Origin: Candidatus Cloacimonadota bacterium
GTDB lineage: Bacteria; Cloacimonadota; Cloacimonadia; Cloacimonadales; Cloacimonadaceae
Direction of reading: 5' to 3'
Assembly: GCA_028706475.1 (NCBI GenBank)
Contig: JAQWBI010000007.1
Span: 1-61,571, forward strand
DNA length: 61,571 bases
Positions 1-61,571 of this stretch are shown piece by piece (the first letter of the stretch is position 1; the number at the start of each line of letters is the position of its first letter). Position numbers and translations under genes: made by a program. The notes below the pieces were generated by a model. It did no database searches. It was not told the origin of the DNA and worked only from the letters and a program-made list of their open reading frames with translations.

Positions 1-313
1 CTGATCGCCAGTCTAAATATCTCCCAAATTTGTCAAGAAAAGCTCGCTTGGAACCATCTCGACCTGCTTTTCTCTAAGAACACAAGGAAAGTAGCATAAT
101 GAAGTGGGAGGTATTGAACAGTCTCATCGAAACCATGTGAATGCCAAGATGAGAAAAATCTTGACGAATACGAGCATATTGTTGTCCTAGGAAATTATGG
201 TCTAGTTGGTAGATGTTTCAGCAGTAACATTATCAATCAACTAGCGTTGGACAATAATTACTGGATCATTTGAAAGCTACAACAGAAAAAATAAAGATAA
301 AAGGAGTCCTTTA
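1..313. other. Intergenic, no gene seen
   Basis: Besides the insertion-sequence scrap I see no coding region, RNA gene or clear promoter here. An AAGGAG ribosome-binding site at 301-306 belongs to the gene starting at 314. Confidence 0.5.
68..126 (-). mobile_element. Insertion-sequence end fragment (IS3-like)
   Basis: This 59-base stretch matches the reverse complement of 59196-59254 at 55 of 59 positions by eye. Read on the minus strand it starts TGAGACTGTTCAATACC, a TG-start terminus as expected for IS3-family ends. The copy at 59196 runs on into a decayed IS3-type transposase; here the sequence diverges soon after the match. It is therefore a scrap of the same element family. No intact transposase is present. 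Confidence 0.5.
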
Positions 314-1915
314 GTGGAAAAAATGATGCTACTGGGCGACGAAGCCCTTGCGCAGGGTGCTTTGGATGCCGGAATCTCCGGTTTCTATGGTTATCCGGGC
401 ACACCCTCAACCGAGATTATTGAATACGCTCAAAAATCTAAACAAGCCCTCGAAGACAAAGTTCACCGTACTTGGTCTTCGAATGAGAAAACAGCCTATG
501 AATCAGCTCTGGGCATGAGCTATGCCGGCAAACGAGCAATGGTAACCATGAAGCATGTCGGTTTGAATGTTGCCGCAGACCCATTCATGAATTCAGCAAT
601 GACCGGAGCACACGGCGGGCTCATTATTGCTGTTGCGGACGATCCCTCCATGCATTCATCGCAAAATGAGCAAGACTCCCGCAATTACGGTCATTCCGCC
701 ATGATACCCATATTGGAACCTTCCAACCAACAAGAATGTTATGATATGGCTTTCTACGGATTTGAACTGTCCGAAAAGTATCATATTCCCGTTTTGCTCC
801 GCCTCACCACTCGTCTCTCACACTCACGCAGCGGGATTCAAAGAAGAGAACGCAAAGCTCAAAACACTGTAAACAAACCTGAAGATATCTTTCAGTTTAT
901 GCTGTTACCGGCTATTGCACGTAAGAAATACAAGAAACTGATCTCCTTACAGGAGAAATTTGATACTGAAGCTCTGAATAGTCCCTTCAACAACTACAAA
1001 TTGGATGCAAAAGATTTCAGCAAGGGTATTGTTACTACGGGGCTTGCCTATAACTATCTGCGAGAAGTCTTTGGCGATTCTCCCATTCCGTTCCCTGTGT
1101 ATAAGATATGCCAATATCCAGCTCCGGTTACCAAGATTCAGGAACTCTACAATAAATGTGACAGCCTGTATTTCTTCGAAGAAGGAATGCCAGTGTTGGA
1201 AGAGCTCTGCAAAGGGATGGCTTGCGAGGGTCAAAAACCAATTCACGGCAGATTGGACGGCACCTTGGACCGCGATGGCGAATTGAATCCGAACAAAGTG
1301 GCAAAAGCTTTAGGTATGCCCGAAAAATATGGCTCAGATATACCGGAGATCGTAGTTGGCCGTCCGCCTGCCCTCTGCGTTGGTTGCCCTCATGCGGACA
1401 GTTTTCTGGCCTTGAATGAGGCCATCAAAGAGTATGGCAGAGGCCATGTTTTCGGCGATATCGGCTGTTATACTCTGGGCTTTATGCCTCCTTACAATGC
1501 GATCAATTCCTGTGTGGACATGGGAGCTTCCATCACCATGGCAAAGGGAGCAGCAGACAGCGGACTTTTCCCCGCCATTGCCGTGATCGGAGACAGCACA
1601 TTTACTCATAGTGGAATGACAGGATTGATGGATTGTATTTACGATAAGACAAACGTCGTGATTGTGATCCTGGACAATAGCACTACCGGTATGACCGGAG
1701 GTCAGGAATACACCGCTTTTGGCAGATTGGAAGAGATATGCTTGGGGCTTGGAGTGGTAAAAGAACACATTCGCACCTTCTTCCCCTTTGTGAAGAATCA
1801 CGAAGAAATGATTCGCATCTACAAAGAAGAGATTGCCTACGAAGGTGTATCTGTGATTATTCCTCGTCGTGAATGCGTACAAACTCTGAAAAGAAAGAAC
1901 AAAAGGGAGTCCTGA
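314..1915 (+). CDS. iorA: Indolepyruvate:ferredoxin oxidoreductase alpha subunit, lacking the ferredoxin domain
   Basis: This is the TPP-binding subunit that oxidatively decarboxylates aryl pyruvates made by transamination of aromatic amino acids, giving aryl-CoA and reduced ferredoxin. The N-terminal pyrimidine-binding domain carries GFYGYPGTPSTEI. CVGCPHADSF lies near residue 355, GDIGCYTLG near 380, and the TPP/Mg motif GDSTFTHSG...LDNSTTGMTGG at about 425-460. The start is GTG at 314, chosen for AAGGAG eight bases upstream. At 533 residues it stops just after the TPP domain. Usual IorA proteins are around 600 or more residues and end in a ferredoxin domain with two [4Fe-4S] clusters, which is absent here. 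iorB follows after one base, so the two are surely co-translated. Electrons must leave by another route, perhaps a separate ferredoxin. Confidence 0.9.
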   Translation: MEKMMLLGDEALAQGALDAGISGFYGYPGTPSTEIIEYAQKSKQALEDKVHRTWSSNEKTAYESALGMSYAGKRAMVTMKHVGLNVAADPFMNSAMTGAHGGLIIAVADDPSMHSSQNEQDSRNYGHSAMIPILEPSNQQECYDMAFYGFELSEKYHIPVLLRLTTRLSHSRSGIQRRERKAQNTVNKPEDIFQFMLLPAIARKKYKKLISLQEKFDTEALNSPFNNYKLDAKDFSKGIVTTGLAYNYLREVFGDSPIPFPVYKICQYPAPVTKIQELYNKCDSLYFFEEGMPVLEELCKGMACEGQKPIHGRLDGTLDRDGELNPNKVAKALGMPEKYGSDIPEIVVGRPPALCVGCPHADSFLALNEAIKEYGRGHVFGDIGCYTLGFMPPYNAINSCVDMGASITMAKGAADSGLFPAIAVIGDSTFTHSGMTGLMDCIYDKTNVVIVILDNSTTGMTGGQEYTAFGRLEEICLGLGVVKEHIRTFFPFVKNHEEMIRIYKEEIAYEGVSVIIPRRECVQTLKRKNKRES

Positions 1916-1916
1916 G

Positions 1917-2486
1917 ATGAAGAAAGATATTATTCTTGCCGGAGTTGGTGGACAGGGTATCCTGACCATCGCGACCATCCTGGGTAATGCAGCTCTAAAC
2001 AGAGGTTGGCAGTTGAAACAAGCTGAGGTTCACGGAATGAGTCAACGTGGTGGCGACGTACAAAGCCATTTACGTTTGTCGGACAGCACTATTCACAGTG
2101 ATCTGATCACAATGGGCGATGCGGATATGATCCTCTCTGTGGAACCAATGGAGAGTTTACGCTACCTGCCTTTCCTCTCGAAAGACGGGTGGATCATCAC
2201 AAACTCAAAGCCCTTCATCAATATTCCCAATTATCCCGATCCCGAAGTAGTGTACAATGCCATTAAAACAGTAAAAAACAACGTTCTTTTCGATGCTGAT
2301 CAGATAGCCAAAGACATTAAAGCCCCTCGTGCGATGAATATCATAGTATTGGGTGCAGCTATTAAGCATCTGGGCTTTTCTGAGACGGAAATTGTGGAAA
2401 GCATAAAAAGCATCTTTAGCCGTAAAGGTGAATCTATCGTGGAATCCAATATCAATGCTCTGCAAGCCGGAATGGCAATAAGCTGA
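1917..2486 (+). CDS. iorB: Indolepyruvate:ferredoxin oxidoreductase beta subunit
   Basis: This is the gamma-type domain subunit that pairs with IorA. The N-terminus DIILAGVGGQGILTIA is the glycine-rich signature of the family, followed by EVHGMSQRGGDVQSHLR, typical of IorB. Its 189 residues are the normal length. The ATG sits two bases past the iorA stop, with an AGGGAG site inside the end of iorA. A strong hairpin follows the stop, so iorAB looks like a two-gene operon. The product is cytoplasmic. Confidence 0.92.
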   Translation: MKKDIILAGVGGQGILTIATILGNAALNRGWQLKQAEVHGMSQRGGDVQSHLRLSDSTIHSDLITMGDADMILSVEPMESLRYLPFLSKDGWIITNSKPFINIPNYPDPEVVYNAIKTVKNNVLFDADQIAKDIKAPRAMNIIVLGAAIKHLGFSETEIVESIKSIFSRKGESIVESNINALQAGMAIS

Positions 2487-2504
2487 GGATTGAAGATATC
2501 TATC

Positions 2505-2540
2505 AAGCCCGTAGAAAGATAATCTACGGGCTTTATTCTC
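2505..2540 (+). terminator. Hairpin terminator after iorAB
   Basis: A perfect 11 bp stem (AAGCCCGTAGA at 2505-2515 with TCTACGGGCTT at 2523-2533) encloses a 7-base loop and is followed by TTATTCTC. The T-run is weak but the stem is strong. Confidence 0.65.
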
Positions 2541-2617
2541 CGCATAAAGCATTTGACAAAAATCCCACGGTACAGAGCATGGGATAATCGGGGTATATCC
2601 CCCACAGGAGTGTTATC

Positions 2618-3178
2618 GTGAATATCATAAACAACAAAACCGGCTGGATAGAAGTAATCTGCGGGAGTATGTTTAGCGGAAAAACCGAAGAGCTGATTCG
2701 CCGTGTCCGCAGAGCCGAATATGCCAAACAACAGGTTCTTGTATTCAAACCATCCATCGATAATCGCTACGATAGCGAAAGCATCGTATCACATTCAAAC
2801 ATGAAGGCACCATCCATCCCAATCAATGAAGTCTCCGAGATCTATTCATATCTACAGGAAGACACGCAGATAGTTGCCATCGATGAAGCTCAATTCTTCG
2901 ATGAGTCCATTGTAGGCATCTGCAACGACCTTGCAGATCAAGGATATCGGGTAATCGTAGCTGGCCTGGATCAGGATTACAAGGGTAGCCCCTTTGGCAG
3001 TATGCCGCAGTTGCTGGCCATAGCCGAATACGTTACCAAGAACCTTGCAATCTGCGTGCATTGCGGTAATCCCGCCAATCGGACTCAAAGAACCGTTCAC
3101 AAGGAAGAACAAATCCTAGTGGGCTCCACCGATGCTTATGAAGCCCGCTGCCGCAATTGCCACGAGGTTCTGGATTGA
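2618..3178 (+). CDS. tdk: Thymidine kinase, type II
   Basis: It phosphorylates thymidine to dTMP with ATP in the pyrimidine salvage pathway. The P-loop is [11 protein letters not shown] near residue 13, the Walker B region is VAIDEAQFF near 89, and the C-terminal zinc site is formed by CVHCG and CRNCH. At 186 residues it fits the small tetrameric type II family. The start is GTG at 2618, with CAGGAG about ten bases upstream. Its stop overlaps the start of the YggT gene (TGATG), which suggests translational coupling to an unrelated membrane gene. Confidence 0.95.
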
Positions 3179-3441
3179 TGATTTACAGCCCGCAAGTGCT
3201 CATTGTGCTCTTGATTATTAGGATGATAGACATCTACAATATGGTAATTTTCGCACGTGTAATTGCCAGTTGGCTGGTTCAAAATCCCTATAATCCCATT
3301 TATCGCTTCTTGTTTTCCATGACGGAACCCATTTTGGCACCTCTTCGCAGAGTGATGCCAAACATGGGCCTTGATTTTTCGCCAATTGTGGCTTATCTTC
3401 TCTTAAACATCCTGCAAAGGATACTGGCAAGTTTTATTTAG
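3178..3441 (+). CDS. YggT family membrane protein
   Basis: This is an 87-residue integral membrane protein with two hydrophobic segments (about residues 5-30 and 60-85). The conserved core VIASWLVQNPYNPIYRF followed by TEPILAPLRRVMP is characteristic of the YggT/YlmG family. That family is linked to cell-division and envelope loci, often beside divIVA as here. The ATG at 3178 overlaps the tdk stop. A start at 3157 is also open but lies inside tdk and lacks a better ribosome site. The biochemical function is unknown for the family. Confidence 0.88.
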   Translation: MIYSPQVLIVLLIIRMIDIYNMVIFARVIASWLVQNPYNPIYRFLFSMTEPILAPLRRVMPNMGLDFSPIVAYLLLNILQRILASFI

Positions 3442-3455
3442 CAGGAGGAATCTAA

Positions 3456-4025
3456 ATGCCACTTTTTCCTTTAGATATCAGACATCAGGAGTTTTCCGGA
3501 CAAATGTTCGGATACAACAAAAAAGAAGTACGTGCGTTTTTGGATCAGATCGCTAATGAACTGGAAGAGTTGCTTAAAAAACAAGAGCGGGAATTGGCTC
3601 GCCGCGAACAAAAACAGTATGAGATAACTCAGGAAGCAGTTACCGCTAATACCGCGGTGGAAGACCTCAAGCGCAGAGAAGAGCTGATTAGCCGTACTTT
3701 GGTGTTTGCCGAAAAGACTAAGGCAGACATCATTGCAAACGCCCGCAAAGAAGCTGAAAACATCATTCATGAAGCAGAATTGAAAGCCAAACGCGCCATC
3801 AATGAAGCCAAACAACATCTTAGCGTTTTGGAGCACCAGTATCTCTCAATTAAGGAACAAAAACGCCAGTTTCTCATGCAATTCAGAGTCGAGCTTCAGA
3901 GCTTTCAGGATAGGATCAGTAAGGATCCTTTGCTTAGCAAGGATACCGAACAGCTTATGGACGGCGAATTTAAACAGATCAAAGAAGAAATCGTTCCGAA
4001 CAAACCTGCTGGGGAAAGCAGATGA
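3456..4025 (+). CDS. DivIVA-family coiled-coil protein
   Basis: The N-terminus (PLDIRHQEFSGQMFGYNK followed by EVRAFLDQIANELEEL) matches the DivIVA lipid-binding and coiled-coil signature. A long charged, Ala/Glu/Lys-rich coiled coil follows to about residue 150. DivIVA-like proteins mark curved membranes and organise division or polar growth in the bacteria where they are studied. An AGGAGG site precedes the ATG. The gene lies directly after yggT, a pairing seen in many bacteria, and its stop overlaps the next start (ATGA). Role in this organism is inferred from the family. Confidence 0.85.
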   Translation: MPLFPLDIRHQEFSGQMFGYNKKEVRAFLDQIANELEELLKKQERELARREQKQYEITQEAVTANTAVEDLKRREELISRTLVFAEKTKADIIANARKEAENIIHEAELKAKRAINEAKQHLSVLEHQYLSIKEQKRQFLMQFRVELQSFQDRISKDPLLSKDTEQLMDGEFKQIKEEIVPNKPAGESR

Positions 4026-4828
4026 ACTATCGCGATACCGCAGAGTGGCTCACGCATAAATTGACTGAACGACCCCTTCTCGCTGTCATTTTGGGCACCG
4101 GTCTCAGCGATATGGCCGAAACTTTTGAGATAATCCAAACAATTCCATATGACGAGATCCCTGGATTTGTGATGAGTACTGCCCCATCTCACAAAGGCAA
4201 CCTGATCCTCGCAAGAAGTGAAGGCAAAACGATTCTGCTTCTACAAGGGAGATTCCATTATTATGAAGGTTATTCGATGCCTCAGGTAGTGTTTCCCACC
4301 AGAGTAGTTGCCGCTATGGGATTAAAGACACTTGTGGTCACCAATGCTGCCGGAAGTCTGCGTAAGTCTCTGTCTCCTGGATCCATAGTTCAAATAACGG
4401 ATCATATCAATTGCATGGGAACCAATCCCTTGATCGGCAAGAATGATGATAAACTGGGTGAACGCTTCCCCTCTATGAACGATCTCTACGATCCTGATTA
4501 TCGAAGACTCTGCGACGAAATTGCTGCTTCACATGATATTGAAACCCATAAGGGAGTATATGTGGCAGTGTGTGGACCCAGCCTGGAAACCAAAGCCGAA
4601 TGCGCTGCCTTTGCTGGTATGGGAGCAGATCTAGTAGGAATGTCCACGGTTCCCGAAGTTCTCGCAGCGCGTCATGCAGGCATGCGTGTAATCGCTTACT
4701 CCATTGTAACAAACTATAGCAACCTCTTTCACAGTGAAGCTCATTCGCAAGAAGAGATCCGTCAAAACGCTGCTGTTGCCTCCCAAAATCTAAAGCAGAT
4801 CATATCTGGCTTTATTGCATCGTTATGA
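4022..4828 (+). CDS. punA: Purine nucleoside phosphorylase
   Basis: It phosphorolyses purine nucleosides (inosine/guanosine type) to base plus ribose-1-phosphate. Family marks are LAVILGTGLSDMAETF near the N-terminus (phosphate loop), GRFHYYEGYSMPQVVFP near residue 76, TNAAGSL near 117, and GMGADLVGMSTVPEV near 205. The 268-residue length is that of the trimeric PNP family. The start overlaps the divIVA stop (ATGA). Together with tdk it makes a small nucleoside-salvage group embedded in division genes. Confidence 0.93.
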   Translation: MNYRDTAEWLTHKLTERPLLAVILGTGLSDMAETFEIIQTIPYDEIPGFVMSTAPSHKGNLILARSEGKTILLLQGRFHYYEGYSMPQVVFPTRVVAAMGLKTLVVTNAAGSLRKSLSPGSIVQITDHINCMGTNPLIGKNDDKLGERFPSMNDLYDPDYRRLCDEIAASHDIETHKGVYVAVCGPSLETKAECAAFAGMGADLVGMSTVPEVLAARHAGMRVIAYSIVTNYSNLFHSEAHSQEEIRQNAAVASQNLKQIISGFIASL

Positions 4829-4836
4829 TATTTTCA

Positions 4837-4865
4837 TTGACACACTTGTGCCCTTATTTTACCAT
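4837..4865 (+). promoter_or_regulatory. Candidate sigma-70 promoter for the DksA-like gene
   Basis: TTGACA at 4837-4842 and TACCAT at 4860-4865 are separated by 17 bases, about 40 bases before the start codon at 4907. The -35 box is perfect and the -10 box matches at four of six positions. Confidence 0.55.
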
Positions 4866-4906
4866 GAAATATTGAAATATATGAGAGTAAAGATTAGGAG
4901 AATCTA

Positions 4907-5308
4907 ATGGCCAGGAAAACACTTACTACCGACAAACTGCAATACTTTGAAGAGCTTATCCGTAATGAACTCAATGAAAGTGTGCAGTACATCGAGAATA
5001 TAAACAAAGAACAGAGCGTTGGCGCTCGCGAGAGTAGTGGCGATCTTTCCAGCTATGCTTATCATCAGGCAGACCAGGGTTCAGATACGAATTATATGGA
5101 ACACACTGTAAAAATGATGGAAAGCGAGAGAGAAAAAATCCGTTTATTGAACGATGCCATGCGCCGCATCCAGGACGGCACCTTCGGTGTCTGCGAAATG
5201 TGCGGTGAACTGATTCCTGATACACGTTTGCAGATCCTCCCCTATGCTACACTCTGCATAGATTGCAAGGAAAAGATGGAAGAGAAAAAGAGGAAGCAAA
5301 GACGCTGA
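4907..5308 (+). CDS. DksA/TraR-type zinc-finger protein
   Basis: A 133-residue protein with an N-terminal helical coiled coil and a C-terminal C4 zinc finger: CEMCG near residue 103 and CIDCKEK near 124. The family binds the RNA polymerase secondary channel and tunes transcription, commonly with ppGpp. DxxDA-type tip residues are not clear here, so it may be a YteA-like relative rather than true DksA. An AGGAG site at 4896 and a promoter at 4837 precede it. lspA follows six bases downstream, an arrangement seen in several bacterial lineages. Confidence 0.85.
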   Translation: MARKTLTTDKLQYFEELIRNELNESVQYIENINKEQSVGARESSGDLSSYAYHQADQGSDTNYMEHTVKMMESEREKIRLLNDAMRRIQDGTFGVCEMCGELIPDTRLQILPYATLCIDCKEKMEEKKRKQRR

Positions 5309-5314
5309 ACCAGC

Positions 5315-5872
5315 ATGACAAAATTGAAGACTTCTCCCGCCTACCTGATCATGCTTATAATCCTTGTGGCAGATCAGCTTACAAAGCTATTAATAAGGAT
5401 CAACCTGGATTTACATCATAGTATTCCCATATTTTCCAATATCTTTGGGGATACTTTTATGCTCACTCATGTGAACAATACCGGTGCCGCCTTCAGCATT
5501 GGCTTTTCCAGTGATGTTACCAACCGGATATTCTTTATAGTAACTACACTTTTGGCCATTATCTTGATCCTCTACCTGCTATACCAAAGCACTCACCGCA
5601 TACAGGTAATAGCTTTTGGGCTGGTAATGGGCGGAGCCTTGGGAAATCTTTTCGACAGAATTTTTCGAGGTGGAGTTACAGATTTTATCGACGTGGACTT
5701 TCCGGATTTCATAATGCAGAGATTCCCCATTTTCAACATTGCAGACAGTGCGATCTTTATCGCTGTATGTCTGCTGATTATCGATATGCTTCTTATCAAG
5801 GACGCTCAAGCTGTAGAGGCTGATGATTGTTCGGAACAAATCCATGAAGAGATTCATACCAAGGAGATATAA
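5315..5872 (+). CDS. lspA: Lipoprotein signal peptidase
   Basis: An inner-membrane aspartyl protease that cuts prolipoprotein signal peptides. There are four hydrophobic segments, and the family blocks are visible: VADQLTKLLI near residue 20, NTGAAFS near 57, GALGNLFDRIFRGGVTDFID near 110 and FNIADSAIF near 140. The two catalytic aspartates lie in the last two blocks. At 185 residues it is slightly longer than usual because of an acidic C-terminal tail. The next gene begins at the base after its stop, with AAGGAGATATAA overlapping the lspA end, so the two are coupled. Confidence 0.95.
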   Translation: MTKLKTSPAYLIMLIILVADQLTKLLIRINLDLHHSIPIFSNIFGDTFMLTHVNNTGAAFSIGFSSDVTNRIFFIVTTLLAIILILYLLYQSTHRIQVIAFGLVMGGALGNLFDRIFRGGVTDFIDVDFPDFIMQRFPIFNIADSAIFIAVCLLIIDMLLIKDAQAVEADDCSEQIHEEIHTKEI

Positions 5873-7273
5873 ATGAAAGGTATAGTTCTTAGTGTTTTAA
5901 TCCTGACTTTTACGGTCGGAATCATGGCAGATGTATTGACCTGTTATGATGTTCAATATACTACGAATACCAACGGCAATTCACCCTACAAGGATCAAAC
6001 TGTTACTGTAGGCGCTGTAGTAAGCGCATTAATCCCGAATACCGGTTTGTACCTCAGCGATCCTGAAGGCGGACCATGGAGTGGTCTCTACGTCTACGGA
6101 AGAAATGCCGCTGCAGCATTGGCCATAGGAGATTTTGTAAATATTACCGGAGAGATCATGGAGTACTCCGGCCTTACAGAGATGAGCCTGCCCGATACTT
6201 GGGAAATCATATCCAGCAGTAATCCTATCCCCGAGGCAATAGACCTCAGCACTGCTGAAGTACCTTACAACAATAATATTTCTGAGCAGTGGGAAGGCGT
6301 ATTGGTTAGCATATACGATCTCACTGTAGTTTCAACTCCCGATACTTACGGCCAATGGAGAGTCTCCAGCGGCAGCGCTCAATCCATGATTGACGACGTT
6401 ATGTACCGCCCTACTTCAATCAACGTCGGCGATACCTGGTACAGGATTTCCGGAATTGTGGATCAACATACCAGTGCTGGATATAAAATAAATCCTCGCA
6501 GTGCGCAAGACATGGTAAAAGAAGACAACATTGATAATTCTCAGATTACTGTATCCTCCGTAGCTAATGCCGCTATCGGTGAAAGCCATGTTCTGAATGT
6601 GGAGACTACTCATATTAGCCAGGAATGGAATGTTCAATCCTATGCTATGAGTTTGCAATACGATGCCAATTCCCTTGAATTTGAAGATGTGATCATCGAC
6701 AGTACACTTACACTGAGTCAACCCACCATATCTCATTTAGGTATCGGTGAGCTGAAAATCATGTATCAAGCTGCTGAACAGATGATCTCTACTTCTCCCG
6801 CTGTACTTCTAAAGTTGAAGTTCAAAGTAAAAAGTTATGGTAACCTTGAAGTTGCCATCACCGAATTCATGTATAATGATATCGTACTTAGCAGTCTAAA
6901 TTCGGGCATAATCAACGTAAAAATCACTGAGAACAAAGCTCACCTTTCCATCTCCGGATCCGTTACTGGGAAAAACAGCTTCAATCCCTCCATGAATGAG
7001 AAGATCAAGATCGAATACGGAACCAAACTTGGTTTTATGGCCAAAGCAATTGTGCGCATTTACGACGCTCAAGGGCGTTTAGTCGCAACTCCTGTAAACA
7101 AAAACTTCAACAGCCCCACTGGATTCGAGAATATTATGTGGGATGGACGCGACAGCAACATGAAGCGGCTTGAACCAGGCTTGTATTACTGCCATGCTGA
7201 GATCAGCAACAGAGAAACCAGCAAAAGATACTCAACGGTACAACCTATCGTGATTAAAACACGTTTGAAATGA
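5873..7273 (+). CDS. Secreted multidomain protein with OB-fold-like, cohesin-like and FlgD-type domains
   Basis: An exported protein with a signal peptide (KGIVLSVLILTFTVGIMA). Residues about 20-215 contain TVGAVVSALIPNTGLYLSDP and GDFVNITGEIMEYSGLTEM, resembling the OB-fold modules of secreted nuclease-associated proteins. Residues about 225-345 form a beta-rich module (VQSYAMSLQYDANSLEFEDV) like cohesin or dockerin-partner folds. The C-terminus VRIYDAQGRLVATPV...WDGRDSN...LEPGLYYC is a FlgD-like Ig tail as used for type IX-style sorting. No catalytic residues can be assigned. Its stop overlaps an ATG used by no obvious gene; the PorV-like gene follows at 7285. The function is unknown. Confidence 0.7.
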   Translation: MKGIVLSVLILTFTVGIMADVLTCYDVQYTTNTNGNSPYKDQTVTVGAVVSALIPNTGLYLSDPEGGPWSGLYVYGRNAAAALAIGDFVNITGEIMEYSGLTEMSLPDTWEIISSSNPIPEAIDLSTAEVPYNNNISEQWEGVLVSIYDLTVVSTPDTYGQWRVSSGSAQSMIDDVMYRPTSINVGDTWYRISGIVDQHTSAGYKINPRSAQDMVKEDNIDNSQITVSSVANAAIGESHVLNVETTHISQEWNVQSYAMSLQYDANSLEFEDVIIDSTLTLSQPTISHLGIGELKIMYQAAEQMISTSPAVLLKLKFKVKSYGNLEVAITEFMYNDIVLSSLNSGIINVKITENKAHLSISGSVTGKNSFNPSMNEKIKIEYGTKLGFMAKAIVRIYDAQGRLVATPVNKNFNSPTGFENIMWDGRDSNMKRLEPGLYYCHAEISNRETSKRYSTVQPIVIKTRLK

Positions 7274-7284
7274 GGGAGATAAGC

Positions 7285-8130
7285 ATGAAAAAGATACTAC
7301 TATTAACACTGATCCTGATTCCCTGTGCCATGCTTCTGGCAGTTTTTGATGATTATCAACCTTCCGCTCGTGCCCGCGGTTTTGGGGGAGCCTTCACTGG
7401 AGTTGCCGACGATGTAAATACTATGTTTTACAATCCTGCCGGACTGGCAGATACCCATTACGAAGCCAAGATTGGTTTTTCTCAGCTTAACGGTGAAAAG
7501 TTTTCTGAGTACAAAACCATAGCAATAGGCCTCTCTCTTCCCAAGCGTCTTGGTACTATGGGCGCCGGTGTTCGCATGATGGATGTGGATTATGAGGATT
7601 TTACCCTGTATCGGGATCAGATCTATACTCTCAGTCATGCCTTCACCCTGCAAAAGGATATTCATTCCACCATCAACGTTGGATATAACCTCAATTACTA
7701 TAACTTGCGCTTTGACGACGATGACGATACTGATGATGCTTTTGGGCTTGATCTTGGCGTTACAGCACTCTTACACACCCGTACAAAGCTTGGTTTTGCA
7801 GTTACTAACCTCACAAAATCCAAGATGGGCTTCGAGAATCAGATTGATCTTCCCAGCAAACTAGCCTTGGGCATATCCTACATCCCCTACGATGGAGTTA
7901 CGACTACTGTAGAAGTGAAGAAGGATTTTGCCGAAACCACAGAGTTTATGGGCGGTGTGGAAGCCAGAATCTTCGATCCCCTGTATATTCGCGCCGGTGT
8001 ACATCAAAATCCCGCTACATATTCTGCTGGAGCTACCTTTGTGTTGGAAGGAGTATCTTTGGATTACTCCTTTACCATGCATTCTGTACTGTCACCCACT
8101 CATTACATAAACTTAGGCTACAATTTCTAA
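7285..8130 (+). CDS. PorV/UPF0164-type outer-membrane beta-barrel protein
   Basis: A 281-residue barrel with a signal peptide (MKKILLLTLILIPCAMLLA). The segment SARARGFGGAFTGVADDVNT and MFYNPAGLAD near residue 40 is the hallmark of the PorV/OMPP1-like family. Alternating amphipathic strands follow and the protein ends in YNF, a typical aromatic barrel terminus. ATG 7285 is preferred over 7270 because GAGGGAG lies seven bases upstream and the signal peptide starts there. PorV-family proteins can shuttle cargo of type IX secretion; the neighbouring FlgD-tailed protein fits that, but this is inference. Confidence 0.78.
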   Translation: MKKILLLTLILIPCAMLLAVFDDYQPSARARGFGGAFTGVADDVNTMFYNPAGLADTHYEAKIGFSQLNGEKFSEYKTIAIGLSLPKRLGTMGAGVRMMDVDYEDFTLYRDQIYTLSHAFTLQKDIHSTINVGYNLNYYNLRFDDDDDTDDAFGLDLGVTALLHTRTKLGFAVTNLTKSKMGFENQIDLPSKLALGISYIPYDGVTTTVEVKKDFAETTEFMGGVEARIFDPLYIRAGVHQNPATYSAGATFVLEGVSLDYSFTMHSVLSPTHYINLGYNF

Positions 8131-8140
8131 AGGAGATATT

Positions 8141-8419
8141 ATGGCAACTAGCTTCAGACGTTTTTTCCCCGCATACTTACCGCTATTGTTAGAAATCTTC
8201 AGACACTTCAAAAGAGATTTGAACCACAATGGAAACATCCGAAAAACTGACCACAATTCCGAAAAGATGGCTACCATAGAACATCTGCTAGTACGCTTGG
8301 AAAAGAAGATCCAATTCAACCGCGAAACATATGAGAAGATAGCCCGACGGATATACATCTGGCTTACGATAAACAGTATTATTCTCATAGCTATCGGGGT
8401 GAAGATCTTCTTCTATTGA
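8141..8419 (+). CDS. Small membrane protein, unknown function
   Basis: A 92-residue protein not recognised as any family. It has a basic N-terminus, a short amphipathic region, a charged middle (residues 35-68) and one C-terminal membrane segment (IWLTINSIILIAIGVKIFF, about 72-90). AAAGGAGATATT directly precedes the ATG, the same ribosome-site context as its upstream neighbours, so it is probably the last gene of the lspA-PorV unit. A terminator hairpin follows at 8443. Confidence 0.6.
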   Translation: MATSFRRFFPAYLPLLLEIFRHFKRDLNHNGNIRKTDHNSEKMATIEHLLVRLEKKIQFNRETYEKIARRIYIWLTINSIILIAIGVKIFFY

Positions 8420-8442
8420 GCCAGTATTCAGCCTTAATATAC

Positions 8443-8476
8443 ATACAGGTTTCTCTTTAGGGAAGCCTGTATTTTT
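8443..8476 (+). terminator. Rho-independent terminator
   Basis: ATACAGG (8443-8449) pairs with CCTGTAT (8466-8472), with further TTC/GAA pairing inside, followed by TTTTT. It closes the unit that ends with the small membrane protein. The rest of 8477-8660 shows nothing recognisable. Confidence 0.75.
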
Positions 8477-8669
8477 ATGCTTAGCGGTAGCACTATGTCA
8501 ATAGAGCCTTTTATTCCTTTGGGACCATGACCAATTACTAATGGATTATATCTTGGTTTTGATTATGAAGTGTTCTATAAAAGATAGTGCCACAAGTATC
8601 TACAGAAAACGTACAAGGCATCTTCGATAAAGGTTTGACAAAGAAGATGGAAATAATATTTTGGAATTC

Positions 8670-9206
8670 ATGAAAGAAGTAAGATCAGTTAAAGACCTGT
8701 ATCAGAATGCGAACTACTGCCAGTCATGTGGCGGACGACTTGAGCTAAAGGAAGATCGGGAAGGCAAGCTTCGCGGCATCTGCCCTACTTGTGGCTTTAT
8801 CCTGTATAAGAATCCCATCCCTGCTGTAGCAATATTCGCTTTGAATGATAACAGCGAACTCCTCCTGGTAAAACGTCTCTACGAACCAAGAGCCGGAATG
8901 TGGGCATTACCCAGCGGTTATATAGAGATCAATATGAGTCCCCAAGAAAACGCTATTTCAGAGATGGAAGAAGAAACAGGGCTACTGGGAGAAGTAGATC
9001 ACTTCATCGATTGGTATTATGGTTATAGTCCCATCTATCTCAGAACTCTCAGTTTGGGCTTCAGAATGAGAATAATCGGTGGAGAGCTACATGCCGGCGA
9101 TGATGCGGAAGACACCAGATTCTTCCAACTGGACAAACTACCCCCAATAGCTTTTGACGCACATAGGCATTATATCAAACTGGAAACAGGCATCAATGCC
9201 CGCTAA
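8670..9206 (+). CDS. Nudix hydrolase with N-terminal zinc ribbon
   Basis: It probably hydrolyses a nucleoside-diphosphate derivative; the substrate is unknown. Residues about 14-40 carry a zinc ribbon (CQSCGG...CPTCGF). The Nudix box near residue 85 reads GYIEINMSPQENAISEMEEE then TGL. The catalytic EMEEETG half is intact, but the glutamate expected at the seventh position is Met and the arginine before the first helix glutamate is Ser. ATG 8670 is chosen; a TTG at 8661 is also in frame, and neither has a strong ribosome site. The next gene starts eleven bases after the stop with AAGGAG. Confidence 0.85.
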   Translation: MKEVRSVKDLYQNANYCQSCGGRLELKEDREGKLRGICPTCGFILYKNPIPAVAIFALNDNSELLLVKRLYEPRAGMWALPSGYIEINMSPQENAISEMEEETGLLGEVDHFIDWYYGYSPIYLRTLSLGFRMRIIGGELHAGDDAEDTRFFQLDKLPPIAFDAHRHYIKLETGINAR

Positions 9207-9216
9207 GGAGGTTCCC

Positions 9217-9891
9217 TTGAAGCTTAGATACTTTGCCCATGCTTCCTTCCAGATTATTACTGATGAAGGGATAAGTATCATTATCGATCCTTGGTTGGAT
9301 CAGAATTCTCTATCTCCAGTGAAGTCAAATGAAATAAAAGCAAACTATATACTGCTGTCACATGCCCATGGTGATCATTGCAGTGATGCTTTGAAGATTG
9401 CAGATAAGAATGCTTTAGTAGTAGCTGTATCTGAGCTGGCAGGTTACTACAAAGCAGCCGGATGTAAGACACACGCCATGCAGATTGGTGGTGCTTTCCA
9501 ATTCGATTTTGGCTCTGTGAGATTCGTAAAAGCGGAACATGGCAGCATGACTCCTGATGGCAGATATGGGGGACTTGCCGCCGGAATAATCGTGACCATC
9601 GATGGGATATCAATATACCACATGGGAGACACAGGCTTGTTTGGAGACATCAGATTGATCGCTGAAATGCACAAAATTGACTATCTGCTTGTACCCATCG
9701 GCGGCAATTATACCATGGATCCTGCGGACGCAGCTATCGCCTGTTCCTGGCTGAAACCCCGCCTCGCCATTCCCATGCATTACAACACTTTCCCGCTAAT
9801 AAAGCAAGATCCCGCACATTTTGCAGAGCTTTGCAAAGTGCACGGGATCATAGTGAAGATAATGCAACCAGGAGAGACAATCAACCTTTAA
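9217..9891 (+). CDS. UPF0173 metal-dependent hydrolase (beta-lactamase fold)
   Basis: A 224-residue cytoplasmic metallo-beta-lactamase-fold protein of the UPF0173/YtkL group. Metal-binding signatures are LSHAHGDHCSDA near residue 49, EHGSMTPDG near 107, YHMGDTGLF near 133 and PMHYNTF near 186. TTG at 9217 is taken as start because AAGGAG at 9205-9210 is ideally placed and the family N-terminus (KLRYFAHASF) begins there; the frame is open upstream only inside the Nudix gene. The substrate is unknown for the family. Its end overlaps the convergent tpx gene by 11 bases. Confidence 0.88.
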   Translation: MKLRYFAHASFQIITDEGISIIIDPWLDQNSLSPVKSNEIKANYILLSHAHGDHCSDALKIADKNALVVAVSELAGYYKAAGCKTHAMQIGGAFQFDFGSVRFVKAEHGSMTPDGRYGGLAAGIIVTIDGISIYHMGDTGLFGDIRLIAEMHKIDYLLVPIGGNYTMDPADAAIACSWLKPRLAIPMHYNTFPLIKQDPAHFAELCKVHGIIVKIMQPGETINL

Positions 9892-10384
9892 GCGCGTCCA
9901 AAGCCGCCTGATAGTTGGGCTCATGTACAATGTCATCGACCAGCTCGGTATATACTACCTTGCCTTGATCATCGATTACTACTACTGCACGAGCTAATAA
10001 ACCTGCCATAGAACCGTCCATGATCTCCAGGCCATAGTCCTTGCCAAAATTCCGGTCTCGCATCTCAGATAGCGTATAAACCCTGTCTATACCTTCTGCT
10101 CCACAGAATCTCCCCAAAGCAAAGGGTAAATCTCTGGATATTCCCAATACAACCGTATTTTCCAGTGCTGCTGCTTCAGCGTTGAATTTGCGGACGCTTG
10201 TAGCACACACACCAGTATCGATGGAAGGATATATGTTCAATAGTATCTTCTTCCCCTTATATTGATCCAAACTAACGTCCGTCAGATCCCCGGCAGTTAG
10301 CACAAAATTCTTTGCGATCGTTCCCGGTTTGGGCATCTCCCCTATTGTGTTGATTGGATTGCCTTTTAGTTTTATTTTAGCCAT
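9881..10384 (-). CDS. tpx: Thiol peroxidase
   Basis: An atypical 2-Cys peroxiredoxin that reduces hydroperoxides with thioredoxin. The peroxidatic cysteine is in SIDTGVCATSVRKF near residue 60 and the resolving cysteine in RFCGAEG near 93; both are present. Its 167 residues match the family. GAGGT lies upstream of the ATG. It suits an oxygen-sensitive anaerobe carrying hydrogenase and ferredoxin enzymes. It is convergent with, and overlaps, the UPF0173 gene at the 3' end. Confidence 0.95.
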   Translation of the reverse strand: MAKIKLKGNPINTIGEMPKPGTIAKNFVLTAGDLTDVSLDQYKGKKILLNIYPSIDTGVCATSVRKFNAEAAALENTVVLGISRDLPFALGRFCGAEGIDRVYTLSEMRDRNFGKDYGLEIMDGSMAGLLARAVVVIDDQGKVVYTELVDDIVHEPNYQAALDALKG

Positions 10385-10500
10385 TGTATTACCTCGTTTG
10401 TTTGATATTCTACTTATATGATAGGCATTTTGTCCAGAAATGCAAATCCATTATTAATCCGATCCGGATGATCCTTGCATCCCCTGTTTGCCAACCAGAG

Positions 10501-10588
10501 ATCAAGCAGATATAATCGTGTGATAAAGCAGTGCTCACTCGATGATAACGGGATGATATCTACTTCAGACCTCGATAACTTAAAGGGA
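10501..10588 (+). repeat. Dispersed palindromic intergenic repeat, copy 1
   Basis: It shares the 15-mer TCACTCGATGATAAC (10535-10549) with copies at 25195-25209 and, inverted, 35451-35465, plus flanks AAGCAGATATAA before it and GATATCTACTTCA after it. GATAT at 10509 and ATATC at 10556 form the outer arms. The following TCGATAACTTAAAGGGA resembles the same position of the 35 kb copy. It lies between tpx and the 3' end of the GNAT-fusion gene. Confidence 0.75.
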
Positions 10589-10599
10589 CTGTGCTGTTC

Positions 10600-13500
10600 T
10601 TAGGCTTTAGTGAGCTTGATCCGTAACAAATCCTGTGCCATTTTATCATTCAAGTTTGCGTTCGAAAAAACAATGAATATTGGATCAAGGATATCTCCGG
10701 CTTTGCAAAGCTCTCTACTATATACCATATTGCGCGCCATGAGATATTGTGCTTTTACAGTAAACGCTGAGTGCCCGTATAAATCGGACATTACATTCAT
10801 GCTGATCTTCTCATTGCGAATTCTGCTCACAGCGTAGTTTCCTTGCGGATAGCAGGCGTATTCTGATTTACGATACTCTTGCCAATTCCCATGTTCATCC
10901 AAGAAGCCGAATACTGCGTCAGGAAGCACATTTTTGCTGTTTACAAAGATGTATTGATAGAAGGATTCGTATCCTGTACGTTTGGGCCAGGAGACGATTT
11001 CCACACTGTTCAGCAGAACAGGAATTCCTGGCATTGTAAGGAACAATGACCTGTATCTTGCTCCCTTGAGGAACTCAATCTCTTCTATTGCGGTTTCCCA
11101 GCTAAGTCCCTGCCACAGATTTTGATACTGATCATAATAATCAGCTCTCTGCAGAACGTGCTTTTCACGCAGCAGCTTGGCTTCATTCATGGAGCTTGGC
11201 ATCATAAACAATCCCCCCACAAAGGGATTTCTACCGGCTCTGGGGCCGAAGTCTGGTTCTGCGGACTCTAGGCATTCAATAACATCCATTTTCAAGCTTG
11301 ATATAAGAGGGAATCTATTGTCTTTTGCAGCACTAAAGCTGAGTGAGCCATTATTGATAGTGATCTCAGACGCGCCTTCATGTGTATCTATGGTGCCAAC
11401 ACTATTTAGAATCAAGCGTTTACAATCCAGATCGAAATATGGGAAACGCAGCTTTGCATCCAGAATACTAAGTCCCGCATTATCCAGGGGCAAGCTGTGG
11501 ATGGTATCTTCCGTTGCGGAAGCTGAATAGTTTTGAGAGGGAATTTCCAGAGTATGCTCCAAACTCAATTTATGGTGATGCACTGGCTTGAGAGCAATTA
11601 CATCCGGAAATATCGGATTGTGATTGTTGCTTATCACATCAACGCTATTGTAATGAGCAGGAGAATCAAAGCTCTTTCCCATTACGAAATTCCTAAATGC
11701 CCCAGCAGATTGGAAGAGATTGTGATACACTCTGATCGCAGGACTCTTCATATCCATTGTAGATTTGATATCTGCAAGAGCTACATCCAATAGCAGGAAG
11801 TTGTATTCAAAGGAAAGATTCCAGCCTTTATGCCAAGTAAGGCAGTGTGTGTTGTCACTGCTCTGTTTAGCAAAAATCCAGGGTTCGGATATTGAATTGG
11901 GATCGAAATCATCCAAAGTTAACTGATCGCAATCTGTAAGCATACTTATCACTTCAGAATTCTGCATAAACTTGCATTCCTTGATGTAAAAAGATATTCT
12001 TTGCCGCAAATTCAAGTCCATTGCATCATCAGGTATATTCTGAAACTTGAAAACAAGATCCAATTCACCGGAAGGAAACAATGTGAAAACCTTGGAAAAC
12101 TTTAATCCGATGTGTTTTCTGCTCTCATAGAATACTTCCATACTTGCAGAGTCTCCGGATTGGCTATAGCAAATCCTCTCAGGGTCTTGTTCTTCAAATT
12201 CGCCGCTATATGGCTGCCCAAAATCACAGGGGGAGTATCTTGTAGTAGTGGGTTTCTGGTCGGAGTAAAAATATGCCCAATTATTCTGATTTTTTAGCGG
12301 CATTTTCACATAGCTGTTAGCGGCTATGATAAAGGCATCGCTTTTTGTGCCTTTTGCATCACATCCCCGGTTTGTAAGTATCGGTGTGCTTTCATGTGTG
12401 AAATATTGCTGTTCTGTGGAATCCTGAGTTTTAACTTTCACCTCTATTTCAGGATTGTAGACTGCGGAGCCGCTTGTTTGATATCGGAGAGTATAGGTTT
12501 GTTTCTCTCGAGCGTTCAGGCTTATCTCAAGTACCTTTGTTTGGATTTGTACTTTATCATCATCGGGAAAGATCAATCTGAAACTTGCTGGGACTTCCAA
12601 CATACTCTCCACATTCAAGTACATATATTGATCCGTATCAGTTTGAACCGGTCCATAGCTCAGTAGTTTGATATCGAGAGGTTGGAATATTTCCTGAGAT
12701 ATACCCAAGACTACTGACTTGCCTGCTACGCATAGTTTTGTCTTAATTGCAGGTAGTACTTCCCATTCGCTGGTTGCTCCGTCAAAAAAGAGCGGAGTGT
12801 ATTCAGCATCTATTGTTCTTGATGGTTCGGCTTTAGCGTTAAGTTTCAGCTTATAATCGATGAGTTCGTTGTCTTCACTTTTCAATGAGAAATCGTTGTA
12901 ATCGGGACTAAAACTCTCATAATGGAATTTTATAGAGTATTTTAAACCAAAAACTACTTTTGCTCTGTTTGCTTTACAACTGATGTGAAAATCCGGGCTA
13001 TGGATCTCCACAATCTCCCTTGATCCTTTTTCTACGACCACTTTCAAGCTTTTTCCATCTTTCTGCCAAAGGTAGGAGTAATATGTGAAACCGTTTTCCT
13101 TCTCTCCGTCAGTAATGATCGACAGATCTCGTACCTGGTCTTTATACCAGTTAAAATAGTCAAAATATGGGGCCAACAATTCATGACTAATGATTCCAGG
13201 GAGATAGTTCAACAGATAAGTGCTGGGATTTTGCATCTCTTGCCAGAAGAAACCACATTTTTTGTATAATGGTATAGCTTTAGTGTTTCCCGGCCATGTA
13301 AACAGGCTTAGCACCGGAATCTTGAGTTCTAGTGTTTTATATACACAGGCGTGAAGTAGTTTCTTGCCAATTCCACAACCGTGATAATCTGGTAGAACGT
13401 TCAGCATACAAATATGAGTCTGTTTCTTTGCTTCACACAAGATATCCACATATCCCAATACCTGATCTTTATACAGGGCTACATATTGTGCCACAGCTGA

Positions 13501-13653
13501 GCTGTTTGCCTGTTCTGAGATAACCTGCTCTGTGCTGTAGTTGAACACCATACCATTCCATTCTGAACTGCTATTGTTCCACATTTCCGCTAATCCCGCG
13601 GCATGCTTTGGTTCATATTCACAAATAACAATGTCATCGTAATTCAGTTTCAT
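10600..13653 (-). CDS. GNAT acetyltransferase fused to a very large beta-rich domain
   Basis: A 1017-residue protein. Residues about 5-140 are a GNAT N-acetyltransferase domain: the acetyl-CoA loop is LPDYHGCGIGKKLLHAC near residue 88, and AIPLYKKCGF near 128 is the usual C-terminal motif. The remaining ~870 residues are rich in predicted beta strands and aromatic residues and contain no motif I can name; parts look like glycoside- or sugar-binding beta sandwiches. There is no signal peptide, so it should be cytoplasmic. The gene stands alone. The acceptor substrate is unknown; carbohydrate or cell-wall precursor acetylation is only a guess. Confidence 0.75.
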   Translation of the reverse strand: MKLNYDDIVICEYEPKHAAGLAEMWNNSSSEWNGMVFNYSTEQVISEQANSSAVAQYVALYKDQVLGYVDILCEAKKQTHICMLNVLPDYHGCGIGKKLLHACVYKTLELKIPVLSLFTWPGNTKAIPLYKKCGFFWQEMQNPSTYLLNYLPGIISHELLAPYFDYFNWYKDQVRDLSIITDGEKENGFTYYSYLWQKDGKSLKVVVEKGSREIVEIHSPDFHISCKANRAKVVFGLKYSIKFHYESFSPDYNDFSLKSEDNELIDYKLKLNAKAEPSRTIDAEYTPLFFDGATSEWEVLPAIKTKLCVAGKSVVLGISQEIFQPLDIKLLSYGPVQTDTDQYMYLNVESMLEVPASFRLIFPDDDKVQIQTKVLEISLNAREKQTYTLRYQTSGSAVYNPEIEVKVKTQDSTEQQYFTHESTPILTNRGCDAKGTKSDAFIIAANSYVKMPLKNQNNWAYFYSDQKPTTTRYSPCDFGQPYSGEFEEQDPERICYSQSGDSASMEVFYESRKHIGLKFSKVFTLFPSGELDLVFKFQNIPDDAMDLNLRQRISFYIKECKFMQNSEVISMLTDCDQLTLDDFDPNSISEPWIFAKQSSDNTHCLTWHKGWNLSFEYNFLLLDVALADIKSTMDMKSPAIRVYHNLFQSAGAFRNFVMGKSFDSPAHYNSVDVISNNHNPIFPDVIALKPVHHHKLSLEHTLEIPSQNYSASATEDTIHSLPLDNAGLSILDAKLRFPYFDLDCKRLILNSVGTIDTHEGASEITINNGSLSFSAAKDNRFPLISSLKMDVIECLESAEPDFGPRAGRNPFVGGLFMMPSSMNEAKLLREKHVLQRADYYDQYQNLWQGLSWETAIEEIEFLKGARYRSLFLTMPGIPVLLNSVEIVSWPKRTGYESFYQYIFVNSKNVLPDAVFGFLDEHGNWQEYRKSEYACYPQGNYAVSRIRNEKISMNVMSDLYGHSAFTVKAQYLMARNMVYSRELCKAGDILDPIFIVFSNANLNDKMAQDLLRIKLTKA

Positions 13654-13688
13654 TCCTTCTCCATAAACAGTGATTACTTGAGTATGCT

Positions 13689-13717
13689 ACTTAATTCGTA
13701 ACGATGTCAACTGTCAA
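13689..13717 (-). promoter_or_regulatory. Weak candidate promoter for the GNAT-fusion gene
   Basis: On the minus strand two TTGACA boxes lie in tandem (13712-13717 and 13705-13710). The first has TTAAGT 17 bases downstream, a poor -10 box; the second has TAGCAT at 15 bases. The pair of perfect -35 boxes is the main evidence. Confidence 0.3.
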
Positions 13718-14180
13718 TATGTTTCTCTCCGATCATAACTCCATAGACATTCTTTCAATGGTTCAAACCAGCTTGATAGTCTCCTGTCGTTCTTGCGTGA
13801 GTATTGTGTGAGTGGTTATGCCATTTTTTGACGAACATTCAGCCATATAGTACTCTGCATCTTATAATTGAGGAAATGCCCGAATATCTGGCTCTACGCT
13901 ATCGCTATAACCTGATAGCAGTATGCCTGATAATGAGAGTGCACACAAGTCCAAGAGTAACCGATTATCACCGTCGAACAGGACTTTAGACTTACGGGGA
14001 CAGTTGCATATGCTAAATGTGTGGAAGAAATACACAGATTCCAGATAGTGATTCGAATCTAGCACAAATTTTAACACGTAATCGTTTGACATTTTTGCAG
14101 TTGATCCAAAATGGACTACCCAATCTGAAACTAATCTCAGCGGCTATAACGTTTTACGGAGCGATTCTCAACGAAGGATG
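13718..14180. other. Non-coding stretch, no gene recognised
   Basis: Stop codons are frequent in all frames and nothing resembles a known gene or RNA. It leads into the decayed secreted-protein tail at 14181, so some of it may be older coding sequence beyond recognition. Confidence 0.4.
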
Positions 14181-14303
14181 AAACCATCTGACTTGGGATG
14201 GGAAAGATACCTATGGTAAAAAATGTGCGGAAGCGGCGTTTTCTTCGTAAGAGTATCGGGAAAGGGTCTTAACCTTCAATACAAGATTGTCCTGATGAAA
14301 TAG
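14181..14303 (+). pseudogene. Remnant of a secreted protein: FlgD/type IX-style C-terminal tail
   Basis: Reading forward, NHLTWDGKDTYGKKC (about 14182-14226) continues after a frame change as GSGVFFVRVSGKGLNLQYKI and VLMK, followed by a stop at 14301-14303. This is the conserved end of FlgD-type sorting tails (compare WNGRDKNNHTVASGVYFYR and MLLMK at the end of the gene at 59479). A stop codon lies just upstream and one frameshift lies inside. No N-terminal part is recognisable. A strong terminator follows. Confidence 0.6.
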
Positions 14304-14327
14304 TATCAAATGACTATAGGATGTCTT

Positions 14328-14365
14328 AAAGCCTTGCTTACCAAAGAAGCAAGGCTTTTTATTTT
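14328..14365 (+). terminator. Rho-independent terminator
   Basis: A perfect 12 bp stem (AAAGCCTTGCTT at 14328-14339 with AAGCAAGGCTTT at 14347-14358) has a 7-base loop and is followed by TTATTTT. It lies just after the dead secreted-protein tail and has outlived that gene. It also insulates the hydrogenase locus. Confidence 0.85.
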
Positions 14366-14497
14366 CTCTAAATAGCTCACGGTCTCTCTGATTACTCATA
14401 ACGATCCCACAAACTGTACACACAGACCACAAGCATCAATATCCATGCAGAAATTTGCCAGGGAAAGCTTTTATATTAGCTATCCATCCGAATTGTA

Positions 14498-14546
14498 TAT
14501 AATACCGCACTTTTCGCTTGACTGATATACAGGATTTATTGATAGT
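14498..14546 (+). promoter_or_regulatory. Candidate promoter region of the hydrogenase locus
   Basis: TTGACT at 14518-14523 and GATAGT at 14541-14546 are 17 bases apart and lie 32 bases before the first gene. A separate perfect TATAAT at 14498-14503 has no good -35 box. Only the general location is credible. The rest of 14366-14577 shows nothing else recognisable. Confidence 0.35.
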
Positions 14547-14577
14547 GAATTCTAGTAAAAATACAAGGTGATATTGA

Positions 14578-14925
14578 ATGACTCTCAGAGATATCGTCAC
14601 TTTGCTGGAAGGCGAAGTGCTATTCCCGGAAGCTGATCTGGACAGGGAAGTGCCCTGCGCTTTTGCGTCTGATATGATTTCCGACATTCTCATGTGTACT
14701 AAAGAGCCAACCCTACTCCTCACTGGGCTTACAAACAACCAGGTAATCCGCCTTAGCGATATGATCGATCTTTCCGGTATAGTCTTTGTACGCGGAAAGC
14801 GTCCTTTGCAGGATGTGATCGATATGGCTGCTGAACGGGGATTGCCCATCATTTCTACCAAGTTTACTCTCTATCGCAGTAGCGGCTTACTATACAATGC
14901 TGGTTTACGCAGCTGTAAGATTTGA
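14578..14925 (+). CDS. DRTGG-domain protein (first copy)
   Basis: A 115-residue single-domain protein of the DRTGG type that recurs in [FeFe]-hydrogenase operons. The pattern CAFASDMISDILMCTK, LLTGLTNNQVIRLSDM and GIVFVRGKRPLQDV, ending in KFTLYRSSGLLYNAGL, matches the accessory hydrogenase DRTGG proteins. The fold is related to phosphotransacetylase and CBS-linked ligand-binding domains; the ligand is unknown. AAGGTGA precedes the ATG. It heads a run of twelve same-strand genes with very short gaps and has a paralogue at 16738. Confidence 0.82.
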   Translation: MTLRDIVTLLEGEVLFPEADLDREVPCAFASDMISDILMCTKEPTLLLTGLTNNQVIRLSDMIDLSGIVFVRGKRPLQDVIDMAAERGLPIISTKFTLYRSSGLLYNAGLRSCKI

Positions 14926-14931
14926 GCAGAT

Positions 14932-15423
14932 ATGGCAGAGTATTGGTATATAGCCGAAGGTTTTGAAGAGCGGGTAAACAGCTATTTGACCCACAATGGC
15001 GAATCTGAGGTAGATATGATGTTTTCAGTACCGGAAAAGGACTTTAATACAGCAGGAAAGGGATCTTCCGAATTGAAGATCCTCCTGAAGCGATTGGGGG
15101 TAAATTCCGATATCCTACGCCGGATCGCGGTTGCCTCCTATGAAGCAGAGATCAACGTAGCCGCTCACTCCAAAGGAGGAATAATGCACAGTGCGGTTCA
15201 CGACGATTTTATCCACATTCGCTTTGAGGATGAAGGGCCTGGTATCAGTGACATCGAACAAGCCATGATTCCCGGTTTTTCTACCGCCGATGAGCTGGTT
15301 CGTGAACTTGGTTTTGGAGCTGGCCTTGGTTTACCAAACATCAAAAAAAACAGCGATGCCATGCATATTGTCTCTGAGCATGGTTCTTCCACCTTGGTGG
15401 AGTTCATAGTTTTCTTTTCTTAA
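14932..15423 (+). CDS. RsbW-like GHKL ATPase
   Basis: A 163-residue ATP-binding protein of the anti-sigma/serine-kinase type. The N-box lies in VASYEAEINVAAHSKGG near residue 65, the G1 box is FEDEGPGISD near 100, and GFGAGLGLPNIKKNSD near 125 is the G2 region. No dimerisation or histidine domain is present. In RsbW-type proteins such domains phosphorylate an anti-anti-sigma factor or bind a sigma factor; neither partner is encoded nearby. It begins six bases after the DRTGG gene. A role in signalling from the sensory hydrogenase next to it is inference. Confidence 0.82.
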   Translation: MAEYWYIAEGFEERVNSYLTHNGESEVDMMFSVPEKDFNTAGKGSSELKILLKRLGVNSDILRRIAVASYEAEINVAAHSKGGIMHSAVHDDFIHIRFEDEGPGISDIEQAMIPGFSTADELVRELGFGAGLGLPNIKKNSDAMHIVSEHGSSTLVEFIVFFS

Positions 15424-15428
15424 GCATT

Positions 15429-16715
15429 ATGAATAAGAAAGACAGCAAATACTTTCATGCCATACAGATCCTGGAAGACAACTGTACTGGTTGTACGGCT
15501 TGTGTGAGAGTCTGCCCCACTGAAGCCATTAGAGTGCGTGATCGCAAGGCGTATATAGATCCCTATCGTTGTGTGGATTGCGGCAATTGTGTAACTGCTT
15601 GCGAATTCCATGCTATCATTCCTTCCAGCGATCCCCTGGATATCATCAACAACTTTAAATACACTGTCGCCATTATTTCTTCCAGTTTCTTTGGTCAGTT
15701 TTCTGAGGACATCAGTTATGGTAATGCCAAGCAAGCCATCTTACAGCTTGGTTTTAACGAAGTAGCAGAAGAGGCGATGGTTACGGATTTCATGATCTCT
15801 GTGATTCGCCTGTACATTCGCGAACACCGGGATAAAAGGCCGATCCTCAGCAGCAATTGCCCCGCAGTAGTACGCCTTATTCAAGTGAAGTATCCTTCGC
15901 TCTTGCCCAGTCTGTATCATGAAGAAGCCCCTATGAGCATTTTAACCCGCTATTTGCGGGACAGAATCTCCAAGGAACAGCATTTGAACGATAATGAGAT
16001 TGGTATCTTTCTGATCGTACCCTGCGTGGCTCACGTTACAGCAGTACACCAACCTGAAGGAGCATACAAACACCTGCAGGATGGAGCTTTCTCTACTGGA
16101 ATGATCTATGGCAAAGTGCGCGAGATCATCAAAGATGTACAGAACAATCCACAAACCATCGATACTTATCCCCAAGGACTCGCTTGGGCGCTATCAGGAG
16201 TGCAGGCAGAACTGGTGGACACAGACGACATTCGCACTCTCTCTGTAAATGGCGTGGAAAATGTAATGGACATACTATCCAAAGTGGAAGATCACTATCT
16301 GGATCAATATGACTATATCGTTCTGAGAAGTTGCACAAACGGTTGTGTAGGTGGATGCCTGAACGTGGAGAATCCTTTTGTGGCAATGAGTCGCATCAAA
16401 AAGATGAGCAAAGAAGGTGAAGGAAGCGAGATCCATGTGGAAGAACTGGAACGTTTGCACGCTGCCGGAGAATTCTCAGTTTCCCCACTGGCTCCACGAC
16501 CCATTATGGAGTTGGATAAAGACATCAAGAAAGCCATTCAAAAGATGAAGAAGATCAACGAATTCCTCACGATGCTTCCCGGCTTGAATTGCAGCGCCTG
16601 TGGCAGCCCCACTTGTTACGCTCTGGCAGAGGACATTGTTTTGGGCAAAGCATCGATCGATGATTGCGTAGTCCTTCAACGCGGCAAGAGTAGCGATGCA
16701 GATGAAGATGAATAA
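15429..16715 (+). CDS. Sensory-type [FeFe]-hydrogenase-like protein
   Basis: A 428-residue protein. Residues 15-60 hold two [4Fe-4S] motifs (CTGCTACVRVCP and CVDCGNCVTAC). The H-cluster domain follows with altered loops: SSNCPAVVRL near residue 140, IVPCVAHV near 195 and RSCTNGCVGGC near 300. Four candidate ligand cysteines remain, but the proton-relay cysteine of the canonical TSCCP is Asn and the second-loop Lys is His. The C-terminus has a further Fe-S motif (CSACGSPTC plus a later Cys, near 390). Such divergent enzymes, placed beside GHKL and PHP proteins, are thought to be H2 or redox sensors rather than main catalysts. No PAS domain is fused here. Confidence 0.82.
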   Translation: MNKKDSKYFHAIQILEDNCTGCTACVRVCPTEAIRVRDRKAYIDPYRCVDCGNCVTACEFHAIIPSSDPLDIINNFKYTVAIISSSFFGQFSEDISYGNAKQAILQLGFNEVAEEAMVTDFMISVIRLYIREHRDKRPILSSNCPAVVRLIQVKYPSLLPSLYHEEAPMSILTRYLRDRISKEQHLNDNEIGIFLIVPCVAHVTAVHQPEGAYKHLQDGAFSTGMIYGKVREIIKDVQNNPQTIDTYPQGLAWALSGVQAELVDTDDIRTLSVNGVENVMDILSKVEDHYLDQYDYIVLRSCTNGCVGGCLNVENPFVAMSRIKKMSKEGEGSEIHVEELERLHAAGEFSVSPLAPRPIMELDKDIKKAIQKMKKINEFLTMLPGLNCSACGSPTCYALAEDIVLGKASIDDCVVLQRGKSSDADEDE

Positions 16716-16737
16716 TTAGAATAATAAGGATATTATT

Positions 16738-17079
16738 ATGAGCAAATTAAGCGACTACATTGTCAAGGTCAACGGCAAGAACCTTACTCCCGCTATGGAT
16801 CCGGAAAACATAGAGATATCCGGTGCGTATGTGAGCGATATGCTTAGCGATGTGATGGGTTCAGCAAAGCCAGACCAGGCTTGGATCACTATCATGAAGC
16901 ACATGAACGTGGTAGCTGTGGCGTCTATGACCGGAATCCCCGTGATTATCTTTGCCAAAGGGAATGTGCCTGATGATGCCGTATGCGACAAGGCTTTGGA
17001 AGAAGGCATCTGCCTGATAAGCAGCACTCTGGATACCTTCAGCCTGGCCGGAATATTGTATCAAACCTTGGGTCTATAA
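16738..17079 (+). CDS. DRTGG-domain protein (second copy)
   Basis: A 113-residue paralogue of the protein at 14578, with the same order of motifs: GAYVSDMLSDVMGSAKPDQA, then an alpha/beta core, GIPVIIFAKGNVPDD, and CLISSTLDTFSLAGILYQTL at the end. AAGGATATTATT precedes the ATG. It follows the sensory hydrogenase and precedes the PHP protein, the order seen in other bacterial hydrogenase accessory blocks. The ligand is unknown. Confidence 0.82.
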   Translation: MSKLSDYIVKVNGKNLTPAMDPENIEISGAYVSDMLSDVMGSAKPDQAWITIMKHMNVVAVASMTGIPVIIFAKGNVPDDAVCDKALEEGICLISSTLDTFSLAGILYQTLGL

Positions 17080-17088
17080 CAACATCCC

Positions 17089-17832
17089 ATGCGCCTGATT
17101 AGCGCTGACCTGCATATACATAGCGTGTTATCTCCCTGTGGAGGCCTGGAGATGTCGCCTTCAGCGCTGACCGCCAGACTGAAAGCACTGCAAATAGAAT
17201 GGTTTGCCATCACAGATCATAATAGCATGGCAAATTGTCCTGCTTATGAGGCGGTTGCAAATAAAGCTGGAATTTCGTTTAGCTGGGGAGTGGAAATTCA
17301 GACTTTGGAAGAAATTCATCTGTTAGCCTATTTTGATAATCGGGAAATGGCATTAGCTTTTGATTCAGAACTCTATAAGTCATTATTGCCCATCGAAAAC
17401 GATCCTGAATACTTTGGAGATCAAGTTATCATTGACGAAAATGAGAACATTTTAAGAGTGGAATCTATTGCATTGATAAATTCCTCATCTTGGGATTTGG
17501 CCACTGCTACAGAACAGGTTTTAGCACATAACGGTCTACCTGTACCTGCTCATGTAGATGCTGAAGTAAACAGTGTTCTATCCCAATTGGGGTTTTTTCC
17601 TGTATATCCTGAATTTGAACTTTTGGGGATCACTGCGACATTGGATATGAACAGCTTTCTGTTACAACATCCCGAAATGGTGCAAAAAGCCTTTTTAAGA
17701 GCTAGTGATGCCCATTATCTTTCAGATTTAAAGCCCGGACTTTGTAAAGTAAATGCCAAGCAAGCCACCGTAAGCGAGTTGCTTGCGGCAGCCCGAAAGC
17801 AAGACGGTAGATTCATAGACTTTTACACATAA
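17089..17832 (+). CDS. PHP-domain phosphoesterase
   Basis: A 247-residue metal-dependent phosphoesterase of the PHP superfamily. Metal ligands are visible in SADLHIHSVLSPCGG near residue 5, FAITDHNSMAN near 39, GVEIQTLEEIHLLAYF near 64, PAHVDAEVNS near 155 and ASDAHYLSDL near 205. The family includes histidinol phosphatase and nucleoside 3',5'-bisphosphate phosphatases; the substrate of the hydrogenase-linked group is not known. It starts nine bases after the second DRTGG gene. A small phosphorylated signal as substrate would suit the sensory block, but that is inference. Confidence 0.85.
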   Translation: MRLISADLHIHSVLSPCGGLEMSPSALTARLKALQIEWFAITDHNSMANCPAYEAVANKAGISFSWGVEIQTLEEIHLLAYFDNREMALAFDSELYKSLLPIENDPEYFGDQVIIDENENILRVESIALINSSSWDLATATEQVLAHNGLPVPAHVDAEVNSVLSQLGFFPVYPEFELLGITATLDMNSFLLQHPEMVQKAFLRASDAHYLSDLKPGLCKVNAKQATVSELLAAARKQDGRFIDFYT

Positions 17833-17858
17833 AATTGAATGATAGACAAGGAGGAGTT

Positions 17859-18341
17859 ATGGCTTCCATAGCTCAAGACAAGAATCGTCTCTATGATCGC
17901 CTGGCAGAGGTGATCGAAGAAAAGAAGGATCTGCGTAATCCGCTGATCGAAGTTTTGCGTATAGCCCAGGAAATCTTTGGATACCTGCCGGTTGAAGTGC
18001 AAGAATTTGTTGCAGAAAAAATGAACATCCCCGCCAGCAAAATATACGGCGTGGTTACTTTCTACAACTTTTTCTCTATGAAACCCCGTGGCAAGTACAC
18101 ATTGAATGTATGCACCGGAACTGCATGTTTCGTGAAAGGTGCACCCCGACTCATCCAGATGATTTCGGAAGAGTTGGGTATCTCCATGGGCGAAACCACA
18201 AAAGACGGGAAATTTACGATGAGTGCAGTCCGATGCGTTGGAGCTTGTTCTCTGGCTCCTGTTTTTGTGATCGGAGAGGATACTTATGGGCGTAACGATA
18301 ACAAAGACAAGATCAAAGAAATCCTAAAACGTTACGAGTAA
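17859..18341 (+). CDS. hydC: NuoE/HydC-type [2Fe-2S] subunit (first copy)
   Basis: A 160-residue thioredoxin-like [2Fe-2S] protein, the small diaphorase subunit of NAD-linked [FeFe]-hydrogenases. Cluster cysteines are in CTGTACFVKGA near residue 90 and CVGACSLAP near 131. GVVTFYNFFSMKPRGKYT is the family signature. ATG 17859 is chosen over the upstream 17835 because AAGGAGGAG ends three bases before it. It passes electrons between FMN in HydB and the chain leading to HydA. A second NuoE-like gene lies at 21162. Confidence 0.92.
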   Translation: MASIAQDKNRLYDRLAEVIEEKKDLRNPLIEVLRIAQEIFGYLPVEVQEFVAEKMNIPASKIYGVVTFYNFFSMKPRGKYTLNVCTGTACFVKGAPRLIQMISEELGISMGETTKDGKFTMSAVRCVGACSLAPVFVIGEDTYGRNDNKDKIKEILKRYE

Positions 18342-18345
18342 TTCA

Positions 18346-18915
18346 ATGCAAGACATCTCTTTGCACCTATTAGATATTCTGGAAAACTCTGTAAGAGCAG
18401 GAGCAAGAAATATCAAGGTGCGCGTGATAAACAATGTGTTGAAGAATCGTCTGCGAATCATCGTTGAAGACGATGGCTCAGGGATGGATGCGTACACTCT
18501 GGAAAAAGCTCAGAATCCCTTTTATACTTCAAAAGAAGAACGAGTAAAAAAAGTGGGATTGGGCATACCATTGTTCAAACAGAATGCAGAAATCGTTGGC
18601 GGTTCATTCAAAATGGCCAGCGAGCCTGGCTTTGGCACTGTTCTTACGGTGGATTTCCCTTTGGATCACATCGACAGAATGCCTTTGGGAAATCTGAAGG
18701 ATACACTTCTGGGTGGCATCATAGGACATCAAGATGTAAATTTCTTTATCCACTTTCTTTACAAAGACAAGGCTAAAGAGCTCTGTTTCCATTTCGATAC
18801 CAAAGCTATTCGGGAGGAGTTGGGAGACATCCCTCTCACCTATCCCGATGTTATTGAATACATAGACCAATCTTTATATGAAGGAATACAAAATACAAAC
18901 ATGGAGGATGTCTGA
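18346..18915 (+). CDS. GHKL ATP-binding protein (histidine-kinase-type ATPase)
   Basis: A 189-residue protein with an N-terminal histidine-kinase-type ATPase domain: N-box HLLDILENSVRAGARNIKV near residue 7, G1 VEDDGSGMD near 45, and GLGIPLFKQNAEIVGG near 67 with EPGFGTVLTVDFP near 92. No phosphoacceptor domain is fused. The C-terminal ~80 residues are unassigned. It lies four bases after hydC, and its stop overlaps the next start (TGATG). This protein type is a regular member of HydABC-like operons; the phosphorylation target is unknown. Confidence 0.82.
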   Translation: MQDISLHLLDILENSVRAGARNIKVRVINNVLKNRLRIIVEDDGSGMDAYTLEKAQNPFYTSKEERVKKVGLGIPLFKQNAEIVGGSFKMASEPGFGTVLTVDFPLDHIDRMPLGNLKDTLLGGIIGHQDVNFFIHFLYKDKAKELCFHFDTKAIREELGDIPLTYPDVIEYIDQSLYEGIQNTNMEDV

Positions 18916-19280
18916 TGAAAACACTGGCAGACCTTAAGAAAATCCGTGAAAAAGCCCAGGAAGATATGAAGCTTCGTGGCGGAAACGTACGCATGAAGAT
19001 CGTGGTAGGGATGGGAACATCCGGAATCGCGATGGGTGCTCGTGAAGTGATGAAGACCTTCTTGGAAGAAATTGCAGCAAGAAATTTGACCGACGTTATG
19101 GTTACTCAGACTGGCGAAAAGGGTCTTTCTTCAATGGAACCGGTAGTGGATATCATCGAAGATGGCAAGCCAAAAGTAACCTATGGGAACATGAATCCCG
19201 ACAAGGTCAAAAAGGTAGTTGTCGAACATATCGTTAATGGCAGAGTCGTCTCCGACTATGTTGTCGCTACCGGCAACTAA
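18915..19280 (+). CDS. HndB-like thioredoxin-fold protein with no cysteines
   Basis: A 121-residue relative of the HndB/[2Fe-2S] ferredoxin-like subunit of NADP-reducing hydrogenases. The diagnostic frame is present: KIVVGMGTSGIAMGAREVMK near residue 29, TDVMVTQTGEKGLSSMEPVV near 60, and VEHIVNGRVVSDYVVATG at the end. Proteins of this type that bind a cluster carry cysteines in GTCG and TGCxGxC; here these are GTSG and TGEKGLS. There is not a single cysteine in the protein, so it cannot hold an Fe-S cluster. The ribosome site AAAGGAGGAG of hydB follows at once. A structural role is likely. Confidence 0.8.
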   Translation: MKTLADLKKIREKAQEDMKLRGGNVRMKIVVGMGTSGIAMGAREVMKTFLEEIAARNLTDVMVTQTGEKGLSSMEPVVDIIEDGKPKVTYGNMNPDKVKKVVVEHIVNGRVVSDYVVATGN

Positions 19281-19295
19281 AGGAGGAGTAAATAA

Positions 19296-21152
19296 ATGTC
19301 TCTGAAACGTATTGACCTTTTGATCTGCTGCGGTTCTGGTTGTGTTTCTGCCGGCGCACTCAAGATCAAAGAACGCTTTCACACTGTGTTGGCAGAGCAT
19401 AATCTTTCAAACGAAGTGAATATAATTGAAACCGGTTGCATGGGGCCTTGCGATTACGGCCCCGTGATGGTTGTCTATCCGGAAGGAATTTTCTACAAGA
19501 AAGTAAGCCCGGACGACGTCCCCGAGATCGTAACCGAACACTTCGTAAAAGGCCGCCCGGTAGCGCGCTTGATGTTGCAGGATGAGGATAAGACTTTTTC
19601 TGCCCAAAAAGACATCCCCTTCTACCAAAAACAAATTAAAGTGGCCTTGGAAAACTGTGGTTACATCAATCCCGAAAGTCTTGATGAATACATCGCAACC
19701 GGTGGATATGAAGCCATGGCAAAAATGCTGACCGAGATGAAACCTCAGGATGTCATTAATGTTATAAAAGAATCCGGTCTGCGCGGTCGCGGCGGTGGCG
19801 GATTCCCCACCCATATAAAATGGCAGATGGTTCACGACAATAAATCGGATCAAAAATACATCATTTGCAATGGAGACGAGGGTGACCCCGGTGCCTTTAT
19901 GGATCGTTCACTCTTGGAAGGTGATCCTCATCGTGTACTTGAAGGTATGATGATCGCCGCTTATGCTATGGGTGCTACCAATGGTTTCTTCTACATCCGC
20001 GCCGAATACCCGCTTGCCATCAAGAGAATCAAGATGGCTATTCAGCAAGCCAAAGATATCGGCTTGATGGGTACAAATGTGTTTAATTCCGGTTTCAATT
20101 TTGATGCTGAAGTGCGTACCGGAGCCGGAGCATTTGTGTGTGGAGAAGAAATGGCTCTGATCCACTCCATCGAAGGCCAACGTGGTAATCCCACACCCAA
20201 ACCACCTTATCCGGCGTTACAGGGTTTGTGGGGTAAACCTACCGTAGTGAACAACGTAGAAACCCTGGGTAATGTACCCACTATTCTACGTAGAGGTGCC
20301 AGTTGGTTTTCATCTATGGGCACCGAGAAATCCAAAGGAACCAAGGTATTTGCTCTTACCGGAGATGTTAATAACACCGGATTGGTGGAAGTACCTATGG
20401 GAATTACCCTGCGTGAGCTGATATTTGATGTTGGCGGTGGAATGATCGGCGACCATAAATTCAAAGCAGTGCAATTGGGCGGACCTTCCGGTGGTTGCCT
20501 TACCGTTGACCATTTGGATACTCCCGTTGACTACGAAAATTTGAAAGCACGTGGAGCAATGATGGGTTCCGGCGGTGTAATCGTGATGAACGAAGAAAAG
20601 TGCATGGTGAATGTCGCTAAGTTCTTTATGGATTTCTGCGTGGAAGAATCTTGCGGAAAGTGCTCACCCTGCCGAATTGGCCTGAAACAGATGCTGGAGA
20701 TTCTGGAACGCATCACCTCCGGATACGGTCGTGAAGGCGATATCGAAGAATTACTGCGCCTGGGTGAATCCATCAGCAAGCTTTCTCTTTGCGGACTGGG
20801 ACAGACAGCTCCCAATCCAGTGCTTTCTACCATCCGTTATTTCAGGGAAGACTATGAAGCCCATATTCGGGATCATAGCTGTAGCACCAAGGTGTGTAGC
20901 GATCTCATGCACTTCAAAATTGATAAGGACAGATGCATCGGCTGCTCTTTGTGTTCCAGAAAATGTCCTGCCAGCTGCATCAGCGGTAATCGCGAAGAAA
21001 AATTCACCATCCATCAATTGGATTGCGTGAAATGCGGTAATTGCTTTGATGTGTGCCCGGTAAAGGCAATCGACAAAGTGCCGGGAATGCATCCCGAAAT
21101 TGAGGCTCATAGAGCTAATATGGCGAAAGCCGCTCACCATTACGACGATTAA
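19296..21152 (+). CDS. hydB: NADH-binding subunit of [FeFe]-hydrogenase (HydB/HndC type)
   Basis: A 618-residue flavin subunit. In order: a thioredoxin-like [2Fe-2S] domain (LICCGSGCVSAGA near residue 9, ETGCMGPCDYGP near 45), the NuoF core with FMN/NADH site GLRGRGGGGFPTHIKW near 161 and CNGDEGDPGAFMDRSLLEGD near 190, a [4Fe-4S] site ESCGKCSPCRIG near 449, and a C-terminal ferredoxin domain with two clusters (CIGCSLCSRKCP and CVKCGNCFDVCP, about 548-590). All cluster cysteines are present. It oxidises NADH, probably coupled with ferredoxin in an electron-bifurcating or confurcating complex, as in related HydABC enzymes. Confidence 0.93.
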   Translation: MSLKRIDLLICCGSGCVSAGALKIKERFHTVLAEHNLSNEVNIIETGCMGPCDYGPVMVVYPEGIFYKKVSPDDVPEIVTEHFVKGRPVARLMLQDEDKTFSAQKDIPFYQKQIKVALENCGYINPESLDEYIATGGYEAMAKMLTEMKPQDVINVIKESGLRGRGGGGFPTHIKWQMVHDNKSDQKYIICNGDEGDPGAFMDRSLLEGDPHRVLEGMMIAAYAMGATNGFFYIRAEYPLAIKRIKMAIQQAKDIGLMGTNVFNSGFNFDAEVRTGAGAFVCGEEMALIHSIEGQRGNPTPKPPYPALQGLWGKPTVVNNVETLGNVPTILRRGASWFSSMGTEKSKGTKVFALTGDVNNTGLVEVPMGITLRELIFDVGGGMIGDHKFKAVQLGGPSGGCLTVDHLDTPVDYENLKARGAMMGSGGVIVMNEEKCMVNVAKFFMDFCVEESCGKCSPCRIGLKQMLEILERITSGYGREGDIEELLRLGESISKLSLCGLGQTAPNPVLSTIRYFREDYEAHIRDHSCSTKVCSDLMHFKIDKDRCIGCSLCSRKCPASCISGNREEKFTIHQLDCVKCGNCFDVCPVKAIDKVPGMHPEIEAHRANMAKAAHHYDD

Positions 21153-21161
21153 GGGGAGATT

Positions 21162-21617
21162 ATGTATAAAGAAATCTGCGCTAAATACGCCCCAACCAAA
21201 GACAACCTGATATATATCCTGCACGACATTCAGGATAGCCATCCGCAACATTATATATCCCCAGATGCGGTAAAGGCTATCTCTGAATACTTGAATCTGC
21301 CGGAGAACCATATTTATGGAGTACTTACATTCTACTCTATGTACTCCACCAATCCTCGCGGAAAAAACATCATCCGCCTCTGCGAATCCCCACCCTGCTA
21401 CATCAAAGGAAGCGAAAACATTCTGCGCAAGCTGAAGACCATCCTTGGTGTTGGAGTAGGTGAAACTACCAAAGACGGTAAGTTCACTTTGGAACTATGT
21501 GCCTGTCTAGGTGTTTGCGGAAACGCACCAGTTATGATGATCAACGAAGATGTGTATGGCGATCTCTCAGAAGAGAAAGTAGAAGATATTATCGAAAAAA
21601 TGAGAGGGAGGAACTAG
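21162..21617 (+). CDS. NuoE-like [2Fe-2S] subunit (second copy)
   Basis: A 151-residue paralogue of the protein at 17859 with cluster cysteines in CESPPCYIKGS near residue 74 and CACLGVCGNAP near 110. GVLTFYSMYSTNPRGKN is the family signature. AAGGGGAGA lies before the ATG. Its stop overlaps the GTG start of the second NuoF-like gene, so the pair is translationally coupled and probably forms a second diaphorase module. Confidence 0.9.
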   Translation: MYKEICAKYAPTKDNLIYILHDIQDSHPQHYISPDAVKAISEYLNLPENHIYGVLTFYSMYSTNPRGKNIIRLCESPPCYIKGSENILRKLKTILGVGVGETTKDGKFTLELCACLGVCGNAPVMMINEDVYGDLSEEKVEDIIEKMRGRN

Positions 21618-23179
21618 TGAAATACTTTCGCTCTCATGTGCTGGTAGGCATAAATGAAACATCCGTAGCTGCCGGTGTACACAGCTTTGTGAAAGCTCTG
21701 AGAGCTGAACTGAGCAAAACCGGCTTGAGTGACGAAATAAACATTTTAGAAACCGGTCCCCTTGGCTTCTTTGGTAAAGGAATCTGCGTTACAGTGTATC
21801 CGGATAACATCAACTACGAGAACCTAAAAGAAGAACACATCACCGAATTGGTGCAAGAACACTTTCTGAAAGGTCGTCCTGTAGCACATCTCTTATTGGA
21901 ATCTGCCGGAAAGTTCAGCCCCAAGTTGAATTACAATAAACGTATTGTATTACGTAATTCCGGAATCATCGATCCCGAAAAGATAGATGACTACATTGGC
22001 ACTGGTGGTTACGAAGCTTGGGAAAAAGCTTTGACCAAAATGGAGCCCAAACAAATCGTAGATGAAGTAAAGAATTCCGGATTGCGCGGTCGCGGCGGCG
22101 CAGGTTTCCCTACCGGCGTAAAATGGAGCTTTACTGCACCGCTAGAGACTGAACAAAAATATGTGGTTGTGAATGCTGACGAAGGCGAGCCTGGAACCTT
22201 CAAAGACCGTTTGATAATGGAAGGTGATCCACATCAACTCTTGGAAGGAATCATGATCTGTGCTCGTGCCGTTGGCGCTACAAAAGCATATATCTATATT
22301 CGCGGTGAATACAAACTCTGCATTCAGCGTTTACAGAAGGCTATTGATGATTGTAAAAACTATGGCATCATAGGTAAAAACATCTTTGATAGCGGCTTTG
22401 ACCTTGATATTCAGATCAAGATTGGAGCTGGCGCATACGTATGCGGCGAGGAGACAGCGTTGATCGAGTCTCTGGAAGGAAACCGGGGTCACCCACGTTG
22501 GAAACCCCCGTTCCCAGGAGTGAAAGGCTTATGGCAGGCTCCCACAGTAGTGAACAACGTGGAAACCTTAGCAAACGTGCCTTTTATCATCGCTAATGGT
22601 GCCAACGAATTCAGTAAATATGGCACTCTCGAATGCCCTGGAACAAAGGTCTACACCATCCTTGGTGATGTAGCCTATCCCGGCCTTTGCGAAGTGGATA
22701 TGGGAACTACCCTTCGCACCATAATCAACGACTATGCCGGCGGCATGAAGAAGGGCTTTAAGTTCAAAGCCGCGCTGGTTGGCGGAGCTGCAGGTATGAT
22801 CCTGTCCGAACGTCTGTTGGATGTAAAGATGGATCTTGCCAGCCTGAATCAGTATTCAGCTGTTTTAGGCAGTGGCGCTATATTGGTGATGAACGAACAT
22901 CAAAGCATAGCAGATATGCTGTGGAGCATCCTACGCTTTTTCCGTCATGAATCCTGTGGAAAATGCGCACCCTGTAAAAACGGAACTCAACAGCTCTATC
23001 GCCTGATCACTAAAATAAAGAAAGGTGATGGTACTATGGACGATGTGGATCTGATGCTTAAAATCGCTGAAACAATGCAGCAAACTTCATTCTGCGCTTT
23101 GGGCCAATCTCCGATCATGGCTATTCGCAGCGCAATAGATAACTTCCGTGATGAATTCATCGCGATAACACAAAAATAA
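21617..23179 (+). CDS. NuoF-like flavoprotein (second copy, reduced Fe-S content)
   Basis: A 520-residue NuoF paralogue. The FMN/NADH core is intact (GLRGRGGAGFPTGVKW near residue 154; NADEGEPGTFKDRL near 185) and so is the [4Fe-4S] site ESCGKCAPCKNG near 446. The N-terminal thioredoxin-like domain is kept but its cluster cysteines are lost: VGINETSVAAG and ETGPLGFFGKG replace the Cys-containing motifs. The C-terminal two-cluster ferredoxin domain of HydB is missing. GTG 21617 overlaps the upstream stop; a longer reading frame from 21497 lies inside the previous gene and is rejected. Confidence 0.88.
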   Translation: MKYFRSHVLVGINETSVAAGVHSFVKALRAELSKTGLSDEINILETGPLGFFGKGICVTVYPDNINYENLKEEHITELVQEHFLKGRPVAHLLLESAGKFSPKLNYNKRIVLRNSGIIDPEKIDDYIGTGGYEAWEKALTKMEPKQIVDEVKNSGLRGRGGAGFPTGVKWSFTAPLETEQKYVVVNADEGEPGTFKDRLIMEGDPHQLLEGIMICARAVGATKAYIYIRGEYKLCIQRLQKAIDDCKNYGIIGKNIFDSGFDLDIQIKIGAGAYVCGEETALIESLEGNRGHPRWKPPFPGVKGLWQAPTVVNNVETLANVPFIIANGANEFSKYGTLECPGTKVYTILGDVAYPGLCEVDMGTTLRTIINDYAGGMKKGFKFKAALVGGAAGMILSERLLDVKMDLASLNQYSAVLGSGAILVMNEHQSIADMLWSILRFFRHESCGKCAPCKNGTQQLYRLITKIKKGDGTMDDVDLMLKIAETMQQTSFCALGQSPIMAIRSAIDNFRDEFIAITQK

Positions 23180-23197
23180 TACATGAGGAATAGAATT

Positions 23198-24982
23198 ATG
23201 GCTAAAAACGTCAACGTTTGGATTGATGGTCATCACCTGGAAGTTCCGGATACCACGACCATCATCGAAGCAGCCGACAAATACGGGATATATATTCCCA
23301 GACTCTGCTACCATCCTGATCTACCACCTACCGCAAACTGCGGAGTATGCGTTGTAGATATCGAGGGAAGCCCGGTTCCCAAACGTGCTTGCTGCACACC
23401 GGTTACAGAAGGTATGAAAATACACTCCAACAGCAAGAAACTGCGCTCATATCGCAAAACATTGGTGGAGATGATTCTCTCGAATCATGAAGTTATGTGC
23501 CCAACTTGTTCGGCAAATAATAAATGCGAATTACAGACCTTGGCAAACAACCTTGGTGTAGATCCTGATGCTCTGCCCAATATCCTAAAAAAGAAAGCCG
23601 TAGACTTCAGCTCTCCTTCCATTGTTCGCGACCCCAATAAGTGTATTGCTTGCGGACGCTGCATCACAGTATGCAATGAAGTGCAAACAGTGTATGCCCT
23701 AACCAATAGCGAGCGTGGTATCGGCAGCGAAGTGACTACCGCTTTTGGACTGGGTATGGCTAAAAGCCCCTGTGTAAACTGCGGTCAATGTACAGTTTAC
23801 TGCCCCACAGGTGCTCTGCGTGAAAAAAGCGAAGTCGATGATGTATGGGAAGCTATCTTGGATCCTGACAAGCATGTGATCGTGCAAGAAGCACCATCAA
23901 TTCGCGTATCTTTGGGAGAAGAATTCGGAATGCCGCTGGGCAGCGTAACTGCTAAGAAGATGTATGCAGCCCTTCGTAAGATCGGATTTGACAGCGTAAT
24001 GGATACGAACTTCACCGCTGACCTCACCATCATGGAAGAAGGTACAGAATTGGTGACCAAGCTGAAAGCCGGAGAAAAGCGTCCTCTAATCACTTCCTGT
24101 TCCCCTGGATGGATCAAGTTCATGGAAACCTATTTTCCCGATTTGGCAGATTGCGTTTCCACGGCAAAATCCCCGATGAGTATGTTTGGTGTGCTTTCCA
24201 AGACATACTATGCTCAGGAACATGGAATAGATCCTGCCAAGATAGTATCTGTAGCGATCATGCCTTGCACTGCAAAGAAATTTGAAGCCCGTCGTCCTGA
24301 AATGAACGACAGCGGATTCCAAGATACTGACTATGTACTTACTACTCGCGAGTTCTTGCGGATGATCAAAGAAGCCGGTATCGACTTTGCAAACATTCCT
24401 GATGAAGAACCAGACGAAGGTATGAGCTTCTACTCCGGAGCAGGAACCATCTTCGGTGCTACCGGTGGTGTGATGGAAGCGGCTATCCGCTCAGCTTACA
24501 CTCTGGTAACCGGAAAAGAACTGGAGAATGTAGAAATACAAGGCGTTCGCGGCCTTGAAGGCGTAAAAGAAGCTACTGTAAATATCCCCGGATTTGGTGA
24601 CTTGAAAGTTGCAGTTGCCCACGGTCTCAGTAATGCCCGTAAGGTGATGGATCGAGTTCGTGAAGGCTTGAAAACCAAAGGCGAGTCTCCCTGGCACTTC
24701 ATCGAAATCATGGCTTGCCCAGGTGGGTGCGTTGGCGGTGGTGGTCAGCCCTACGGCAATGACATCGCTTCCCGTGCACGTCGCGGTTTAGCTCTGTATG
24801 AAGAAGACAAATCGCTTCCAGTACGCAAGTCGCATCATAATCCAGAAGTACAGAGAATCTATGAACGCTTCCTTGGAGCTCCGAATTCTCCTCTAGCACA
24901 TAAGCTGCTTCATACTTACTACTTCAAACGTTCGATCAGCAATGGTCAGGTAGTTGAAGAAGTAACTCACAAACATCACTGA
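23198..24982 (+). CDS. hydA: Catalytic subunit of [FeFe]-hydrogenase
   Basis: A 594-residue H2-evolving subunit. The N-terminal [2Fe-2S] domain has CYHPDLPPTANCGVCVV near residue 35 and a later Cys. A His-ligated cluster follows (HEVMC, CELQ), then two [4Fe-4S] motifs (CIACGRCITVC and CVNCGQCTVYCP). H-cluster loops are TSCSPGW near residue 298, IMPCTAKKFE near 354 and EIMACPGGCVGGGGQP near 505. The first loop has Ser where group A enzymes usually have a second Cys. ATG 23198 is preferred over 23183 because GAGGAA lies nine bases upstream. It ends the operon; a terminator follows. Confidence 0.93.
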   Translation: MAKNVNVWIDGHHLEVPDTTTIIEAADKYGIYIPRLCYHPDLPPTANCGVCVVDIEGSPVPKRACCTPVTEGMKIHSNSKKLRSYRKTLVEMILSNHEVMCPTCSANNKCELQTLANNLGVDPDALPNILKKKAVDFSSPSIVRDPNKCIACGRCITVCNEVQTVYALTNSERGIGSEVTTAFGLGMAKSPCVNCGQCTVYCPTGALREKSEVDDVWEAILDPDKHVIVQEAPSIRVSLGEEFGMPLGSVTAKKMYAALRKIGFDSVMDTNFTADLTIMEEGTELVTKLKAGEKRPLITSCSPGWIKFMETYFPDLADCVSTAKSPMSMFGVLSKTYYAQEHGIDPAKIVSVAIMPCTAKKFEARRPEMNDSGFQDTDYVLTTREFLRMIKEAGIDFANIPDEEPDEGMSFYSGAGTIFGATGGVMEAAIRSAYTLVTGKELENVEIQGVRGLEGVKEATVNIPGFGDLKVAVAHGLSNARKVMDRVREGLKTKGESPWHFIEIMACPGGCVGGGGQPYGNDIASRARRGLALYEEDKSLPVRKSHHNPEVQRIYERFLGAPNSPLAHKLLHTYYFKRSISNGQVVEEVTHKHH

Positions 24983-25003
24983 TATACTCAATATCAATAA
25001 ATC

Positions 25004-25035
25004 GGCCGGTCTATAAACAGATCGGTCTTTTTTTT
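25004..25035 (+). terminator. Rho-independent terminator of the hydrogenase operon
   Basis: A 9 bp stem (GGCCGGTCT at 25004-25012 with AGATCGGTC at 25019-25027, two G-T pairs) has a 6-base loop and is followed by eight T. It lies 22 bases after the hydA stop. Confidence 0.9.
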
Positions 25036-25162
25036 GTCTAAGAACATCAATGACAGTATTCCTTTCCATCGCAAAAGGGAAAGATACTGCTGTCGTGTCA
25101 AGCTTGGAGTGTTAATCTCCGTATTCGGTACATTATCCTTCCCCTGAGACTGAAGGAGATTT

Positions 25163-25339
25163 GAAGCAGATATAAAGCCGTTATTATCCTGTCGTCACTC
25201 GATGATAACCCGATAATATCTACTTCATATCACGACGAAACCAAGAGCAATGCATCAGAAATTAATAAAAACGGTTGAATCAAATTGGAGGTTGGCAGCC
25301 CAGCAATAAAACGACATTCGTACCTTGACGAGTCACTAG
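25163..25339 (+). repeat. Dispersed intergenic repeat, copy 2 (palindrome plus block B)
   Basis: The palindromic part (25163-25226) contains GATATAA, TTATTATC, the shared TCACTCGATGATAAC (25195-25209) and AATATCTACTTCA. After about 60 less-conserved bases, block B (25282-25338) contains TTGGCAGCCCAG and AAAACGACATTCGTACCTTG, then ACGAGTCAC. The same two parts in the same order occur inverted at 35319-35500. The rest of the gap (25340-25510) shows nothing I recognise. Confidence 0.78.
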
Positions 25340-25510
25340 CCCTCATTGATTTACTGCCATATGCGATCCTCCCAAAGGTCTCCTATGCGGAGCTTGAGTA
25401 GCTCTCAGGATGCTTATGAGAGGTCTATGAGGCGATGTACCCAAGGGTAAGCAAGGCGCTTCCGCGAGATTGGAAATAGATTGAATACTTATGAGCTATG
25501 TACTACAGTA

Positions 25511-26122
25511 TTACGAACCGGATGAGGGATGAATAGTATCCACTGGGCAACCTCTGAAAATCTTGGGGTCTATTCCAGTGCATTTACCGCAATTGATGCA
25601 TTTCTCGGGGTCAATATAGGCTTTCCCATCTCTGTAAGAGATAGCATGTTCAGGGCAGACTCTCAAACATAATCCACAGGATATGCAAGTAGAGGCATCC
25701 ACAACATTGTAAGCTTTTTCCTCAATTTCAGTTGCTTGTGTGGAATCAGGGGGATTCTGAGCAATGTCTGATTCCTGATTCTTGGTTGTAGGAGTTGCAA
25801 TATCTTCTCCCCCAGGTTTAGTTTGAGGGGCTTCTTTCTTTACTTCTTCCGTTATTTCAGGCTCTGTAGCAAGTGCAGTAACTTGCTCAACTGGATATTG
25901 AGCTTTATCATTCGGAATGGCAATAAATCCATCCACGCAGCGCTTGCAACCGATGCATTTCTCACTGTCAATCACTGCTTTACCATCTTCCATGTAGATG
26001 GCATTCACCGGACATACTATCTGTTCTTCACTTTTTGAAAACACACCTTGTGCAGCCGTTATCTGAATGATTGCCAACAGAAACATCAAGGCTACGATAA
26101 TGATTTGTAAGACTCTCTTCAT
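25511..26122 (-). CDS. Membrane-anchored or exported multi-[4Fe-4S] ferredoxin
   Basis: A 203-residue protein. The N-terminus (MKRVLQIIIVALMFLLAIIQ, then ITAAQG) is a signal peptide or anchor. The first cluster is made by a CPVNAI cysteine and CIGCKRC near residue 60. A Pro/Thr/Glu-rich linker spans about 75-135. The C-terminal dicluster domain has CISCGLCLRVCP near 147 and CINCGKC plus GCPV near 176-190. ATG 26122 is chosen because it overlaps the upstream stop (ATGA) and has GAGAGAG before it; a frame to 26161 is also open. Fe-S proteins exported by Sec are rare, so its side of the membrane is uncertain. Electron transfer with the polyferredoxin next door is likely. Confidence 0.75.
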   Translation of the reverse strand: MKRVLQIIIVALMFLLAIIQITAAQGVFSKSEEQIVCPVNAIYMEDGKAVIDSEKCIGCKRCVDGFIAIPNDKAQYPVEQVTALATEPEITEEVKKEAPQTKPGGEDIATPTTKNQESDIAQNPPDSTQATEIEEKAYNVVDASTCISCGLCLRVCPEHAISYRDGKAYIDPEKCINCGKCTGIDPKIFRGCPVDTIHPSSGS

Positions 26123-26886
26123 TGTTCTCTCTCTTTCGTGATAGTACCGTGTTTTGGGCATTTTTCGGCACAGCGATCACACATAATGCAATCAATTGAT
26201 TCCACGTATTCATCGCAAAGTATATCCAGATTCATGGGGCAATTCAGGTTACAAATACCACAATCCGTGCAACATTCCATGTTTCTGCGGATTTTCTTTC
26301 GTTTGATGCCAAACAAGCCGCCCAGGATTTGAGATACAATCAATAATGCGGCATAGGGACATAGAAAACGACACCAAAATCGTTCCAGAAATACTCCTCC
26401 TATCACAATGACCAATATGGTAAACAAGCCTAGATAAACCAATCTTGGCAGAAGCGATAGAGAGTAAAAGGGACATAATTTGATGTATAACCATGCAAAT
26501 CCGCAGATCACCAGAATGATACTAATACCCAGAACAAAATACTTGATTTTGTTCAGTTTACGTTCAGCAAAAAGGGGTATCTGCCGGAGCCTCTTTTTAT
26601 GGGTAATTCTATACAGCAGTTCTTGAATAGTACCAAGAGGACACACATAACTACAAAACACTCTGCCCCAAAACATGGCCAGAATCATGAACAGTATTCC
26701 GAAGAATATTCCCACAGAAGCTAAGCCAAGACTAAGTGTAAGTAGATTTCCCTTTAGCATACCAAAGCAGATTACCGCATATGGGCAGATACTGTGGATG
26801 GAGTTTTTGCCCAGAACAATCACACTTGTGAGAAATGCCGAAGTCAACACCAGAAAGAGAGTCTGAATCAGATTGCGTTTGCTCAT
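26119..26886 (-). CDS. NapH/NosR-type membrane polyferredoxin
   Basis: A 255-residue inner-membrane protein with about four or five membrane segments. The family CxxxCP motifs in membrane loops are present (CSYVCPLGTIQELL near residue 78 and CRFLCPYAALL near 172). The C-terminus has two [4Fe-4S] motifs: CTDCGICNLNCP near 205 and CIMCDRCAEKCP near 234. Proteins of this type pass electrons from quinol or cytoplasm across the membrane. Start and stop both overlap the neighbouring genes. No terminal reductase is encoded nearby, so the final acceptor is unknown. Confidence 0.82.
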   Translation of the reverse strand: MSKRNLIQTLFLVLTSAFLTSVIVLGKNSIHSICPYAVICFGMLKGNLLTLSLGLASVGIFFGILFMILAMFWGRVFCSYVCPLGTIQELLYRITHKKRLRQIPLFAERKLNKIKYFVLGISIILVICGFAWLYIKLCPFYSLSLLPRLVYLGLFTILVIVIGGVFLERFWCRFLCPYAALLIVSQILGGLFGIKRKKIRRNMECCTDCGICNLNCPMNLDILCDEYVESIDCIMCDRCAEKCPKHGTITKEREQ

Positions 26887-27125
26887 TACGGTTCTTTTAG
26901 AAAAGCCCTTCTTTGCAGTATATTCATCGCTTTCACTTTGGTTTTCACAGCTTCATGATATGCTGGGCGATGTTCCTCGCGATACACGCCTATGTAGTAC
27001 TTCTCAGTATCCAGTGTCAGTTTTCGAGCTTCTTCTGTGCTTTCCGGTACTTTGTCCATTATCACGCTCTTTTCATTGTAAAGCTCAAAGGTGTTATTGT
27101 GGCTTACAGCTAGCTTGGCAATCAC
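26886..27125 (-). CDS. Small protein of unknown function
   Basis: A 79-residue charged protein with no recognised family. Its stop overlaps the next ATG (TAATG), which favours a real gene. The start is unsure: GTG 27125 is the first normal start in frame, but the frame is open back to near the previous stop at 27200, reading LAIYIPSLSAAKLEKEQKKA, a helix-forming stretch, and AAGGAG lies about 20 bases before the GTG. A run of eight A sits at the same place, so a frameshift linked to a start nearer 27195 is possible. Confidence 0.5.
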   Translation of the reverse strand: MIAKLAVSHNNTFELYNEKSVIMDKVPESTEEARKLTLDTEKYYIGVYREEHRPAYHEAVKTKVKAMNILQRRAFLKEP

Positions 27126-27199
27126 CTGGACTGCTTTTTTTTGCTCCTTCTCCAGCTTTGCCGCAGATAGGGACGGTATATATATTGCCAGACAACACT

Positions 27200-29905
27200 T
27201 TATAATCCTTCAGGGTTTTTGATTGCTTCTATATAGGGCATGACATCATAATGAACTTGGGATTTAGCCTCAAGGAGCACCTGAATTGCTTCGTTATCCA
27301 AATCCGAGTTATCGGCCAGATACAAGGCTACTTGGGCAAAGGTAACTTCACTCGGAAAGTGCAGCATCCCTTTTTTGATAAAGCGAAGACTGTGTTCCGG
27401 TGCGTTATCCAACAGGTGTTGCAATACAAAGTGCACATAAATCTTCCAGCCTTCGTTATGGGGGAATATCACACGGTCCACAAAGGCTTCCAGTTCATCC
27501 CAGTCCTGTGTTTTTGTGTATATGGTGGTGTAGAATTCTGTGAGCTTGATTTCGTTGTCTATGAATATCTTGCTGCGATCGATGTAAGAACGGGCTTTTT
27601 CGGTATCTCCCATTTCTGCAAAGTGCGTAGCTGCTCTTACAAATCCTGATCCATAGTTCAATACAAGGCGGCGCATATTTTCATCTTTGAACACCTTGTC
27701 ATCTCCGATGGAGCGATATTCGTAAACAGTATCGATGTTTTTCAGCAATCTAGGGATGTTTTCCTGATCATCCCCTTTGATTGAGACCACGCGTGCCACC
27801 ATGCCTTCATTTCGACAGTAATCTTCAAATCCGATAAAACTCTCACAGGTTACGGCGAAGTAGATTGGTCTATGACCAAAATTGTCTTTGATGATCTTCA
27901 TTACTGCCTGGTCGGATATCCTGTAAAATGGCTCATTTGGACGCCATGTGGGAGTTGGTTCCAGCTCCACAGTAAAGGATCCGCTAGCCTCGGTGCCCGG
28001 AGCATACAGGTTTTGCTCAAGTCTGGATACATTCATTTTATCGATATCTTCATCCGACATATTGAACAACACGCCTTCCATATCTCTCAATTGACGTATA
28101 TACCATTCCGTGTTTAGCAAAGACAGGTTTGCCACCGATACATCCTTGCGAATCCCCTTTAGATACTTGTTCTTGTATTCCATGGCAATTTTCATCGCTT
28201 CAAGTGCTTGCTCGGAAGGTTGTACATCTTCAGCGGGATACATATACTCCCTAGCATGAGGATCTTTTACGGCCTGTGCATACCACAAGGGAAAGGTATC
28301 GTTATCTCCATTTGTAAAGATAATGGCATTTTCTTCCAGCGAATTCAGGAAATTCAAGCCATAATCCAGCGCTATGTATTCATGAGACCGATCGTGAACA
28401 TGGTATTGTGAAACCATGTTTCCTATGGGTAGAAGCAACATGATAGCCGCAAGGATATAACGAATGGAATGCTGTTTAAACAGATTTATGACTGCTAAAG
28501 CTCCGATACCGATCCAAATAGCCCACATATTGTATGCCACAACGAAGAAATAATCTCGGTCGCGCACCTCAGCATCGGACAGATTCATCACAAAAACCAT
28601 CACTACTGTTGTGAAGATAATGATGCTAAGGAAGTATTTGAAGCTATGCCTATTGCCTCTACGATGGAATATTGCTCCGGCAAAGCCTAGCAGGGCTATT
28701 AAGGCAGCACCAATGGATTTGCCCAGGAAAGATCCCATATTCACGATTGGTGCCAGTATCCCTTGAGGGAACCATTGCATACCGAAATAGCGGAGGAAGT
28801 GGAAACCCATTTGATCTTCGAAAAAGCTGGCTCTACGCTGAACAAAGCTGGTGTTACCGTATTGTTTCCGTAAGACATAATCCATAAAATACGGTAGGTT
28901 GCTGGGACGCCCTTCGTTGATAAAGGGGCGATCAGCGGCACGTACCATCAGATAGATATGGCTGGATACCCCTATTAAAACCAGAAGTGCGGAGCACAAC
29001 CAGAAACGTTTTCCGAATACATCACGCAATTCGTAAGCAAGAATAAACAAGGTGACAACTGCAAATCCCCATTTGTCAAAATCATCAACCGACAGAGACT
29101 TTCCGATGGCTCCGAAGATGAAATATCCAGCCAGGATAGCAAAGGTGTATCCTAATACCTTGAGCCAGAAATTCTCTTTTTTGATACCGTTTTGTAGTAA
29201 AGGGTAAACTACAATAAAGAGCACCGCAGGAGCTACTTGTAGCGCTGTTTGATGAACGCAAAAGCCCAGAAAGAACAGATACACAATAAGCAGAAGAATG
29301 TTTTGATGGCTGTAGTCTTCACTCTTTTCCACCCACACGAGAGTGAGCCAGAGGATCAGGTTCACAAAGAACACGAGTCCGGAATAGACTTCCGCTTCAA
29401 TGGCATTCATCCAAAAAGTGAAGGAAAAAGCAGTGTATAAAGCCGCAACTGTCCCAGCAAACATCGCTTCCCAAGCTTTTACCTTCATCATGCTTACCAG
29501 CTTCACTGTAAACAGATAGGTAAGCATCACTGCAAATGCAGAAGCCAAAGCGGAAATAAAAGCTGCTATCACCGCGTGAGATACAATGCCTCCCAAAAGA
29601 GCAACCAAAGCCCTACCAAATACTATATAAAAAGGATTTCCCGGGGGATGCGGCACACCTAATATACTGATGCACGTGGCATATTCTCCGCTATCCCAAA
29701 AACTCATGGTGCGGGCTTGAGTGCTGATATATACAGCCAATGTGAGAGCAAAGATCAGCCATGCGAGGATGCGATTGTGCAGGACGGAAACCAGGGCCTG
29801 AGGTTTCATGGGAGTGGTGTCCACAATACGCTGTGGTTCCGGTCTTACATATTCCATCTTTTTAGCTTGATTTAGTTTCTTTTTTATACTTTCGCTTTTC
29901 GGCAT
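27200..29905 (-). CDS. DUF2723-family membrane glycosyltransferase-like protein
   Basis: A 901-residue protein with a basic N-terminal tail, ten or more membrane segments over about residues 45-500, and a soluble C-terminal part. The family signature ARTMSFWDSGEYATCISIL near residue 64 and GVPHPPGNPFYIVFGRAL near 83 resembles the catalytic DSGE/HPPG region of DUF2723 and of eukaryotic TMEM260, a protein O-mannosyltransferase. It probably uses a lipid-linked sugar at the outer face of the inner membrane. It follows the ABC permease genes by 12 bases. The acceptor is unknown; the C-terminal region has repeat-like helices. Confidence 0.85.
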   Translation of the reverse strand: MPKSESIKKKLNQAKKMEYVRPEPQRIVDTTPMKPQALVSVLHNRILAWLIFALTLAVYISTQARTMSFWDSGEYATCISILGVPHPPGNPFYIVFGRALVALLGGIVSHAVIAAFISALASAFAVMLTYLFTVKLVSMMKVKAWEAMFAGTVAALYTAFSFTFWMNAIEAEVYSGLVFFVNLILWLTLVWVEKSEDYSHQNILLLIVYLFFLGFCVHQTALQVAPAVLFIVVYPLLQNGIKKENFWLKVLGYTFAILAGYFIFGAIGKSLSVDDFDKWGFAVVTLFILAYELRDVFGKRFWLCSALLVLIGVSSHIYLMVRAADRPFINEGRPSNLPYFMDYVLRKQYGNTSFVQRRASFFEDQMGFHFLRYFGMQWFPQGILAPIVNMGSFLGKSIGAALIALLGFAGAIFHRRGNRHSFKYFLSIIIFTTVVMVFVMNLSDAEVRDRDYFFVVAYNMWAIWIGIGALAVINLFKQHSIRYILAAIMLLLPIGNMVSQYHVHDRSHEYIALDYGLNFLNSLEENAIIFTNGDNDTFPLWYAQAVKDPHAREYMYPAEDVQPSEQALEAMKIAMEYKNKYLKGIRKDVSVANLSLLNTEWYIRQLRDMEGVLFNMSDEDIDKMNVSRLEQNLYAPGTEASGSFTVELEPTPTWRPNEPFYRISDQAVMKIIKDNFGHRPIYFAVTCESFIGFEDYCRNEGMVARVVSIKGDDQENIPRLLKNIDTVYEYRSIGDDKVFKDENMRRLVLNYGSGFVRAATHFAEMGDTEKARSYIDRSKIFIDNEIKLTEFYTTIYTKTQDWDELEAFVDRVIFPHNEGWKIYVHFVLQHLLDNAPEHSLRFIKKGMLHFPSEVTFAQVALYLADNSDLDNEAIQVLLEAKSQVHYDVMPYIEAIKNPEGL

Positions 29906-29917
29906 TAGGACTCCTTC

Positions 29918-30901
29918 TTATTCTTTCATTCCGCTACGGGAATAGCTGGCAATAATCTGCTTCTGAGCAAAGAAGAACAGGATTACGATCGGTAATATAC
30001 TGAATGTGGACGCAGCCATCAACAGGGTAGTCTGCGTGGAGGCTTCCTGGTTGAAATAGCTTAATCCCACTTGTAGAACTCTCAGTTCCGGACGGTTGAT
30101 CATTACTAATGGCCACATAAAACTGTTCCAGCTGGAGATTAATGAAAAAATTGATGCAGTGGCAATTACGGGTTTGGAAAGCGGAACTACGATGCGCCAC
30201 AGCATGCCAAAGGTGGAGCAGCCATCTATCGATGCGGCATCAAACAGTTCTTTGGGTAGAGACTTGAAATGCTGCCGAAAGAGGAAGATGGTAAAGATGT
30301 TTGCCATCCAGGGTATGATAAGCGCATTATAGGTATCCAACCAGTTCAGTTTATCCAATAGGACATAGGATGATATCATGTAGATTGGTTGAGGAACCAT
30401 CATCATGGACAGGAACAGATAGAAGAAGAAATCCCTTCCTTTAAACTCCATCCGGGCAAAAGCATAGGCCGATAACAAGGAAGTAAACAGCACTCCAATC
30501 AAACTAAGTAAAGACACATAAATGGTATTGTAAAAATACAATCCAAACGGTACTTTCTTGAAGGCTTTGATGTAGTTCTCAAAATGGAAGCTGGGTTTCT
30601 TGCGCACCAGCTTAATCTCGTCTGTAGGTACTTCCTTGTATTCCTCAACGATGTTCAAGTCCTCATCCAAAATGTGAATAATGCTTTTCTCACCTTTATC
30701 CATAACCAAAAGGATGCGTTCAGTCTGTCCGTTATTTTGCCACACATGATATTCCTCTTTGGGAATGAATAAGGTCTCTTGTTTGTTGAATTCACTTTGA
30801 GTCATCAGAGATGTGGAAAGCATCCATAAAAAGGGTACGACCATGGTCAATCCGAAAATAATCAGGATTGAGTAGGTGAGAATACTTCTTAATCTGTCCA
30901 T
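29918..30901 (-). CDS. Sugar ABC transporter permease (MalG type) with periplasmic insert
   Basis: A 327-residue inner-membrane permease with about six membrane segments. The ATPase-contact EAA loop reads DAASIDGCSTFGMLWRIVVP near residue 215. Between the first membrane segment and the core there is an unusual soluble insert (about residues 35-110, with ILLVMDKGEKSIIHIL), which ordinary MalG-type proteins lack. It follows its partner permease by 11 bases. Neither a binding protein nor an ATPase is encoded in the window, so the substrate cannot be named. Confidence 0.88.
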   Translation of the reverse strand: MDRLRSILTYSILIIFGLTMVVPFLWMLSTSLMTQSEFNKQETLFIPKEEYHVWQNNGQTERILLVMDKGEKSIIHILDEDLNIVEEYKEVPTDEIKLVRKKPSFHFENYIKAFKKVPFGLYFYNTIYVSLLSLIGVLFTSLLSAYAFARMEFKGRDFFFYLFLSMMMVPQPIYMISSYVLLDKLNWLDTYNALIIPWMANIFTIFLFRQHFKSLPKELFDAASIDGCSTFGMLWRIVVPLSKPVIATASIFSLISSWNSFMWPLVMINRPELRVLQVGLSYFNQEASTQTTLLMAASTFSILPIVILFFFAQKQIIASYSRSGMKE

Positions 30902-30912
30902 TTCATCCCCCC

Positions 30913-31848
30913 TTAATAATTAACGTGCTTTTCCATTCTGCGTTGGAAGATGGTAAGCGCAAGAATCAGGACAAACAAAGCTAGGGATACCGCACTGGCA
31001 TAGCCCATCTCTAATACATCGAATCCGCGTTCATAGATATAGTATACTATCAACTTTGTGGTATTTAGCGGCCCGCCTTTATCGGTCATCAGATATATCT
31101 GCGAGAAGGTTTGGAAGGTTGTGATAGTGGTCATGATCAAAACATAAAAAGTAGTAGGTGAAATTAGAGGAACAGTTACATTCCAGAACTGACGCGTTTT
31201 ACTGGCACCGTCTATCTCGGCAGCTTCATAATAGACCTTTGAGATGTTCTGTAGCCCAGCCAGGTAGATGATGGTGTTGTAGCCCAGTCCCTTCCATATG
31301 GTCATAATAATAATAGCAAACAGCGCTTGAGAGGGGCCGTGAAAGAACTGTGGCAGCTTCTCAAAGCCCAGGTTTTCAAACATAATCAGAAAAATACCCC
31401 GCGATTCAGACAACCATGCTTGTGGAGATATTCCGATAAAACCCAGGAAGGTATTCATCAATCCCGTTTGTTCGTTGAAGATCAGTTTCCATACTATAGA
31501 TACCGCTACCAAAGAGGTTACAAAGGGCATGAAATATACAATCCGAAACAGGCTTTTAAAGTACTTAATCTTGTTTAAAAGCACTGCAAACAGCAGAGAA
31601 AGCACGATGGTCGAAGGAACCAGGATAATCACTAACCAAAAGGTATTACCCATGGATTGCCAAAACACCGAATCCTGCATCATCTTGCTGTAGTTTTCCA
31701 AACCTATGAATCTTCCGGTTCCCTGAAGTGACCAATCGAAAAACGAGAGAATAAAGCTCATCACAATTGGTATCAAACGGAATGCCACCACAATTACCAA
31801 TGCTGGTAAAAGGTAGAGGTATGGAGAAATCTTCCATTTTGTTTTCAT
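30913..31848 (-). CDS. Sugar ABC transporter permease (MalF/UgpA type)
   Basis: A 311-residue permease with six membrane segments and the EAA loop EAAEIDGASKTRQFWNVTVP near residue 214. The start overlaps the stop of the upstream response regulator gene (ATGA). It pairs with the MalG-type permease just downstream. This belongs to the carbohydrate uptake CUT1 group by its length and EAA sequence. An ATPase and a binding protein must be supplied from elsewhere. Confidence 0.9.
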   Translation of the reverse strand: MKTKWKISPYLYLLPALVIVVAFRLIPIVMSFILSFFDWSLQGTGRFIGLENYSKMMQDSVFWQSMGNTFWLVIILVPSTIVLSLLFAVLLNKIKYFKSLFRIVYFMPFVTSLVAVSIVWKLIFNEQTGLMNTFLGFIGISPQAWLSESRGIFLIMFENLGFEKLPQFFHGPSQALFAIIIMTIWKGLGYNTIIYLAGLQNISKVYYEAAEIDGASKTRQFWNVTVPLISPTTFYVLIMTTITTFQTFSQIYLMTDKGGPLNTTKLIVYYIYERGFDVLEMGYASAVSLALFVLILALTIFQRRMEKHVNY

Positions 31849-33260
31849 ATCTCACCACCATTATCGTTGTTGCCGGGCTTGCGATACTCTCGCCAGTCTA
31901 TGCCCAGTTTTGTGCACTTTTTGTAGAAGTTTTCCCGGGTGATCTCTGCTATCGCTGCAGCGCGCAGGATGTTTCCCCCGGTTTTAACGAGTAGATTCTG
32001 GATATAGTGTTTGCTGAAAGCGTCCCTTGCTATTGCCCAGTTGGTGTTGTCCATTTCCACAAATACTTCCGAATATTCGGATGTGTTGCTCACGCTTTCC
32101 GGAAGATCCTCGGGTTGGATCACTTTATTTTCAGCCAAAATAACAGCGTGTTCAAGAGCATTACGCAATTCACGTATATTACCCTTCCATTTGTAGTTGA
32201 GTAGTAAAGACATCACTCCGGGAGATATCTTCAATTCAGATTTATTATACTTTTGACAAAACTCCTGTACGAAAGAACTCGCGAGTATTCTGATATCATC
32301 CTTGCGTTCCCGCAGAGGAGGAATATGCAGGTTTATTACGTTCAATCTATAATACAGATCTTCCCGAAAGCTACCCTCTTTGACCAATTCCTCAATGTCT
32401 TTATTGCTGGCGGCAATGATTCTGGTATCCGTGCGAGCGTCTTCATCCGAGCCTACCGCTCTATAAACTCCCGTCTCCAGAACTTTCAGCAGCTTAACCT
32501 GAAAAGCAGGGGACGTTTCTGTGATTTCATCCAAAAACAGAGTACCACCATTAGCCTCCTGAAAATATCCGATCTTATCGCGACTAGCGTCCGTGAAAGC
32601 GCCTCGTTTGTGCCCAAAGAGTAAGCTTTCCAACAAAGTCTCGGTGAGGCTTCCACAATTCACAGATACAAATTTCTCCGCTCTGCGCGGGCTATTGCGA
32701 TGAATCAATTCTGCAAAGACGCTCTTCCCTACTCCGGTTTCTCCCGTGATCAGTGCCAATGTATCCAATCCTGCGATTTTCTTCACTTTTTGGATGATAG
32801 ATTGGATCGGGGGCGAGTTTCCGATGATCAGATCGGTATCCAGTTCTTTTCGCAGCATTGCGCTTAGTCTGCGGTTTTCTTCCAACAACCATTGAGATTG
32901 CAGCGTTTTCTCCACCATGATATTGATAAGATCAGGGTTGCGCAGAGGTTTCACCAAATACTCCGCAGCACCCAACTTCATTGCCATCACTGCAGATTCA
33001 ATGCAAGCTTGCCCGCTGATAGCTATCACTGCAGTATAGGGATGCTCGGAGGACAATTCCCTGATCAGATCCAGTCCATTCTCACCAGGTAATACAAGAT
33101 CCACAATCGCTATGTGATAACGATGATTCTGCAGTTTCTTTCTGGCTTCTGTTAAGTTTGTCACCAATGTGGTGTGATACTCATTGTTCAGTTGAGAGTC
33201 GATTAGTTCAAGACTCTCTTTGGAATCGTCCACAATTAGTAATCGTGCTTTTTCTTTCAT
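31845..33260 (-). CDS. NtrC-family sigma-54-dependent response regulator
   Basis: A 471-residue regulator with three domains. The receiver has acidic residues D11/D12, phospho-acceptor Asp54 (HIAIVDLVLPGENG), and Lys in YLVKPL near 105. The AAA+ domain has Walker A GETGVGKS near 167, the sigma-54 loop GHKRGAFTDASRDK near 215 and Walker B GTLFLDEI near 237. A Fis-type helix-turn-helix lies at the C-terminus (NILRAAAIAEITRENFYKKC). ATG 33260 overlaps the stop of the kinase-like gene (ATGA) and has GGGAG; the frame to 33299 is rejected. It likely activates a sigma-54 promoter; none was located. Confidence 0.92.
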   Translation of the reverse strand: MKEKARLLIVDDSKESLELIDSQLNNEYHTTLVTNLTEARKKLQNHRYHIAIVDLVLPGENGLDLIRELSSEHPYTAVIAISGQACIESAVMAMKLGAAEYLVKPLRNPDLINIMVEKTLQSQWLLEENRRLSAMLRKELDTDLIIGNSPPIQSIIQKVKKIAGLDTLALITGETGVGKSVFAELIHRNSPRRAEKFVSVNCGSLTETLLESLLFGHKRGAFTDASRDKIGYFQEANGGTLFLDEITETSPAFQVKLLKVLETGVYRAVGSDEDARTDTRIIAASNKDIEELVKEGSFREDLYYRLNVINLHIPPLRERKDDIRILASSFVQEFCQKYNKSELKISPGVMSLLLNYKWKGNIRELRNALEHAVILAENKVIQPEDLPESVSNTSEYSEVFVEMDNTNWAIARDAFSKHYIQNLLVKTGGNILRAAAIAEITRENFYKKCTKLGIDWREYRKPGNNDNGGEI

Positions 33261-33859
33261 CTGATTACTCCCAATAGCCTGTTTTGTTGTGGTAGCCAAA
33301 CCGAGTTAATGCAAAAGCTATCTTCTTCAAACAAAGTCGATTCTGGCTGTTGCAAAAGCTTGTCCCACTGAACATCATCCAGCTTGAAATCATCATTGAA
33401 GGCTAAATAGATTGCACAGCAACCTTCATATTCCATGGCTCCTGTTCGGAGTTCAATGCTATCGAACCATAAACTAAGCCGCAGCAAGACTGTCTCGAAC
33501 CACATGGATAATTCAATCGAACTTGTGTGAGCTTTGCACTCTTTCAAAGACTTATCCTGATTCAATCTAAAGCTGTGCTTCACCGGGAGATAGTGTTGTA
33601 GATAGCCCATTTCTTTATCCAACCATTTGGGCAGAGAGATCTCCTGTTTCTTGGCAAAAGATCTCTCTGTCAACTGGTTGTACAAGTCTTTCAACATATC
33701 GTCCATCCTGACTCCAGCTTCATAAATCTTACTGATTTCTTCAATATCCGGATATTCCTTGCGCAGACGATGGCTGTATGCCAGAATCAAGTTCAAGGGA
33801 TTATTCAGATTGTGAATCAATCCTTCCAGAATATGTCGAACCAGGATGTTATCAATCAT
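33257..33859 (-). CDS. Degenerate sensor histidine kinase
   Basis: A 200-residue protein beginning with a phosphoacceptor helix (HILEGLIHNLNNPLNLILAY, predicted His near residue 17), like the H-box of histidine kinases. The second half occupies the place of the ATPase domain (SMWFETVLLRLSLWFDS near 120, CAIYLAFNDD near 147) but shows no N-box asparagine, G1 or G2 glycine motifs, so ATP binding is unlikely. No membrane or sensor domain is present. It is coupled to the response regulator by overlap. It may act as a phosphotransfer protein or a phosphatase, as Spo0B does. Confidence 0.7.
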   Translation of the reverse strand: MIDNILVRHILEGLIHNLNNPLNLILAYSHRLRKEYPDIEEISKIYEAGVRMDDMLKDLYNQLTERSFAKKQEISLPKWLDKEMGYLQHYLPVKHSFRLNQDKSLKECKAHTSSIELSMWFETVLLRLSLWFDSIELRTGAMEYEGCCAIYLAFNDDFKLDDVQWDKLLQQPESTLFEEDSFCINSVWLPQQNRLLGVIR

Positions 33860-33860
33860 A

Positions 33861-35057
33861 TTATTGATGTGTTCTACGGTATTCTTTCAATCCTTCACGG
33901 AAGATGTGCATGGCTTTTCTAAGATCATCGCGATTCAGGATATATGCCAGCCTTAATTCATTTCTACCCAAACCGGGACTTGCGTAGAAGCCTTCTGCCG
34001 GCGCTGCCATCACGGTTTCGCCATTAATCTGATAATTATCCAGCATCCAGACTACAAAATCCTCGGCATTGGTAATGGGCAATTTGGCAACAATGTAAAA
34101 TGCTCCCTGTGGTTTTTTACATATGATGCCTTCTATGTTACTCAGCTCTTCATAAACCAAATCCCGCCGCGACTGATACTCTGCCACCATCTCGTGGAAA
34201 TACTCGTCTGGCAAATACACACAGGCGTTTGCAGCCAGTTGATCAACAGTGGGAGGACACAATCTTGCTTGAGCAAATTTGAGTGTGGCTCCCATGAGCT
34301 CGCGGTTGCGGGATACAATGCATCCTATCCGTGCGCCACATGCGGAATAGCGTTTCGAAACGCTATCCACCATAATGGCATTCGCTTCAAAATCTGGAAC
34401 TTGCAACACACTGGTATGCGTAAGTCCGTCATAAATAAATTCCCGATATACTTCGTCAGAGATCAGGAAGAGATTATGATTCTTGCAGAAATTTGCTAAG
34501 CGAAACAGATCTTCTTTGCTGTAAACTGCTCCAGTGGGATTACCAGGATTGCATATCATGATAGCCCTGGTTTTGTGAGTAATCAGCTTTTCAAAAGCTG
34601 CGTCATCCGGCAATGCAAAGCCGTTTTCAGCATAAGTGGTTATCGGTTTCAACTTTATCGAGGCCATGGTTGCAAAACCGTTGTAGTTTGTATAAAACGG
34701 TTCCGGAACTAAGATTTCATCACCTTCGTTTGCTGCTACCATCATGGCAAAGGTTACAGCTTCACTTCCGGCTGTGGTTACAATAATGTCTTTGGTGTCC
34801 AAAGATATCCCCAAGTGCTTATAATAGTGCACCAGGCCCTGCTGATACACTTCCAATCCCTGAGAGGGACCGTATGCCAGCACTTTTTCCGAAAACTCGT
34901 GATATACCTTTATCATCTGAGGTGGTGTTGGAATATCGGGCTGGCCAATATTGAGGTGATACACTTTTACGCCTCTTTTCTTTGCATCAACAGCATGAGG
35001 CATAAGCTTCCTGATTGGGGATGCTTGGATTTCCAAAGCACGTTTTGATAGCTTCAT
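33861..35057 (-). CDS. PLP-dependent aminotransferase, aspartate aminotransferase family
   Basis: A 398-residue class I/II aminotransferase. YHLNIGQPDIPTPPQ is near residue 33, TTAGSEAVTFAM near 95, and CNPGNPTGAVYSK near 171. The PLP lysine lies in DSVSKRYSACGARIG near 237, and the substrate-carboxylate Arg is in NELRLAYI near 366. It transfers amino groups between an amino acid and 2-oxoglutarate, and could supply 2-oxo acids to enzymes such as IorAB. The exact amino acid is unclear. AAAGGAATG precedes the ATG. It heads the long minus-strand unit; the pseudokinase starts two bases after its stop. Confidence 0.88.
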   Translation of the reverse strand: MKLSKRALEIQASPIRKLMPHAVDAKKRGVKVYHLNIGQPDIPTPPQMIKVYHEFSEKVLAYGPSQGLEVYQQGLVHYYKHLGISLDTKDIIVTTAGSEAVTFAMMVAANEGDEILVPEPFYTNYNGFATMASIKLKPITTYAENGFALPDDAAFEKLITHKTRAIMICNPGNPTGAVYSKEDLFRLANFCKNHNLFLISDEVYREFIYDGLTHTSVLQVPDFEANAIMVDSVSKRYSACGARIGCIVSRNRELMGATLKFAQARLCPPTVDQLAANACVYLPDEYFHEMVAEYQSRRDLVYEELSNIEGIICKKPQGAFYIVAKLPITNAEDFVVWMLDNYQINGETVMAAPAEGFYASPGLGRNELRLAYILNRDDLRKAMHIFREGLKEYRRTHQ

Positions 35058-35269
35058 TTTTTACATTCCTTTTTTTATTTTATCCTTTGTGTCCTATATT
35101 TAGAACAATGAAAAAAAGACAAGGAAAATCTTGAACACAAAGGATTGCACACCGCTTAGATGCTATTTTACAAGACCTTGAGAGTAAGCATGATTTGCTC
35201 TGAAATTCAAAGCTAGAGCATAAAGACATAGTAGTGTGGGGATTTTTCCCGCTATGGATCAATTGAAAC

Positions 35270-35300
35270 AAAAAAACCGGGCTTTTTGTAACCCGGCTTT
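35270..35300 (-). terminator. Rho-independent terminator downstream of serA-like gene
   Basis: On the minus strand CCGGG (35292-35296) pairs with CCCGG (35277-35281), helped by flanking A/T pairs, followed by seven T. It lies about 300 bases after the dehydrogenase gene, beyond the repeat. The gap 35058-35269 shows nothing else recognisable apart from a possible weak promoter for the aminotransferase gene. Confidence 0.65.
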
Positions 35301-35318
35301 GATATTTTTGCAATAATA

Positions 35319-35500
35319 CTCGTGACTCGTCAAGGTACGAATGTCGTTTTGCTACTGGGCTGCCAACTCCAATTTAGCATATAATCTACTAAACGATTCA
35401 AAAGCTTCATTCCTCTTTGGGTTATCGATACTTGAACCTGATACTATCGGGTTATCATCGAGTGAACACAGGATGATAACACCTTGATATCAGCTTCAAC
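35319..35500 (-). repeat. Dispersed intergenic repeat, copy 3 (inverted relative to copy 2)
   Basis: Read on the minus strand it begins with the palindromic part: GTTATCATC (35472-35480), a 12-base loop, GATGATAAC (35451-35459), perfect 9 bp arms. After about 80 bases comes block B (35319-35378) with TTGGCAGCCCAG, AAAACGACATTCGTACCTTG and ACGAGTCAC. Block B matches the 25282-25338 copy at more than nine of ten positions by eye. The stretch 35501-35594 holds nothing I recognise. Confidence 0.78.
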
Positions 35501-35594
35501 ACTGGATCGAACAAAGGGAAAGAGAAGTATGATTCAAAGCTCCATTCGGTCGCTGTGGCGATTCGTAGATTACCACACTAAGTTGGACGTGATA

Positions 35595-36515
35595 TTAGTT
35601 TACCTTGAAGGTCTTATCGCCTTTTTCAAAGAAGGCTACAATCTGTTTGGCGGCAGCGATGCCGGCATTGGTATTAGCTTCCGCTGTTTGCGCTCCCATC
35701 TTCTTGGGGGTGCAGTAAATTCTGTCTGCATACTGCTCGTTTATTGCTGCCAGGTTATCCGGAGCAACATCACTTACATAGCGGAAACCTTTTTTCTGGG
35801 CAAAAGCCTGTAATAGTCCTTCTTCATCTATCACTTCCTTGCGTGCAGTATTCACCAAAGTAGCTCCATCGGGCATCAAGGAAAGCATTTCCCAATTTAT
35901 CGATTTCTTTGTCTCTGAATTTGCTGGAATATGTATAGAGACATAATCTCCTGTCTTAAAGATATCTTCCACTTTCTTCAACGGTTTCACGCTTTCTTTT
36001 ACCATCACTTCATCGGCAATGTAGGGGTCATAAGCATATACTATCATTCCGATTCCGCGAGCCATCTTGGCTACCAGGCGAGCAATATAACCAAAGCCAA
36101 ACAGAACCAGCTTCTTGCCGGCAATTTCAGTGCCGGTCTTGCCATTAAACTTGCCACGAGCCATATAGATCATCATTCCGATCGCAAGCTCTGCTACGGC
36201 ATTTGAGTTTTGACCAGGTGTGTTCATAACCACCACATCGTGGGCAGTAGCGGCTTTTAAATCCACATTATCGTATCCGGCTCCGGCTCTTACCACAATT
36301 TTCAACTTTTTCGCTGCGTTGAAAACCGCTTCATCCACTTTATCACTACGAATAATCAGTGCTTCTGCATCGGCAACTGCGTTGTGAAAATCTTTGACAT
36401 CCGTGTAGGATTCCAAAAAGCTGTAGTCGTACTTTGCGGATTCCAGCTCCGCTTTGATCTTTGCTGCGGCTTCGGCGGCAAAGGGTTTCTCTGTGGCAAT
36501 CAAGACTTTTGGCAT
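35595..36515 (-). CDS. serA: D-3-phosphoglycerate dehydrogenase-like 2-hydroxyacid dehydrogenase
   Basis: A 306-residue NAD-dependent dehydrogenase; the likely reaction is 3-phosphoglycerate to 3-phosphohydroxypyruvate in serine synthesis. The NAD-binding motif is LVLFGFGYIARLVAK near residue 143. Catalytic-domain marks are RAGAGYDNVDLKAA near 75 and NTARKEVIDEEGL near 225. The usual C-terminal His-Pro motif region is replaced by YCTPKKMGAQTAEA. No ACT regulatory domain is present, as in short SerA types. ATG 36515 is preferred over 36527 because GGAGG lies six bases upstream. Confidence 0.85.
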   Translation of the reverse strand: MPKVLIATEKPFAAEAAAKIKAELESAKYDYSFLESYTDVKDFHNAVADAEALIIRSDKVDEAVFNAAKKLKIVVRAGAGYDNVDLKAATAHDVVVMNTPGQNSNAVAELAIGMMIYMARGKFNGKTGTEIAGKKLVLFGFGYIARLVAKMARGIGMIVYAYDPYIADEVMVKESVKPLKKVEDIFKTGDYVSIHIPANSETKKSINWEMLSLMPDGATLVNTARKEVIDEEGLLQAFAQKKGFRYVSDVAPDNLAAINEQYADRIYCTPKKMGAQTAEANTNAGIAAAKQIVAFFEKGDKTFKVN

Positions 36516-36551
36516 TATAGCCTCCATGTATATTTTTGTTTTTCTAAATAC

Positions 36552-36579
36552 AGTATAAGCTCGCTTTGTATGAAAGCAA
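36552..36579 (-). promoter_or_regulatory. Candidate promoter of the serA-like gene
   Basis: On the minus strand TTGCTT (36574-36579) and TATACT (36552-36557) are separated by 16 bases, about 37 bases before the start codon. Confidence 0.5.
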
Positions 36580-36588
36580 ACAGAGTGC

Positions 36589-37686
36589 TCAATCCCCCAA
36601 GGAGATTCCCAAACCGCGAGCTGTCTTTATCAGATTACCCTTGGGATTTACCAAGTTGTACTCTTTGATGGCATCTTTGATAGGTACGGCGATGATATTG
36701 GGATGCCGATAGGCTACCATATTACCCCATTTCTTCTCCAATACCAGTTCGAAGGCCTCAACGCCGAATTGAGAAGCCAGGATACGGTCGAAGGCGTTTG
36801 GGGTACCTCCGCGTTGCAAATGCCCCAATATGGTTTCCCTGATCTCAATGGGACATCCTGCTTTGCGCAACTCCTCTCCAAGACGCATACCGGCTCCCCC
36901 CAGCCGTATCTTCATAGCTCCCGGAGTATTGTTCTCCGTAAAGGACAAATCTCCTCCTACGGGTATTGCCCCTTCTGCTATCACAATATTGGCAAAGCCG
37001 CGACCGTGGTCAAACCGTTGTAAGATGGCTTCCATTACCTTGTTTATATCATAAGGAATCTCAGGGATCAGGCATACCTCTGCCCCACCTGCAATTGAAG
37101 CATGAAGAGCAATCCAGCCCGCATATCTGCCCATCACTTCCAAAATCAAAACGCGATGATGACTTGCGGCAGTAGTAACCAGTTTATCCACAGCGTCAGT
37201 AGCTACATCCACCGCTGTCTGAAATCCGAAAGTGAAATCGGTATCACTGAGATCGTTGTCGATGGTTTTAGGCACCCCGATGATGGGGCAACCAAGTTCA
37301 AACAAGCCTTGAGATATTCTTTGCGACCCATCTCCGCCAATATTGATGATGGCATCAATGTTTTGGTAGCGCAGTCTTTGTACAAATTCCTGACTACGAT
37401 CGACCGTACTCCATTTACCATCTTCGTCCTGTACAGGCCAGGCAAAGGGACCGCCCTTATTGGTAGTACCGATAATCGTTCCGCCCCTTACATGAATCCC
37501 GGCTACAATTTCCGGAGTAAGCTCCACCAAATGCATGGGATCCCGTAGTACACCGTCAAACGCATCTATGGAACCTAAAACTTCCCAGTTATGCTCCTGT
37601 GATGCTCGCTTTACAATAGCTCTTATCACCGCATTCAATCCGGGGCAATCTCCTCCGCCGGTTGCTATCAATAGTCTCTTTTTCAT
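36589..37686 (-). CDS. pfkA: 6-phosphofructokinase
   Basis: A 365-residue kinase of the PFK family that makes fructose 1,6-bisphosphate. ATGGGDCPGLNAVIRAIV is at the N-terminus, the phosphate-donor loop IINIGGDGSQRIS near residue 103, the catalytic region GVPKTIDNDLSDTDFTFG near 137, EVMGRYAGW near 184, and GHLQRGGTPNAFDRI near 288. Gly in GGDGS suggests ATP use, while Lys in PKTIDND is typical of the PPi-linked and long ATP groups; donor choice is therefore likely ATP but not certain. It stands upstream of the serA-like gene on the same strand. Confidence 0.92.
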   Translation of the reverse strand: MKKRLLIATGGGDCPGLNAVIRAIVKRASQEHNWEVLGSIDAFDGVLRDPMHLVELTPEIVAGIHVRGGTIIGTTNKGGPFAWPVQDEDGKWSTVDRSQEFVQRLRYQNIDAIINIGGDGSQRISQGLFELGCPIIGVPKTIDNDLSDTDFTFGFQTAVDVATDAVDKLVTTAASHHRVLILEVMGRYAGWIALHASIAGGAEVCLIPEIPYDINKVMEAILQRFDHGRGFANIVIAEGAIPVGGDLSFTENNTPGAMKIRLGGAGMRLGEELRKAGCPIEIRETILGHLQRGGTPNAFDRILASQFGVEAFELVLEKKWGNMVAYRHPNIIAVPIKDAIKEYNLVNPKGNLIKTARGLGISLGD

Positions 37687-37754
37687 ACAGGCTCCAATAT
37701 CTCTAGAGTCAGGTTCTCATACTTGCTTATTTTAGTCAACCTATATTTATTCAT

Positions 37755-38010
37755 TTGGAACAACACAACACTGCTATCACCGATTCCCCTGCCCATAAAG
37801 ACGATAACACGAATAATATAGGAAAGAGCATTAACATTGCAAAGCTAATTCCTATGTATTTAAAGGGATGCACTTGTCGTGCAGCCTCCCGAATAATAGT
37901 GCCAAGAACAACATCCCGATCTGCGAAAGAATTCCTTTGGCCAGGAAGTTATTGGTATAGCTCAGTTGCAGCTTTTCTACCGTATAAATTGGGATGATGA
38001 TACTATGATG
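37755..38010 (-). pseudogene. Decayed MFS transporter fragment
   Basis: On the minus strand one frame reads IIIPIYTVEKLQLSYTNNFL and on through GMLFLALLFGRLHDK (about 38000-37858). A different frame continues with HPFKYIGISFAMLMLFPILF and VLSSLWAGE to about 37755. GRLHDK is the loop motif after the second helix of MFS carriers and the hydrophobic pattern fits. A frameshift, several stops and the small size show it is dead. It lies between pfkA and groEL. Confidence 0.55.
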
Positions 38011-38077
38011 TTGATTTTTTATTAATCTTCATATTGGATATGCTCCCCACATCTTCCCTTTTGCTAGATAAATGAAA

Positions 38078-38106
38078 GCCTCCTCAGAAAAGAGGAGGCC
38101 TTTTAT
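38078..38106 (-). terminator. Rho-independent terminator of groEL
   Basis: A perfect 8 bp stem (GCCTCCTC at 38078-38085 with GAGGAGGC at 38092-38099) has a 6-base loop. On the minus strand TTTC follows; on the plus strand CTTTTATT follows, so it may work both ways. Confidence 0.7.
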
Positions 38107-38127
38107 TATGCAATTATGTCGGGTCAA

Positions 38128-39783
<1,656 letters not shown>

Positions 39784-39808
39784 TTACTAAATTTCATTTT
39801 CTTTAATC

Positions 39809-39835
39809 TTAGCAGTCTGTTCTTTTGAGTGCTAA
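39809..39835 (-). promoter_or_regulatory. CIRCE operator (HrcA binding site) before groEL
   Basis: TTAGCAGTC, nine bases, GAGTGCTAA: the CIRCE inverted repeat with one mismatch from TTAGCACTC-N9-GAGTGCTAA. It lies between the promoter and the groEL start, where HrcA would block transcription. Confidence 0.92.
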
Positions 39836-39839
39836 TCTT

Positions 39840-39867
39840 ATTATATCCCGTTTCCTGTCAAGTGCAA
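39840..39867 (-). promoter_or_regulatory. groEL promoter
   Basis: On the minus strand TTGCAC (39862-39867) and a perfect TATAAT (39840-39845) are 16 bases apart. The predicted transcription start falls at the edge of the CIRCE element. Confidence 0.7.
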
Positions 39868-40002
39868 ATTATTTTTTCTTTCCGCTGATTCCAGATTGGG
39901 GGTATAAACACCTTATCAAGAGTCAGCTAATTCTGCAAGTGTAACAATATATTCATAGAAAAGAGAGGCTCCTAAGTTAACACAAACTTGCCAAGAGAAA
40001 TT

Positions 40003-40599
40003 ATGATAGATCCATCATTGAAAGAAACTGAAAGAAAGCATAACCGGGACTTATACTATGGTGACGGCCTTACTTGGGTTTTTAAGGGATTTGCATTTAT
40101 AATGTGTTATCTTGTATTCGAAGTATCCCTGTTGATGTGTCTTTTGCCGATCCTGTTTATCCCCTTGAACTACTGGATCAAAAAGAAGTACGTCAGCCAG
40201 CGCAGAGGTGATGCAAAATCCCGCTTGTATTGGAAAAGAAGCAGGCAGCGGAACACGGCGATTGTCTTTGCTTTCCTTTTGATCATGCTGTTCTTACTAG
40301 CACTATTTGGCAAGGGTTTAACTGAGGACAAGGCTGGTTATTTTTTCTTTGGTATCTATCTGGTATTGTTCGTAGAATGGCAGGTCAGGTCTTTCATGGA
40401 ATGGGATGGGATAAGCTGGTATCCCCTACTTGAGAGGGTTGTAATCCTGGGTCTCATTATTGTGTTTGCCATTGGCAATCTAAAATTTCTGGATATCTTT
40501 AAGCTGCTCTTTGTTTATGGTATTTTCAATGTGGTCGCAGGAATCTGGCAGTTCATTACGTTTCTGAAGCGCAATCCTGTCCTACGAAAGGTATCGTAG
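40003..40599 (+). CDS. Membrane protein of unknown function
   Basis: A 198-residue protein with about five hydrophobic segments (from GFAFIMCYLVFEVSLLMCLL to the C-terminal LFVYGIFNVVAGIW) and basic loops such as KKKYVSQRRGDAKSR. No family is recognised. ATG 40003 has AAGAGA upstream; TTG 39988 is also possible. It stands alone between the divergent groEL gene and a barrel gene. An 8 bp perfect hairpin (CGTAGCAT-TCCG-ATGCTACG, 40595-40614) overlaps its stop but has no T-run. Confidence 0.6.
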   Translation: MIDPSLKETERKHNRDLYYGDGLTWVFKGFAFIMCYLVFEVSLLMCLLPILFIPLNYWIKKKYVSQRRGDAKSRLYWKRSRQRNTAIVFAFLLIMLFLLALFGKGLTEDKAGYFFFGIYLVLFVEWQVRSFMEWDGISWYPLLERVVILGLIIVFAIGNLKFLDIFKLLFVYGIFNVVAGIWQFITFLKRNPVLRKVS

Positions 40600-40833
40600 C
40601 ATTCCGATGCTACGTATTGGGAGGATCGGAAGCCTTCCATACGAACGGAACGGCGCATTTATCTGCGTAAATCTGCGTGAACCCAAATAAAGACCCAGAC
40701 ATTCTCTAGACAATAGAATCAGCGCTCATCTGTTCGAACAGCGTCATCTGCGTTCCATACATATCTCACTACTCATACGCTTTGGAAATCGGGCAATGCA
40801 TTTATGGCTTGATATACAAAAACGCATTTTAGC
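40600..40833. other. Intergenic stretch with short internal repeats
   Basis: Contains ATCTGCGTAA directly followed by ATCTGCGTGAA (about 40661-40681) and another CATCTGCGTTCC near 40740. Such ATCTGCG arrays resemble low-copy intergenic repeats known from several environmental genomes. No gene is seen. Confidence 0.4.
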
Positions 40834-40861
40834 TTGACAGTAATATTAATTTGCATATACT
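40834..40861 (+). promoter_or_regulatory. Strong candidate promoter of the barrel gene
   Basis: A perfect TTGACA (40834-40839) and TATACT (40856-40861) are 16 bases apart, 32 bases before the start codon. AATATTAA repeats flank the -10 box (TAATATTAAT and GTTAATATTAAC), a possible operator. Confidence 0.75.
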
Positions 40862-40893
40862 TGTTAATATTAACGGAATGAAAGGATGAAGCT

Positions 40894-42231
40894 ATGCTAA
40901 AGAGACTGTTTTTTTGTTTTCTTATCTTGTTACCGGTGTTCATATACGCTCAGGATATGCCATTTGCAGTTAAATCCAGCACTAATTACAGTGCTTCCAC
41001 AATGTATGGTAAAGTAGAAGAAGACTCCATTCGTTATACGCAGTTTCGCTTTATTCAGGAGTTCAAGTATAAAAAGTTTGGTTTGGGACTGGATCTGGAT
41101 ATACTGTTCGACAAGAACTACCATATCAAAGAAAGCGACTGGGATCATATCGGCGACGCGTTGAACAAAATCTACTATTTCCGTTATGCCGAACTGGGTG
41201 ATCCGTTATTCTTCCACGTCGGAGGATTCCCGAAGTATTCGGTGGGTAACGGACTTGTGATGTTGAACTACTCAAACATGACATTCTATCCAGATTTGAG
41301 ACATCAGGGTGTTCTGATTGGAGGCAGAGTACCAACGCTGTTTGAGCCGGAATTGGAGCTCTTTAGTTCGGACATCACAAAGAACGATTTACTATGCTTC
41401 CGCGCACATTTCAAGCCTCTGGCGGATTCGACCCTGAAGATTCTGGACATGGCAAAGATAGGTTTTTCCGTGTATTCCGACCTGAATCAATACAGTAATC
41501 TGAAGCACACTCTACCAGACAGTCTGGACTACCTTCGCACAGGGAAAAAGGATGCTGCTACCATCATCTCCTTCGATTATTCCCAACCCATCAAGCGCAG
41601 TGAGAAAGCAGAGTATGGCATTTATACGGAAGTAGCGCACATGATCGATAATGGTACCGGAAGCATATTGCCCGGAGTATATGCCGATTTTAAAGTTGTG
41701 AAAGTGAATCTGGAGTATCGGACAAATGGCGATAAATTTGCCCCTTCATATTTCGATTATCATTATGAGGCAGAGCGTGCCATTCAGGATACTTTGGCAG
41801 ACGGCACTCCCATTATCATCACGAAAGAAGAGGCTCTGCAAGACAGACAATCCTCCTATGGATTCTATGGAAAGATTCAAGGCGTGATTGGGGAACGGCT
41901 GAAAGCGATGTTTGCCTGGCAAAATATGTATGGAAACGAACTGAAAAACGGAAAATCCATGTGGTTCAGTTTGAATGTGGATACGAAGTACAAGCGCTTG
42001 GAAAAAGTAGCATTCTCTTATAGTAAAACTAACGTAAGCAGCCTGAATCTGGGGAAAATAGCCGTTCCTCGAGCTAATATGTCTGCCAGTTGTACTATAG
42101 GTTTGGATTCCAAGCACAGATGGTTTGTGATCGCAAAATACTCTGAAAAATACAAGGATAAAGAAGGTGGGATTAACTGGTGGAAAGACACCAAGCGCTC
42201 TGCGGCAGTAGGTGTTAAGGTCAATTTTTAG
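40894..42231 (+). CDS. Outer-membrane beta-barrel protein, unknown function
   Basis: A 445-residue exported protein with a signal peptide (LKRLFFCFLILLPVFIYAQ). The body is made of alternating amphipathic strands rich in Tyr, Phe and Gly, such as FGLGLDLDILFDKNYHI and RTNGDKFAPSYFDYHYEAER, and ends in VGVKVNF, a barrel-type C-terminus. No named family is recognised. AAAGGA is the ribosome site. It has its own strong promoter and terminator, so it is a single-gene unit. Confidence 0.72.
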   Translation: MLKRLFFCFLILLPVFIYAQDMPFAVKSSTNYSASTMYGKVEEDSIRYTQFRFIQEFKYKKFGLGLDLDILFDKNYHIKESDWDHIGDALNKIYYFRYAELGDPLFFHVGGFPKYSVGNGLVMLNYSNMTFYPDLRHQGVLIGGRVPTLFEPELELFSSDITKNDLLCFRAHFKPLADSTLKILDMAKIGFSVYSDLNQYSNLKHTLPDSLDYLRTGKKDAATIISFDYSQPIKRSEKAEYGIYTEVAHMIDNGTGSILPGVYADFKVVKVNLEYRTNGDKFAPSYFDYHYEAERAIQDTLADGTPIIITKEEALQDRQSSYGFYGKIQGVIGERLKAMFAWQNMYGNELKNGKSMWFSLNVDTKYKRLEKVAFSYSKTNVSSLNLGKIAVPRANMSASCTIGLDSKHRWFVIAKYSEKYKDKEGGINWWKDTKRSAAVGVKVNF

Positions 42232-42255
42232 TCAAATGTACGATATACAAAAGAG

Positions 42256-42278
42256 ACCGAGCATTGCTTGGTTTTTTT
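42256..42278 (+). terminator. Rho-independent terminator of the barrel gene
   Basis: ACCGAGC (42256-42262) pairs with GCTTGGT (42266-42272) with one G-T pair; seven T follow. It touches the last bases of the convergent tamB gene. Confidence 0.8.
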
Positions 42279-45200
42279 ATAGCCCCCAAAAGCGCCATGA
42301 TTTTTGCAGGAGGATCTCATGAGTAAGTCCGGTGTCTTTGGGAGAGTAGTTTAGAGTATAGCCCAGCCTGAACTGACGCGGGAGAACGAGACGCAGGCTG
42401 GTATCATGAGACACCAGAATGCGTGTTTTTTGCTGCATGTCCGTAGCTTCTTGCAATTGCAATTCATAATCCGCAAATACACGATAGCCCAAGTACTTAC
42501 TCATCGAAACCGAAAGATTGTTCAGCAGAATGGACGAAGAGAATCGGGTGATATCGGAGGAAAGATTGCTAAGGTCTGTCATATCTGCCAATTGGGAGGG
42601 ATTAGCGGAGTATTCGCTGAAGATATTTTGAATGAAACCTGCGTTTATGGAGAATCCATCCAGCTTCAAGGTACGGCGAAACCAGTTTTCCACGGGGTAA
42701 AAGAAAGGTGTGAGCACCGTGGAATTCAAGTTCCCGCCGATCAAACCCAAAGCTTCATCTTGGAGCAGGTTTTGTTTTTGATCCTCCGGAAGCTCTTCCA
42801 TACCTTGATTGTAGCGCATTCGGGAAAGAACCTGTGTAATGTTTTGATCCTGAGGATTATCGCTGGACAGGCTGATCTGTAAGCGATCGAAGAATCCCTT
42901 GTCGTATTCCGGACTGGATGCTACGGACAGAGTAATAATGCTTCCATCCGGAGTGCGCTTGTTGAAGAGACCGTTTACACTGAGGATGTTCTGTTGATCT
43001 ATCATTGTGATAGCGATGTTTTCCACTTGGAATACTGTACCGAAGAAATCGATCGAACCACGTTCAGAATTGATGTTTGCCTCTTCCACAATAAAGCGAT
43101 TGCCATTATAAATCAGATGCAAAAATCCCCCTGGGCTCAGGTAGAGATTTGTAGGATAGGTTACATACCGTACATTTTCACCGATATTTATGCGCACATC
43201 AAGCTTGAATGGCAAAGGAGTTGGTTCGGTATCAGGTTTCTTTCCGGTGCTTCGGACAGACATGATGAGATTCAGCAGGTTATCCGCTCCCGGAGGATAT
43301 AGGATATCGAGATTGGAGGCGGTTACCAAAGCTTCAATCTTCATATCGTCAAAAGGGCCACGAATCACTGCATATCTGCCATCTTGACCGCTTATCGCTA
43401 CATTGCTAAGAGTCTTTGGCGGAGACACGACAGGTATGGTAGCCTGTATTCCTGGTTCTTCAATAAGGACTCTGAAGTAACCAAGATCCAGAAAACTGAC
43501 CATGAAATGATCACTTGGTTCGCTTTCAAAAAGGTTGTTCATATAGAACTTCCCGTTGCCCATTTGGAAAGTACCCCGCTGAATCATAAGGCGATTTTGT
43601 TCGAATACTCCCTGTATTTGAATGTCTCGCATTGGTTCTACTTGGTCTTTGAGATGGACGAGGCCATTGCTGAGATTAATGTGTCCGGAATGAAACATAA
43701 ATTGATCCTCCGACGTGCCTATACTCAGCTCGAGGCTGGAATCTCCCGAAGAAACCAGAATATAATCTGTTAACTTCTTTAACCATGGGAACAATTCGCC
43801 ATCCACCTGTATATTCAATAGCCGATCTCCCTCATAGAATTCATTCTGTAGGATGTTGTAATCCAGTGAGCCAGACGCGGAGGCAGTTAAAAGATCATGG
43901 GCAAACACATAGAGTGAATCTATCACAAGCGCATTGCTTTCTTGAGCGGCTTTCACCGCTGCATAATCTACTTCAATATCTCCGAATTTCATATCCCGGC
44001 CAACGAGATCCGCAGCAATCTCCATTACGGAATCCTCAGAGAGGATATCTTGCATGCTAAAATCAACCGTTCCGCTGACGGATGCCAAACCCGGGCTTTG
44101 GGTCAAAACCTCCTGTAGCTTCAAATCATCTATGTTTGCACCCAGCGCAACATTAAGCTTAGGGTGTAGAGATGCTGTTCCGGCAAGATCTATCAATGTC
44201 TTTTTTTTATGAGAGATGTCTCCACTAAGGCTAAGCAAGTCAGGGCTTCCTTTCAGATGCATATCTACGCTAAGGGGTATCACGCTGATAAGATCTACAT
44301 CAGTAAGATTGACCCATGCGTCAATACTCTTTTGACTGTCCTTATTGTATGTAGCAAAGAGGTTTAGCTTATTAAACTCTGGAATCAGATGACTGATATC
44401 GGGATAGTATGAGATGATCTTTGCTGAATCGATATTGCGTATGCTGAGATCCACATCGGAGAGCCAAAGATCTTTCAAGTCCACCATTGCCGAAAGATTG
44501 AGCATGTCTTCCAGCTTCAGCGACCATAGCTTTAGCTTCATATCACGATAGTCCATATTTACACTGATATCCGCAGGCAAACCGTTAAAGTATCCGTTGG
44601 AGGTCTTTAGCGAAGCCATTACAGCTGGTTCTGCCACATTGACATTGCCCAGGAGATCAATATCTGCAATGTAGTCATACTCGCCCTTTAGCGCTGAAGC
44701 TAGATTCGCATGATACCATATATCTCTACCAGTCATCACTGCCTTCAGTTGCCCGCTGACCTGTGGAGCTAATATGCCAAGCACATCCAGATCATAGACA
44801 CTCGCTGCTTCCAAACTGTCAAACACTGCATCCAAGGCTATGTGTTGAGATAAGACATCTCCCACCGCCCGTATACTGTATCCCTCTTCGGATTGAATAT
44901 CTGCTGAGACCAGAAGAGAGCCCTCAGAAGGCACCATGCTGGCTTCTGCGTTCAGATTGCGCAGATTGAGATGGCGCCATACTACATTCACATCTTTCAA
45001 ATTAGCTGAGAGTAGGGGGTAAGGCTTCAAGATGACACCACTAAGGTTCAACCTGCCGTTTGCAACAATATCCCCAGGTATGTCTTTCAGAGCATTGGTA
45101 GCCAATTCAGCATCAAAGGAAAGTGTCTGGGGAACAAAGCTTCCACTGATGGATAGGGCTTGATTCTTCCACCTGGCATCCAAAGTACTCAAGCTGGCGC

Positions 45201-46350
45201 GATCATCCTGGTAATCCGCCACAAGAGACAGGTCTTCAAAAACCCATTCTTGATAAGCAAAACGATGGCTACGCGCACTTATTTCTGCGCTAGGATCTTT
45301 GATACTGCCGGATGCGCATAGATCCGCTTCTATCAATCCATTCATCTGAGGTAAAATATCAGACGCATCCAAGCTTATCGAAGCTCTTGAACCATCGAAA
45401 GTCATATCTCCCAGATAATCTTGAACCAAAAGATCGGCAACTAGGCTACTACGCCCTATGCTTGATCGGGATATTGATAAAGCGGCATCATGACCGTCTG
45501 TCTCTAGATTAATCAATGGGATCTGCACGGCAAATTTGTCTATCACCTCAGCTGCAGTATTCCATATGATCGCCTTTCCACCAAACTGCACTGCACCAGA
45601 ATCCGCTGGTTCACTGTAGTTTGCATTGATGTTGATATCACTTCTAAAATCTCTGATATCCGGATGCGATACATAGAGTGGCTTGAAGTCTGCGATTTCC
45701 GCTTCTGCCAAAGCAATACGACCATTATCAAGGCTCCCCTTCAGGTGAATACTACCTCCCAAGGAAGTGTTTGCGCTCAGGAGTACGTCTGTATAACTCG
45801 TGTTTTCTATGCGTAGATCCAGATGAGTCAGGTTCTCTTCAATGCTTAGCTTTCCTGTATGAAGGATTTTCAGGTCAAAGGCCAAATCTGCTTCCAGAGC
45901 ACCATCTTCCAAAGTAATGAGTTTGAAATAGGGCACTAAATCAGGAATCTTGAATCTCTCTTTCTTGGCTTTTTTCTTTTCCGCTTTGGAGATTGGATGA
46001 TAGTATAAACGCCCAACCGGCTTGACAATCTCTACTGATGATACTACATTATTCAGTTTGAAACCGGACAGAATAAATTTGTACAGATTGTAGCGCAGTC
46101 TTACACTATCTATCTTGAGATCAATCAGACTGTCCTGCGTGGCAATGTTGAAATCCTGCACCAGAATCTGTTTATCGCTGATATGAAGGTTACCAATTTT
46201 TATAGAGGCATTAGCAGCCTTACCAATCATTGAAGCGATATAATTCCGCACAAAGTCTCTACCTCCCAAAGGATACCAAATGCTGAAGAAAAGCACATTG
46301 ATCACCAAGAGGACAATAATCAAAATGAGAAACTTGCGGGGACGATGCAT
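42277..46350 (-). CDS. tamB: TamB/AsmA-like inner-membrane-anchored envelope protein
   Basis: A 1357-residue protein with one N-terminal membrane anchor (KFLILIIVLLVINVLFFSIW). A long repetitive beta structure follows, with LKIDSVRLRYNLYKFILSG and many D/S/L-rich strands like the lipid-conducting grooves of AsmA proteins. The C-terminal 400 residues (GSIDFFGTVFQVENIAITM, then RMRYNQGMEELPEDQK) match the DUF490/TamB domain. TamB-like proteins bridge inner and outer membrane and carry lipids or help barrel assembly. It ends the lol operon, one base after lolD. A TamA partner was not seen. Confidence 0.88.
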   Translation of the reverse strand: MHRPRKFLILIIVLLVINVLFFSIWYPLGGRDFVRNYIASMIGKAANASIKIGNLHISDKQILVQDFNIATQDSLIDLKIDSVRLRYNLYKFILSGFKLNNVVSSVEIVKPVGRLYYHPISKAEKKKAKKERFKIPDLVPYFKLITLEDGALEADLAFDLKILHTGKLSIEENLTHLDLRIENTSYTDVLLSANTSLGGSIHLKGSLDNGRIALAEAEIADFKPLYVSHPDIRDFRSDININANYSEPADSGAVQFGGKAIIWNTAAEVIDKFAVQIPLINLETDGHDAALSISRSSIGRSSLVADLLVQDYLGDMTFDGSRASISLDASDILPQMNGLIEADLCASGSIKDPSAEISARSHRFAYQEWVFEDLSLVADYQDDRASLSTLDARWKNQALSISGSFVPQTLSFDAELATNALKDIPGDIVANGRLNLSGVILKPYPLLSANLKDVNVVWRHLNLRNLNAEASMVPSEGSLLVSADIQSEEGYSIRAVGDVLSQHIALDAVFDSLEAASVYDLDVLGILAPQVSGQLKAVMTGRDIWYHANLASALKGEYDYIADIDLLGNVNVAEPAVMASLKTSNGYFNGLPADISVNMDYRDMKLKLWSLKLEDMLNLSAMVDLKDLWLSDVDLSIRNIDSAKIISYYPDISHLIPEFNKLNLFATYNKDSQKSIDAWVNLTDVDLISVIPLSVDMHLKGSPDLLSLSGDISHKKKTLIDLAGTASLHPKLNVALGANIDDLKLQEVLTQSPGLASVSGTVDFSMQDILSEDSVMEIAADLVGRDMKFGDIEVDYAAVKAAQESNALVIDSLYVFAHDLLTASASGSLDYNILQNEFYEGDRLLNIQVDGELFPWLKKLTDYILVSSGDSSLELSIGTSEDQFMFHSGHINLSNGLVHLKDQVEPMRDIQIQGVFEQNRLMIQRGTFQMGNGKFYMNNLFESEPSDHFMVSFLDLGYFRVLIEEPGIQATIPVVSPPKTLSNVAISGQDGRYAVIRGPFDDMKIEALVTASNLDILYPPGADNLLNLIMSVRSTGKKPDTEPTPLPFKLDVRINIGENVRYVTYPTNLYLSPGGFLHLIYNGNRFIVEEANINSERGSIDFFGTVFQVENIAITMIDQQNILSVNGLFNKRTPDGSIITLSVASSPEYDKGFFDRLQISLSSDNPQDQNITQVLSRMRYNQGMEELPEDQKQNLLQDEALGLIGGNLNSTVLTPFFYPVENWFRRTLKLDGFSINAGFIQNIFSEYSANPSQLADMTDLSNLSSDITRFSSSILLNNLSVSMSKYLGYRVFADYELQLQEATDMQQKTRILVSHDTSLRLVLPRQFRLGYTLNYSPKDTGLTHEILLQKSWRFWGL

Positions 46351-46351
46351 G

Positions 46352-47026
46352 TTATGCCTCGAGCTGTATCAACCTGCCATCGATAAGTTCGTAACTGCGG
46401 CTTGCTTTCGACGCCGCTTCTACATCATGGGTTACCACCACAAATGCTTGATTGAGTTCTTTATTAAGCTTCCGAATCATCTCCCATACTTCATTACTAT
46501 GAGTGGGATCAAGGTTTCCGGTGGGTTCATCTGCCAGCACCAGTTTGGGATTGTTTGCCAATGCCCTGGCCAGGCTCACTCTTTGTTGCTCACCTCCGGA
46601 GAGCTGATTGGGATATCGATTCAAGCGATCCTGCAAACCCAGCAATACCAACAATTCCTTGGCTCTAGCTCTTGCTTCAGATTCACTGCGACCTGCAATC
46701 AGCAAAGGCAGAGCTACATTCTCGGTGGCACTAAGGTCATCAATCAGATAGTGAAATTGGAATACAAAACCTAAGTCTCTGTTTCGCACTATCGGAGCCT
46801 GGGGATCGTTTGAGCGAATAGGTTGGGAACAAATCCTGAGTTCACCCCCATCAGGCTCATCCAGCAAGCCCATGATGTGCAGCATTGTGCTTTTTCCACA
46901 TCCGGATTTTCCGGTGATACAGACCAGTTCTCCGGCTGATACATCTAGAGATGCATCCTTCAGAACTTCTATGATCTGGTCGCTGTCAATATAGGACTTA
47001 CTCAAGTGTTTTGCACTTAATATCAT
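46352..47026 (-). CDS. lolD: Lipoprotein-release ABC ATPase
   Basis: A 224-residue ATPase of the LolD/MacB type. Walker A is [18 protein letters not shown] near residue 35, the Q-loop is [14 protein letters not shown] near 85, the signature is [15 protein letters not shown] near 143, Walker B is [12 protein letters not shown] near 162, and the switch His is in VVTHDVEAA near 197. With the permease upstream it powers release of lipoproteins from the inner membrane for transport to the outer membrane. It starts ten bases after the lolC-like gene. Confidence 0.93.
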
Positions 47027-47035
47027 GCTTCCTCG

Positions 47036-48250
47036 CTAATTTTTGTTGCGGATAATATCGATGATCTGTAACCGCTCTATCTGCTTCAAGGGAATAAGGA
47101 TACATATAAAAATCAGGATAGTGGCGACCACAAAGATTACCAATAGATTCACAAAAGTGATCTGAGCTCCCAGAGTGTCAATGAAATAAACATCACCCTT
47201 CAATCGATAAAAGCTCTGCTTCTCCACACACCAGGACAAGAAAACACCAAACATCTGCCCGACAATCACGGAAAGAACAGCCACTAAGCCTACTCGGAAC
47301 GAAAACAATCTGCGAATGGAACCGATCCCTGCTCCCAAGGTCTGCAATACCGCTATTTCCGCTTTTTTATCTATGATAATGGTGCTTACTGTGGAGATCA
47401 CGTTGATACCTGCGATCAATACCAGAAAACTAAAGACGATGAATATGAGCCATTTTTCCATAGCAACCAATCGCAAGAGGCTTTCTGCGTAGAGATTCCA
47501 CGGAATGGCGATATAATCCACTCCCAAGTGATTGATCAGATATTGTGCCAATTCGGAAGCTTGATCAGCATCTTTTAAACGCAATTCCACCTTGGAATAC
47601 CCTGAAGGAAGCATCATCAAGTCACGGGCATCTTCTTCGCTGGATATTACTATACTGCGATCGTTCTCATAATAACCAGAGCGGTATACAGCAGCGATAA
47701 CATAATTGTAATGGGCACTGGGGATGCCCAGAGGACTGATCCGATCCAGGCGGGGATAATTCAAGCTAAGCGTATCGCCTATGCTCAAACCCAGCTCCTC
47801 CAGAAGATAGTGCCCTACGATCACCTCTCCCCTATTAATCTGTGTCTTTCCTTTGCTGATATACTGGCTGTATGGAGCATCATCATGAGCATCATAAGCG
47901 CGCAGGTTCGCAGCTCGAATCTTGTCTTGGTTTTGCGCCATCAAAGAAAACTGTAGAGTCGCCACACTGGATTGAACTTCATCTATCTGCTCCGTTATCT
48001 TACGGATTTGATCGATCTGTTCTACACTAAGTAGATTCGAATCGGACGAAGCGATACTAATATGAGCAAAGCTATCCAACAAGAGTCTTTTGAGCGTGCT
48101 TTCATAACCTTGGAATAAGTGCAATCCTGCAGAAAGAATGCCTACAGAAAGTACAATACCTAAAACCATAAACACAAAACTAAAGCGAAACAGGTTTCGC
48201 TTCGGAGATTTAATATATCGTTTCAGAAAAAAAAGCTCAAGGTTTTGCAT
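47036..48250 (-). CDS. lolC: Lipoprotein-release ABC permease (LolC/LolE type)
   Basis: A 404-residue permease with four membrane segments: one near residues 22-45, three in the last 150 residues. A large periplasmic domain lies between them. LFFLKRYIKSPKRNLFRF at the N-terminus and FSFLVLIAGINVISTVSTII near 265 are family marks. A single permease gene implies a homodimer, or a partner elsewhere. ATG 48250 lies inside the end of the GT2 gene (14-base overlap). The frame to 48286 is also open but begins with an unlikely sequence. Confidence 0.9.
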   Translation of the reverse strand: MQNLELFFLKRYIKSPKRNLFRFSFVFMVLGIVLSVGILSAGLHLFQGYESTLKRLLLDSFAHISIASSDSNLLSVEQIDQIRKITEQIDEVQSSVATLQFSLMAQNQDKIRAANLRAYDAHDDAPYSQYISKGKTQINRGEVIVGHYLLEELGLSIGDTLSLNYPRLDRISPLGIPSAHYNYVIAAVYRSGYYENDRSIVISSEEDARDLMMLPSGYSKVELRLKDADQASELAQYLINHLGVDYIAIPWNLYAESLLRLVAMEKWLIFIVFSFLVLIAGINVISTVSTIIIDKKAEIAVLQTLGAGIGSIRRLFSFRVGLVAVLSVIVGQMFGVFLSWCVEKQSFYRLKGDVYFIDTLGAQITFVNLLVIFVVATILIFICILIPLKQIERLQIIDIIRNKN

Positions 48251-49193
48251 CTTTACTGTGTTGCTCCACATTGAGCATTGTCTCAATGGACAATGGTAAA
48301 CGCTGAGTGGGACTGATTCGGTTTATGATGAGCTCAGAAATCAAGCCCAGAGATATGAACTGAAGCCCACCCAAGATCATAAGAACTCCCAATAACAAGA
48401 GGGGGCGATTCGAAAGAGGCATACCCCAGAATATCTTCAAAACTGCAAGGTATAGAGTAATAAGTGATCCTATTATAGTGGAAATAAGCCCTACTCTACC
48501 AAATAGATATAGCGGACTCTTAATGTAATATGTAATCATCCTCACAGTAAGTAGATCAAAGAAGCCACGTAAGTAACGTTCTACCCCGTATTTGCTCTTC
48601 CCATACTGCCGCGCCCGATGCTCTACGGGGATCTCCCCCACTCTGAACCCTAAGGAATGAGCCAGAGCTGGTATATAGCGATGCATCTCCCCATATAGTG
48701 AGAGTTCCGTCACAACCTCCCGCCGATATGCTTTGAACCCGCAATTGTAGTCATTCAGTTTCAGCTTGAAGGTGTATCCGGTTACAGAATTGAACAGTCT
48801 GGAAGGTAACCTTTTGTACCATGGATCACGGCGCTTCTTCTTCCACCCGGATACAAGGTCAAAACCCTCGTTCAACTTTGCTATGAAGGCAGGTATTTCC
48901 GCAGGAATGTCTTGCAGATCGGCATCCATGGTAAAGACAATCTCGCCATCGGCATGTTCAAAGCCTTTTTGGAGCGCAGCGGCTTTCCCAAAGTTGCGGC
49001 GAAATTTTATCACCTTTACCTGTTGGTCTAGCGCTGCCAGATCACACATTACTTTATAGCTGCCATCGGTGGAACCATCGTCCACAAAGATAATCTCATA
49101 AGTGTTATCACCCAGATTGGCCAGGATTTCATCATAGAGCTGATTGAGGGACTCACACTCATTCAAAACAGGAATCACAAACGATATCAGCAT
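48237..49193 (-). CDS. Polyprenyl-phosphate glycosyltransferase, family GT2 (DPM1-like)
   Basis: A 318-residue GT-A glycosyltransferase with two C-terminal membrane segments (about 230-295). VIPVLNECESLNQLY is near residue 6, the nucleotide-sugar site IIFVDDGSTDGS near 34, and the metal-binding region MDADLQDIPAEI near 89. NFGKAAALQKGFEHADG near 67 is typical of dolichol/undecaprenyl-phosphate sugar synthases. It should make a polyprenyl-P-sugar (mannose or glucose). It follows the polyprenol kinase-like gene by 10 bases, a telling pair. Confidence 0.9.
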   Translation of the reverse strand: MLISFVIPVLNECESLNQLYDEILANLGDNTYEIIFVDDGSTDGSYKVMCDLAALDQQVKVIKFRRNFGKAAALQKGFEHADGEIVFTMDADLQDIPAEIPAFIAKLNEGFDLVSGWKKKRRDPWYKRLPSRLFNSVTGYTFKLKLNDYNCGFKAYRREVVTELSLYGEMHRYIPALAHSLGFRVGEIPVEHRARQYGKSKYGVERYLRGFFDLLTVRMITYYIKSPLYLFGRVGLISTIIGSLITLYLAVLKIFWGMPLSNRPLLLLGVLMILGGLQFISLGLISELIINRISPTQRLPLSIETMLNVEQHSKDAKP

Positions 49194-49203
49194 ATTGTCC
49201 TCA

Positions 49204-49791
49204 CTATATGAACAAACTCACAACAGTCATCACTAAAGCGGAAGACAACGGTATTTTGATATTGTCATCCAGAGGTACACTACTCAGTTCAGCCGCTGTA
49301 GCTGTTAATGCACCAATAATGGCCAGCCAGGGATTTGCCAGCCACCATAATCCAAAAACAGCACAGGTGACAAAGCAAGCCAGGCTTCCTTCCAGGCTTT
49401 TGTTATTTCGCAGGAACTTCCGTTTACCAAAATTCATACCTATCAATGCGGCAAAAGTATCACCTATGCTTAGAAATGCAATGGAAGCCGCTGCAATTCT
49501 CTCATCAAAGAACGCGACGCAGAGCAAGCTGGAAACCAATAAATAAGTGGCTCCGGTAAAATCCTTGAGTTCGTGTCTCCTCAAGATCATACCAAAGAGA
49601 CGATGAAAGGTTTTACGAAAGCTGCGTTGCCAAAAGCGGTTAAACTCTATTACTAAGCTGACAACCAAAGCAGCCAGTAGCATCGCAAAGGCAATACGCC
49701 TGTTGTATTCCAGAGTATAGCGATAACCGAGAGGAATCACCAACGAACTAAGATGAATTGACTTTCTAAGAGTCTCGCTAAGTCTTCCCAT
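49204..49791 (-). CDS. Polyprenol/dolichol kinase-like membrane protein
   Basis: A 195-residue protein with about six membrane segments, of the SEC59/phytol kinase/CTP-dependent kinase family. The diagnostic region is FLSIGDTFAALIGMNFGKRK near residue 105, NKSLEGSLACFVTCAVFG near 128, and the later ATAAELSSVPLDDNIKIP near 165. It probably phosphorylates a polyprenol or similar lipid alcohol with CTP. The start at 49791 follows the DHH phosphoesterase gene by six bases. Coupling with the GT2 gene suggests a lipid-linked sugar pathway; the exact lipid is unknown. Confidence 0.82.
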   Translation of the reverse strand: MGRLSETLRKSIHLSSLVIPLGYRYTLEYNRRIAFAMLLAALVVSLVIEFNRFWQRSFRKTFHRLFGMILRRHELKDFTGATYLLVSSLLCVAFFDERIAAASIAFLSIGDTFAALIGMNFGKRKFLRNNKSLEGSLACFVTCAVFGLWWLANPWLAIIGALTATAAELSSVPLDDNIKIPLSSALVMTVVSLFI

Positions 49792-49797
49792 GATGCA

Positions 49798-51324
49798 CTA
49801 ATCAAGTATTTTTAGAATGCGTAGCTGGTTGGCTGAGCGCCACAAAACGAGACAATCGTACTCCTTATCCTTCATGAGATGCAGCCCCCCGCAATCCAGA
49901 TTCCAAGAACCGGCCATTTCGCTCACTTTCAGTCCCCTGATGAGCAAAGTAGGTTCCGGATTCTTTTGACCCCATGGAAGCATGATTTCTAGCTTCTGCC
50001 ATTGCTCTTGATTCATCTCCGCAAGTGAGCATTCAACATCGTAATGAATCTCATCTACTTCGTTTGAAGATATAAGGTTAGCACTCAAGTAATCAGTAAA
50101 ACACTCAAGGAAACCGTCATAAGAATCTGTATTCATGGAGAATCCGGCTGCTTTTGCATGTCCGCCAAATTGGATGAGATGATCTTTACAGTGCGTAAAG
50201 GCATCCACCATGTTAAAACCTTCTCCGCAACGCCCTTCGCATACCGTATTGCCGTTGTGATGTTTCAGCATGATAGTCGGGATACCCAGCCGGTTCACAA
50301 TAAAAGTAGATGCTGTGCCCAACAAAGAATATGGAATGGCGTCTTCTTCGTCGTAATATACAAAGAAGTTTCCCACAAAGTTTTCTGCTAGAGTCTCCAG
50401 AAAGCTGAAGACATGGTTCAGTTCCGCTTCCCAGATATTCTTTTGCTCTTCTAGACCCTCAAACAGACGAGCCTTGGCATCGGAGAGTTGCAAAATGAAG
50501 CGGAGCGCTGTATGCTGTCCTCCCTCTTCCCGGCCATTGGCAATAAGGCGGGATGTATAGATAAGGAAATTATTGACATCGGTGGGGTTGTCTACCCTGC
50601 TGTAGTTACGCAAAAGAAACTGTACTGTATGGTCGCTTACTTCTTCGAAGTGCTTTAAAACATGTCTTACCAGGATTCGGTTGATACCGATCATGGGTAC
50701 CTTATCCGCCAATGAGCCTACTGCAGTCCAAAAGTAGCTGGCTGGATCGATAGGATGTTCCCATACTTTGGCCAGATAACGAATCAGCATCAGTACCACA
50801 CCTACTCCAGCCAAGGCTTTGAAGGGATACTCGCAGGATGGTAACTGCGGATTCATAACGGCATAAGCATTGGGCAACATATCTGATTGCACAAGATGAT
50901 GGTCGGTGATTATAACATCACAACCAATATCATTCAGCTTTTCTACTCCTTTAAAAGCGGAGATGCCATTATCCACAGTAATAACGAGCTTGTAACCATT
51001 CTTCTTTACATGCTCGATAAAGCCTGCCTGGATACCGTGAGGTTCCAGATTGCGGTTTGGGATATAGTAGCTATGACGCTGATATCCGCAACTGTTCAGA
51101 TAGTTGTACAATATGTATGTGCTTGTGATACCATCCGGATCGTCGTGCCCAAAAATGACCATAGGTTCGTTTTGGAAAATGGCTTCCCGTATTCGCTCCG
51201 AAACCTTGTCGATGTTCGCAAAGAGACCCTCGTCCGGCAAATCATCGATACTGCTCTCCATATCAATAGGCAGTAGATTGCGGGCTTTTAATATTCTTTC
51301 GGATAAATTGCCATCTGCTACCAT
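49798..51324 (-). CDS. recJ: DHH-family phosphoesterase, RecJ-like exonuclease
   Basis: A 508-residue DHH/DHHA1 protein. Motifs: VIFGHDDPDGITSTYILYNY near residue 57, VITVDNGISAFKG near 113, DVIITDHHLVQ near 133 and MNPQLPSCEYPFKALAGVGV near 150. DHHA1 part: QFGGHAKAAGFSM near 385. RecJ degrades single-stranded DNA 5' to 3' in repair and recombination. First motif is HDDPDG rather than the GDFDADG of typical RecJ, so another DHH nuclease or pAp-type phosphatase cannot be ruled out, but the length and DHHA1 core fit RecJ. Start overlaps the upstream barrel gene stop. Confidence 0.8.
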   Translation of the reverse strand: MVADGNLSERILKARNLLPIDMESSIDDLPDEGLFANIDKVSERIREAIFQNEPMVIFGHDDPDGITSTYILYNYLNSCGYQRHSYYIPNRNLEPHGIQAGFIEHVKKNGYKLVITVDNGISAFKGVEKLNDIGCDVIITDHHLVQSDMLPNAYAVMNPQLPSCEYPFKALAGVGVVLMLIRYLAKVWEHPIDPASYFWTAVGSLADKVPMIGINRILVRHVLKHFEEVSDHTVQFLLRNYSRVDNPTDVNNFLIYTSRLIANGREEGGQHTALRFILQLSDAKARLFEGLEEQKNIWEAELNHVFSFLETLAENFVGNFFVYYDEEDAIPYSLLGTASTFIVNRLGIPTIMLKHHNGNTVCEGRCGEGFNMVDAFTHCKDHLIQFGGHAKAAGFSMNTDSYDGFLECFTDYLSANLISSNEVDEIHYDVECSLAEMNQEQWQKLEIMLPWGQKNPEPTLLIRGLKVSEMAGSWNLDCGGLHLMKDKEYDCLVLWRSANQLRILKILD

Positions 51325-52523
51325 TGTTGCAATTCCTCCGCCTTAGGTATCTCTCTGGGAGCAGTGCGATCAATCGCTTTGCTAATGATGTCGAAACCGG
51401 TAAAACCAATAAGCATCATATAACTGGTGTCCTGGATATTATGTGTGTCCAGAGAACCGCGTGTCTGATACATAAAGCCAAGGTCCAAGCGATTCACTTC
51501 TCCCTTTAGTGGTAAGCTGAAACCGGCACTGATGGCATTCTCGTCCACATACTCCCCGTTTACTTTGAACGGTAAAGCGCGTCTGGAATAACCTGCCCGC
51601 AACGGAATCTTGTGATACCAATAGCGCTTGCGTGCAGTATTGGGCTCATATGCCACACCAACACCCAGTTTCCAGCCATCACGCAAGTTGGCATCGGTTT
51701 CGGAGAAGGCTTCATAAGTGTAATCAGCGGCAACCTTGAACTCCCGTAGCATAAGGCCGGTGTAGCCAAAGCCAATGGTAAGAGGGATGTCAAATGATGA
51801 ATTTTCTGCTTCACCGCTACTGTGGAAACTGCTCCAGATTCTTTCTCCCTTCAATGTAACTGGCAGGGTCGCATAAGAGCCAAAGGCATGGTCATTATAT
51901 CGCTGCACAAATCCAACGCTGATGCTGGGATTCTTGTAGTTTTGCTCCAACGTCTCGGAGCTGGGCACTGTGTTTTCAGATGAGCTTTGAACAAATTTGC
52001 GGTTGTCATGCCCTAAAAAATAATTACCGCTGATACCAAGGTTCAGGTTTTTGTATCTATAGCTGTAGACGAGGTCCGCACGGTACAAGTATTTATCCAC
52101 TTCCTGGCTTTCTATGGTAAGGCTATCGATCATGGTCTGATTTTTCACCAAACCATTGGCATAAGAAGCAAACTGGAAAGCAAAACGATGTTTCTTTACC
52201 GGAATCGATATGCTGAAATAGGGGAAATCTACCGAATCATCCCGAAAGCTGTTCTCGTTTCCGTTGTATTTGGATTTATATCCGGTATAGCCAAAAACCA
52301 TACCCGTACCAAAGAGGGTCTTGTTGTCAATATTGCTCTGAGCTGGATTTGCGTAGGCGGTGTTATTGCGAAACACATCGCTGGAGCCGGTATCTCCCAT
52401 GCTCAAACTATAAATGTCGCGCCCATAGTATTGGACAGGATAACCATCGTAAGAGAAGATGGAATTTCCTGCCCACAGTGACATGGCTATCAGACAGGAT
52501 GCGATTAGTATTGATCTTTTCAT
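51318..52523 (-). CDS. Outer-membrane barrel of the OMPP1/FadL-like group
   Basis: A 401-residue barrel with a signal peptide (KRSILIASCLIAMSLWAG). DIYSLSMGDTGSSDVFRNNT followed by AYANPAQSNIDNKTLFGTG near residue 35 is the N-terminal plug pattern of PorV/FadL-like proteins. Many strands follow. Start overlaps the tatD stop (ATGA). Its position in a housekeeping series suggests an outer-membrane role, but the substrate is unknown. Confidence 0.75.
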   Translation of the reverse strand: MKRSILIASCLIAMSLWAGNSIFSYDGYPVQYYGRDIYSLSMGDTGSSDVFRNNTAYANPAQSNIDNKTLFGTGMVFGYTGYKSKYNGNENSFRDDSVDFPYFSISIPVKKHRFAFQFASYANGLVKNQTMIDSLTIESQEVDKYLYRADLVYSYRYKNLNLGISGNYFLGHDNRKFVQSSSENTVPSSETLEQNYKNPSISVGFVQRYNDHAFGSYATLPVTLKGERIWSSFHSSGEAENSSFDIPLTIGFGYTGLMLREFKVAADYTYEAFSETDANLRDGWKLGVGVAYEPNTARKRYWYHKIPLRAGYSRRALPFKVNGEYVDENAISAGFSLPLKGEVNRLDLGFMYQTRGSLDTHNIQDTSYMMLIGFTGFDIISKAIDRTAPREIPKAEELQQW

Positions 52524-53311
52524 TTCTTATGACCTGCTTTATGGTGTTTAACCGGATCTGGTGGAACGCGGAAGAACTTCATCGCGTTATTATATGAGGC
52601 TTCTGCCACTTCATTGGGACTGATCTCTTTGATCTGTGCAATCTTTTCTGCAACAAGATGTAACAGCAGCGGAGAATTGCGTTGTCCTCGGTGCGGATGA
52701 GGCGGTAAGTAGGGACAATCCGTTTCGATCATGAATCTGTCCATAGGCACCAAACGAACCACATCATCCAGATGAGAATTGTTGTAGGTAATACTGCCTG
52801 TAAAACTCATCATCCAGCCAGCATCCAGAACCTGCTGGGCAAAGATGATGTCTCCGGAGAAGCAATGGAACACAGCTTCCTTCACGTTTTCCTGTTTCAG
52901 TATATTGTAACATTCCTGATGCGCTTGTCTGTCGTGAACTACCACTGGCAAATCGTATTCAACAGCCAAGTGAGCTTGATTTGCAAATACTTCCCGTTGC
53001 ACTGGATAAGGAGACAGATTGCGGAAGAAATCGAGGCCGATCTCGCCAATGGCCAAGACTTTCTTTTCCCGCGCATGTTTCTTCACCAGCTCTGCGTCAA
53101 ATTCTTGAGCGTCGTGCGGATGAAAACCAACCGAAGTATAAATATGCAGATGCTTCTTGGCCAGTTCCAGCGACGATATTGCGGTATCCTTGTTGTATGA
53201 GATGTTGATAATGTATTCGATACCAGTGCTAAAACATTTATTGATAAGACTCTCCCGGTCAGAATCAAAATCCGGAAGGTCCAGATGCGCATGAGTCTCA
53301 AACAGCTTCAT
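52520..53311 (-). CDS. tatD: TatD-family deoxyribonuclease/hydrolase
   Basis: A 263-residue metal-dependent hydrolase. FETHAHLDLPDFDSDRE at the N-terminus (HxH), SVGFHPHDAQEF near residue 60, AIGEIGLDFFRN near 90 (Glu ligand), VVVHDRQAHQE near 123, CFSGDI near 148 and IETDCPYLPPHPHRGQRN near 196 are all present. TatD proteins are 3'-5' DNases with a role in repair and DNA turnover. Promoter at 53348 lies just upstream, so a new transcript probably begins here and runs to tamB. Confidence 0.93.
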   Translation of the reverse strand: MKLFETHAHLDLPDFDSDRESLINKCFSTGIEYIINISYNKDTAISSLELAKKHLHIYTSVGFHPHDAQEFDAELVKKHAREKKVLAIGEIGLDFFRNLSPYPVQREVFANQAHLAVEYDLPVVVHDRQAHQECYNILKQENVKEAVFHCFSGDIIFAQQVLDAGWMMSFTGSITYNNSHLDDVVRLVPMDRFMIETDCPYLPPHPHRGQRNSPLLLHLVAEKIAQIKEISPNEVAEASYNNAMKFFRVPPDPVKHHKAGHKK

Positions 53312-53347
53312 ATTTCTAGGCGAGTCCCCTTTTTCTTGTTTGTGTCA

Positions 53348-53374
53348 ATTATATCACCTTCTTTATCCTGTCAA
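53348..53374 (-). promoter_or_regulatory. Candidate promoter of the tatD-tamB series
   Basis: On the minus strand TTGACA (53369-53374) and a perfect TATAAT (53348-53353) are 15 bases apart, slightly short, 36 bases before the tatD start. Both hexamers are perfect. Confidence 0.6.
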
Positions 53375-53439
53375 AGAGAATTTTGGCCAGCTCTGTTAAG
53401 CAGGCTTTTTCATATAGTACAGATACTCCAGGTGAGCTC

Positions 53440-54153
53440 TTAATACTGCTCATTCAAAGCAAGGAGTTGATATTGGGAAGCAATGCAGATAGCCGCCGTT
53501 TCCGCCCTTACAATCCGTTTGCAGATGCTAATGGAAGGAATTTCCTGCATCACCTGGATATCAGCTTCCGAAAAGCCCCCTTCGGGACCAATGATAAAGC
53601 AAGGCTTTTTAGTGCTCTTTGTGTCGTATAGGCAATTCTGCTGCTCGCTTTCAGAGCATAATACTGGCTGATAACCCTGTTGTCTGATATAGGGCAAAGC
53701 ATCTTCGAGGTTCAGAATAGGATGTATTGTGGGCAGATAGGGATTGTCACATTGCTTTATCGCTGCCAAAGCGATCTTTTCAAAGCGAAATATGGTGTTG
53801 CGTTTTTCGTCCCTTACAGTATATTCCGTAAGCAAGGGGAAGAAAGCGCTCGCTCCCAGTTCGGTACACTTTTCCACCACTAATTCATCATGATGGTTTT
53901 TGAGCAGTGAAAAGGCTATGGCAAAAGGCATCTCTGGCGCTGGATGTTCTTTGATGCTGATCGCTTCCAATACTGCACAACGCTTTTCCAGCTTAACCAC
54001 TCTGCACTCTGCGCTCAAGCCATTACCCCCGTTGAGCATGATCCTGGCCCCGCTTCGAATGCGTTTTACTCTGCTAAGGTGGTAATACTCATCATTTTCC
54101 AGGATGATTTCCCGGCTGTCTGTTCTCAACTGAGGATAATAGTATGATGGCAT
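53440..54153 (-). CDS. rsmE: 16S rRNA m3U1498 methyltransferase
   Basis: A 237-residue SPOUT methyltransferase that modifies U1498 of 16S rRNA with S-adenosylmethionine. An N-terminal PUA-like part (HLSRVKRIRSGARIMLNGG) is followed by KCTELGASAFFPLLTE near residue 95, FIIGPEGGFSEADI near 185 and RIVRAETAAICI near 213, the knotted AdoMet site. It lies two bases after dnaJ, an arrangement common in many bacteria, and ends the heat-shock operon. Confidence 0.95.
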   Translation of the reverse strand: MPSYYYPQLRTDSREIILENDEYYHLSRVKRIRSGARIMLNGGNGLSAECRVVKLEKRCAVLEAISIKEHPAPEMPFAIAFSLLKNHHDELVVEKCTELGASAFFPLLTEYTVRDEKRNTIFRFEKIALAAIKQCDNPYLPTIHPILNLEDALPYIRQQGYQPVLCSESEQQNCLYDTKSTKKPCFIIGPEGGFSEADIQVMQEIPSISICKRIVRAETAAICIASQYQLLALNEQY

Positions 54154-54155
54154 CT

Positions 54156-55307
54156 CTATACGAAGTAATCCCTTAGTTTCGAAAAGAAGCCCTTACCTGG
54201 TTTCAACTCCCGCTTGGCGTCATATTCCTTCAGCTTCGTGAACATCTCGGTTTCTTCCTTCGATATTTTGGTGGGGATCACAACCACAACCCGCACGATC
54301 TCATCGCCTTTGCTATATGAATTCAGGCTTTGAATGCCCTGACCTTTCAGGCGAAACAGTCTGCCGCTTTGAGTTCCGGATGGAATCTTCATTTTCACTT
54401 TTCCGCTTAGCGTGGGTACTAGGATTTCGTCCCCTAGGACTGCTTGGGATATCGAGATAGGGTATTCCATAATGATGTCGTTTCCATTGCGCTCAAACAG
54501 ATCATCCTGCTTTTCATGGATTAGAACCAGGATATCTCCGCGACTTCCGTTTCTGGGTCCCACATTCCCTTGTCCACGCAGACGGATATATTGGTTTTCC
54601 TCCACTCCTGCGGGGATCTTTACGTTGATTTCTTTTACCTTTGCGATGCGCCCTTCACCATAGCATTTCCCGCATTTGTTCTTGATGATCTTGCCTTCAC
54701 CTCTGCATGATGGGCATTCGGAAACGGTTTGCATCTGCCCGAAAAGGGATTGGCGAACTTGGCGCACTTGTCCCGATCCTCTGCATTGAGAGCAAGTATC
54801 CACCTGGCCGTCGGCGCTGCCGCTCCCGTTACATTTGTCACAGACTTCTTTGGTGCTTATCTTGATCTTTTTCTCGGCTCCGATGGCAATCTCGTTCAAG
54901 CTCAACGATAGTTCGATTTGCAGATCTTCTCCACGATTCGAGCTTCTTCCCGATGAACGCGATCCAAATCCACCTCCAAAAAGGCTATCGAAGATGGAAG
55001 AGAAACCGTCGCCAAAGATGTCGTTTAGATCACTACGATGCGTAAAATTCTCCCAGGAAAATCCACCCGCACCAAACTGTCCTTCTACTCCGGCATGACC
55101 ATATTGATCGTAAATCTGCCGTTTATCCTTATCACTCAGGACTTCGTATGCTTCACTGGCTTCCTTGAACTTTTCTTCTGCTTCTTTGTTATCCGGATTC
55201 TTATCCGGGTGATACTGCATAGCCAGCTTGCGGTAGTTTTTCTTGATAGTTGCTTCATCGGCGTTCTTGTCAACACCCAATACTTCATAATAATCGCGTT
55301 TCGCCAT
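54156..55307 (-). CDS. dnaJ: Chaperone DnaJ
   Basis: The 383-residue Hsp40 partner of DnaK. The J domain has [20 protein letters not shown] and [10 protein letters not shown] (HPD near residue 33). A Gly/Phe-rich region ([11 protein letters not shown]) follows. The zinc-binding region has four CxxCxGxG repeats: [28 protein letters not shown] and CGKCYGEG. The C-terminal client-binding domain is complete ([20 protein letters not shown]). Separated from dnaK by 112 bases with hairpins. Confidence 0.97.
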
Positions 55308-55331
55308 CTATTCTCCTAATAAATCAAAACT

Positions 55332-55402
55332 ATCTGCTTAGCAGAAAGCAGATCAATAAACAAAACTATCCCTGGGGATAGCCCGATTCACGAACTATCC
55401 CC
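55332..55402 (-). promoter_or_regulatory. Two hairpins between dnaK and dnaJ
   Basis: GGGGATAG (55374-55381) pairs with CTATCCCC (55395-55402), and ATCTGCTT (55332-55339) with AAGCAGAT (55346-55353). An extra CTATCCC at 55366-55372 could compete for GGGGATAG. No real T-run follows, so they may tune relative expression or mRNA stability rather than stop transcription. Confidence 0.5.
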
Positions 55403-55419
55403 GCAGGATATTTATTGGA

Positions 55420-57387
55420 TTATTTATCGTCAACGACCTCAAAATCTGCGTCTATAGGGCCGTCATCTTTCTTATGATCTTCTTCTTTTGTTCCCACAAA
55501 ATCTTCCGGATTGAAGCCTTGCGCGTTGGGATCAAATCCTGCTCCGCCACCTTGCTGTTGCTGTTGTTGCTGCTGCATGTTAGCGTAGATGATCTCCCCC
55601 AATTTTTGAGCTTTTTTGGATAGATTTTCTATAATCTGATCAACCTGTTCTTTGTCACCAAGCTTGTCAAGCCGTTCCTTGGCGTTCTTCAATTCAGCTT
55701 CCAATTCGCTTCTATCACTTTCCGGCAGTTTGTCACCATATTCAGATAGACTCTTTTCAGTGCTGAAGATCAGTGTATCCAGTTCATTCTTTGCGCTTAC
55801 AAATTCCTGGCGCTTTTTATCTTCCTCAGCGTGTAGTTCGGCATCTTTCACCATGCGATCAATGTCTTCCTTGTCGATACTACCTGCACGGTCTATCTGG
55901 ATGGATTGCTCCTTACCCGTGCCTTTATCCTTTGCGGATACATGCAAAATGCCATTAGCGTCGATATCGAAGGTTACTTCGATCTGTGGTACTCCGCGTG
56001 GAGCAGAAGGAATTCCAACCAGGTCAAATCTGCCCAGACTCTTATTATCCTGAGCCATGGGACGCTCACCCTGCAATACATGAATAGTCACAGCGGTTTG
56101 ATTGTCCGCAGCAGTGGAAAACACCTGGCTCTTCTTTGTGGGAATTGTAGTATTTCGAGGAATCAGAGTAGTCATCATACTTCCCAGAGTCTCGATTCCC
56201 AATGATAGTGGAGTCACATCCAAAAGCAGCACATCGGATACTTTGTCATCTCCGGACATGATAGCACCTTGAATGGCGGCACCAATGGCAACCACTTCAT
56301 CAGGATTGAGGCTGCGATTGGGCTTTTTGCCAAAGTACTTTTCCACCGCTTCTCCTACTGCCGGAATACGGGTGCTGCCACCCACCATCAGTACTTCCTG
56401 AATATCGGAAGTGCTTAGCTTGGCATCGGCCAGAGCTTTTTTGCAGGGACCCAATGTACGCTCAACCAAATCAGCAGTCAGACGGTTAAACTCTGCCAGA
56501 CTGAGGTCCAGACTCAAGTGTTTGGGACCGGTGGCATCCGCTGTGATAAAGGGAAGATTGATATTTGTGGTCTGAGTTCCGGAGAGCTCGATCTTGGCTT
56601 TTTCTGCTGCTTCACGCAAACGCTGCATCGCCATCGGATCCTTACTGAGATCCATACCTTCCTGCTTCTTAAACTGCTCCAGAATCCAGTCTATTACCCG
56701 CTTATCAAAGTCGTCTCCGCCCAGATGAGTATCTCCATTGGTGGAAAGTACTTCTACCACACCGGAAGAGATATCCAGGATAGAGATGTCGAAGGTACCT
56801 CCGCCCAGGTCATATACCGCTACTTTCTGTTCTTTCTTATTCTCCATACCAAATGCCAAAGCTGCAGCGGTAGGCTCGTTTATAATTCGTTTCACTTCCA
56901 GACCTGCCACTTTACCCGCATCTTTAGTGGCTTGGCGTTGATCGTCATTGAAATAAGCTGGCACAGTAATCACAGCTTCGGTTACTGTGGTTCCCAAATA
57001 TGCTTCTGCGGTCTCTTTCATACGTGCAAGCACCATTGCGGATATCTCTTGAGGAGTAAAGTCCTTGTTTTCACTATCCACGTGAACCGCAGCTTGATTT
57101 TTGATGCCGGATTTTACTTTGAAAGGCACTTGTTTTATCTCTTCACTCACTTCCGAGTAAGAACGGCCCATAAAGCGTTTTATCGAAAACACCGTATTGA
57201 TCGGATTGGTAACCGCCTGACGCTTTGCCAATTGTCCTACCAGACGTTGTCCATCCTTTGTAAATGCAACTACAGACGGAGTGGTGCGTCCGCCTTCTGC
57301 ATTTGTGATTACTACAGGTTTACCACCTTCAACTACTGCAACGCAGGAATTGGTGGTTCCTAGGTCGATTCCAATTATCTTTCCCAT
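55420..57387 (-). CDS. dnaK: Chaperone DnaK (Hsp70)
   Basis: A 655-residue ATP-driven chaperone. [20 protein letters not shown] at the N-terminus, [18 protein letters not shown] near residue 190, [14 protein letters not shown] near 335 and the substrate-domain segment [15 protein letters not shown] near 388 are all present. The C-terminal lid is followed by a Gln/Gly-rich linker and an acidic tail ending [10 protein letters not shown], typical of bacteria without the EEVD end. It starts one base after grpE. Regulated with hrcA through the CIRCE site at 59099. Confidence 0.98.
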
Positions 57388-58026
57388 TTATTCCTCCAGG
57401 GTATTCATTTTATTTCCATTTGAAACCGCTACCCGAACCGGACGGATCACCTTGTCGTGCATGGTATATCCATTCTGGATGATAGCGGCCACAATATTCT
57501 CTTCATATTCACTGGCAATATGCGCCAAAGCATCATGATACTCCGGGTCAAATTCACATCCCAATGCCTCAATCTTCTTTACTCCTTCGTTTTCCAAAGT
57601 CTTTGCCAGTTGTTTTTCTATCAGTTGTACACCCTTGCCAAATGGAGATTCCAAATCTTCAGTCTTGGCCTGATTCAGGGCGCGTTCAAAGTTGTCCAAA
57701 ACATCACATATATGTAGTGCTAATTCCTTGGTTGCGTGCCTGATCCACTCTGCTTTTTCGCTAATGCTGCGTTTGCGGAAGTTCTCGAATTCAGCCATGG
57801 TTCTCAGGTATTTATCCTTATACTCTGCCAATTCCTTCTTCAGCACTGCCATTTCGTCCTGTTCGCTGTTTTCCACAGCTACTTTTTCATCACTGTTTGT
57901 TGTTTCCGATGCAGTTTCAATCTTTGTTTCTTTCAAGCTCTCTTCCTGTTCTCTGCTATTCTGCATATTCATATCCTTATCCGGCATGGAAGCTTTCGCC
58001 GCTGCCTTCTTCTTTTTATTAGTCAT
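57388..58026 (-). CDS. grpE: Nucleotide exchange factor GrpE
   Basis: A 212-residue exchange factor that releases ADP from DnaK. Long N-terminal acidic coiled coil, then the core: KYLRTMAEFENFRKRSISEK near residue 87, LDNFERALNQ near 123 and GCEFDPEYHDAL followed by VIRPVRVAVS at the C-terminal wing. ATG 58026 (MTNKKKK) has GAGGAGG five bases upstream and overlaps the end of hrcA by eight bases; the frame to 58047 is rejected. Confidence 0.96.
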   Translation of the reverse strand: MTNKKKKAAAKASMPDKDMNMQNSREQEESLKETKIETASETTNSDEKVAVENSEQDEMAVLKKELAEYKDKYLRTMAEFENFRKRSISEKAEWIRHATKELALHICDVLDNFERALNQAKTEDLESPFGKGVQLIEKQLAKTLENEGVKKIEALGCEFDPEYHDALAHIASEYEENIVAAIIQNGYTMHDKVIRPVRVAVSNGNKMNTLEE

Positions 58027-59077
58027 ACATCCTCCTCTTGGGTACAACCATCCCCCGCTTCGTAGTTTGAGTAATGGTATGCGTCACATCCCGCACCAGA
58101 GGAATCAAGCGTCTGTAGTCCGTTCTTAGCGGCGTCAACACTCCCAGGTAACCGGGTATTCCAAACACCTCGTATTTCCCATAGATCAATGCAAAGCCAC
58201 TGTAACGAGTGTCCGAAAAATCCTCTCCCATCAACACATTCACTCCAGATATCTCTTTGTTGCGCATGGAGTTCAGCAAATAGTCCTGCCTCTGAATCAG
58301 ATTCATGAAGCTTAGGATCGCTTGCTTTGAATCAAACTCCGGTTGCTCTAAAAACTTTATACTGCCATCGTAATGAATAAAGAAATCACTGATCTCGATG
58401 AAAGCTTTATGCAGTTCGCTTAGAAACTGGCTAAGGATATCGTTCTCACCCCTACTGCTTTCCCGCATATCCACCAGCACCTTGTTTGCGATGTCGTAAA
58501 CCCTGAGTCCCACCAATTCATCATTTAGGTAGCGAACCAGTTTTTTCAATTGGGCATCATTTATATCGTAATCGCACTTTAGTATTACAGTCTTGTCCAA
58601 TCCACTATCTAAACTCATTACGAAGAGTAGTTTGCGATCGCTGATGGAAAATACCTCCAAACAAGATAAGTACCCGCTGGATACTTCCGGTTCCGCCACA
58701 AATGAAAGCTGATCTGTTTCATGAGCTAGCATTTGCATAATGAAATGTAGGGCCCGCGGAGTATCTTTATAATGCTGGATGAGTAGCTCGCGCAGAGTAT
58801 CCATGCGTGGATAACTTACTTTCACGTGTTCCGGTGCGATATATTCCAAATACCTACGATACCCGCTGATAGTCGGCACTCTCCCCGAAGAAGTATGAGG
58901 TTGAGATATCAAATTCTGCTCTTCAAGTTTTAATAGATCCAAACGCAAGGTAGCAGTTGAAACATCACAGAGATACTTCTCGTTCAATACCCGCGAAGAG
59001 ACGGGTTCACAAGTCCGGATATACTCATCCACCAGAGCTCCAAGTGTATGTATCAATCGTGCTTGATTCTTCTTCAT
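58019..59077 (-). CDS. hrcA: Heat-inducible transcription repressor HrcA
   Basis: A 352-residue repressor that binds CIRCE elements. N-terminal winged helix: LGALVDEYIRTCEPVSSRVL, then STATLRLDLLKLEEQNLIS and the conserved QPHTSSGRVPTISGYRRYL near residue 58. The C-terminal part has GEDFSDTRYSGFALIYGKY near 280 and GVLTPLRTDYRRLIPLV near 315. It opens the hrcA-grpE-dnaK-dnaJ-rsmE series and should repress itself and groEL, activity being restored by GroEL in known cases. Confidence 0.96.
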   Translation of the reverse strand: MKKNQARLIHTLGALVDEYIRTCEPVSSRVLNEKYLCDVSTATLRLDLLKLEEQNLISQPHTSSGRVPTISGYRRYLEYIAPEHVKVSYPRMDTLRELLIQHYKDTPRALHFIMQMLAHETDQLSFVAEPEVSSGYLSCLEVFSISDRKLLFVMSLDSGLDKTVILKCDYDINDAQLKKLVRYLNDELVGLRVYDIANKVLVDMRESSRGENDILSQFLSELHKAFIEISDFFIHYDGSIKFLEQPEFDSKQAILSFMNLIQRQDYLLNSMRNKEISGVNVLMGEDFSDTRYSGFALIYGKYEVFGIPGYLGVLTPLRTDYRRLIPLVRDVTHTITQTTKRGMVVPKRRMYD

Positions 59078-59098
59078 AATTACCGCCTCGTTGTTATT

Positions 59099-59125
59099 TT
59101 AGCAGTCTAGGCATCAAAGTGCTAA
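59099..59125 (-). promoter_or_regulatory. CIRCE operator before hrcA
   Basis: TTAGCAGTC, nine bases, AAGTGCTAA: the CIRCE repeat with two mismatches from the consensus, 22 bases before the hrcA start. The TTAGCAGTC arm is identical to the groEL copy. A further half-site GACTGCTAA occurs at 59174-59182. Confidence 0.9.
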
Positions 59126-59134
59126 ACTGAAGAC

Positions 59135-59162
59135 AAATTAATCAAGTCTACGATATTGTCAA
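59135..59162 (-). promoter_or_regulatory. hrcA promoter
   Basis: On the minus strand a perfect TTGACA (59157-59162) and TAATTT (59135-59140) are 16 bases apart, directly upstream of the CIRCE operator. Confidence 0.65.
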
Positions 59163-59195
59163 TCGAAAAGTGAGACTGCTAATTTCCTGCTATGT

Positions 59196-59461
59196 TGAGA
59201 CTGTTCAATACCTCCCACATCATTATGCTGCTATCCTGGTGTTCTTAGAGAAAATCCTGTGAGCTGGTGCAGCTTGAGCGCAAAGGGCTCTACTATGAGA
59301 ACAAGCAAAGCGAAGAGAACCAAGAGATAACAGTGTAACTGAGAGAGATCGCTTACCAGTATGTTCGTTGGGGTTTACCCCACATGGAAAGTGTTGTCCG
59401 AGCCAAGATTGGTGCTAAAAACCTAATCCACTATAAGCATAGGTGGCTTGAACTCCAGTGC
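59196..59461 (+). pseudogene. Decayed IS3-family transposase (OrfB) with one element end
   Basis: TGAGACTGTTCAATACCTCC at 59196 looks like an IS3-type terminus and matches the window-start scrap (68-126) in inverse orientation. From 59252 one frame reads KSCELVQLERKGLYYENK and QSEENQEITV, a stop at 59336-59338, then LREIAYQYVRWGLPHMESVV and, later, YKHRWLELQ. This follows the order of an IS3 OrfB N-terminus (CxxLxVxRxxYY ... YGxxRIxxxLR ... RVYRLyxxxxLQ). The catalytic DDE domain and OrfA are missing. It sits between hrcA and the beta-helix gene. Confidence 0.6.
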
Positions 59462-59478
59462 ATTGATTGGGTTCAATA

Positions 59479-61571
59479 CTATTTCATCAAGAGCATTCTC
59501 TTGGTTTGGCTATAGTCTGGACTACTCAGGCGGTAGAAATATACTCCGCTGGCTACAGTATGGTTATTCTTATCTCTACCGTTCCAGACCACGCTGTGGA
59601 TTCCGGCTTCCATATCTGTATTGACCAGGGTCTTGACCAATTGTCCCTTCAGGTTATAGATGTCCAGATGAACCTTGCTTGCCTGGGGCAGAGAGAAAGA
59701 GATGGTGGTACTGGGATTGAAGGGATTGGGGTAGTTTTGAAACAAAGCCATTTGTCCCGGTTCCGGCACTACCGGATCATCAATGGAGACCCAGGGCCTG
59801 GAGCCATACTCAAATGCGCCCATATCGATGCGGTCGTTCCAGATGCGCCAGTTACCCGCCAGATCAAAAGGAGGAAGGTTCAACTCGCTGGTATCCGGAG
59901 TACCGGCATCGATGCAGGGTGAGTACTCTGAAAGACTGTAAAAGAGAGGATCATGGATGTCAAAGCCACCGGTAAAGAGGGGATCAGCGTCAATGCTGGA
60001 AGGCATAAAATCTATCGTGTTACCCGGTACAGGGAAAGGTAGAATGCCATCGATGCCATCTTTTACCAGGGAATGATCGATTCTAAGATTGGTATGCTCG
60101 TTGGGATCACCATTCATAGGATTTACCATAATCTGATAGGGAGTATCGTTGTAGAAGATGGAATTGGTTATGTTTACATCTCCATTGATAATCAGCGTAT
60201 GGGCATCCCCCTGATTTCCCGCAAATGTACAGTTGGCGATGTCGATGCGAGGATTATTAATAGAATAGATGGATACAACTCCCCCTTCAGATTCATTATT
60301 ACTGAAAAGGCAATTACGAAAAGTAAAATGATTCTGTTGTTGAGGATACTGAATTCCTGCGATAGCTATAGCTAGGGAATTATCATCTAGCATAGTTAGA
60401 TTACTGAATTCACAATTATCAAAACTCACTTCTTTATCACAGACAATACCCACAAGTGGCGTTGCCCAAACAGATGATGAAACGTAGGTTGAAGTAGCGT
60501 TACGGAAAACACAATTTTTAAAACTACCATTGAAAGCGGAGACGTCTCCATTATCCATGCTCATTGGCATCAATCCAACAAGTGTGACCTGATCCGGTCT
60601 ACCCCCCTCAATGATAACATTCTCCCACACACCCTCCATTTTACTAGTTACGAAAGCATAAATCAGTACATAGGATTCCGTGTTATTCACGTTGCTATTC
60701 ATGTCATGAATGCGAAGATTGCTAAAGTGTAAAGTTGACTTTAGTCTGTCACCCAAAAAAGCCTGACCATTGAGTGGCACATTACGTGTTGTAATTGATA
60801 GATCCGAAATCCAAATCAATTCTTCCCGGATAACGGCAAAAACAAGCGTCCCCTGGTTCTGGCCCATCTCCGGATGTGGTTCTCCAATCACTGTGGTGCT
60901 ATCCATCCCACTACCCTGAACGATAACCCAGCCTTTCAGTCCGATAGGAAAGACCTGATCGTTATCAGTGCGGGAATACTCCCCCGGAAGAATGTGTACT
61001 GTATTCATGTTCAGACTATCGGCTGCCACTCGATAGATCGCTTCATGGATGGTCTTCAGCGCTGTCTCAGGACTGAGACCGTCATTGGAATCATTACCGA
61101 CAGTCGATACATATACATCGCTATCGATCTCCTGGTGATGGAACTGCAGGATATCAAAATCGATCTGGTAGGTGCTGTAGTTGTTGGGGGGGGCACTGAT
61201 ATATGTCGCATAGTAATTACTAGGCTCCGCTACGGAAAAATTATCCAAAGGTATATACAGATCATCTGTGGCTTGCTGGATATAGATATCCTGTCCCGAT
61301 CCGGCACGATTGTTGTATATTGAACAGCGATTTATGGGATCGAAAGAGATGTTGTTTACATAACCTCCACCGGAGTTAGCATATAGTCCACCTCCAAGCT
61401 GTAGGGCATAATTGTCAAATATCTCAACTCCGGAAAGATAAACTGTAGCACCTCCGACATTGATTCCACCACCTATACTCCCAAAGTTCCCGTATATGTT
61501 ACAATTAGTTACGGATGTGCTAGATGGCCATACAGATAAACCAGTACCAAACCCGTTTGTGAGTGATAAAC
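59479..61571 (-). CDS. Large secreted beta-helix protein with type IX-style sorting tail (5' part outside window)
   Basis: Partial: the frame is open to the window end, beyond the TTG at 61248, so the N-terminus lies outside. At least 696 residues are visible. The first part has repeated Gly-rich turns typical of parallel beta helices (GSIGGGINVGGATVYLSG, LGGGLYANSGGG), then VYVSTVGNDSNDGLSPETAL with LKTIHEAI, the start of a second DUF1565/pectate-lyase-like helix. The C-terminus has NYPNPFNPSTTISFSLPQ, YNLKGQLVKTLVN, GIHSVVWNGRD and MLLMK, a full FlgD/type IX sorting domain. Likely a surface or secreted adhesin or polysaccharide-binding protein. Confidence 0.85.
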   Translation of the reverse strand, partial: LSLTNGFGTGLSVWPSSTSVTNCNIYGNFGSIGGGINVGGATVYLSGVEIFDNYALQLGGGLYANSGGGYVNNISFDPINRCSIYNNRAGSGQDIYIQQATDDLYIPLDNFSVAEPSNYYATYISAPPNNYSTYQIDFDILQFHHQEIDSDVYVSTVGNDSNDGLSPETALKTIHEAIYRVAADSLNMNTVHILPGEYSRTDNDQVFPIGLKGWVIVQGSGMDSTTVIGEPHPEMGQNQGTLVFAVIREELIWISDLSITTRNVPLNGQAFLGDRLKSTLHFSNLRIHDMNSNVNNTESYVLIYAFVTSKMEGVWENVIIEGGRPDQVTLVGLMPMSMDNGDVSAFNGSFKNCVFRNATSTYVSSSVWATPLVGIVCDKEVSFDNCEFSNLTMLDDNSLAIAIAGIQYPQQQNHFTFRNCLFSNNESEGGVVSIYSINNPRIDIANCTFAGNQGDAHTLIINGDVNITNSIFYNDTPYQIMVNPMNGDPNEHTNLRIDHSLVKDGIDGILPFPVPGNTIDFMPSSIDADPLFTGGFDIHDPLFYSLSEYSPCIDAGTPDTSELNLPPFDLAGNWRIWNDRIDMGAFEYGSRPWVSIDDPVVPEPGQMALFQNYPNPFNPSTTISFSLPQASKVHLDIYNLKGQLVKTLVNTDMEAGIHSVVWNGRDKNNHTVASGVYFYRLSSPDYSQTKRMLLMK

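Follow-up and report, generated by a model that had tools for sequence, protein, structure and literature searches.

Cloacimonadota is a phylum nearly without TatC yet with ferredoxins that bear lipoprotein-type signals, which raises the issue of how extracytoplasmic proteins acquire their clusters. The locus considered here lies in the window, as the whole analysed stretch of 61,571 nucleotides is termed here, which derives from a Cloacimonadota MAG whose nearest named relatives (L009-L011) carry that phylum name. Two genes on the reverse strand form a pair. The first (26119-26886) encodes a NapH-like four-helix polyferredoxin of 255 residues with two CX3CP motifs and two C-terminal cluster motifs, as established from the open reading frame, a Fer4_5 match in Pfam (5e-17), an alignment and an AF2 model. 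The second (25511-26122) specifies a ferredoxin of 203 residues that was delineated by its open reading frame, translation and Fer4-type Pfam domains, with a hydrophobic signal or anchor at residues 7-24 and a linker at approximately residues 72-133. The latter frame was listed from 26161, and the internal ATG at 26122, which overlaps the napH stop codon as ATGA, was taken as the start. The 12 cysteines of the ferredoxin all lie within cluster motifs, with an N-terminal site formed by C37, C56, C59 and C62 and two complete C-terminal motifs besides, as read from the sequence; three [4Fe-4S] sites are predicted as a result. The pair is real, and an earlier sequence-only reading was correct in describing a NapH/NosR-type polyferredoxin coupled by overlap to a three-cluster ferredoxin with a signal-like N-terminus. 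That reading extended the interval to 27125, whereas 26886 is the end of the pair and the additional stretch is part of a korAB remnant.

The pair had been labeled an orphan. However, the short open reading frame between the upstream glycosyltransferase gene and napH has a match to PFO_beta_C just under the Pfam cut-off, and its stop codon TAA shares one base with the napH ATG. When the PFO_beta_C match, the reading frames and seven sister loci were compared, the segment at 26886-27195 (reverse strand) was recognized as a deletion remnant in which ~30 korA codons, beginning at a TTG start at 27195, are joined to ~70 korB codons. Against the proteins of L009, the start of the remnant matched KorA residues 1-22 (E=2e-5), KorA continued in the next frame after a frame change (6e-4), and the tail matched KorB residues 200-271 (E=2.6e-20). 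The frame change in the korA portion coincides with a run of eight A at 27135-27142 (reverse strand) read from the sequence. Comparison with sister korA and korB places the probable deletion joint, CACAATAAC, at 27093-27101 on the same strand. As CACAATAAC is similar to the codons for His-Asn-Asn in sister korA and also to those for Tyr-Asn-Asn in sister korB, the deletion likely arose between short similar stretches of the two genes. The junction of the KorA start with the KorB end implies that ~2.2 kb is missing, from approximately korA codon 33 to korB codon 203. On the evidence of these matches, korAB is deleted upstream of the pair in the window genome, and the deletion explains the orphan appearance.

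The surrounding gene order agrees with this assignment. A TMEM260-like glycosyltransferase gene (27200-29905, reverse strand; Pfam PF11028) is the upstream neighbor and directly precedes korA in sister genomes, and two ABC permease genes (29918-31848, reverse strand; Pfam PF00528 twice) form the conserved context farther upstream. Immediately upstream of the pair in L009, L010 and L011 are two genes of a 2-oxoacid:acceptor oxidoreductase, one for a gamma-alpha fusion and the other for the beta subunit; in L009 and L010 the glycosyltransferase and permease genes that precede these korAB genes correspond to those of the window. Within the genus, KorB was found in 11 of 12 genomes and was absent only from that of the window (G000); korA directly follows the glycosyltransferase gene in all 11 other genomes, and the pair follows korAB in seven of them. 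An error of assembly that merely simulates the deletion nevertheless was weighed, as the MAG comprises 90 contigs, the remnant contains a homopolymer frameshift and the korB tail shows no excess divergence from the sisters. This explanation is highly improbable. The joint is internal to a contig of 61.6 kb, orthologous korAB was not found elsewhere in the genome, where only paralogues were detected (best 40% for KorB and 30-34% for KorA), and korAB also is absent between the same neighbors in three genomes that belong to a different genus of the family, one of these genomes being a single contig. In these three genomes (G001, G003 and G008) the order glycosyltransferase-napH-ferredoxin is kept; korAB remnants were sought there and rejected, with best E-values of 0.48 or worse compared to 2.6e-20 in the window in the same search.

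The fate of the pair after the loss was assessed by divergence, omitting G040 as a near twin of G041 from the means. NapH of the window genome showed a mean identity of 0.615 to six sister genomes compared to 0.602 among the sisters, a divergence ratio of 0.97, and the corresponding values for the ferredoxin were 0.496, 0.487 and 0.98. Ratios for three neighboring genes were 0.84-0.95 and that for the dead korB tail was 1.04. Thus, there was no sign of decay in the pair by this measure, and neither was the korB tail accelerated. As the dead tail is as undiverged as the pair, too little time may have passed since the loss for purifying selection to be evident. The loss of korAB indeed looks recent on this comparison, which, along with the unaccelerated tail, is what would be anticipated if the pair were a non-functional leftover that forfeited its task with korAB and is beginning to decay. 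That account is improbable: both frames and all of the cluster cysteines are intact, the divergence ratios of the pair are unremarkable, and G001, G003 and G008 likewise retain the pair without korAB. For the window, the puzzle of an orphan pair gives way to a recent loss of an enzyme partner that is readable in the sequence.

The sequence-only reading also stated that no reductase or oxidase is nearby, which overlooked the korAB remnant, a convergent [FeFe] hydrogenase gene and a POR-type pair. The latter (314-2486, forward strand) comprises genes for a POR_N/TPP-binding protein and a POR gamma-type protein that probably constitute an indolepyruvate-type oxidoreductase. The [FeFe]-hydrogenase region (14932-24982, forward strand) converges on the ferredoxin gene and includes genes for a hydrogenase-like protein with an FeS domain (15429-16715), a histidine-kinase-type ATPase (18346-18915), NuoE- and NuoF-like proteins, and HydA (23183-24982).

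The relationship between the pair and korAB was surveyed in 124 Cloacimonadota genomes including G000. A NapH relative (E<=1e-20) was present in 77 genomes and KorB (E<=1e-70) in 23. A script located a same-strand ferredoxin frame within 700 bp of napH at 56 of 78 loci; no adjoining ferredoxin was found at 20 loci and two were cut by contig ends. The pairing of the two genes accordingly is not fortuitous. The script mistook a lipoprotein for the partner in L051 and a fragment in L098, accepted a mis-started frame in L118 and set wrong starts in L061 and L113. In every one of the 18 genomes that possess both NapH and KorB at these cut-offs, korB is directly upstream of napH. Conversely, KorB occurs without NapH in five genomes (G030, G035, G036, G042 and G044), in four of which another gene comes after korB, with the G044 contig ending ~470 bases on. 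NapH occurs without KorB in 59 genomes at the cut-offs used. Each module therefore can occur without the other, and the pair, as judged from this distribution, does not depend on KorAB. Other contexts also were noted. At 13 loci (L049, L050, L056, L059, L068, L070, L071, L072, L079, L081, L084, L117 and L119) napH without an adjoining ferredoxin directly follows an amidohydrolase-like gene (c6), an alternative partner context, and in several f1 genera (L096, L100, L102, L104, L106, L107, L109, L111, L113 and L116) a thiolase-like gene (c10) follows that for the ferredoxin; both genes were named by eye from sequence.

The constant adjacency of korB and napH where both occur suggests an alternative in which the ferredoxin is a cytoplasmic acceptor: its N-terminal helix would be a mere anchor with the clusters inside the cell, the protein would replace the missing delta subunit of KorAB and feed NapH or quinone, and export would be illusory in f1. 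The korAB clusters of the sister genomes indeed contain no delta gene. This possibility is rather unlikely, as the pair persists in the 59 genomes that are devoid of KorB, and KorB is kept without NapH in five. The topology of the ferredoxin bears on the same issue. The net charge of the window protein is +2 before the hydrophobic stretch and -1 after it, which is at odds with a cytoplasmic location of the clusters and disfavors an N-out anchor, the arrangement in which the sequence-only reading considered that the export puzzle would vanish. Among family f1 ferredoxins (n=28, starts set by eye), the charge favors an N-in orientation in 17, ties in seven and opposes it in four, and the charge after the helix also is positive in many of these proteins, as the cytoplasmic arrangement would predict. 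For the 56 ferredoxins that adjoin napH, the average net charge determined by script, with some starts mis-set, was +1.54 before the stretch and +0.20 after it; the charge was greater before the stretch in 35, equal in 13 and less in eight. Related ferredoxins in f10, f11 and f13 possess typical cleavable signal peptides as judged by eye, which also is difficult to reconcile with a cytoplasmic acceptor, and lipoprotein-type signals are borne by related ferredoxins in other families. No RR was evident in the window ferredoxin, and RR was present in the first residues of only one of the 56 related N-termini (L100). TatC exceeded the cut-off in 5 of 124 Cloacimonadota genomes compared to 11 of 14 control genomes, with none over the cut-off in the window genome or any of its genus.

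The charge bias, the signal peptides of the relatives and the scarcity of TatC together make Sec-type export the likelier path for the window ferredoxin. Export by a Sec-type route, as the sequence-only reading had it, thus is plausible, although the bias within f1 is weak (17, 7 and 4 of 28). The N-terminal anchor probably stays uncleaved in f1 proteins. Exported Fe-S proteins normally are folded in the cytoplasm and then moved by Tat. Extracytoplasmic clusters in the absence of Tat would need an additional loading step, which counts against the reading of the ferredoxin as an exported protein.

Conservation of NapH was examined in an alignment of 18 orthologues, in which 29 columns are invariant. 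These include C78/C82 and C172/C176 of the CX3CP motifs, all but one of the eight C-terminal cluster cysteines, and H31, C34, C40 and C138. The AF2 model (mean pLDDT 78.8) comprises helices at residues 3-25, 55-73, 114-137 and 151-166, and based on these helices H31, C34, C40 and C138 lie in loops opposite to the CX3CP motifs. Invariant cysteines accordingly are located on both faces of the membrane. As an idea only, an additional redox site could be formed by the four residues on the outer side of the modeled protein. The role of CX3CP in NapH, NosR and PceC is left open, leaning to disulfides, in the relevant part of a previous account (PMC5928378), and the motifs may form disulfides instead of clusters. 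At E<=0.001 the model matched nothing in the PDB. By sequence, solved structures aligned with the C-terminal part only, the best stretches starting at profile position 177 or beyond. The four helices and two CX3CP motifs are those of the NapH/NosR membrane module. In contrast, the protein scored 59.8 bits against the NapH/MauN family TIGR02163, below the cut-off of 213.05.

The pair shares with NapGH, the quinol dehydrogenase module of periplasmic nitrate reductase, a four-helix protein that bears two CX3CP motifs and has clusters at its C-terminus, and a multi-cluster ferredoxin partner which in the case of NapG acts outside. However, the window ferredoxin has a Sec-type rather than Tat-type N-terminus and three clusters, and the window NapH falls well short of the NapH model (59.8 versus 213). 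A nitrate or N2O reductase partner was considered and dismissed, no such gene being among the window neighbors. NosR, PceC (RdhC) and 'NapH-like' flavinylated systems resemble the pair in possessing a membrane module with CX3CP and, in the portion of the work consulted here, in modular use of partners (PMC8238504). A Pfam scan revealed no FMN-binding domain in or beside the pair and a flavinylated system was discounted. The delta subunit of 2-oxoacid:ferredoxin oxidoreductases is comparable in that the ferredoxin is encoded with korAB in sister genomes, but the pair ferredoxin differs in its hydrophobic N-terminus, its three clusters and the location of napH between its gene and korB. The L009 sister ferredoxin scored 36.1 bits against PorD_KorD, under the cut-off of 60.05, and this family was not among the 25 matches listed for the window ferredoxin. 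On these comparisons, the pair belongs to the NapGH/NosR kind of electron-transfer module, as a variant new to that kind.

More elaborate gene clusters are evident in distant relatives. In f10 and others, a secreted ferredoxin gene adjoins napH on one side or the other and is followed by that for a lipoprotein ferredoxin, in which fibronectin type III repeats, flanked on both sides by ferredoxin motifs, come after a lipoprotein-type signal. This FN3 lipoprotein (query P0003, E<=1e-15) was detected in 29 of 124 genomes, in f4, f7, f8, f10 and f13, and the same search returned none in G000 or any f1 genome. A lipobox-like signal was present at 26 of 30 loci in the 29 genomes, and two of the other four loci are cut at the start. 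As scored by script, the genes downstream encode a small secreted ferredoxin at 25 of 30 loci, a small lipoprotein-type ferredoxin at 23, a barrel-like protein at 18 and a DsbD-like protein at 18. All four components occur at 14 of 30 loci, several gaps being contig ends. The barrel was called by length, last residue and cysteine count, on the last of which G072 was missed. Both DsbD-like proteins that were tested matched PF13386; DsbD_2 was not found in the window genome or genus. The barrel family lacked a Pfam match in each of four proteins tested. An AF2 model of the barrel built from 12 sequences (mean pLDDT 82.8) consists of a signal helix and 20 strands, and matched 294 PDB chains at E<=0.001. 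The best 50 are all barrels of the outer membrane or ushers; among them, Mtr complex chain B ranked 48 with a TM of 0.43 and showed no special likeness. The napH gene is in the same cluster as the FN3 lipoprotein gene in 12 of the 29 genomes (11 of 30 loci by script, and L121 of G089), is alongside the cluster on the opposite strand in G053, and in the remaining genomes is elsewhere or was not found.

The cluster in these relatives parallels porin-cytochrome conduits (MtrCAB) in combining an inner-membrane donor, carriers, a lipoprotein and an outer-membrane barrel. It differs in that ferredoxins replace haem proteins and the barrel is without a Pfam match. Cytochrome c assembly (PF01578) was detected in 1 of 124 Cloacimonadota genomes compared to 9 of 14 controls. 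In the window genome the outer part of such a conduit was not found; it was recognized in relatives only. Taken with the genomic distribution, the pair probably forms, in our moderately confident view, the portion at the inner membrane of an envelope electron route based on ferredoxins, the outer part of which is absent here. We infer the chemistry, direction and acceptor of this route as follows. Oxidation linked to ferredoxin in the cytoplasm would deliver electrons into the C-terminal clusters of NapH, the source being KorAB in sister species and other enzymes in the window genome. The electrons would cross the membrane through NapH to the ferredoxin, which would be exported via the Sec-type route and remain membrane-anchored. 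In other families, the outer set of FN3 lipoprotein, small ferredoxins, barrel and DsbD-like protein could carry electrons through the outer membrane. As the outer set is absent from the window genome and genus, only the inner half would be present, and the task of the acceptor in the window genome most likely is reductive and periplasmic.

A broader proposal, which is tentative and has somewhat less than an even chance, is that an all-ferredoxin conduit spans the whole Cloacimonadota envelope in the order NapH, exported ferredoxin, small ferredoxins, and FN3 lipoprotein with barrel, and that the family of the window kept the inner half only. By maintaining cysteines in reduced form, the DsbD-like protein could allow clusters to be loaded on the outer side of the membrane after Sec transport. 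No ferredoxin-based outer-membrane route or comparable exported ferredoxins were found among the papers listed by searches of the open-licence PMC literature, preprints aside. Pilus genes have led to the suggestion that Cloacimonadota perform direct interspecies electron transfer, and the passages that make this suggestion give no envelope route alongside it (PMC7382037, PMC13082233). If correct, the ferredoxin conduit would substitute for cytochromes and for Tat, both of which the phylum almost lacks, and the suspected interspecies transfer would gain a molecular route and a testable answer. The FN3 lipoprotein and barrel cluster merits separate study; at its conserved loci (L156-L163 and L167-L183) the small secreted and lipoprotein-type ferredoxins are each ~80 residues.
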